Assembly: GCA_020720625.1 (NCBI GenBank) | Contig: DYOH01000040.1 | Location: forward strand, 1-32,035 | Direction of reading: 5' to 3' | DNA from: Acetofilamentum sp. | GTDB taxonomy: Bacteria; Bacteroidota; Bacteroidia; Bacteroidales; DYOH01 | Length of the DNA stretch: 32,035 nt | Shown: positions 1-32,035 of the stretch, one piece after another | Layout: every line of letters begins with the position of its first letter | How positions within the stretch are numbered: the first letter of the stretch is position 1 | Made by a program: the position numbers and the translations under genes | The notes under the pieces: generated by a model | The model's input: the letters and a program-made list of their open reading frames with translations, nothing else | The model's database searches: none | What the model was told of the DNA's origin: nothing

Positions 1-142
1 AAAAAATCTTTCTTAAAAACCTTTGCGTCTTTGCGCCTTTGCGTGGAAAAAAAAATCTTTCTTAAAAAAAACTCTGCGAGCAAAAAATCTTTCTTAAAAA
101 CCTTTGCGTCTTTGCGCCTTTGCATGGAAAAAAAATCTTTCT
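1..142. repeat. Two direct copies of an 81-base-period CTTTGCG intergenic repeat
   Basis: Positions 1-62 and 82-142 are nearly identical. They differ by one G/A (gcgtgg against gcatgg), one base in the A-run and one missing T at the end. Each copy contains three CTTTGCG-type heptamers in a row (CTTTGCGTCTTTGCGCCTTTGCG) flanked by AAAATCTTTCTTAAAAA segments, which occur four times in all. Similar CTTTGCG-rich phrases are, from memory, common dispersed intergenic repeats in Bacteroidota. No ORF is associated. The copies lie beyond the terminator of the bglX operon and are probably non-coding repeats; the array may continue to the left of the window. Confidence 0.8.
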
Positions 143-169
143 AAAAAAAAAGCCACCCGAAGGCAGCTT
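143..169 (-). terminator. Intrinsic terminator of the PUL operon, UUCG tetraloop
   Basis: On the minus strand the RNA reads AAGCUGCC-UUCG-GGUGGCUU, an uninterrupted 8-bp stem (two of the pairs are U-G wobbles) closed by the very stable C(UUCG)G tetraloop and followed by about seven U. It starts 34 bases after the bglX stop codon, where a terminator for the leftward operon is expected. Confidence 0.88.
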
Positions 170-202
170 ATTCAATAACTAAAAATACATCGATAAATAA
201 TA

Positions 203-2434
203 TTACTTGCTTGCCGATTTGAAAATAAAATCAGCTTTTAAGTCTGCCATAGAATTTCCGCCCACAAATACTTCATAATTACCATCTTCGGCAATATATT
301 CGAGTTTGGCATTATAAAACATTAAATCATTGGCCGTTAATTTGAATTTTAGGGTTTGGGTTTCACCTTTTTTAAGCATAATTTTTTTAAAAGCCTTAAG
401 TTCGCGAACCGGCCTGGTAATACTTCCCACCTTTTGATGCAAATAGAGCTGCACAACCTCTTCTCCATCAAAATTTCCGGTATTACTTAACTCTACACTT
501 ACAATTAAAGAATCGGACCATTGAGACTCGGAAAGCTGAAGGTTTTTGTATTCGAAAGATGTATAGCTCAAGCCATAGCCAAAGGGATATAGCGCTTCGT
601 TTTTTTCGTCGAGGTATTTACTTGTGTATTTGCCTTCGTTCATCGGGCGACCGGTGTTTTTCATGTTGTAGAAAATAGGAATTTGTCCGATGCTTCTAGG
701 GAATGTGGCGGTAAGTTTACCCGATGGAGTGTAATCACCCCAGAGCACATCCACAATTGCCGGTCCCGCCATTGTGCCGGCAAACCAAGCTTCTATGATT
801 GCATTTGCCAGTTCACTTTCTTCAGTAATCACGAGCGGGCGACCATTCATGAGTACCAAAACAATGGGTGTACCTGTTTTTACAATTTCCTTGAGTAAAT
901 CCGTTTGAACCCCCGGAAGCGAAATATCTGCCCTGCTAGCAGCTTCGCCGCTCATATCAGCACTTTCGCCAAGCGCTAAAATTACCACATCTGCGCTTTT
1001 TGCAGCCTTTACTGCATTATTAAAGCCCGATTTATCGTTTCCAACAATTTCGCAGCCTTTTACGTAATCTACTTTAATGTTGTTTTTCTGTTGCAAAGCT
1101 TCCAGTAAACTAGTTGTTTTGTTATCGTCGCCGGCTGCACGCCAGGCCCCTAGAACCTCCTTTTTAGTTCCGGCAAGTGGACCAATTAAAGCTACTTTTT
1201 TGATATTTTCCCCAAGGGGCAATAATTGTTTCTCATTTTTTAGCAAAACCATCGATTTTCTGGCCATATCACGTGCTGCTTCAAGATGTTCGGGGGCGTA
1301 GATTAGTTTTTTCTCTCTTTCTTCGTCCAAGTATTTGTAAGGATTATCAAAAAGTCCCAGTTCAAATTTTTTGCGCAGAATGTTTTTAACGGCCATATCG
1401 ATATCTTCTATGTTGATTTTATTTTCGGCCAAAAGTACTTTCATATATGTATGATAAACAGAACCTTGTAAATCCATTTCCGTGCCTGCATTAAAAGCCA
1501 TCTCACCGGCATGTTTCTCGTCAACGGCATATCCATGCGGTACCATTTCGTTTATAGATGTGTAGTCGGTAACCACAATGCCTGTAAAACCCCATTCCTG
1601 ACGAAGGATTTTTTTCAGCAATAAATGGTTGGCAGTAGCCGGAATACCGTTTAATTCGTTGAAAGAGTTCATAAAGGACCCCACACCAGCTTGAACGGCT
1701 GCTTTAAATGGTGGAAGATAGACATTACGGAGTGTGATCTCCGAAATATCAACTGTGTGGTAATCTCTACCTGCCTGAGCAGCGCCATAAGCTGCAAAAT
1801 GTTTTGCGCATGCCATCACAGTAAGTGGGTCGCTCAAATCATCGCCCTGAAATCCTTTAACACGCGCTTTGGCAATTTCGGAGCCCAGATAGGTGTCTTC
1901 TCCTGCACCTTCCATAATGCGTCCCCATCGTGGGTCTCTGGCAATGTCAACCATTGGGGCAAATGTCCAGTTGATACCCGATGCAGCAGCTTCGATGGCC
2001 GAAACGCGTGCGGCATTTTCAATGGCTTTTAAATCCCAGCTAGCCGATTCTCCAAGTGGAATGGGGAAAATGGTTTTATGGCCGTGAATAACATCGTAAC
2101 CAAAAAGAATGGGTATTTTTAGCCTAGTTTCTTCAACGGCAATTTTCTGCAATTTGCGAACATAAGCTACCGTAAAAGCATTGAAAATATTGCCAAGTTG
2201 GCCATTACGGATCAAATCTTCGTAATCGCTCCTCATGGTGGGGCCGGTAACATCCCAATCGCTGGTAAGCAAGTTTAGCTGACCAATTTTCTCGTCTAAT
2301 GTCATTAGCACCAAAACAGAATCTACGCTTTTTTCTAAATGCGCCGATGCATCAATTTCTTTTTGTTGATTTTCAGGTTTATTACAGGCAAATAACCCGA
2401 TTGTAATAATAAGTAAAATACTGATTTTCTTCAT
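203..2434 (-). CDS. bglX: GH3 beta-glucosidase lipoprotein (BglX type)
   Basis: This 743-residue family-3 glycoside hydrolase removes glucose from the non-reducing end of beta-glucosides or short beta-gluco-oligosaccharides. Residues 1-17 are a lipoprotein signal peptide (GLFAC, Cys17). The (beta/alpha)8 domain carries KHFAAYG (211-217) and the nucleophile Asp290 in GIVVTDY. The alpha/beta sandwich carries the probable acid/base Glu497 in SGEAASR, and a C-terminal fibronectin-III-like domain follows the PFGYGLSYTSF motif (617-627). It resembles E. coli BglX throughout by eye. The residues after Cys17 (NKPENQQ) are not an acidic surface-export signal, so a periplasmic location is inferred. It is last in the operon, 19 bases after the upstream GH144-type gene. 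Some Bacteroides GH3 enzymes act on beta-1,2-linked gluco-oligosaccharides, which fits the neighbours; linkage specificity cannot be read from the sequence. Confidence 0.95.
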   Translation of the reverse strand: MKKISILLIITIGLFACNKPENQQKEIDASAHLEKSVDSVLVLMTLDEKIGQLNLLTSDWDVTGPTMRSDYEDLIRNGQLGNIFNAFTVAYVRKLQKIAVEETRLKIPILFGYDVIHGHKTIFPIPLGESASWDLKAIENAARVSAIEAAASGINWTFAPMVDIARDPRWGRIMEGAGEDTYLGSEIAKARVKGFQGDDLSDPLTVMACAKHFAAYGAAQAGRDYHTVDISEITLRNVYLPPFKAAVQAGVGSFMNSFNELNGIPATANHLLLKKILRQEWGFTGIVVTDYTSINEMVPHGYAVDEKHAGEMAFNAGTEMDLQGSVYHTYMKVLLAENKINIEDIDMAVKNILRKKFELGLFDNPYKYLDEEREKKLIYAPEHLEAARDMARKSMVLLKNEKQLLPLGENIKKVALIGPLAGTKKEVLGAWRAAGDDNKTTSLLEALQQKNNIKVDYVKGCEIVGNDKSGFNNAVKAAKSADVVILALGESADMSGEAASRADISLPGVQTDLLKEIVKTGTPIVLVLMNGRPLVITEESELANAIIEAWFAGTMAGPAIVDVLWGDYTPSGKLTATFPRSIGQIPIFYNMKNTGRPMNEGKYTSKYLDEKNEALYPFGYGLSYTSFEYKNLQLSESQWSDSLIVSVELSNTGNFDGEEVVQLYLHQKVGSITRPVRELKAFKKIMLKKGETQTLKFKLTANDLMFYNAKLEYIAEDGNYEVFVGGNSMADLKADFIFKSASK

Positions 2435-2453
2435 TTATATACTTTTTTATTGA

Positions 2454-4472
2454 TTAATAAGAAGTAAAACCCAAGTGAGTTAATCCGGTAGAAACTTCGG
2501 GTGCCGACATAAATAAATCCCACAATAAACCAGTTCTTTGATTTTCTATCATCACCACAATAGGTCCTTGGTCGATGGCCAGATAACTATTCGCATACCA
2601 ACCATCTTCAATATCAAAAGCATCAGTAAAACCGTAATCTCCCCAAATTCTGTCGCCCATTTTATAGTAAAAAAACCTTATCGTTTTCATTACTTCATCG
2701 GGAGCATAAGGCATTGAAGAAAGTGCGGCAGTTGGCGTAATTACACCCTTGTCGCGCGTGGGTTCGTGCACGCCATAGCTATTGGGTTCGTCGCTAGCGG
2801 TAAGTCCCCAGCAATTTTCGCCATAAGCCGGATATTTTTTGGGGTTAGCCATGCAATAAGCTCTGTTAATGAGCGTATGCGCCACATTTTGCTGCCAATA
2901 ATCGGCATATTGGTCTTTTAGATTACGCGGATCGAGACCTAAGAACGAATAGTGAGCAAAGAACATAGGGCCGCCATAATCGTATCCAACAGGTAGGGTA
3001 ATATTGTAAAAACTTTTGTTGTTGATGATTCCACCGCTTCTAGCCCAACCTTGTTGGTAAACTTCGGCAGATATTTGATGATTTTTTGAAGTGGCCGCCA
3101 TTACATAAACAATTAATGCTTCATTGTAGCCTCTTATTTGCATATTCATAGCCCATTCGGCTGTGGGCGACCAATGCCAGTAAAGCACATTTTCTCCATT
3201 TTTTGTGTACCAAGTCCATTCGATGGTATCCAGCAGATTGTTTATTTTCTCTATCAAGGTGGCCTCATCAGCATTTTGGGGGTTCAGGTATTGGCGCACT
3301 GTAAGCAAGCCTTGAGCCATAAAAGCAGTTTCAACCAAATCGCCTCCATTATCGTTTGTGCTGAAAGGAATAGTGGCTCCCGTGTTACCATTCATCCAAT
3401 GTGGCCAAACACCATGAAATCTATCTGCATCCTTCAGAAAGTCAACAATTTTAGTAAACCGGAGAATTCCATCAGCGCGTGAAATAAAGTTTCGTTCAAT
3501 ACCTGTTATGATGGCCATTAGTCCAAATCCGGAACCGCCGGTGGTAACAATGTCGCCCGATGAGTTTCGTTCGCGCGCCATTCCGCTGGCAGGGTGGGCG
3601 TGGCTCCAAAAATAGTCGAAAGTACGTTGCTGAACTAAATCCAGCAGCGCTTCATCTGAAATTTCCGGGAATTTTAGCACGCTGCTTTCTTCTGTATAGA
3701 AGTTGATGTTTATAGATTGAAAAATTTCTCCATCTAAACCAGCAACCGAGGAAAGTACATATAAATAGTGCTTGTACAAATCGATAAGCGTTTCTGATGG
3801 TGTGATGGTGATTTTATTTTCACTAACTAATACTGTGGATGCTATGGTTTTTCCGGCAGCGTTAACAATTTTACAATTCGCTGTGTTTACGGTTTCTGCA
3901 TTTATATTTTTATTGAAAATAATTTCGATTTTGGGATTCAGTTTTATGTTTTGAATCTTTGCACCTACTAAAAATGTATCAGTGCTAAATATTATTTTTT
4001 CCGCTATCAGGGCATCAGCCTTGGTAGAAAAATTTACGGATATGCCTTCGAAGGTTTCCTTGTTGGCTCCTTTTAGTTTATCGGAAATTTGTAAAACAAA
4101 TTCTGTGTTATAAGGAAAATGATTGATAGGCAAAAGTGAAACACTTTTATATTGGTCGGCATGTGCTATTTGAAAATCTATATCTAAGTTATTGGATTTT
4201 AATGAAATAGCTTCTCTGATGCTTGCTGTATCCAGTGCCGATGAAAATTCTATATAAATGGGTTTATCGGCAGGTAGTTGTGCGTTTTGCGAAAAATCCG
4301 TAAGATTTAATGTATTTGTACCCACTAGAATTTTGAATAATTGGAGATTTCTTACTGGTTCAATTGGATTATCGTTTTCTGTGCACGACATTTGTAATGC
4401 AAACACAAAAAATAGCAACGAAAAGAAGTAGATGTTCTTCATTTGTATGTTCTTCATGGTAATAATTGGCAA
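2454..4472 (-). CDS. GH144-type glucoamylase-family lipoprotein with two Ig-like (Big_5) domains
   Basis: The protein has up to 672 residues. Three in-frame ATGs lie close together (4472, 4457, 4442); the one at 4442 gives the most normal lipoprotein signal peptide, with lipobox ALQMSC (Cys30 of the longest form) followed by TENDNP. Two Big_5-like beta-sandwich domains fill about residues 40-260. The alpha/alpha-barrel of the glucoamylase family (PF10091, containing GH144) spans about 280-672. Motifs shared with the paralogue at 10477-11943 are GYNEA, NRAYC, WGLTA, APDE and IDQGPI. GH144 includes endo-beta-1,2-glucanases and sophorose-releasing enzymes. The Ig-like stalk and acidic residues after the lipid Cys suggest display on the outer surface, where it would cut polymer before import; that is inference. 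A 200-230 base structured spacer separates it from the upstream LamG gene. Confidence 0.88.
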   Translation of the reverse strand: MPIITMKNIQMKNIYFFSLLFFVFALQMSCTENDNPIEPVRNLQLFKILVGTNTLNLTDFSQNAQLPADKPIYIEFSSALDTASIREAISLKSNNLDIDFQIAHADQYKSVSLLPINHFPYNTEFVLQISDKLKGANKETFEGISVNFSTKADALIAEKIIFSTDTFLVGAKIQNIKLNPKIEIIFNKNINAETVNTANCKIVNAAGKTIASTVLVSENKITITPSETLIDLYKHYLYVLSSVAGLDGEIFQSININFYTEESSVLKFPEISDEALLDLVQQRTFDYFWSHAHPASGMARERNSSGDIVTTGGSGFGLMAIITGIERNFISRADGILRFTKIVDFLKDADRFHGVWPHWMNGNTGATIPFSTNDNGGDLVETAFMAQGLLTVRQYLNPQNADEATLIEKINNLLDTIEWTWYTKNGENVLYWHWSPTAEWAMNMQIRGYNEALIVYVMAATSKNHQISAEVYQQGWARSGGIINNKSFYNITLPVGYDYGGPMFFAHYSFLGLDPRNLKDQYADYWQQNVAHTLINRAYCMANPKKYPAYGENCWGLTASDEPNSYGVHEPTRDKGVITPTAALSSMPYAPDEVMKTIRFFYYKMGDRIWGDYGFTDAFDIEDGWYANSYLAIDQGPIVVMIENQRTGLLWDLFMSAPEVSTGLTHLGFTSY

Positions 4473-4537
4473 TTTAAAAAAAAATAATGAGAAAAATATT
4501 TCTCCTTTCGCAAATTAAGATAAAAAAGCTGCATTTT

Positions 4538-4639
4538 CTTTCCATGTTGAAAGGTTTACTGATTTTAATTTTGAATCCCACTTCAATTTTAGGGGAAGTA
4601 CATGGAAAGTTTTTGAGGCTTTCCATGTAAAAAATCAGT
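4538..4639 (-). other. Structured intergenic RNA element with competing CTTTCCATGT pairings
   Basis: An 11-bp perfect hairpin (TACATGGAAAG at 4599-4609 with CTTTCCATGTA at 4619-4629, 9-base loop) sits inside a 9-bp outer stem (ACTGATTTT 4558-4566 with AAAATCAGT 4631-4639). A second CTTTCCATGT copy at 4538-4547 could replace 4619-4628 as the partner of 4600-4609. There is no U-run after the hairpin on either strand, so it is not a normal terminator. It lies between the LamG lipoprotein and the second GH144-type gene of the same operon, suggesting RNA processing, stability control or attenuation. Confidence 0.6.
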
Positions 4640-4672
4640 GGAACTAATAAAATACAGCCAATATTATGCTAC

Positions 4673-5920
4673 TTATTTAGCAGGTTTCTCAGAATTATAA
4701 AGCAATTCAACTTCTTGGGCAGAAATAGCTTTGTGGAAAATACGTACTTCGTCGAGTGTTCCTTTAAAGTGGTTCGAAGTTGGGAAATTGTATCCGCCCC
4801 AGCTTTCAGCATCCCACATTGTTCCGGCACGCGATTGAATAAAACCAAATGCAAGTTCGTTTACAACTTCGGGAGCAGCACCACGATAAGTTAAACCTGA
4901 AACCACTCTTTTGGCATCGCCTTCTGGCCATAAGTCAAAGTCGAAGCTTTTCATTTTTTCTCCATTGTAATATAATGTTCCTTTTCTTTCTACACCATCG
5001 TAAGTATAGGTAACTTGCAACCAAGAGTCTTTTAACATCAGCGCCATATTTTCAGGAGTAATGCTTTTTGCATAGTCGCAACCTTGCCATCCACCATTTG
5101 TAGCATCGGTAGCATTGCTTGGGAACCACATATCTTCCGATGTAGAGTTGGTATCGTTGAAATTATAACTAATGGCAAATTTTGCACCATCATAACCACC
5201 AAACATTTCGAATTGAATACCATAGAAAGCGCCTAAACCAATTACAAAATGTCCGTTGGTTTTGTTGGCAGAGTTTGTTTTTACCCAGAAACTTAAAGAG
5301 AAATTCTCTGTTTTAATAAGGTTGTCTCCATTAGAAACTTCAATAATAGATGTTTCGCCATTAAAAACGGCAGCCTTACCGGCAGTTCCTTTTCTATCCA
5401 CACCATAAGTAATATCAACAACCTGTGCTGCTGTTGGGTCGTAAGAACCTATTGCATCACTGGCATCGCCATCGAATGGCCAGTAAGCTACCACACCTGC
5501 AGGTACAAAATTACCATCGGTTGTATAACTACGCGAAACGGCTGCTAAAACATCAGCATCTGCCGATTTTACTGCATCAAGGCTAAGCATGTATAAGGTA
5601 CCAGGTCCTTGTTCTGCAGGTGTAATTGTAACTGTAGCTCCAGAAATGGTTGGCGTAACAGTGATAGATGCATCATCGTAATCGCGAAGCATTGTGGCCG
5701 CAAAAGATGCAGCATCAACATTTTTACTAAATACTGCGGTAATAGCTGTATTGGCGGGAACTCCAGCGGCGGCTGTAGCACCATTCAAATCAATGGTTCC
5801 TGCTTTTAGACTTAAAAGTTCAAATTTTACTTCTTCCTCTTCTTTAGGATCGCAAGCGGTAAATACGCTCATCATTGCAACGGCCATAAGACCGATTAAA
5901 AACAAATTCAACTTTTTCAT
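4673..5920 (-). CDS. Surface lipoprotein, Big_5 + LamG/concanavalin-like domain (putative surface glycan-binding protein)
   Basis: This 415-residue protein has a clear lipoprotein signal peptide (VFTAC, Cys23) followed at once by DPKEEEE. That is the acid-rich pattern known as the Bacteroidota lipoprotein export signal, so it should face outward. Residues about 30-135 form one Big_5 Ig-like domain ending at RSYTTDG. About 140-410 form a LamG-3 type beta-jellyroll (VAYWPFDGDASD start, SLSFWVKT core, GTLDEVRIFHKAISAQEVELLY end). No glycosidase catalytic motif is recognised. It comes 44 bases after susD, the usual place for a SusE/F or SGBP-type binding protein, and the likely job is holding glycan for the SusCD transporter. 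A LamG domain can also be catalytic or bind protein, so the role is inferred from position and architecture. Confidence 0.82.
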   Translation of the reverse strand: MKKLNLFLIGLMAVAMMSVFTACDPKEEEEVKFELLSLKAGTIDLNGATAAAGVPANTAITAVFSKNVDAASFAATMLRDYDDASITVTPTISGATVTITPAEQGPGTLYMLSLDAVKSADADVLAAVSRSYTTDGNFVPAGVVAYWPFDGDASDAIGSYDPTAAQVVDITYGVDRKGTAGKAAVFNGETSIIEVSNGDNLIKTENFSLSFWVKTNSANKTNGHFVIGLGAFYGIQFEMFGGYDGAKFAISYNFNDTNSTSEDMWFPSNATDATNGGWQGCDYAKSITPENMALMLKDSWLQVTYTYDGVERKGTLYYNGEKMKSFDFDLWPEGDAKRVVSGLTYRGAAPEVVNELAFGFIQSRAGTMWDAESWGGYNFPTSNHFKGTLDEVRIFHKAISAQEVELLYNSEKPAK

Positions 5921-5964
5921 ACTTCTTAAGATTAAAATTAATTATAAATGTTTATTCGCTTTAT

Positions 5965-7458
5965 TTATTCCCATCCGGGATTTTGAGACCATTTATTTCC
6001 GGTTAAATCGAGTTCCGACTGCGGAATGGGCAGCAACTCATTTTTTCCGGTGATAAAACCTAAAGTACCTAAAACCGTAGTAGCTCTGTTTGTTCTGATT
6101 AAATCCCAGAACCTGTGTCCTTCCATTGCAAGTTCATGCCGGCGTTCGTTAAAAATGATATCACGAAGCAGACTTTGGTTTGTTTCTGATATATCAGGCA
6201 AAAGGCTTGCATTTCCGTTTCTGGCACGCAGGCGAATTTCGTTAAGGTATACCAATGCCTGTGCTGCATTTCCGGTTTCGTTAAGCGCTTCGGCAGCCAT
6301 AAGCAATACATCGGCGTAGCGCAAAAAGCGTCGGTTATGTCCAAACTGGGTATCAACAGTTTGTCCGGGTGTCCAAACCTTTTGATTATAGCATTCGATT
6401 TCGATTAAATTGCCCGATCCATCATAGGTTTCATCGGGTGTAAGTCCATCGCCCAAAATGGTAACTCCATCAAGTACTTCGCCTAATCTAATCACCGATT
6501 TTTCTAATCTAGGGTCGTTTGTTTCGAAAGAGTTCATTAAATTTACAGATGGTCGATTAAAGCCCCATCCACGGTTTGGAGTTCCTCGAACTCCTTGTAC
6601 GTTGCCATACTGATTTCCCCCGTTTGCAAGGCCTTCTTTGGCAAAAGCACCGGCTTCGAAAACCGATTCTGTGCCGTGTTCGCCCAAAATGCTGTTGGCA
6701 TCGGCAAAATCTGCTTCTAAAGTGTATTGTCCGCTGTTGATAACTTCTAAAGCGAAATCGCGGGCTTTTGCAAAATCGCCTAAAAATAGGTAAACTTTTG
6801 CCAATAAAGCTTTTGCAGCACCACTGGTAGCCCGGCCAATGTTGTCGCCACTATATTCCGATTTTAATGGCAATGAAGCCGCTGCAGCTGTTAAATCAGC
6901 TACAATTAAGGAATAAACATCTGCTTTGGGTGTTCTGCCTGTGGTTAAATCGGGTGTAGTTGAAGTTACTAAGGGCACATCGCCCCAGGCACGCACCAAA
7001 TCGAAATAAAACAATGCACGCAAAAAACGGGCTTCGCCAAGGTAACGGGCTTTCAAGGTTTCGTCCATCGTAATGGTTTCTGCGTACTCAATAACCACAT
7101 TAGCTCTTTTTACTCCCAGATATAGGGCATTCCACCAGCGGGAGAGATTTGATTCCGTAGCCAAAAAGGTAAAATTATCGTAAGGATTGATGGCTGCAGA
7201 TGCATCATCGGGGTTTGAACCTTTGCGGGTATCGTCCGACATAATATCCATAATGGGAAACAAGCCGAAATGGAAATCGGAGTTGCGCAATGTATTGTAG
7301 ATGGCATTTGTTGCGAGTAGCAGGTCGCTTTCACTTTGCGGAAAATTACTTTGTGTAAGTTCTCCTTGTGGCGGTTTTACTAAAAAATCTTCGCAAGAAC
7401 TTATTATTAAAATACTTATAGATAAGGCGATGATGGAAAATATCTTTTTCATTTTCAC
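5965..7458 (-). CDS. susD: SusD/RagB-family outer-membrane nutrient-binding lipoprotein
   Basis: This 497-residue protein acts as the hinged lid that delivers glycan to the SusC channel. The signal peptide ends in ISSC (Cys22), followed by EDFLVKPPQGELT, the typical SusD start after lipidation. The N-terminal SusD-like region includes ARFLRALFYFDLVRAWGDVPLV, a family hallmark, with TPR-like helices. The C-terminal RagB/SusD part holds FNERRHELAMEGHRFWDLIR and the usual PIPQSEL...NPGW ending. The length is normal. It lies 13 bases after susC and both are surely co-transcribed. The ligand is not visible from the sequence; the neighbouring GH144-type and GH3 enzymes point to a beta-glucan, perhaps beta-1,2-linked. 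Confidence 0.96.
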   Translation of the reverse strand: MKMKKIFSIIALSISILIISSCEDFLVKPPQGELTQSNFPQSESDLLLATNAIYNTLRNSDFHFGLFPIMDIMSDDTRKGSNPDDASAAINPYDNFTFLATESNLSRWWNALYLGVKRANVVIEYAETITMDETLKARYLGEARFLRALFYFDLVRAWGDVPLVTSTTPDLTTGRTPKADVYSLIVADLTAAAASLPLKSEYSGDNIGRATSGAAKALLAKVYLFLGDFAKARDFALEVINSGQYTLEADFADANSILGEHGTESVFEAGAFAKEGLANGGNQYGNVQGVRGTPNRGWGFNRPSVNLMNSFETNDPRLEKSVIRLGEVLDGVTILGDGLTPDETYDGSGNLIEIECYNQKVWTPGQTVDTQFGHNRRFLRYADVLLMAAEALNETGNAAQALVYLNEIRLRARNGNASLLPDISETNQSLLRDIIFNERRHELAMEGHRFWDLIRTNRATTVLGTLGFITGKNELLPIPQSELDLTGNKWSQNPGWE

Positions 7459-7471
7459 TTTTTTTTTTGAA

Positions 7472-10456
7472 TTATAAACTCAGTTTTAAACCAACGGAAT
7501 AAATAGACGACACAGGATAAGTGCCGTAATCGAGACCACTGCTGATTGGGCCACCCATTATTTCGGGTGTATATCCGGTATATTTTGTTAGGATAAAGAT
7601 ATTTGTACCAGATATTGATAAGCTGATATTCTGCATTTTAAGTCTTTGGCTGAAACTTCTGGGCAAATTGTATCCCAAAGATAAATATCTTAAACGGAAG
7701 AATGAACCATCCTGGACATAGAACGAAGATGGCAGGTAGTTGTAGCCACCTTGCGTGGCACGAGGTTCGGTTTCTGATGTACCATCTCCGGTCCATCGAT
7801 CATAAACATGCGATTCAAAGTTGTATAAATCAGGCCGAATGGTTTCTTTTACATTATAAATCTTGTTTCCGCTTTGGCCCTGAAAATCAATATTCAGATC
7901 AAATCCTTGGTAGGAAGCGCTAAAATTTAAGCCATACATGAAATTTGGAATTGGTGAGCCGAGGTATGTTCTGTCGTCGTCGGTAAGAATTCCATCGCCA
8001 TTAACATCTACAAAGCGTAAATCTCCGGGAACAACACCAGCCCGATGTGGGTATGCATCTATATCGGTCTGATTTTGGAAAACGCCGTCTACCTGATATC
8101 CATAAAATGCTCCTACAGGTAATCCAATTTTTGAGCGGGTAAACCCGCCACCGCCTACAAGATAATCTTCGGTGTTTCCGGTTCCGGTAATTTCAAGGGC
8201 TTCGTTGTGAAGGGTATTACCCAATATGCCGATGCTATAGTTTAGTTTTTTTAGACTTTTGTTGTATTTTAGGCTAAATTCAATACCAGAGTTTAATACT
8301 TTGGCCGCATTTTGTGTAATCGAAGAGTTACTTCCGTTGCCTACAAAACCTGGTAAGGTTAAATCTACCAGAATATCATTGGTAACTTTGCGGAAATAAT
8401 CTATTTCGGCCGTTACTTTATTGTCCCATAATCCAAGTTCGAAACCGGCATTTGTTTGGTAGGTGGTTTCCCAAACCAAATCAGGATTTCCGGTGGTGGA
8501 GTAGGTTTGTCCGGCAATGATGGCATCTTCTGTACCAAAAACGGCATTTATGCCAGAGCCAACAAGCGAATATTGCCTGCTGTATAGAATTTTTTCGTTG
8601 CCAACGCCACCCCAACTCGCGCGAAATTTTAAATTGGAAATGGCAGAAACATTTTCCATAAAGCTTTCGTTATGTAGATTCCAGCCAACAGCAAGGGCTG
8701 GAAAGCCGGCATACCGGTTTTTTTCGGTAAATTTGGAACTGCCGTCCAATCGGTAGGTGGCTGTAAAAAGATATTTTTCGTTGTAAGTGTAATTAGCTCT
8801 GAATAAATAGCTTAAAATCGAATAATAAGCATCTGCATTTACTCCGTTGCCTACAGCATTTTCGTTTAAGTTATTAGGGTCGAGATACCAAAAATCTTCG
8901 CTGTTGCGCACCAGATTTTCTGCTTGCAGATTGAGATATTCTGAGCTTACTTCTTGCATGGTATAACCGGCCAATACATTTATTCTGCTTTTTTCAAACT
9001 CTTTAAAATAGGTAAGGGTATTTTCCCAAATCCATGAAAGTTGATTAGAATTACCTTTTCCTAATCTGCTCATGGTATTCTGCTGCTGAGGAGAAACAAA
9101 GAAAACAGGTGAAAATGATTCGTATTGATTGTAGTTCACATCCATACCGTAGCTCGATTTAAACATGAGCGATTTTGTAATGTTTAGCTCGGCAAAAAAG
9201 TTACCTGTAGCTCTTATTCCTTTAGAAAAACTATTGGTATATTCAATATCGGCCAATGGATTTCCGGTTCCGGGCAATGCAGTGTAGCTTCCGTCTACTT
9301 GATAAGGTTCAAGTACCGGCCAGGCTCTATAGGCTACAAAAACCACATTTCCGTTTGTATTCTGTTGATTGGTAGGTGATACTGTAATATTGTTGCCAAG
9401 CTTAATCGCCTTACTAAGATTGTAGGAGTTATTGAGTTTTAGCGAGAAACGTTCGAAATTTGATTTACTGATAATTCCATATTGTTTGTAATAGCCAAAT
9501 CCAAGATAAAATTGAGATTTTTCGGACGCACCGCTAATAGAAATTTGTGCATTATAAATTGGAGCTGCAAAACCATCTGTAAAAATAAGGTCTTGCCAGT
9601 CGGTGTTGGGCAGTGCATCCAGGTTATTATATGTTCCGGGTTTTATTTCGTTTACAATTTCGCCGTATTCTTTTCCGTTCAAGAGCGATATACGTTTTTG
9701 CAATACCTGAATACTATAATCGGAGCTGAATACCACGTTTGATTTGCCTTTTTCGGAATTTGCGGTTCGTGTGGTAACAATAATAACCCCGTTTGCCCCG
9801 CGGGAACCATAGATGGTTGTGGCAGATGCATCTTTAAGCACTTCAATAGATTCTATGTCGGCAGCGTTTAAATAATCGATATTGTCGAGAATTACACCGT
9901 CTACCACGTAAATTGGGTTTGTGTTATTAAAGGTTCCAACGCCTCTCACGCGCACTACAACACCAGACCCCGGTTGTCCCGAAGAGCTCACAACTTGCAC
10001 TCCGGCCACTTTTCCTTGTATGGCTTGCAATGGCGACATAGATGATATTTTGGGTAATTTATCGGCTTTAATTGAAGTAACAGAGCCGGTAAGGTCGCTT
10101 CTACGTTGCACACCATATCCAATTACCACAATATCTTCGAGTTCTTGCGAAACTACGTCTAATGTTACAGCAATGTTTGTTTTTCCGTTTAGTTCAACTT
10201 CTTTGGTCGCATATCCGATGTAGGAAAAAACAAGTACATTATCGGAAGCCTCCATATTGATCTGAAAATTTCCTTCCAAGTCGGAAGAAACGCCTACCGT
10301 TTTATTTTTAATTACCACATTTACAAATGGTAAAGCTTCACCAGTCTGTGTATCAGTAATTTTACCGGTTACTGTTTTCTCTTGCGCTAATGCTTTAGAT
10401 AAGAAGCCAGTAAGCAAGAATGCAATGAGAATAATGTTTGTTGCAAGATTTTTCAT
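7472..10456 (-). CDS. susC: SusC/RagA-family TonB-linked outer-membrane transporter
   Basis: This 994-residue transporter moves oligosaccharides across the outer membrane using TonB energy. A signal peptide ends near LSKALAQ, followed by a CarboxypepD-reg-like domain (KTVTGKITDTQTGEALPF, about 28-105). A TonB-box-like VVIGYGVQRR and a plug domain carry the SusC signature GSRGANGVIIVTT, and a long beta-barrel runs to the terminal strand SVGLKLSL. No N-terminal STN/anti-sigma interaction domain is present, so control by a dedicated sigma/anti-sigma pair is not suggested; that fits the separate regulator at 12213-15044. The size is typical. Gaps of 20 bases upstream and 13 downstream place it inside the operon. 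Certain as a family member; substrate inferred from context. Confidence 0.97.
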   Translation of the reverse strand: MKNLATNIILIAFLLTGFLSKALAQEKTVTGKITDTQTGEALPFVNVVIKNKTVGVSSDLEGNFQINMEASDNVLVFSYIGYATKEVELNGKTNIAVTLDVVSQELEDIVVIGYGVQRRSDLTGSVTSIKADKLPKISSMSPLQAIQGKVAGVQVVSSSGQPGSGVVVRVRGVGTFNNTNPIYVVDGVILDNIDYLNAADIESIEVLKDASATTIYGSRGANGVIIVTTRTANSEKGKSNVVFSSDYSIQVLQKRISLLNGKEYGEIVNEIKPGTYNNLDALPNTDWQDLIFTDGFAAPIYNAQISISGASEKSQFYLGFGYYKQYGIISKSNFERFSLKLNNSYNLSKAIKLGNNITVSPTNQQNTNGNVVFVAYRAWPVLEPYQVDGSYTALPGTGNPLADIEYTNSFSKGIRATGNFFAELNITKSLMFKSSYGMDVNYNQYESFSPVFFVSPQQQNTMSRLGKGNSNQLSWIWENTLTYFKEFEKSRINVLAGYTMQEVSSEYLNLQAENLVRNSEDFWYLDPNNLNENAVGNGVNADAYYSILSYLFRANYTYNEKYLFTATYRLDGSSKFTEKNRYAGFPALAVGWNLHNESFMENVSAISNLKFRASWGGVGNEKILYSRQYSLVGSGINAVFGTEDAIIAGQTYSTTGNPDLVWETTYQTNAGFELGLWDNKVTAEIDYFRKVTNDILVDLTLPGFVGNGSNSSITQNAAKVLNSGIEFSLKYNKSLKKLNYSIGILGNTLHNEALEITGTGNTEDYLVGGGGFTRSKIGLPVGAFYGYQVDGVFQNQTDIDAYPHRAGVVPGDLRFVDVNGDGILTDDDRTYLGSPIPNFMYGLNFSASYQGFDLNIDFQGQSGNKIYNVKETIRPDLYNFESHVYDRWTGDGTSETEPRATQGGYNYLPSSFYVQDGSFFRLRYLSLGYNLPRSFSQRLKMQNISLSISGTNIFILTKYTGYTPEIMGGPISSGLDYGTYPVSSIYSVGLKLSL

Positions 10457-10476
10457 AGAAAATCGTTTGTTTTGGG

Positions 10477-11943
10477 TTAAATTTCTTTTTTTATATTATC
10501 GAGCCAACCGCCGCTAAATCCGGCTTTGTGTAATCCATTAATAATGTATTTATTTTTTTTCATGACATTCCAGATGATTTCGTTTTCGTGGTTTGCCAAT
10601 TGAATTAATATTGGACCTTGGTCAATACCTAAATAATCGACATCAAACCAGCCGGTATTCCCAGTCTGAATATTTTTAAAAGATAGATTAAATGCATCTT
10701 TGAAACCATATTGTGCATATAAATCGTTCCCGAAAAGCACATACATGCTGTATAATGCTTTCATGGTTTCGTCGGGAGCAAAAGGTATTGAGCCTCCTGT
10801 AGCCGTTGGTGCAATAGTTCCATCATCGATAATTCTTTGTGCACTAGCACCTCTTGCTCGGTAAGAAAAATATTGGAGTTTTTTGTCGGGCGTTAAAATT
10901 TCGATATTATTAATGTTGATGTAATCCGCAGGCCCATCGCAAGCAGTTAATCCCCATATAGAGTCGGAATAATGCGGGAAACCCATTGGGTTGCGGATAC
11001 AATATGCTCTGTTTGAAAGAGTAGCTCTTTTTGAATTTTCGAAGTAGTCTATACCTTTTTTACTCATATATGCATCACTAATGCCTCTAAAATCAATAAA
11101 CATGTGCGAATATTGATGTCCGAACAGGGGTTCAAAGTTTACATGATCAAATCCTTGAAAATTCTCCCATTCGTAATTTTTAGTCCAACTATTCCATGCC
11201 GAATCAGGAATAGCATAAGTTGGCGACCCCAAAGCCATAATAAGCAGTATCATAGCTTCGTTGTAGCCTGTCCATTTGGATTCAATAAAACCGGTTTCGG
11301 GATGCCATCCCATCGACATCCATTCTTGGTTGTTCATAGCCCAATCCCATTGCACTCTAAGGTATAGGGAATCTGCTGTTTGTCGAATGGCTTTTTCTGT
11401 GGTGTTATCAGCATCGAAATACGACATACTGGCAAGTATTCCGGCCATTAATAAACCGGTATCAATGGTCGAGAGTTCAACATTTTTGTAACGTTTTCCT
11501 TGTCCGTAAGTTAAAAAATGGTAGTAAAAACCTTTGTAGCCAGTCATGTTATCTGGATCGGGACCTTGCGGTGATCGCAAAAGCCATAACAATGTACTAA
11601 GCACCCTTGTGGCTGCTTGTTCTCTGCTTACGAAATTGTTTTCTACACCTATTATATATGAGGTAAGTCCAAAACCCGTGGCAGCAATGCTTGCAAAGGT
11701 TTGGGCTGGGTATCTGTCGGGCGTTTGAAAAGTAGCAGTATCTGCTAGCTCCCAAAAATAGTTGAATGTCCTTTGTTTTAAGTCTGTAAAAAACGCATCA
11801 TGCGATAAAACGCTTGCTTGTGTTTTTTCTTTGTTTATCTTGCTGCAGGCACTAATAGTAAGTACCAGTATCAGCGGCAACACAAACAATGCTTTACGTA
11901 ATTTTATATTTTTCATCAGAATTAAATTTTCTTGTTTTTTCAT
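10477..11943 (-). CDS. GH144-type glucoamylase-family lipoprotein without accessory domains
   Basis: The ORF has 488 codons from the ATG at 11943. The in-frame ATG at 11916 gives a more usual 24-residue signal peptide ending LTISAC and is my preferred start. After the lipid Cys comes SKINKEKTQ, with no acidic export signal, suggesting a periplasmic-facing protein. The rest is one alpha/alpha-barrel of the glucoamylase/GH144 family: QRTFNYFWE, GFYYHF, ELSTIDTGLL, GYNEAM, NRAYC, WGLTACDGP, APDETMKA and YLGIDQGPI. It is a distant paralogue of the enzyme at 2454-4472, which has a different central segment (GGDLVETAFM). As first gene of the operon it lies just downstream of the promoter and operator-like repeats. 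It may release disaccharides such as sophorose from imported oligosaccharides; exact specificity is unknown. Confidence 0.88.
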   Translation of the reverse strand: MKKQENLILMKNIKLRKALFVLPLILVLTISACSKINKEKTQASVLSHDAFFTDLKQRTFNYFWELADTATFQTPDRYPAQTFASIAATGFGLTSYIIGVENNFVSREQAATRVLSTLLWLLRSPQGPDPDNMTGYKGFYYHFLTYGQGKRYKNVELSTIDTGLLMAGILASMSYFDADNTTEKAIRQTADSLYLRVQWDWAMNNQEWMSMGWHPETGFIESKWTGYNEAMILLIMALGSPTYAIPDSAWNSWTKNYEWENFQGFDHVNFEPLFGHQYSHMFIDFRGISDAYMSKKGIDYFENSKRATLSNRAYCIRNPMGFPHYSDSIWGLTACDGPADYININNIEILTPDKKLQYFSYRARGASAQRIIDDGTIAPTATGGSIPFAPDETMKALYSMYVLFGNDLYAQYGFKDAFNLSFKNIQTGNTGWFDVDYLGIDQGPILIQLANHENEIIWNVMKKNKYIINGLHKAGFSGGWLDNIKKEI

Positions 11944-12002
11944 TTTATTCTTTCTCTAAAAGGCAAATATGTTGCTTGAAAAATTGTAATTGTTAAACCT
12001 AT

Positions 12003-12041
12003 GTTATTTCAAATGTAAGTCGGGGTGCAAACGTTTCCAAA
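12003..12041 (-). promoter_or_regulatory. PUL promoter, Bacteroidota -33/-7 type
   Basis: On the minus strand TTTG (12041-12038) is followed after exactly 20 bases by TACATTTG (12017-12010), which matches the Bacteroidota consensus TTTG / TAnnTTTG with normal spacing. Transcription would start near 12003, leaving a leader of about 60-90 bases before the first GH144-type gene. It is the only full match in this intergenic region. Confidence 0.75.
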
Positions 12042-12047
12042 AAAAGT

Positions 12048-12110
12048 CTATACACAACAATACATCATGGTAAAAATAGCTATACAATGTACTACATCAT
12101 TACTACATCA
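12048..12110 (-). promoter_or_regulatory. Duplicated CTATACA-N6-TACATCA motif, putative operator of the PUL regulator
   Basis: Plus-strand coordinates 12048-12067 and 12080-12099 each read CTATACA-N6-TACATCA, with identical 7-base blocks and differing spacers. The copies are 32 bases apart, about three helical turns. A third TACATCA half-site at 12104-12110 lies 11 bases (one turn) after the second, inside the direct repeat TACTACATCA. The first unit ends 7 bases upstream of the -33 element at 12038-12041, the expected place for an activator. The HTH regulator encoded immediately upstream is the obvious candidate ligand (inference). Confidence 0.68.
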
Positions 12111-12212
12111 AAATAAAAATTGCAAGTATAATTAATTGAATAATAATAGATAATAGGAAGAGAAAAATATATTTTTTTCCCGAAATCGATTGTGCTAAAT
12201 GAGTATTATTTT

Positions 12213-15044
12213 TTAAAACTGCATTAAAAAATCATTAAGATTTTCGTCGGAGTTTAATTTTAATCGTTTTCGTAATCTATATCTCCTGATTTCTACACCC
12301 CGCACGGTTATATTCAGTAGTGGGGCTATCTCTTTGGTAGTGAGATTTAAACGTAATAAAACACAAAGTTTAAGGTCAGATGAGGTAAGTTCTGGATATA
12401 GGTCTTTTAAGCGATGTACAAATTGGTTGTTAATTCTGTTGAAATGAATCTCGAAAGTACTCCATACATCTTCTTTATTCTCCATGGAATCAATTAGCTT
12501 AAGTAGTCTGTCGGAGTAAATTTTTGGTAATCGGTTGCCGAGTTCTTTTTTTTGCTTATTTACTTCTTCTTTAAATTCGGTTATCAATTTGTTCATTCTC
12601 GAAAGGAGTAAGGTGTAATTTGCGAGTTCGGCGTTCTGGCTATTTACTTCGTCGAGTAGCATTCTATTGTTTTGTTTTATTCTGGTTTGCTCTTCGAGCA
12701 TATATTTTTTTTGCTGTTCGTCTATTTGTTTTTGATGTAACAAGAAAGCTTGTTTTTTAATGCGATAATAGAAATAATTGCGCAAGCTTCTGTAAGTTAA
12801 ATAAATGAGCGGTATGTATAATAAAAATGCCCACCAGGATAGAAAAAATGGCGGTTTAATTCGAAACTCATAAAAAGTACTCTCAGAAATATTTCCTTGT
12901 ATATCCATTAATTGCAGTTCGAAGATGTATTTTCCGCTGGGAAGTCTTTCGAAGCTTACCTCCGAGTTTTCGGACCAGCTGCTCCAGTTGTTGTCGTAAG
13001 ATTTTAGTTTATATCTAAATTGTGGTGCAACAATTGGTCTGTTTGGCGAAAATTCGAACAAAACATTGTTGTATTTGTATGGGAATATGGCATCTTTAAT
13101 ACTCATGTCGACGAGCAGTTTTCGGTGCAGATTATCAGAAATGCTAATATTCCGAAGATATACAGCCGGTTTTTGTTTGATAATTGTAACAGGATTTTTA
13201 AATATGGCAAAGCCGTTGTCTAAGCCGATTAAAAATACAGCGCTGTCTATCGTGGAAATATTTGGATAATTGGCAGCCAGGAAAACACCCTGACGACCTA
13301 AATCATATTCAAAGATGTTGCTTAAATGTTTGTTTTCGTATTTAAATAGTGCCATTTTATTATTGGAAATAAACCAGTATCCTGAATTTCCGGCTTTAAA
13401 CATTCTGTTTGCCGCACTGAAAATTCCGAGTTTCTTATTTAAATCCAAATAAGGAATAATGGTATCTTTGATATCGTCGTAGGTATAAATTTCGGAACCA
13501 TTCAGAAAAATAACCCTGCCTTCTAGTTCGCCAACGAAAAGATTTCTCGAATTTTTAAGGCCATGTCGGTGGTCGAAATAGCGAAGCGATTTAACCGAAT
13601 CAAGGTTTTGGTTTAATTCTATTTTGTATAGTCCTTTATGCAGATGTGCGGCCCATAAGTTGTTTTTAAAATCGATAGAAAAAGATGGAATAGGTTCGCT
13701 AAAACCTTTGATTGTGTTTGAAAATTCCCAGTCCTTATTTTTTTTGTAAATCACAAATTCGTTGTATGTGCTTTGAATAAGTGTTGTTGGGTTCAATTGT
13801 TGTAATTGAAATCCGCCATGTACGTTGGATATTTTTTCGAGAGTATTTTCAGATAATTTGAATGTTCCGTCGGTATGTCCGCAAAATAATTGCTCGTCGA
13901 TTAGTTCTAAATCCCACACCTGTCCTTGTGTACCTTCAATAAGTTGTGGATTTTCGAAAGCTCCGGCAGAACCGCTTTCATATACATATACACCCTGATT
14001 TGTACCCACCCAAAGCTTATTCTGAAAAGAAACAGCGTCGTAAACTGCCCTTTTGTTAAGCATTGGCGAGAGGTAGAATTCTAATGGATCGTTGGTTCTA
14101 ATGTAGGCAAGCCCGTCGTCGAGAGTAGCCCAAAAGTTCTGAAACCTGTCTTTATTTAGGGAAAGTACCGTATTATTATTTAATAGATTAGATGTATTCA
14201 GATGTTGAATTATTTCGCCTTTTTTGTTGAAAATGTATATTCCGTTAACAATTGTTCCGGTTACAAAAAGGTTTTTGATATTTAATCCGGCATTAATTTG
14301 GGCTTTTTGCAAAACTTGATTAACTGACGTATTCCATTTTTCTAGTTTTTGATTGTTTATAAGCAGAAAAAGGCCCGCTTTGGCTGCCCCTATTAGTAAA
14401 GTATCTTTGGCAAATGGAAGTACAATCTTAATTTCGTCGTTACCAAGGGGTTTTGTGGCATCCAGCGGATAGATTTTGTCGTTAATTATTTCGTGTAATC
14501 CATAGTCAATCAAATGGATAAATAGTCTGTTATCGGCTTTGAGCAAAAGTACGTAGGAGCTGTGTGAGCGTATGGTTTTTACTGTTTTTCCGTCGAAAAC
14601 ATAAATAGCTCCAAAGGATTGGAAATAGATTTTGTTTTTATGCTCAATAATTCGCCAAATTTCGTTGTTGTGAATTAGGTCTTGGGGAATGGAGTCCGAA
14701 AGTCTAAAAATTTTTTTCTGCTCGCCAAACCAATCCACTAAATAGCCAAATTCTTCGAAAGAACCAAAGTAGAGCTTGTTTTCATGGGCAAGTACACTTC
14801 TAACTACTTTCTTTTCAGGCAAAATAATGGTTGTCCATCTTATTCCGTCAAAACTAAGAATACCATCGTTATTGCCAAAATAGATTCTTCCATCGATATC
14901 GTCGGCCGATGACCAATTTTGTCGTGCTGCTTTATATATATCTTGTTTATAGTTAATTACAAAAACTTGCGCCGCTCTTTGTGTTTGTGCAGTAGTTGTG
15001 ATATGATATAAAATGAATAATATCAGAATAAAATATTTTCGCAT
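12213..15044 (-). CDS. Membrane-spanning PUL regulator: beta-propeller sensor, Y_Y_Y domain, LuxR-like HTH, no kinase
   Basis: This 943-residue protein appears to sense sugar in the periplasm and bind DNA directly in the cytoplasm. Residues 1-19 are a signal peptide (ITTTAQ). About 25-660 are two-component-regulator-type propeller repeats (for example KLWVGTNQGVYVYESG, NNLWAAHLHKGLYKIEL). About 670-720 are a Y_Y_Y domain (YKLKSYDNNWSSWSE, LPSGKYIFELQLMD). One transmembrane helix lies near 733-755 (WWAFLLYIPLIYLTY). A coiled coil of about 765-860 follows, and residues 882-943 form a LuxR/GerE-like HTH (TSSDLKLCVLLRLNLTTKEIAPLLN, then RGVEIRRYRLRKRL). No H-box, ATPase or receiver motifs are present, so it is not a classical hybrid two-component system. 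It lies directly upstream of the PUL on the same strand; no clear terminator separates them. Confidence 0.9.
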   Translation of the reverse strand: MRKYFILILFILYHITTTAQTQRAAQVFVINYKQDIYKAARQNWSSADDIDGRIYFGNNDGILSFDGIRWTTIILPEKKVVRSVLAHENKLYFGSFEEFGYLVDWFGEQKKIFRLSDSIPQDLIHNNEIWRIIEHKNKIYFQSFGAIYVFDGKTVKTIRSHSSYVLLLKADNRLFIHLIDYGLHEIINDKIYPLDATKPLGNDEIKIVLPFAKDTLLIGAAKAGLFLLINNQKLEKWNTSVNQVLQKAQINAGLNIKNLFVTGTIVNGIYIFNKKGEIIQHLNTSNLLNNNTVLSLNKDRFQNFWATLDDGLAYIRTNDPLEFYLSPMLNKRAVYDAVSFQNKLWVGTNQGVYVYESGSAGAFENPQLIEGTQGQVWDLELIDEQLFCGHTDGTFKLSENTLEKISNVHGGFQLQQLNPTTLIQSTYNEFVIYKKNKDWEFSNTIKGFSEPIPSFSIDFKNNLWAAHLHKGLYKIELNQNLDSVKSLRYFDHRHGLKNSRNLFVGELEGRVIFLNGSEIYTYDDIKDTIIPYLDLNKKLGIFSAANRMFKAGNSGYWFISNNKMALFKYENKHLSNIFEYDLGRQGVFLAANYPNISTIDSAVFLIGLDNGFAIFKNPVTIIKQKPAVYLRNISISDNLHRKLLVDMSIKDAIFPYKYNNVLFEFSPNRPIVAPQFRYKLKSYDNNWSSWSENSEVSFERLPSGKYIFELQLMDIQGNISESTFYEFRIKPPFFLSWWAFLLYIPLIYLTYRSLRNYFYYRIKKQAFLLHQKQIDEQQKKYMLEEQTRIKQNNRMLLDEVNSQNAELANYTLLLSRMNKLITEFKEEVNKQKKELGNRLPKIYSDRLLKLIDSMENKEDVWSTFEIHFNRINNQFVHRLKDLYPELTSSDLKLCVLLRLNLTTKEIAPLLNITVRGVEIRRYRLRKRLKLNSDENLNDFLMQF

Positions 15045-15132
15045 TTCTTTTCATTAGTGTCTAACAAAGATAGTATCTTTAAACAAGTGTTACATATTTT
15101 TTTTTTGAAGATTATTTCAGAAATTTTCGGTG

Positions 15133-15148
15133 ATTTGCTCAAGCAAAT
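15133..15148. promoter_or_regulatory. Small dyad ATTTGCT-CA-AGCAAAT upstream of the regulator gene
   Basis: Perfect 7-base inverted arms with a 2-base centre lie about 90 bases upstream of the regulator start codon and overlap a TAnnTTTG-type box. It could be a dimeric operator; no partner protein can be named. It may be chance in AT-rich DNA. Confidence 0.35.
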
Positions 15149-15325
15149 ATACAGAATATTCTCCATCTACGGTAGCCATCAGTACATATAGCGTTCATCA
15201 TGATTATTTTAAGGCGCCAAATTTGTAAAAATATCGTTGAATTGCTAAAAAAAATATGCAAAACTGCTTTAAAAGCATAAAACAACATGGATTTTTTTAT
15301 GATGAAATCAAATTATACTAATAAA

Positions 15326-15370
15326 ATGCAAAATACTGGATTATAATATTTTATGTTCCAGATTTTGCAT
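15326..15370 (-). terminator. Long hairpin after the PLP-enzyme gene, probable operon terminator
   Basis: ATGCAAAATaCTGGA (15326-15340) pairs with TCCAGATTTTGCAT (15357-15370): 14 base pairs with one bulged A and a 16-base AT-only loop. On the minus strand it begins 26 bases after the stop codon at 15396 and is followed by UUUAUUAGU, a weak U-rich tail. Its position at the end of the rel-siaC-PLP run suggests a terminator. The low-GC stem and poor U-tract leave room for an mRNA-stabilising hairpin instead. Confidence 0.55.
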
Positions 15371-15395
15371 TTTCGGTATCGGCAGAAAGCAATAC

Positions 15396-16559
15396 TTAGC
15401 TAAGTGCGTTTTTTAAATGATCGATAATATGCTCAATAGGCTCAATACCAACCGAAAGCCTGATGTACGAAGGAGAGGGGCTACGGTCTTTCCATACGGC
15501 ATATATGGGCAATTGAATGGTATGTGTTTCGCCTAAAGTGGGAATAATGGGTATGCTGTTTTTCGATTTATCGAGGTATTTAATTACCGCCAATTTTTTA
15601 TCGTCGTTGTTTTTTCCGTCTATCTCGAAAGTAAGCATTGCTCCAAAACCTTTGTTTTGAAATAGATTTTTGGCCAATTCGTGAGATGGATGAGAAGCTA
15701 AACCGGGAAATATAATTTTACTGATTTTACTGTGATTTTCCAGATAATTGGCCAATTTTTGTGCATTAAGATTATGTTGAAGCATTCTTAGTTCAAAAGT
15801 TTCGAGTTGTTCGCTTAATCTGGCCGCATCGTCGGGATTCATAACTGCTCCTGCCCATTTTCTGTATTCAATGGCCTGATGCAATAGCTCCTGATTATTG
15901 CCCGAAAGCACACCAGCAGTAATGCTGCCATGTCCGGAAAGGTATTTTGTTACGCTATGAATAACCAAATCGGCTCCGTCGGCCAATGGTTTCCATAGAA
16001 AAGAAGTGGCAAATGTATTGTCGATAATTGTTTTAACCTGGTATTTTTTTGCAAGCTTGATTATGGCAATTGCATCAGAGACCAGTAAAAATGGATTTGA
16101 AACGGCTTCGAAGTAAAGAATTTTATAATCACCGGATTTGAGTAAATTTTCGAGTGCATGTAAATTATAAACTTCCTTTTCGGGATAAAAAATATCGAAA
16201 TCTATCCCTCGTTTTCTTTTCAGCACATAGTTCATATATGAAATTGTGCCGCCGTATATTTCGCTAAAAAATAAAATGCGAGAAGGCATTTGGGCTTCGG
16301 TGAGTATAGAAATAGCCATATCAATGGAGGCCATTCCGGATGCGCTAAGTACCGACCATTGGCTTTGTTCTATTTCAGCCAATTTTGCTTCGGCAAAACC
16401 TACAGTTGGGTTTCGATATCTGCTGTAAATAAAACTTTTGGGTTGCCAGGGATTGTTTTTCTCTTCGGCAAATATTTGTTCAATATCCGAAAGAGAATTA
16501 AAAGAAAAACCGGCATCTCTGTATACCGGCATTTTAGATTGATTTATGTTGCTATCCAT
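15396..16559 (-). CDS. Cys/Met-metabolism PLP-dependent enzyme (cystathionine gamma-synthase/lyase family)
   Basis: This 387-residue fold-type-I PLP enzyme acts on sulfur amino acids: a gamma-synthase, cystathionine or methionine lyase, or O-acetylhomoserine sulfhydrylase type. The family marks are YSRYRNPTV (46-54), the SASGMASI phosphate-binding turn, EAVSNPF, DNTFATSFLWKPL, and the Schiff-base Lys205 in HSVTKYLSGHG. The C-terminal THTIQLP and RLSVGIEP bind the substrate carboxylate in relatives. The length is normal. The N-terminus (MPVYRDAGFSFNS) is a little unusual. It begins 24 bases after the SiaC-family gene, so co-transcription is likely. Which of the several reactions it performs cannot be settled by eye. 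Its linkage to (p)ppGpp enzymes may reflect amino-acid starvation control, or may be accidental. Confidence 0.88.
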   Translation of the reverse strand: MDSNINQSKMPVYRDAGFSFNSLSDIEQIFAEEKNNPWQPKSFIYSRYRNPTVGFAEAKLAEIEQSQWSVLSASGMASIDMAISILTEAQMPSRILFFSEIYGGTISYMNYVLKRKRGIDFDIFYPEKEVYNLHALENLLKSGDYKILYFEAVSNPFLLVSDAIAIIKLAKKYQVKTIIDNTFATSFLWKPLADGADLVIHSVTKYLSGHGSITAGVLSGNNQELLHQAIEYRKWAGAVMNPDDAARLSEQLETFELRMLQHNLNAQKLANYLENHSKISKIIFPGLASHPSHELAKNLFQNKGFGAMLTFEIDGKNNDDKKLAVIKYLDKSKNSIPIIPTLGETHTIQLPIYAVWKDRSPSPSYIRLSVGIEPIEHIIDHLKNALS

Positions 16560-16583
16560 TATCTGTTTAATTAATCATTATAT

Positions 16584-16967
16584 CTATATTTCGTCAATTT
16601 TCTGAAGCACAAAATCAGATTTTACAAAGTCTTTAAATTCTTCTCCAATGTCCAAAATATCGGTGTCGGCGAAATGATAGTGCCAGATTATTTTTACAGA
16701 ATTACCTTTATTGGCAATATCATCGAGTACCCTTAGAATTTCGTGAATCATTTTTGATGATGCTGTATTAATGTAATCTAGCTCGAATGTTAAATTGGTT
16801 TGGGGAGCCGGATTTTTTTTATAAAGTGTAATCCATTCTAATGCTGGGTGATATGTTTTTACTGTATTTTCGGGCATTGATGTACCTTTTATCCGAAAGT
16901 TTCCTGATATAGGGTTTAGGCTAATTTCGGGCTCGTATTTGGTGCCCTTTTGGTAAAATTTTTCCAT
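16584..16967 (-). CDS. SiaC-family regulatory phosphoprotein (DUF1987)
   Basis: The reading frame extends to an ATG at 17030, but I prefer the ATG at 16967 (MEKFYQKGT), giving 127 residues, the normal length of the family. Family features are the YEPEISLNP start, NFRIKGTSMPEN, HPALEWI and YINTASSKMI. With this start, the Thr of the NTASSK motif is residue 68, the position of the phosphorylated Thr of Pseudomonas SiaC (from memory), which supports the choice. In Pseudomonas SiaC is controlled by a kinase/phosphatase pair and activates a diguanylate cyclase; none of those partners is in this window. Here it sits downstream of the two RelA/SpoT genes and 24 bases before the PLP enzyme, so it may act on nucleotide signalling in some way (inference). 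Confidence 0.85.
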   Translation of the reverse strand: MEKFYQKGTKYEPEISLNPISGNFRIKGTSMPENTVKTYHPALEWITLYKKNPAPQTNLTFELDYINTASSKMIHEILRVLDDIANKGNSVKIIWHYHFADTDILDIGEEFKDFVKSDFVLQKIDEI

Positions 16968-17059
16968 TGTGTTTTTGTTGCTTAGTATCAAAATATATTC
17001 CAAAAATTTGTTCTTATTAATGACATGCAAAAAGGTAAAATAGTTGCAAGTATGCTTAA

Positions 17060-19204
17060 CTATCTTCTTTCTACTTTTTTCATTCCTTTGATAAGTGTTA
17101 AACGGTATAATAAATCGTTAATTACAAAATTTTTGGGGATATAGAGTTCCACAGAGCCTTTAAAATTGCGTTGGTCTGTTTCGAAATGAATGCTTCGCAT
17201 GGTAATATTAATTTCATTAATAATGATGGAGGTAACCCTGTTTACAATGCCCGAATGGTCGATGCCATGAAAATATATTACTACGAGTTTTGCTTCTTCT
17301 TTGCAACTTTTCCATTTAATTTTGATTCTCCGGTTAGGATATATTTCTAATACCGATTCGGCAATGGAGCAACTATGTTTGTGGGCTACAATGGTATTAT
17401 TTGATTTTAATCCAATAATATCGTTTCCTGGCAAAGGTAAGCAACATTGTCCTATTTCGATATTTATATCTTGCTGCTCTGTTTTCTGAACTGGTATTAT
17501 TTTCCAAAAATTTATTTTTTTCTCTTTAGAGCGTTCACTAAGCACAAGAAGTATTTGCTCAGCAGAAATTTCGCCGTTTCCGATTTTAAAATATAACTGT
17601 TCTTTGGTTTGAGCGCTAAAATGTTTGGCTAATTTTCGGAAAATATAATTATCGAAAAAAATATTCTCTTGCAATGTAAGTTCTTCTAAAATCCGAAGAC
17701 CTTGTCGTACAATATTTTTTCTTTCAGTGCGAAAGGCTTGCTTTAAATTTTCGCGGGCTTTGTCGGTTTTAACCAGGTTTACCCATTCTTTTTTGAGGTG
17801 TTGTTTCTCGGCGGTTAAAATTTGCACTTTGTCGCCGCTTAATAGCACATGTTCGGGAGGCACAGATTTATGGTTTACTTTGGCACCAATGCATCTTAAT
17901 CCAATATCGGTGTGTATATGGAAAGCAAAATCGAGCACTGTTGAATTGCTTTTAAGCTTTAAAATTTCGTTTTTGGGTGTAAAAACGTAGATATCCTCAT
18001 AAAAAATATTGCTTTTAAAATTGTCGAGTAATTCGTATGTACTTTCGGAGTTTGTATCTTTCAAATCTTTTAATTGCTGCACAAGCCTGTCGAAAGCAGT
18101 TTCTTCGGTAGAATCTCCCTTGTATTTCCAGTGGGCCGCAATTCCGAGGCTGGCAAGGTCGTCCATTCTTTTGGATCTGATTTGTACTTCAACCCATTTT
18201 TGGTCGTCGGATCTTAGGGTAATATGCAAGGCTTCGTATCCGTTTTCTTTTGGTTTGCTCACCCAGTTGCGCAATCTGTCTATCTTGGGCGTATACATTT
18301 GTGTAATAATGCTGAATATATTCCAGCACTGTGCAGCTTCTGTAATATTTTCCTGTGCCTGAAAAACGATTCTGATAGCATATATATCGTAAATCTCGTC
18401 GAAGGTTACGTGCTTTTTCTGCATTTTGTTCCAGATCGAATATACAGATTTAACCCTGCCGTCTATTTCGTACTTATAGCCTAAATTATCGAGCGCTTGC
18501 ATTATGGGCACAGTAAATCGGTTAATCGATAGCATGCGCTTTTGCTCCGAACCATCAAGTCGGTCCGATATATAGCGGTAAATATCGGGCTGAAAAATCT
18601 TAAAGCTTAAATCTTCGAGTTCGGTTTTTACTTCGTAAAGTCCGATGCGATGGGCTACAGGTGCATATATCTCAAGTGTTTCCGATGCTACTTCTTTGGC
18701 TGCCAAAGAGCTGTTTCGGTTGGCCAATATCCTAATTTCGTGCAGTTTTATTGCGAGTATCACCAGAATTACTCTTGCGTCGAAGGAGATGGTAAATAAT
18801 AGATTTCGTACCTGTTCGGCCTTATTTTTCTGATTTTCGCTTACTTTATTGGGTACTCTGCTCAGGGCTTTTACAATACTGGCTATTCTTTCGCCATATA
18901 CCTGACTAATTTCTTCGAAATCGTAGATAAGATTGTGGCGGCATAGGTAAAACATGGACGAAATTACCGATTTTGATCCCAAATTGAGTTCATCTACCAG
19001 AATTTCTGTAATAAATTGTACTTTCTCTAGCTGAATAATGTCGTATTCGTCGCGGGTAAGTTGGAGTATTTCCTGGGTTTGATTGTAGGCTTCTAAAATT
19101 TTATCCTCATTTTTTTTTATAGAAATATTTCCGTTTTGATTTATATATTCAATATAATTAAGACGGTATGCTGCTATCGATTGTGGTGAATTATGAACAT
19201 TCAT
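17060..19204 (-). CDS. relA: RelA-type (p)ppGpp synthetase with inactivated HD domain
   Basis: This 714-residue long RelA/SpoT homologue should make (p)ppGpp from ATP and GDP/GTP. The N-terminal HD domain has lost all metal ligands: no HP motif near 61, the LLHD motif is FYLC (Tyr86, Leu87), and the ADRLH motif is AIKLH (Ile152). The synthetase domain is intact: DGRVKSVYSIWNKM, catalytic Asp273 in YDIYAIRIVF, GYEALH (Tyr323, His327), VEVQIRSKRMDDLASLG and AAHWKYKG. A TGS domain (about 402-465, STVLDFAFHIHTDIGLRCIG), a CC/zinc-finger segment (GQCCLPLPGNDIIG) and a C-terminal ACT domain complete the ribosome-sensing half. It lies 45 bases after the hydrolase-type paralogue, with siaC and the PLP gene downstream. 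I see synthetase-only; lack of hydrolysis is inferred from missing residues. Confidence 0.93.
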   Translation of the reverse strand: MNVHNSPQSIAAYRLNYIEYINQNGNISIKKNEDKILEAYNQTQEILQLTRDEYDIIQLEKVQFITEILVDELNLGSKSVISSMFYLCRHNLIYDFEEISQVYGERIASIVKALSRVPNKVSENQKNKAEQVRNLLFTISFDARVILVILAIKLHEIRILANRNSSLAAKEVASETLEIYAPVAHRIGLYEVKTELEDLSFKIFQPDIYRYISDRLDGSEQKRMLSINRFTVPIMQALDNLGYKYEIDGRVKSVYSIWNKMQKKHVTFDEIYDIYAIRIVFQAQENITEAAQCWNIFSIITQMYTPKIDRLRNWVSKPKENGYEALHITLRSDDQKWVEVQIRSKRMDDLASLGIAAHWKYKGDSTEETAFDRLVQQLKDLKDTNSESTYELLDNFKSNIFYEDIYVFTPKNEILKLKSNSTVLDFAFHIHTDIGLRCIGAKVNHKSVPPEHVLLSGDKVQILTAEKQHLKKEWVNLVKTDKARENLKQAFRTERKNIVRQGLRILEELTLQENIFFDNYIFRKLAKHFSAQTKEQLYFKIGNGEISAEQILLVLSERSKEKKINFWKIIPVQKTEQQDINIEIGQCCLPLPGNDIIGLKSNNTIVAHKHSCSIAESVLEIYPNRRIKIKWKSCKEEAKLVVIYFHGIDHSGIVNRVTSIIINEINITMRSIHFETDQRNFKGSVELYIPKNFVINDLLYRLTLIKGMKKVERR

Positions 19205-19249
19205 TACTGCAAACTCTTTTTATGGTTGCGTTGGCAAATATAGTAATCA

Positions 19250-21511
19250 TTATAGCATTTCGAAATTATATTCGCGTAAACATTTATCAACTCCCTTGAT
19301 ATGTCTTACTTTGTTGATCAGATAATCGAGCACCTCCTTATTTTTTACAAACAGTATTATATCCCCCAAAAATCGGGTTTGATTTTGTATGGTAACGTTG
19401 ATAGAATGCATATTGAGGTTATTTTCGTTGTTGGATATTTCTTGAGCAATATCCCGAATTAGTCCTGGACGATCTACGCCTTTTACATTAATTTTTGCCG
19501 GAAAAATATTTAAACTTTGGTTCATCCATTCTACCGGCACTGCCTTTTTGCCGTGGACTGCTAAAAATTCTTTCGCTTGTGGACATTGTGTCTGGTGAAT
19601 CATGTAAACTCCATGCTTGTTTTGAAATATAACCGCATTATCGCCCGGAACCGGATTGCAGCATTGAGCCAGAAAATAATTGTTGTAAATTTGTCTTTCG
19701 TCGAGGAGAAATGATTTTTTGGGGTCGATTTCTACTTTAGTTATTGGTATATTCTCTTTTTCGTTGGTGAATTTAAAAATATTGCGAAAAAAACTTTGTG
19801 TACCTTTGGAGTGCGGATTTATTAGCTTTCGATAAATATCTTCCTGGCTGATTATTTTTTCGCCTAGTCTGAAAAATAATTCTTCGCTGCTCATTTTGTA
19901 AATCTGTTGCAGGTTTTCTGCCGCTTTTGTTTTGTTTCTTATTCCGGCATCGCTTATGATAGAATTAAATGTTTCTCTTCCTAAAATTGATACTTCCTGT
20001 CGCTTCTTTTTAAAAAAATCTTTAATGGCATCTGCTGCTTTTCGGGTTTTTACATAATCAATCCAAAATTCGTGTATTACCGGAATTTCGGCCTGATCAA
20101 TTTTAACTCTTTGTCCACCATGTAGTTGATATGATACTGGCACATAGAATTTGTCTACAGTGGCACCCATGCATTTTAGACCCATTTCTGTATGAATATG
20201 AAAGGCAAAATCTAAAACAGTGCTTCCTTTTGATAGTCGTATCGGCTTTCCGTCGGGAGCAAAAACTACTATTTCGTTCGAAAAACTGGTGGTTATCTCC
20301 TTTAGAAACTCCCATGCATCAACAGAATTGCTCGATAAGTCTTCGTGAAGTCTTTTTATCCAATTGTTTTTGTAGATTTTTTCTAATCCCGATGGACTAT
20401 TTTTTAAGGATAATGGTCCATGATCGTTTATCATTCTCATGCGTTCACTTAGAATTTGTATTTCTACAAATTCAAGGGGTGGTTTGGCCATAATGTCGAA
20501 AACAATGGCTTCAAATCCGTTTTTCTTTTCTAGTTTGATAAAATCGCGCAAGGAATCTTTCTGTGTTTGAAAAATATTGGTAATCTCGGCGTAGATCATG
20601 TATACCATTCTTCTTTCCATGGATTTATCGCTGGGCGAATCAAAAATAATGCGTATAGAGCGATAATTATGAATTTCATCGAGTGGTTTTTGGTTTTTGT
20701 CCATTTTTTTCCAAACGGAATACACCGATTTGCGAAAATACTCTACTCGTATTGGTATTTTTTCTGATTTTAGTTTTTCTTCAATCTTGTGTTTAATATT
20801 CTCAAATGCATCATCTCTAGCCGTTTCTACATCTTCAATCATACGCGAAATAACGTGGTAATCCTGTGGATTTGTTATTTTAAAACTGGCATCTTCGAGT
20901 TCTTGCTTTATTTTATATAAGCCGAGGCGCGCTGCAAACGGACTATAGAAAAAGGTGTTTTCGCCGGCTTTTCGTAGTTTGGAATTTGCACCTAAGCCAT
21001 CAAGGGTGCGCATATTGTGAAGCCTGTCGGCAATTTTTATGTATATTACCCTAATATCATTACTTGAATTCATGATTACTTTTTGCAGGGAGAATAGTTG
21101 CTCGGCAGATAAAATCTCTTGCTGCTCTGAGCCTATTTTATTACTCTGACTGGTAATTTTCGTTAATCCATCTACAACGGCTGCAATGTGAGGGCCAAAA
21201 AGATTTTCAATGTCTTTTACGGTGTATAATCCGCCAGAATCTTCTACCACATCGTGCAAAAGCGCACAAATAACCGAATCGGTGCCAAACCCTATTTCGT
21301 TTCTCACTATTTTGGCTACTGCTATTGGATGAACAATGTATGGATCTACTTTGTTTTTGCGCATTTGACCATAATGACCATCGTAAGCTACCATTAGCGC
21401 TTTTTTTATTCTCTCAAGCTCATTCATGGGTAATTCGCCCAAAAATTCTGTTCTTATCTGGTTATAATATACATCTATCTGCTCAATATCGCTTTTTGAA
21501 AACTCACGCAT
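19250..21511 (-). CDS. spoT: SpoT-type (p)ppGpp hydrolase with degenerate synthetase domain
   Basis: This 753-residue RelA/SpoT homologue should remove pyrophosphate from (p)ppGpp. The HD domain is complete: His61 in YIVHP, His86-Asp87 in LLHDVVED, Asp162 in ADRLHNMRTL. The synthetase domain keeps its frame (RKSVYSVWKKM, RSIRIIF, VEIQI) but has lost key residues: the catalytic Asp is Asn282 (EIHNYRS), the GYxSLH Tyr/His are Phe333 and Val337 (GFEAIV), and the AExGxAAHWxYK segment is replaced by INDHGPLSLKN. TGS (STVLDFAFHIHTEMGLKCMG), a CC segment (AQCCNPVPGDNAV) and an ACT domain remain. It precedes the synthetase-only paralogue on the same strand by 45 bases. The two look like a divided bifunctional Rel. 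No good promoter box was found in the 90 bases upstream, so readthrough from the MORN pair is possible. Confidence 0.93.
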   Translation of the reverse strand: MREFSKSDIEQIDVYYNQIRTEFLGELPMNELERIKKALMVAYDGHYGQMRKNKVDPYIVHPIAVAKIVRNEIGFGTDSVICALLHDVVEDSGGLYTVKDIENLFGPHIAAVVDGLTKITSQSNKIGSEQQEILSAEQLFSLQKVIMNSSNDIRVIYIKIADRLHNMRTLDGLGANSKLRKAGENTFFYSPFAARLGLYKIKQELEDASFKITNPQDYHVISRMIEDVETARDDAFENIKHKIEEKLKSEKIPIRVEYFRKSVYSVWKKMDKNQKPLDEIHNYRSIRIIFDSPSDKSMERRMVYMIYAEITNIFQTQKDSLRDFIKLEKKNGFEAIVFDIMAKPPLEFVEIQILSERMRMINDHGPLSLKNSPSGLEKIYKNNWIKRLHEDLSSNSVDAWEFLKEITTSFSNEIVVFAPDGKPIRLSKGSTVLDFAFHIHTEMGLKCMGATVDKFYVPVSYQLHGGQRVKIDQAEIPVIHEFWIDYVKTRKAADAIKDFFKKKRQEVSILGRETFNSIISDAGIRNKTKAAENLQQIYKMSSEELFFRLGEKIISQEDIYRKLINPHSKGTQSFFRNIFKFTNEKENIPITKVEIDPKKSFLLDERQIYNNYFLAQCCNPVPGDNAVIFQNKHGVYMIHQTQCPQAKEFLAVHGKKAVPVEWMNQSLNIFPAKINVKGVDRPGLIRDIAQEISNNENNLNMHSINVTIQNQTRFLGDIILFVKNKEVLDYLINKVRHIKGVDKCLREYNFEML

Positions 21512-21601
21512 AAATAATAGAAATAAAATTTGTGGCTAGTTCATAAAATTACAAAAAATATTGGAATATTGATGCCATAATCTGCTTTTTTTTCATTTTT
21601 T

Positions 21602-23104
21602 TTACTGAAAAACAAGAAATCTATCTTTTAATGTATATACTAGTCCTTTGGTGTTTTTGTATTTTATGAGGTAATAATACACTGCATAATCAGTTGTTTG
21701 TTTACTGTTAGATGGTTGCCATTTAAACTGAATATCATCCGAATTAAAGAGAGAAATGCCTTTGATATCAAATATTTCGATTGTGAAAGAGCTGCAAAAA
21801 ACGCATTTTATCTGAAAATATTTGTCTGTTTCGATGGGCGAGAGTAGGTAAATAGCATTGGGTATCTCTATTTTTGTTTCTTTATAAAGATTTAAAATAT
21901 TGGATTGATAGCTTGTTTGAAAACCACCATTGGCCTGGTTATAAGTTTCTAGTTTTACAAAATATTTTTTGGCTGCAGCGGCTTCGATATTATTGTCTTG
22001 CCAATAATCCGGAATGTAGTTTAAGGTTTCGATATCTTCGAAATTTGGACTGCTTAATCCGGCAGCGTAGAGTGTGGTTTTTTGTACATTTTCTGTAGCA
22101 GAGAATAGCTTGGATGTGGCCATTTCGAATGTATTTTCAAAAAGAAGTTGCCGGGTTTCTTTTATTACGAGCGGGCTTATATAGGCGTATTGGCCAATAA
22201 TTTGCTTACATGGATTTATTGCCAATATTTGGTATTTGGGCTCTTGGGCTGCGTTAAATGGGGCTTTGTAGAGTTTTTCGGCGCTCCCAAGGCTGTCTGT
22301 ATGCACAAGCCTATTGTTTTCGAAAGTTTGAAAAAGCCAAAAAGCGGGCAGATTTTCTAATACTGCATTAAAATGAATTTCTGTATTGCTGCCGTTTACT
22401 ATTACACTGTCGATAGCAATATTGGTTTGTTCGCTTCGGGCTTCGAGCAAGCATAATTGATTGGAAAAGCTATTTTTGCCGTTTATTTCGGCCATTATTT
22501 TAAAGCAAAGCTTTATGCTGTCGGCGGATTCGGTTTGACTACCTTCGTAGTCGTTTATTTTGATGGTAGTTTGCCTATCTGATTCGGATGCACTGATATA
22601 ATAATCCTTTGATATTGTCATGATTTTCAGTTGCATTTTTTGGTATGCTGCACCTATAGCATTGCTCCATTCTATTAGTATTTCGGAATTACAGTTTTGC
22701 AGTGTAAGTTTTTTGATGAAAAATGGTGCTATTGTTTGGCTAAGCTCGCTGTATTCGTATTCTGTACCTGAGCGCTTAAATGATGCTATCTTATAGGCAT
22801 AATGATGCAAGCCAATGTTCGGATTTTGATTTATAAAACTTAGGTCGGTAAAAGTGCAAGTATTTTTCTTGTTAATTTCTGCCAGGGGCATAAATGCACT
22901 ATCGGCTACAGATGATTGGTCGTATACAGTTCTGTACAGAATGTACCCGTCGATTAGCGAAGTATCGGGGCAAATCCATTCTATAAAAACTTTTTGCTCC
23001 GGATACTCTTCAACCGAAATATGTTTAAACACAGGCACCGGTAGGTGTAGTGCCTGTGTTTGAAAACCCGAAAATACAATAAATATCAGAATTATTATGC
23101 GCAC
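21602..23104 (-). CDS. Secreted protein with Fn3-like domains and a T9SS type-B-like C-terminus
   Basis: This 500-residue protein starts at GTG, fused to the previous stop as TAGTG. The signal peptide ends near FQTQA. An Fn3-like domain spans about 25-125 (KVFIEWICPDTSLIDGYILYR ... YAYKIASF); further beta-rich segments follow. The last 90 residues (IPNAIYLLSPIE ... FTIEIFDIKGISLF ... VYYYLIKYKNTKG) resemble the CHU_C/gliding-associated domain used as a type-IX secretion signal, though the usual GDGxND loop is absent. Overlap with the MORN/caspase-like gene implies coupled translation and a shared task at the envelope. No enzymatic motif is recognised. The function is unknown; secretion is well supported, the T9SS assignment only moderately. 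Confidence 0.75.
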   Translation of the reverse strand: MRIIILIFIVFSGFQTQALHLPVPVFKHISVEEYPEQKVFIEWICPDTSLIDGYILYRTVYDQSSVADSAFMPLAEINKKNTCTFTDLSFINQNPNIGLHHYAYKIASFKRSGTEYEYSELSQTIAPFFIKKLTLQNCNSEILIEWSNAIGAAYQKMQLKIMTISKDYYISASESDRQTTIKINDYEGSQTESADSIKLCFKIMAEINGKNSFSNQLCLLEARSEQTNIAIDSVIVNGSNTEIHFNAVLENLPAFWLFQTFENNRLVHTDSLGSAEKLYKAPFNAAQEPKYQILAINPCKQIIGQYAYISPLVIKETRQLLFENTFEMATSKLFSATENVQKTTLYAAGLSSPNFEDIETLNYIPDYWQDNNIEAAAAKKYFVKLETYNQANGGFQTSYQSNILNLYKETKIEIPNAIYLLSPIETDKYFQIKCVFCSSFTIEIFDIKGISLFNSDDIQFKWQPSNSKQTTDYAVYYYLIKYKNTKGLVYTLKDRFLVFQ

Positions 23105-25710
23105 TAAAATTTTGAATTGTTCTCCAAATAAAACGGTATTTGTCTTGAATTTGTTATTTGTGAAACATATATTTTTGCAGATTCAAACATTTTCTGGTAA
23201 TCGCTTAGCTTCTGGTTACTTAAAAATGAAGGCAAAAATGAATTATTTGGCACTGATTTTCCGGGTTCGGTGCCTGGCATGGTAGAAAAGTATACAACGG
23301 TATTTAAGGGAGGGTTTGCCGGATATAGTCCAATTTCTCCATTCAGGCTAAATAGGGGCTCTTTGTATTGCGGTACCTGATAATCGAGAATCGCAAAGTT
23401 TGCTTGCGAACCACCGTAACGAATTTCATCATATAATCGGGTAAGCTCTATTCCGAAAAGAATAACATCATCTTGGGTTGCGATAGAATCATTGCTCAAT
23501 ATAAAATAATTTTTGGAACTGAATTGCTTCATCAAACCTCCAAAATAGAAGAAACTTCCTTCCTGGTTTTGCTGAATACTCTCGCCAAATTCGCGCAAGG
23601 CTTTTTCGAGTTGTGCCCGCTGTGGATTAATAAGCGTTATAATTTCGTAGTTTTGAGCCAATAGAAAGTTTTCCAGAAGCTTGGCATTTTCGGCAAAATA
23701 GGCATATTTTGGGTTGTTGTATGAATTAGCGATAAGCAAAGCCTGTTTTTTACTCTTTGCATTTTGCTTAAAATTTATCATGCGAATATCGGATGTCTCT
23801 TCACCGAAATCATTTATAGCCAGTATTTTAATTTCGTTTGCTCCAGCTTCGAGCTTAATTTCTTTTTCGATTGTAAAATCATATTCGGGCAATGGTTGGG
23901 TCGATAAAACGAATTGGGCAAGATTAGAAACTAATTTTTCGTTTACAAAAATTTGCACATTGCTTAATGCCGTTGCAGAGGTAAGGCCGAATTTTAGTTT
24001 AACATTTCCGCTGTTGCTTGTGCTTTGTGCCGTAAGCGGTACTTCCCACATAATCTTGGGCAAATCCGGGTTTTGTGGCGCTTTTACTATAAATTTACCT
24101 TCTCGCCAAAGTGCATGCAATACGCTATCGTTTCTATAAACATACATGCCTCTGCCGTCGATGTAATTTTTTTTCCATGTACCCAGGTATCGTTCACCAT
24201 TGTTGTAAATTTGTTTGCCGTAGCCTTCTTTCAGGCCTTCTTTAAATTCTCCCACGTATATATTTCCGTTGGTTTCGTAGAGCATGCCTTTTCCACTATA
24301 TTTACTATTAATCCACTCACCAATATATCTGTCACCATTTTTTGCAATATATGTACCATAGCCATACCAACAATCGCCACTAACACAGCCAAAACCTAGT
24401 TTTTGCAGTCTGGTAAGTTTGTCGCCAATCCAAAATCCCCTTTCAATTTTTCCATCTGCATAGTACATAACGCCTTCGCCATATATAGAGTCGTTTTCGA
24501 ATTCGCCAACAAACTTGTTTTCGTTCTCGAAAATAAACTCTCCATAGCCATGCCTTAAGTCTTTTTTAAAGTATCCGGTATATTTTTCGCCATTGGAGAA
24601 GGTATGCACCCCAAAACCGTTTTTCTTGTCCATTTGCCAAAACCCACGGTATTCGCTTCCCGAAGAAAACCGGTTGATTCCATAAAAACATCGGCGGTCG
24701 TTTCTCCAGAATCCTTGATAATAGGCTCCTGAAGCCCAGTCATAAAGCCCAAATCCGGTAACACAGTCGCCGGAATTGCATCGGTCGGCCAGGGTATCCT
24801 TTTTGATGTATTTTCCGTCCATCCAATAACCTACAAGTCTGGAACCATCAATTTGGTTAAGGATGCCCAATCCGTTGGGCAGATTGTTTTTTGTTTCGCC
24901 TTCGTAAATGCAGCCCGGAAACTCAGAAAATGAGCCAAAGCTAATCTTCCCTTTTCCATTTGCACAGTTGCCTTCTAAACAGATATTTTCGTCGGTAAGT
25001 ATTTTCTCTTCTTTCCAGCGATTATTTATCCAAAAACCTTTCTGACGGCTTTGCGAAGATGCATCGTAAAATGCGCCGTATCCATGACGCTGACCTTTCT
25101 CGAAGGTGCCTTCGTAATAGTCGCCGTTTGGATAGCGCATGGTACCATAGCCTTGTATGGTGTCGTGCCCCCATTCGCCCATATATACTTCACCGTTGTT
25201 AAACTCAAAGTTTCCGCGACCATGTTTTAAAGAGCCCCAAAATTGTCCGTTATATTTTGAGCCATCTGCGTAAATATAAGACCCCATGCCTTCGATGCAA
25301 TTGCCCGACAAACAGCCTAGGCGCAAATAGCTAGGCCCTACAAGTATATCGTTCGCAAAAAGTACATACATTTTGGTTCCATCAGGATAATGCATAGTTC
25401 CCGACATTTCCCTTTTTCCATCATTCCAGTAGCCAAAATACTCACTTTGATCGGTATAAATCATGTGGCCGTTGCCATTGGGTAAGGCTTCTACAAGATA
25501 TCCCTCGTATCGATTTCCGTTTTTGTAATGCAGGCGGCCAAAAGCAATGGGCTTTTCGTTGCGAAACCTTATAATTAGTGTATCGCCCGATTTCAGTAAA
25601 AATTTACCGTCTCCGTTTTTGCAATCTCCGCTAATACATGTGCCTGCTAATTGGCTAAATGCACTTAGTCCTAATAGAATAAATAGTTGAGTAATAATTA
25701 GTTTCTTCAT
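23104..25710 (-). CDS. MORN-repeat protein with Ig-like linker and catalytically dead caspase-like domain
   Basis: This 868-residue exported protein has a signal peptide (about 1-20, ending AFSQ). Residues about 22-540 are MORN repeats (YxGxW/F...GxG pattern), divided into blocks by five Cys-x-x-Gly-Asp/Asn-Cys motifs at 25-30, 133-138, 244-249, 311-316 and 442-447. About 550-650 are an Ig/Fn3-like domain of the kind that precedes Bacteroidota caspase domains. About 653-868 align by eye with the C14 caspase fold (KKQALLIANSYNN, ALREFGESIQQNQEGSFFYFGG, FAILD). The catalytic His (usual GHG) is Leu726 in YFGGLM, and the catalytic Cys (usual LDACR) is Gln778 in LDYQVP. It is probably a scaffold or pseudoprotease in the periplasm. 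It is translationally coupled to the T9SS-like gene downstream. Confidence 0.85.
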   Translation of the reverse strand: MKKLIITQLFILLGLSAFSQLAGTCISGDCKNGDGKFLLKSGDTLIIRFRNEKPIAFGRLHYKNGNRYEGYLVEALPNGNGHMIYTDQSEYFGYWNDGKREMSGTMHYPDGTKMYVLFANDILVGPSYLRLGCLSGNCIEGMGSYIYADGSKYNGQFWGSLKHGRGNFEFNNGEVYMGEWGHDTIQGYGTMRYPNGDYYEGTFEKGQRHGYGAFYDASSQSRQKGFWINNRWKEEKILTDENICLEGNCANGKGKISFGSFSEFPGCIYEGETKNNLPNGLGILNQIDGSRLVGYWMDGKYIKKDTLADRCNSGDCVTGFGLYDWASGAYYQGFWRNDRRCFYGINRFSSGSEYRGFWQMDKKNGFGVHTFSNGEKYTGYFKKDLRHGYGEFIFENENKFVGEFENDSIYGEGVMYYADGKIERGFWIGDKLTRLQKLGFGCVSGDCWYGYGTYIAKNGDRYIGEWINSKYSGKGMLYETNGNIYVGEFKEGLKEGYGKQIYNNGERYLGTWKKNYIDGRGMYVYRNDSVLHALWREGKFIVKAPQNPDLPKIMWEVPLTAQSTSNSGNVKLKFGLTSATALSNVQIFVNEKLVSNLAQFVLSTQPLPEYDFTIEKEIKLEAGANEIKILAINDFGEETSDIRMINFKQNAKSKKQALLIANSYNNPKYAYFAENAKLLENFLLAQNYEIITLINPQRAQLEKALREFGESIQQNQEGSFFYFGGLMKQFSSKNYFILSNDSIATQDDVILFGIELTRLYDEIRYGGSQANFAILDYQVPQYKEPLFSLNGEIGLYPANPPLNTVVYFSTMPGTEPGKSVPNNSFLPSFLSNQKLSDYQKMFESAKIYVSQITNSRQIPFYLENNSKF

Positions 25711-26013
25711 AAGATTTGGTTAGACTATAGGTTTTGGGGGCAGTGACAAAATTACAAAATTAATACAGGAAAAAAATAATGTATCATTATTTTATTTTAT
25801 AGTTTTTGTCATTTGCGAAATATAGCGTTTTTTATAGCAAATTGTTTGTTCATACACATAAGTTCTGTTGATAAAATGTATTTTTTGTGCATAGTAGAGC
25901 AAAATAGATGAGATTTTAAAAGAAAAAGCCCGCTAATGCAGGCTTTAGGTATTCTTTGATTTTTGTTGTATGTTGATTGGTGGTTATTTGCAAATTTTAT
26001 TGCAAAGGATATT
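25711..26013. other. Intergenic region between the MORN and STAS-like genes
   Basis: No gene was found in these 303 bases. Two adjacent TAATTTTG boxes (minus strand, 25747-25754 and 25755-25762) lie about 40 bases before the MORN start codon and fit TAnnTTTG, but there is no TTTG at the usual upstream distance. The terminator of the upstream gene is at 25919-25946. Confidence 0.5.
25919..25946 (-). terminator. Intrinsic terminator after the STAS-like gene
   Basis: On the minus strand AAAGCCUGC-AUUA-GCGGGCUUU forms a 9-bp stem with one U-G pair and a 4-base loop, followed by UUCUUUU. It starts about 70 bases beyond the stop codon at 26014 and insulates the MORN operon. Confidence 0.85.
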
Positions 26014-26418
26014 TTAAGACGCAATTAGCCAATCATAAGCTTCATCTTCGGTATCGAAAAGCTTAAATTCGAATCCTGTTTGGCTTTTTAGGCCTTTTAA
26101 TACCGAGTCGGTTAGAATGCGGGTAATAATATCCCTGCTTTTTACTAAGGCTAACTTTTGAATCTTGCTATCCGACAAGGATCTGGTAACAAAATGGGCA
26201 AAACTCTGTTTAAAATACGGAGCGCCCGAATAAGTTAAAGATGACAAATTGGCGAGCAACCTATTAGGCTTTATCCGTTGAACATAATCCAGCGTGCTAA
26301 AAATTCGATTCGAAAAATTCTTTTCCCTTAGCGCAGAACTAGCTTCAGACCAGCTAATTTCCAAAGTTTCCTTATCCAAACTATTAAGTGTCTGGAAATC
26401 ATCAGAATAAACAACCAT
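26014..26418 (-). CDS. Small STAS/SpoIIAA-like protein
   Basis: This 134-residue soluble protein has no signal peptide or membrane segment. The pattern of an N-terminal strand-rich part, a central RIKPNRLLANLSSLTYSG strand/helix, KIQKLALVKSRDIIT, and a C-terminal EFKLFDTEDEAYDWL matches the STAS/SEC14-like (SpoIIAA-like) family common in Bacteroidota. There the last motif (FDtexEAxxWL) is characteristic. Members are thought to be regulatory or binding proteins, but no partner anti-sigma or kinase gene lies nearby. It is monocistronic, divergent from surE across 187 bases, with its own terminator. Family recognition is by pattern only; the role is unknown. Confidence 0.65.
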   Translation of the reverse strand: MVVYSDDFQTLNSLDKETLEISWSEASSALREKNFSNRIFSTLDYVQRIKPNRLLANLSSLTYSGAPYFKQSFAHFVTRSLSDSKIQKLALVKSRDIITRILTDSVLKGLKSQTGFEFKLFDTEDEAYDWLIAS

Positions 26419-26605
26419 TTTGAATAATATTAATAAGTTATATATGCGTTTAACTCTTCTTAGACGAATTCATTTGCTTATTCGTTGCGTTTCAATACAT
26501 TTTTTTCGATTTCTTAACACATTTAGCAATATTTAAAGCTTATTTGAAACAAAACCTTCTGCATAGGCCGAAAAACTATTATCTTAGCCAACAAATTGAA
26601 CAATT

Positions 26606-27379
26606 ATGCATCAAAAACCTTTGATTTTAATTACAAATGATGATAGCTTTAGAGCAAATGGTATAAAACAATTGGTTGATTTTGTGAAAGATATGGCGAG
26701 AATTGTGGTGGTTGCGCCCAAAAATCCTATGTCGGCTAAATCGCATTCCATAACTGTTACTGAACCTTTGTGGATTCATAAAATTTCGGAAGATGATAAT
26801 ATCACCTGGTATCATTTAAATGGAACACCAGCCGATTGCGTTAAATTTGCCATTCACGAAGTGCTTAAAAATAAACCCGATTTGGTACTTTCGGGAATAA
26901 ATCATGGGCCTAATTATTCCGTAAGTCAGTTTTATTCCGGAACTGTGGCAGGTGCAATCGAAGGTACGCTAAATGGTATTCCGTCGGTTGCTTTTTCGCT
27001 TAACGATTTTGATTCTGAAGCCGATTTCTCGAAAACAAGAGAATATATTCGTCAGATTACCCGAAATGTTTTGCAAAATCCATTACCTACTAATGTATGT
27101 TTAAATGTAAATTTTCCAAACGCAAATACCAAAACCAAAGGTTTAAAAATTTGTCGTCAGACGCATGGTAAATGGGTCGAAAAATTTATTGAACAATCGC
27201 ATCCATGGGCTGGTAAATACTATTGGTTATCTGGTACTTTTACTAATTTTGAACCTGATGCAGGCGACAATGATGTATGGGCTGTAGAAAATGGTTTTGC
27301 TAGTGTATTGCCACTTAATATTGATATGACGGATTATAAGTTTATGGAATCAATAAAACATTGGGAAAGAATTGAATAG
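26606..27379 (+). CDS. surE: 5'/3'-nucleotidase SurE
   Basis: This 257-residue cytoplasmic, metal-dependent phosphatase acts on nucleoside 5'- and 3'-monophosphates and is linked to stationary-phase survival in other bacteria. The metal ligands expected for the family are present: Asp12-Asp13 (ITNDD), Ser43 in PMSAKSHS, and Asn99 in SGINHGPN. The other signatures are HLNGTPADCV (70-79) and YSGTVAGAIEG (110-120). The length is normal and the start is the first ATG. It is transcribed away from the STAS-like gene; I found no convincing promoter box. In many Bacteroidota surE is next to lpxB, which is not seen here. The assignment is secure. Confidence 0.96.
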   Translation: MHQKPLILITNDDSFRANGIKQLVDFVKDMARIVVVAPKNPMSAKSHSITVTEPLWIHKISEDDNITWYHLNGTPADCVKFAIHEVLKNKPDLVLSGINHGPNYSVSQFYSGTVAGAIEGTLNGIPSVAFSLNDFDSEADFSKTREYIRQITRNVLQNPLPTNVCLNVNFPNANTKTKGLKICRQTHGKWVEKFIEQSHPWAGKYYWLSGTFTNFEPDAGDNDVWAVENGFASVLPLNIDMTDYKFMESIKHWERIE

Positions 27380-27529
27380 CTTTTGTAATACGGATTATGA
27401 ACTGATATTTTGATTGCCTGACCGCTTAGATAGTGCAATCTAATTTATTATTTTATAGTTTATTACATTGTAGTATTTATTTTTTGCTAGATAGTAGAAA
27501 TATTTCCTGAAAATGAAAAAATTGGATAT

Positions 27530-27823
27530 ATGACCAAAAAATCTTTTTGGAACGATAAGCGCACTGGTTTGCTTTCGGGTATTTTACTGCCTTTCATCGT
27601 ACTTGGTTTTTTCTACGAAAGCACTAAAGCATCGCTTAGTTTTTTCGAATACATAGCCTTTTTAGATAGATTTGGGATTCTTACAAGCGTTATTGCTGTA
27701 AGTGCTTTGGTAAATTTAGCCGCTTTTTTTATTTTTTACAAAAAGCAATACGATGAATCTGTCAGGGGAATTATTTTTGCCACTATACTGATTGCGATAG
27801 GCGTGCTAATGCTTAAATTATAA
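27530..27823 (+). CDS. Small three-helix membrane protein, unknown function
   Basis: This 97-residue protein has probable transmembrane helices at about 12-28 (LLSGILLPFIVLGFFY), 48-70 and 78-96, a basic N-terminus (MTKKSFWNDKR) and short loops. No domain is recognised. It starts 150 bases after surE on the same strand, too far to be sure of co-transcription. Codon use and composition look like a real gene rather than a shadow, and no competing ORF lies on the other strand. Nothing in the sequence shows its role. Confidence 0.75.
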   Translation: MTKKSFWNDKRTGLLSGILLPFIVLGFFYESTKASLSFFEYIAFLDRFGILTSVIAVSALVNLAAFFIFYKKQYDESVRGIIFATILIAIGVLMLKL

Positions 27824-28040
27824 GCCTACTAAGCTTTTTCTCAATTGATATTTACCTCAGCATTTTTTCAATAAATCTTACCTATAAATAACTCATTTTG
27901 CGGATATGAGGCAGATTGCTCTGCATTTCCTGTTCTTGATGAATTTTTAAAAAGTTATTTTATTTAATAAAGCATTTACTATTAAGGATTTATTATTTTG
28001 TAATGATTATTTTAGTGAAAAAATCAAACTTTTTATGCCC

Positions 28041-28048
28041 TAAATTTG
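28041..28048 (+). promoter_or_regulatory. Possible -7 element (TAAATTTG) for the M1 peptidase gene
   Basis: TAAATTTG fits TAnnTTTG and lies about 70 bases before the ATG at 28117. No TTTG occurs about 20 bases upstream, so it is only half a promoter. The remaining intergenic sequence (27824-28116) is AT-rich and shows no other feature. Confidence 0.35.
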
Positions 28049-28116
28049 ATATAAATAGATTAATTTATTTAATTTTAGGACGTAAACTAAGTTTAGAAGC
28101 TTAAAATTCTCAAAAT

Positions 28117-30147
28117 ATGAAAAAATTTTGTTTCAGCTGGCTATTTATTCTTTTGCTTAGCGCTATAAATGTGATTGTGGCACAATCTCCTACCAGTGAG
28201 AAAAAAGCATTAAGCAATAGGATTGCCAATTATGATATGTGGGTGCAACTAAACCCCGAAACGAAAATTGTGAACGGCGACATGGTGATAAACTGGAAAA
28301 ATACATCACCAGATACGATTAAGGAGCTTCATTTTCACTTGTATATGAATGCCTTTAAAAATTCGCGTTCTACTTTTTTGCAGGAAACCGGAGGCGGAAT
28401 GCTTCGCGGTTTAAAAATGGACAAAGAAAAAGATAATGCTTGGGGTTATTGTAATGTACAATCTATTACCGATGTGCAGAACAATGAGCTTATTAAGCAA
28501 TTTCAGTATTTTCAGCCCGATGACACAAACTCATTCGACCAGACAGTGGCTCGTTTAACGCTGAATAATCCGGTTTTGCCAAACGATTCGGTGGTGCTGA
28601 AACTGAAATTTGAAACCAAAATGCCCGTTATTTTTGCCCGTGCAGGTTTTGCTGATAACTATTTTCTCGTTGCTCAGTGGTTTCCTAAGTTAGGTGTGTA
28701 TGAGCATTCAGGAATTAGAGGGGCTGAAAAAGGGAGATGGAACTGCCACCAATATCATGGACATTCGGAATTTTACGCAGATTTTAGCGTTTACAATGTA
28801 GATATTACCTTACCTGCCGATTTTGTTGTGGGTGCTACAGGTGTGCAAACCAACGAAAAATCTAAAACCGACGGAACCAAAATTCTTTCTTTTAGGGCCG
28901 ATGACGTAGTAGATTTTGCCTGGACAGCTTCGCAACGCTTTAAAATTGTGAACAGCGAATGGAACGATGTAAAAATCCATTTGCTTTTGCAGCCAGAGCA
29001 TTTTTCTCAGGCCGACAGGCATTTGGAAGCACTTAAGTATGCCCTAGAGTATTTCAATCAGCATGTTGGGCCGTATCCATATCCGCAAATTACTGTTGTA
29101 GACCCACCTATGAAAGGTTTTGGCTCAGCAGGAATGGAATACCCCATGTTTATTACTGCTGGTACTCTCTGGAATTTACCCAAAGGTCTTAGGTTTCCCG
29201 AAAATGTTACTATTCACGAGTTTGGTCATAATTATTTTATGGGAATACTTGCCACTAACGAATTTGAAGAAGCATGGATGGACGAAGGCATGAATACCTA
29301 TTTCGAAACCAGAATTATGGATGATTATTATGGCAAAAATAACGCTTGGATTGATTTTCCATTTTATCAGGAAGGGGATTTAACCAGCAAAATAAAAGGA
29401 TATAATTTTTCAGACGCAAATAAAGTGGCTCCTAGTTATTTGTATTCCTGGCATTACAACAGCGGTGGATACCGCAACGATGGCTATGGGATGATGAGTT
29501 ACAATAAACCTGCTGTTTTCTTAAGCACACTCGAAAGAATGCTTGGCAGAGAAACGATGGACAATATCTGGCGAAAATACTACGATGAATGGAAATTCAA
29601 ACATCCTTCTACTGAAGATTTTATTAATCTGGTGGTGGATAACGCTGCTTTAAAGTATCAGAAAAATTACAATGCAGATATTCGCGATTTTCTAAAGCAA
29701 AGTATATATGGTACTGATATTTGCGACTATACTGTGTCTGGCATTAACAACGATAATTTAACTGCCGATGCTGGCCTTTTCGACAAAAATGGAAAAATTG
29801 TGAAACTTACCGAAACCGAAAAGCCTGCTTTTAAGTATCTGGCTTCTGTGAGTCTGCAAAGGCTGGGCGAATTTGTTGTTCCGGTGGAAGTAAAAGTTAC
29901 TTTTGCCAATGGTGAAGAAAAAATAACGCTTTGGGATGGAAAAAGCCGCACCCATGTTATTAAGTTTCTCAGCGACAGTAAAATTGTTTCGGCTTACATC
30001 GACCCATCACATAAAAATGTAATGGATGTGAATTTGTTGAACAATTCTTATGCTTTTAAAACCGAAAAATCTGGAATTTATAAGCTGGTTATTCAGTTTT
30101 TATTTGCAATGCAAAACTTTTTCCAATTCTTTAGCGCATTTATTTAA
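28117..30147 (+). CDS. Secreted M1-family zinc metallopeptidase
   Basis: This 676-residue exported aminopeptidase-like protein has a signal peptide about 1-22 (VIVAQ). The N-terminal M1 beta-sandwich (LHFHLYMNAF, VARLTLN) is followed by the substrate-recognition strand GSAGMEYPMF, the counterpart of GxMEN. The zinc site is HEFGH (367-371) with the third ligand Glu390 in WMDEGMNTYFE, spacing HExxH-x18-E, as expected for gluzincins. A helical C-terminal catalytic half (LSTLERMLGRETMDNIWRKYYDEWKFKHP) and a short final beta domain follow. All catalytic residues are present. It probably trims peptides in the periplasm or outside the cell. Only 20 bases separate it from the following membrane-protein gene, so they form an operon. 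Family assignment firm; substrate unknown. Confidence 0.93.
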   Translation: MKKFCFSWLFILLLSAINVIVAQSPTSEKKALSNRIANYDMWVQLNPETKIVNGDMVINWKNTSPDTIKELHFHLYMNAFKNSRSTFLQETGGGMLRGLKMDKEKDNAWGYCNVQSITDVQNNELIKQFQYFQPDDTNSFDQTVARLTLNNPVLPNDSVVLKLKFETKMPVIFARAGFADNYFLVAQWFPKLGVYEHSGIRGAEKGRWNCHQYHGHSEFYADFSVYNVDITLPADFVVGATGVQTNEKSKTDGTKILSFRADDVVDFAWTASQRFKIVNSEWNDVKIHLLLQPEHFSQADRHLEALKYALEYFNQHVGPYPYPQITVVDPPMKGFGSAGMEYPMFITAGTLWNLPKGLRFPENVTIHEFGHNYFMGILATNEFEEAWMDEGMNTYFETRIMDDYYGKNNAWIDFPFYQEGDLTSKIKGYNFSDANKVAPSYLYSWHYNSGGYRNDGYGMMSYNKPAVFLSTLERMLGRETMDNIWRKYYDEWKFKHPSTEDFINLVVDNAALKYQKNYNADIRDFLKQSIYGTDICDYTVSGINNDNLTADAGLFDKNGKIVKLTETEKPAFKYLASVSLQRLGEFVVPVEVKVTFANGEEKITLWDGKSRTHVIKFLSDSKIVSAYIDPSHKNVMDVNLLNNSYAFKTEKSGIYKLVIQFLFAMQNFFQFFSAFI

Positions 30148-30167
30148 TCTCTTAAGTATTTTGAATT

Positions 30168-31328
30168 ATGACAATTAAACATGCATATATCAATGGGTTT
30201 CAATTAGCTGTTCGTTCGCCAAGAATGATTTTTACCCTCTATTTTACAAATTTTATCCTGGTTGCCATTTTTGCGCTGTCCTTTTATTCCACAATTAGCA
30301 GTGCCATAGGTAATTCTATGCTTTTCGATTCTTTTATGAAAGAGGAAAACAGCTTGTTCTTGCAAGACTTGCTTCACAACAACGGACAAGGAATATTGGC
30401 TATCGTTGGTCAGCTAAAATGGGCATTAATTGCATACTGGTTGCTTAATGTGTTTTTGATGGGAGGGATTATCCGTACTTTTAACAAACAAAAATATGGC
30501 TTAACTGTATTTTTTGGGGGTGCAGGTTACAATTTCCCTAGGTTTTTGGGCTTAAGCGTGCTTATTATGTTAAGCCATTTTGTGGTTTTTGCATTGGCTG
30601 CGTTATTCGGATTTTTGGGATACACTATTTTTGAAGAAAGCTTTCAAACCGAAAGAATATATGCGTTTTTGATAGCAGCGTCGATTGTATTTTATTTCAT
30701 TCTTGCCATTATTTTGTTTCTTGCCTCTGATTTCGGAAAAATTTACCTTTTGCTTAACGATTCTCAGAATTTCTTTAAAGCTTATTTTAAGGCCATTGCT
30801 TTTGTTTTCAAGCGTTTTTTCAAAGTTTATGTTTTATATCTGTTATTATTGGTGGTACCTTTGGTTTTCTTCTACTTGTTTACCAAAATTAATGGTGATA
30901 TTGGCATGAAAACGATTGTCGGACTAACAATGATGTTTTTTATTCAACAAATTTTTATATACATACGATTTGGTTTCAGAGTTTGGACTTTAGGTTCACT
31001 TTTCGAATATTATGCCGACGAACTATTGTTGATGAACAAAATTGCGCTCGAGAAAGAACGTTTAACTGAATTGGCCGAGCGAAAATCTGAATTATCTACT
31101 ATGATTAATGTAAAAAAGGATATAAAACCTGAAGAAAAACATGAAAATACCGGTAATTCAGAAAATATTAACCAAAAATCTGTTGATTTGACAGTGGATG
31201 ACGACGAAGATGATGAAATAAAAGTTGTTCCTGACGATTACGATTTTGATGCAATTAAACCTGATGCGGATATCACTCCTACACATCTAAATGAGTTCGA
31301 TAAGGATGATATTGATGCAAAAGGCTGA
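30168..31328 (+). CDS. Six-helix membrane protein with long acidic cytoplasmic-type tail, unknown
   Basis: This 386-residue protein has hydrophobic helices at about 20-42, 84-102, 127-152, 163-187, 217-238 and 248-267, then a charged region with a likely coiled coil (280-310). A tail of nearly 80 residues is dominated by Asp/Glu (VDDDEDDEIKVVPDDYDFD) and ends KDDIDAKG. No enzymatic motif or named domain is recognised; the pattern resembles DUF-type glycerophosphoryl-membrane-like bundles only loosely. Translated 20 bases after the M1 peptidase gene, it probably belongs to that operon and might be a partner or simply co-expressed. The strongly acidic tail is unusual and may bind cations or a basic partner. 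Confidence 0.8.
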   Translation: MTIKHAYINGFQLAVRSPRMIFTLYFTNFILVAIFALSFYSTISSAIGNSMLFDSFMKEENSLFLQDLLHNNGQGILAIVGQLKWALIAYWLLNVFLMGGIIRTFNKQKYGLTVFFGGAGYNFPRFLGLSVLIMLSHFVVFALAALFGFLGYTIFEESFQTERIYAFLIAASIVFYFILAIILFLASDFGKIYLLLNDSQNFFKAYFKAIAFVFKRFFKVYVLYLLLLVVPLVFFYLFTKINGDIGMKTIVGLTMMFFIQQIFIYIRFGFRVWTLGSLFEYYADELLLMNKIALEKERLTELAERKSELSTMINVKKDIKPEEKHENTGNSENINQKSVDLTVDDDEDDEIKVVPDDYDFDAIKPDADITPTHLNEFDKDDIDAKG

Positions 31329-31355
31329 TTACTTGGTTTAAATCTTATTGTTTTT

Positions 31356-31408
31356 TGACCACTAATTCACGGTTATTTATTTATGCCCAATTCGTGTATT
31401 AGTGGTCA
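31356..31408. repeat. Long inverted repeat between convergent genes (hairpin, possible bidirectional terminator)
   Basis: TGACCACTAATTCACG (31356-31371) pairs with CGTGTATTAGTGGTCA (31393-31408): 16 positions with a single mismatch and a 21-base loop. It lies between the stop codons of two convergent genes (31328 and 31422), where shared terminators occur. No U-run follows it on either strand. The phrase AATTCGTGTATTAGTGG resembles dispersed intergenic repeats of several bacteria (from memory), so a mobile palindromic repeat is the alternative. Confidence 0.6.
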
Positions 31409-31421
31409 GTTTAAAACAAAA

Positions 31422-31838
31422 TTATTCTCCTATAATCTTTACCAATACACGTTTTTTTCTCTTACCGTCGAATTCTCCATAAAAAATTTGCTCCCAAGGA
31501 CCAAAATCCAGTTTCCCTTCGCTTACGGCAACAACCACTTCGCGACCCATAATGCTGCGTTTTAGGTGTGCATCGGCATTGTCCTCGTATGTATTGTGAT
31601 TATATTGACTGTATGGCTTTTCGGGTGCCAAGCCTTCGAGCCATTTTTCGAAATCTTTGTGCAAGCCCGATTCATCATCGTTAATAAATACACTCGCTGT
31701 TATGTGCATTGCGTTTACTAAGCAAAGGCCCTCTTTAATGCCGCTTTCGCTTAAACATTTTTTTATTTCGGCCGTTATATTCAGCAACTCTCTTCTTTGC
31801 GTGGTATTAAACCAAAGTTCTTTTCTATATGATTTCAT
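31422..31838 (-). CDS. yjbQ: YjbQ family protein (UPF0047, secondary thiamine-phosphate synthase-like)
   Basis: The ORF is open to an ATG at 31928, but the extra 30 residues ([16 protein letters not shown]...) are unlike the family. The ATG at 31838 ([18 protein letters not shown]) gives 138 residues, the normal length. Family marks are [68 protein letters not shown] and the final [12 protein letters not shown]. It is a small cytoplasmic protein, weakly active as thiamine-phosphate synthase in E. coli; its real role is unsettled. It converges on the membrane-protein gene. A TATTTTTG box on the minus strand (31862-31869) is close to the chosen start and could be its -7 element, which would fit the shorter form. 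Confidence 0.93.
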
Positions 31839-31986
31839 GCATGATATTGTTTCCGAATTTTCAAAAATACTATTTTTTGTTATGATTAGTAGTATTTGTA
31901 AAAAAAAATATCTTTTTTTTTTAATCACAATTTGTATAAGTCAAAATGTATGTAGTTACTTTATAGTCTGCCGAATTCAGATTGAA

Positions 31987-32018
31987 TTTTTACAAAATCA
32001 AAAAAAAATGTATTTTTG
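31987..32018 (+). promoter_or_regulatory. Candidate promoter for a gene beyond the right edge
   Basis: TATTTTTG (32011-32018) fits TAnnTTTG, and TTTT (31987-31990) sits exactly 20 bases before it where TTTG is expected (3 of 4). It points rightward and no ORF begins before the window ends. The region is a run-rich AT sequence, so chance is possible. Confidence 0.45.
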
Positions 32019-32035
32019 TGAAAATCGGAAGAACA

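Follow-up and report, generated by a model that had tools for sequence, protein, structure and literature searches.

Tandem long RelA/SpoT homologues with reciprocal active-site losses suggest a division of (p)ppGpp hydrolysis and synthesis between paralogues in Bacteroidales

Results

Gene pair and neighborhood

The window, by which we mean the whole 32,035-nucleotide stretch of contig DYOH01000040.1 of Acetofilamentum sp. that was analyzed here, contains two adjacent genes encoding long RelA/SpoT homologues (RSHs). Both open reading frames are on the minus strand, so that the gene at positions 19250-21511 is transcribed first and the gene at 17060-19204 second. The former encodes a protein of 753 amino acids (P0002) with a predicted (p)ppGpp hydrolase activity only, and the latter a protein of 714 amino acids (P0001) with a predicted (p)ppGpp synthetase activity only. 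Both reading frames and the gap of 45 bp between them (19205-19249) are as the first-pass annotation of this DNA had placed them.

In the 753-aa protein, an HD domain with intact active-site residues (Pfam HD_4, residues 42-198; 20918-21388, minus strand as for all domains given here) is followed by a pseudo-synthetase domain carrying N282, F333, V337, and L354 (RelA_SpoT, residues 261-365; 20417-20731), a TGS domain (residues 415-471; 20099-20269), and an ACT domain (ACT_4, residues 669-746; 19274-19507). The 714-aa protein comprises a pseudo-HD domain with Y86, L87, H90, N91, I152, and E156 (HD_4, residues 62-189; 18638-19021), an intact synthetase domain with R250, D273, Y323, H327, and E339 (RelA_SpoT, residues 249-364; 18113-18460), a TGS domain (residues 405-464; 17813-17992), and an ACT domain (ACT_4, residues 642-713; 17066-17281). 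HD_4, RelA_SpoT, and TGS scored over the Pfam cut-offs in both proteins, as did ACT_4 in the 753-aa protein; the earlier statement that both proteins keep TGS and ACT parts thus holds, with the ACT match of the 714-aa protein just below threshold at 26.1 bits, 0.9 short of the cut-off of 27. The HD_4 score was 98.9 bits in the 753-aa protein versus 72 in the 714-aa protein, and the RelA_SpoT score was 121 bits in the 714-aa protein versus 48.3 in the 753-aa protein. Each protein fits the architecture of a long RSH (HD, SYNTH, TGS, AH/RIS, and ACT in this order on a single chain), and each scores >400 bits against the NCBI spoT_relA model, with neither reaching its curated cut-off.

At the gene boundary there is a Bacteroidota-type promoter-like match, TTTC-N19-TATATTTG (19235-19265, minus strand), with one mismatch to TTTG-N19-TANNTTTG. 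It was picked out after the fact from 18 such matches in the window, compared with 10.6 expected. The TANNTTTG -7-like box recurs in or near the gap in two of the relatives with tandem genes introduced below (G001 and G019) and is absent in a third (G002). The match is a possible, if weak, candidate for a separate promoter of the synthetase gene.

A gene for a SiaC-family regulatory phosphoprotein (16584-17030, minus strand) lies 29 bp past the synthetase gene. In a gene-order comparison of relatives it stood beside the pair in no genus but the window's own, which rules out SiaC as a conserved component of the system. Farther away, the minus-strand gene at 23104-25710 encodes a protein of 868 amino acids that has MORN repeats and weakly matches a caspase-like domain (Peptidase_C14); this gene overlaps by one base the gene at 21602-23104, whose product carries a type IX secretion signal domain (CHU_C). 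A cluster resembling those for glycan utilization occupies 203-15044 on the minus strand; its products include GH3, a protein resembling TonB-dependent receptors, a sensor-like protein with a Y_Y_Y domain, and two glucoamylase-like proteins of PF10091.

Active-site residues

Key HD and synthetase positions were chosen according to what is established for the RSH family, and they are numbered in the Rel_Seq scheme, transferred by motif from E. coli SpoT. In an alignment with E. coli SpoT and RelA, the 753-aa protein has all eight HD residues of the set R44, H53, H77, D78, E81, D82, D144, and N148 (R51, H61, H86, D87, E90, D91, D162, and N166 in its own numbering) and 9 of 19 synthetase residues, whereas the 714-aa protein lacks all eight HD residues and retains 17 of the 19 synthetase residues. 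The synthetase losses of the 753-aa protein are D264 to N282, Y308 to F333, H312 to V337, R241 to F, and R327 to L, and the conserved HW is also gone; equivalents of E323 (Glu350), K243, K251, R269, K304, and N306 are retained. The two synthetase differences in the 714-aa protein, K297 to R and S310 to A, are shared with most ordinary Bacteroidales Rel proteins of our set. Neither protein therefore combines intact HD and SYNTH sites in a single chain as does a bifunctional Rel[HS]. By its residues the 753-aa protein is of the SpoT[Hs] type, with HD intact, synthetase lost, and pseudo-SYNTH kept, and the 714-aa protein is of the RelA[hS] type, with HD residues lost and synthetase residues intact.

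The residues named in the first-pass annotation (H61, H86, D87, and D162 together with N282, F333, and V337 in the 753-aa protein; D273, Y323, and H327 together with Y86, L87, and I152 in the 714-aa protein) are all present at these numbers. Their register was not shifted in the comparison with E. coli SpoT and RelA, in HMMER alignments with solved RSHs including B. subtilis Rel (6yxa), or in 35-sequence alignments. These three types of alignment, together with the recurrence in relatives, rule out misalignment or chance. In the congener genome G001 both genes are likewise intact and show almost identical losses, and this, with the pattern in 14 genomes described below, again argues against chance.

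Sequence constraint and predicted structures

Mean identity to ordinary bifunctional Rel proteins is 0.50 in the HD domain and 0.30 in the synthetase domain for the 753-aa protein, and 0.26 and 0.56, respectively, for the 714-aa protein. Opposite residue losses are thus matched by opposite drops in domain identity, which bears out the earlier proposal of a reciprocal subfunctionalization of adjacent long RSH paralogues. Mean pairwise identities within groups (HD/synthetase) are.64/.60 among bifunctional Rel proteins,.48/.34 among hydrolase-only proteins,.37/.52 among their Rel partners, and.24/.60 among BT_0700-like proteins; in both hydrolase-only proteins and Rel partners the drop is greatest in the degenerate domain.

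Between the window's genome and G001, dN was 0.32 (HD) and 0.28 (pseudo-synthetase) in the 753-aa gene and 0.43 (pseudo-HD) and 0.18 (synthetase) in the 714-aa gene, with dS saturated in both. Values of dN well under a saturated dS indicate that the degenerate domains are still constrained, and together with the intact reading frames they rule out that the genes are pseudogenes. AlphaFold models had a mean pLDDT of 83.7 (714-aa protein) and 82.5 (753-aa protein), and in these models both degenerate domains are predicted to retain their fold. The catalytic halves of both models matched Rel structures with TM-scores of ~0.9 on the target. The top PDB match was the hydrolase-only A. baumannii SpoT 7qpr for the 753-aa model and the ribosome-bound RelA 5iqr for the 714-aa model; as the E-value gaps were small, we take these predicted likenesses as supporting evidence only.

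Hydrolase-only proteins and their Rel partners in related genomes

The same residues were read in a first set of 41 related genomes and in a second set picked for extra or odd RSH copies. A clade of hydrolase-only long RSHs (clade I; SH-aLRT 98-99) is represented in 14 genomes, namely the window's own (G000), its congener G001, and G002, G018, G019, G037, G038, G046, G067, G071, G156, G171, G174, and G249, which span eight family codes (f1, f17, f18, f36, f37, f45, f66, and f70). At Rel_Seq position 264, all 14 carriers have Asn in place of the catalytic Asp, and N282 is invariant among the seven clade I members that were aligned. The co-resident Rel retains between 0 and 6 of the eight HD residues, and Asp82 of the HD Glu-Asp pair is altered in every one of the 14 (to N, H, E, V, T, K, or Y), compared with 8/8 HD residues in the Rel of 22 sampled genomes that have no hydrolase-only gene. 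As the genomes are related, this contrast is an association and does not represent 14 independent events. Further losses differ, with D78 and E81 missing in G002 and D144 in G019, so that much of the HD decay occurred lineage by lineage. Recurrence of the reciprocal loss in eight families points to a real division of labor, not an accident of sequence.

Tandem genes, with the hydrolase-only gene preceding the synthetase gene on the same strand, were found in four of the 14 carriers belonging to two families (G000, G001, G002, and G019, the last with a gap of about 309 bp). In the other ten, the two genes lie on separate contigs, a few of them short, and the flanks examined lacked the partner. 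The gene order that the first-pass annotation had proposed to survey is thus shared by some relatives and was not seen in the majority of carriers.

A first search for the hydrolase-only gene in contigs of named genomes found no relative, and in a second such search the best 80 matches were all long RSHs without the pattern, one sequence being incomplete. A class-wide search at a strict threshold found the window's own genome alone; because the profile used favors its own members, this result is no census.

Outside clade I, a second group of hydrolase-only long RSHs (group II; L155-L161 and L018, mostly 624-636 aa) occurs in G211, G232, G309, G136, G292, G336, G356, and G030 (family codes f22, f29, and f111). 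Here Asp264 is replaced by Gly or His in most members and Tyr308 and His312 are kept, so that the synthetase was lost through other changes. G030, G136, and G232 pair the group II gene with an intact Rel, and in G211 and G292 the partner has lost Glu81. Groups I and II were apart in one tree and together in another (support 94, unstarred). Two additional genomes, G005 (L012/L011) and G047 (L169/L170), have one hydrolase-only and one synthetase-only long RSH each, and RSH extraction found no bifunctional Rel in either.

Phylogeny

The 714-aa protein was placed among Rel proteins, apart from the synthetase-only clade. It grouped with the Rel of Bacteroides, Phocaeicola, Parabacteroides, and Alistipes, which were interspersed with sampled genomes of the same order (probably, on this basis, Bacteroidales), and not with the BT_0700-like clade, in a tree set that did not include BT_3998 and BT_0700 themselves. 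Judged by this position, the 714-aa protein is the orthologue of the BT_3998-type Rel (RshB). The 753-aa protein branches among the long RSHs of Bacteroidota and apart from E. coli SpoT, in a tree without Moraxellaceae SpoT; descent from a proteobacterial SpoT was not found, and its predicted resemblance to SpoT[Hs] is in working, not by descent.

Subtrees of both paralogues echo the same genome groups (G000 and G001, then G002; G071 and G174; G067 and G171), as expected for vertical inheritance after an old duplication. On these trees the clade I pair is an inherited system. Constraining hydrolase-only and partner proteins together improved lnL by 5.5 (p-AU 0.60), which is consistent with, but does not prove, one duplication for both. 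The Rel partners did not form one clean clade, deep branching is weakly settled, and a weak tree of C-terminal parts only did not recover clade I.

Other alarmone enzymes of the genome

The window's genome encodes a third long RSH, L001 (contig C62, 370-2682, minus strand; 771 aa). Its synthetase site is conserved, all eight HD residues are missing, and it carries a loop of 52 residues where ordinary Rel has ~22. L001 falls in the synthetase-only clade and is likely the counterpart of BT_0700/PGN_0465 as these are described in the literature (PMC6994654, PMC10746209). The tandem pair is thus not the whole alarmone system and is ruled out as the sole set of alarmone enzymes.

No further HD_4 protein over the cut-off was found in the window's genome, a draft of 143 contigs that is 98.5% complete, and the 753-aa protein is therefore probably its only ppGpp hydrolase. 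A 141-aa single-domain HD protein, L007 (contig C30, 1297-1722, minus strand), is sub-threshold for HD_4; its nearest PDB match is the (p)ppApp hydrolase 7smg (E 4e-42), and it might also be a candidate ppGpp hydrolase.

Discussion

A bifunctional Rel must toggle between synthesis and destruction of ppGpp within one molecule. The two proteins described here are best explained (probability about 0.86) as paralogues derived from a BT_3998-type bifunctional Rel between which the activities are divided, forming part of a predicted system of one hydrolase and two synthetases. The 753-aa protein would act as a (p)ppGpp hydrolase and the 714-aa protein as a (p)ppGpp synthetase, each retaining its degenerate domain as a structural or regulatory part, and the two losses would complement one another. 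Both keep TGS, a zinc-finger-like CC part, and ACT, and their C-terminal halves probably still sense starvation. Upon starvation, (p)ppGpp would be made by the 714-aa protein and L001, and it would be removed mainly by the dedicated 753-aa hydrolase. By analogy with A. baumannii SpoT, the degenerate domains may hold the conformational switch of long RSHs in place.

An account that predicts the same activities and differs in adaptive meaning is plain decay, in which the degenerate domains are relics of a neutral course of duplication, degeneration, and complementation. The HD domains of the Rel partners have eroded unequally and by different residues, which is what one expects once a separate hydrolase exists, and the intact Rel beside a group II hydrolase-only gene in three genomes is also in favor of decay. 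We nevertheless regard it as unlikely, though the most serious of the alternatives, given that both degenerate domains are predicted to be folded, that dN is far under a saturated dS, and that the arrangement was retained over eight family codes. Earlier authors argued that duplication-degeneration-complementation does not fit the RelA/SpoT pair (Atkinson et al., PMC3153485).

Division of activities between separate paralogues is also to be distinguished from a true split Rel, in which co-made subunits would form a regulated physical complex and each degenerate domain would serve the live domain of the partner in trans. Such a heteromer would suit the hydrolase-then-synthetase order in four genomes of two families and the folded, constrained state predicted for the degenerate domains. 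It is improbable, because adjacency was not seen in ten of the 14 carriers, the window has a promoter-like site between the two genes, and A. baumannii SpoT[Hs] was reported to be monomeric (PMC9974481). Given the promoter-like match in the gap, a fixed stoichiometry no longer follows from the tandem order, and with adjacency limited to 4/14 carriers, the stoichiometric co-expression of opposing enzymes suggested in the first-pass annotation is unsupported, as is its heteromer.

That the 753-aa protein is not a strict hydrolase, but a weak or conditional synthetase or the producer of another pyrophosphorylated nucleotide, appears very improbable: despite the survival of the catalytic Glu350 and several Lys and Arg residues, which leaves room for weak residual synthesis, and despite purifying selection on the pseudo-synthetase, the replacements at D264, R241, Y308, H312, and R327 jointly remove a metal ligand and substrate contacts, the Asn at the catalytic Asp is invariant in the aligned clade members, and synthesis by Moraxellaceae SpoT is abolished in vivo by the loss of its synthetase residues (PMC9974481).

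The closest known parallel to the division of activities proposed here is the SpoT[Hs]/RelA[hS] pair of Moraxellaceae such as A. baumannii, in which hydrolysis and synthesis are fully split and the degenerate domains are kept in both proteins (PMC3153485, PMC9974481); the pseudo-SYNTH of A. baumannii SpoT tunes hydrolysis (Nat Chem Biol 2022, PMC9974481). The window's pair differs in belonging to another phylum and another duplication, in having as synthetase partner the Rel orthologue itself, in the presence of a third long RSH, and in its tandem genes. For Bacteroidia, Rel[HS] and RshB[HS] were listed, with complete separation described only for Moraxellaceae (Atkinson et al. 2011, PMC3153485), and a synthetase-only Rel with a bifunctional RshB was predicted in Porphyromonas and Bacteroides (Kim and Davey, PMC6994654). 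The proteins in question, BT_0700/PGN_0465 (synthetase only) and BT_3998/PGN_1757 (bifunctional, RshB) (PMC6994654, PMC10746209), likely have their counterparts in L001 and the 714-aa protein, respectively, but in the window the BT_3998 counterpart lacks all eight HD residues, and a hydrolase-only third long RSH stands beside it. Like E. coli RelA, the 714-aa protein combines a conserved synthetase with 0/8 HD residues, whereas E. coli SpoT retains the synthetase site of which the 753-aa protein has only 9/19 residues. Small alarmone hydrolases (Mesh1, RelH, and the (p)ppApp hydrolase 7smg) likewise hydrolyze without a synthetase but are single HD domains, whereas the 753-aa protein retains the full long RSH architecture.

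In conclusion, we read the sequences as best explained by a complete subfunctionalization of the Moraxellaceae RelA[hS]/SpoT[Hs] kind, arrived at separately in Bacteroidales. Text searches of the open-access literature turned up no account of a long RSH limited to hydrolysis from Bacteroidota, and the reciprocal hydrolase/synthetase split in this order is apparently undescribed so far. It would be a second full separation into two long RSHs, in another phylum, where the papers found otherwise describe only that of Moraxellaceae. The sampled genomes include intermediates, from a hydrolase-only copy beside an intact Rel, through Rel proteins lacking one or two HD residues, to the window's species with none left. 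These provide a natural series for asking what role the degenerate domains play, and the same series bears on whether the separation of hydrolysis from synthesis follows duplication-degeneration-complementation.
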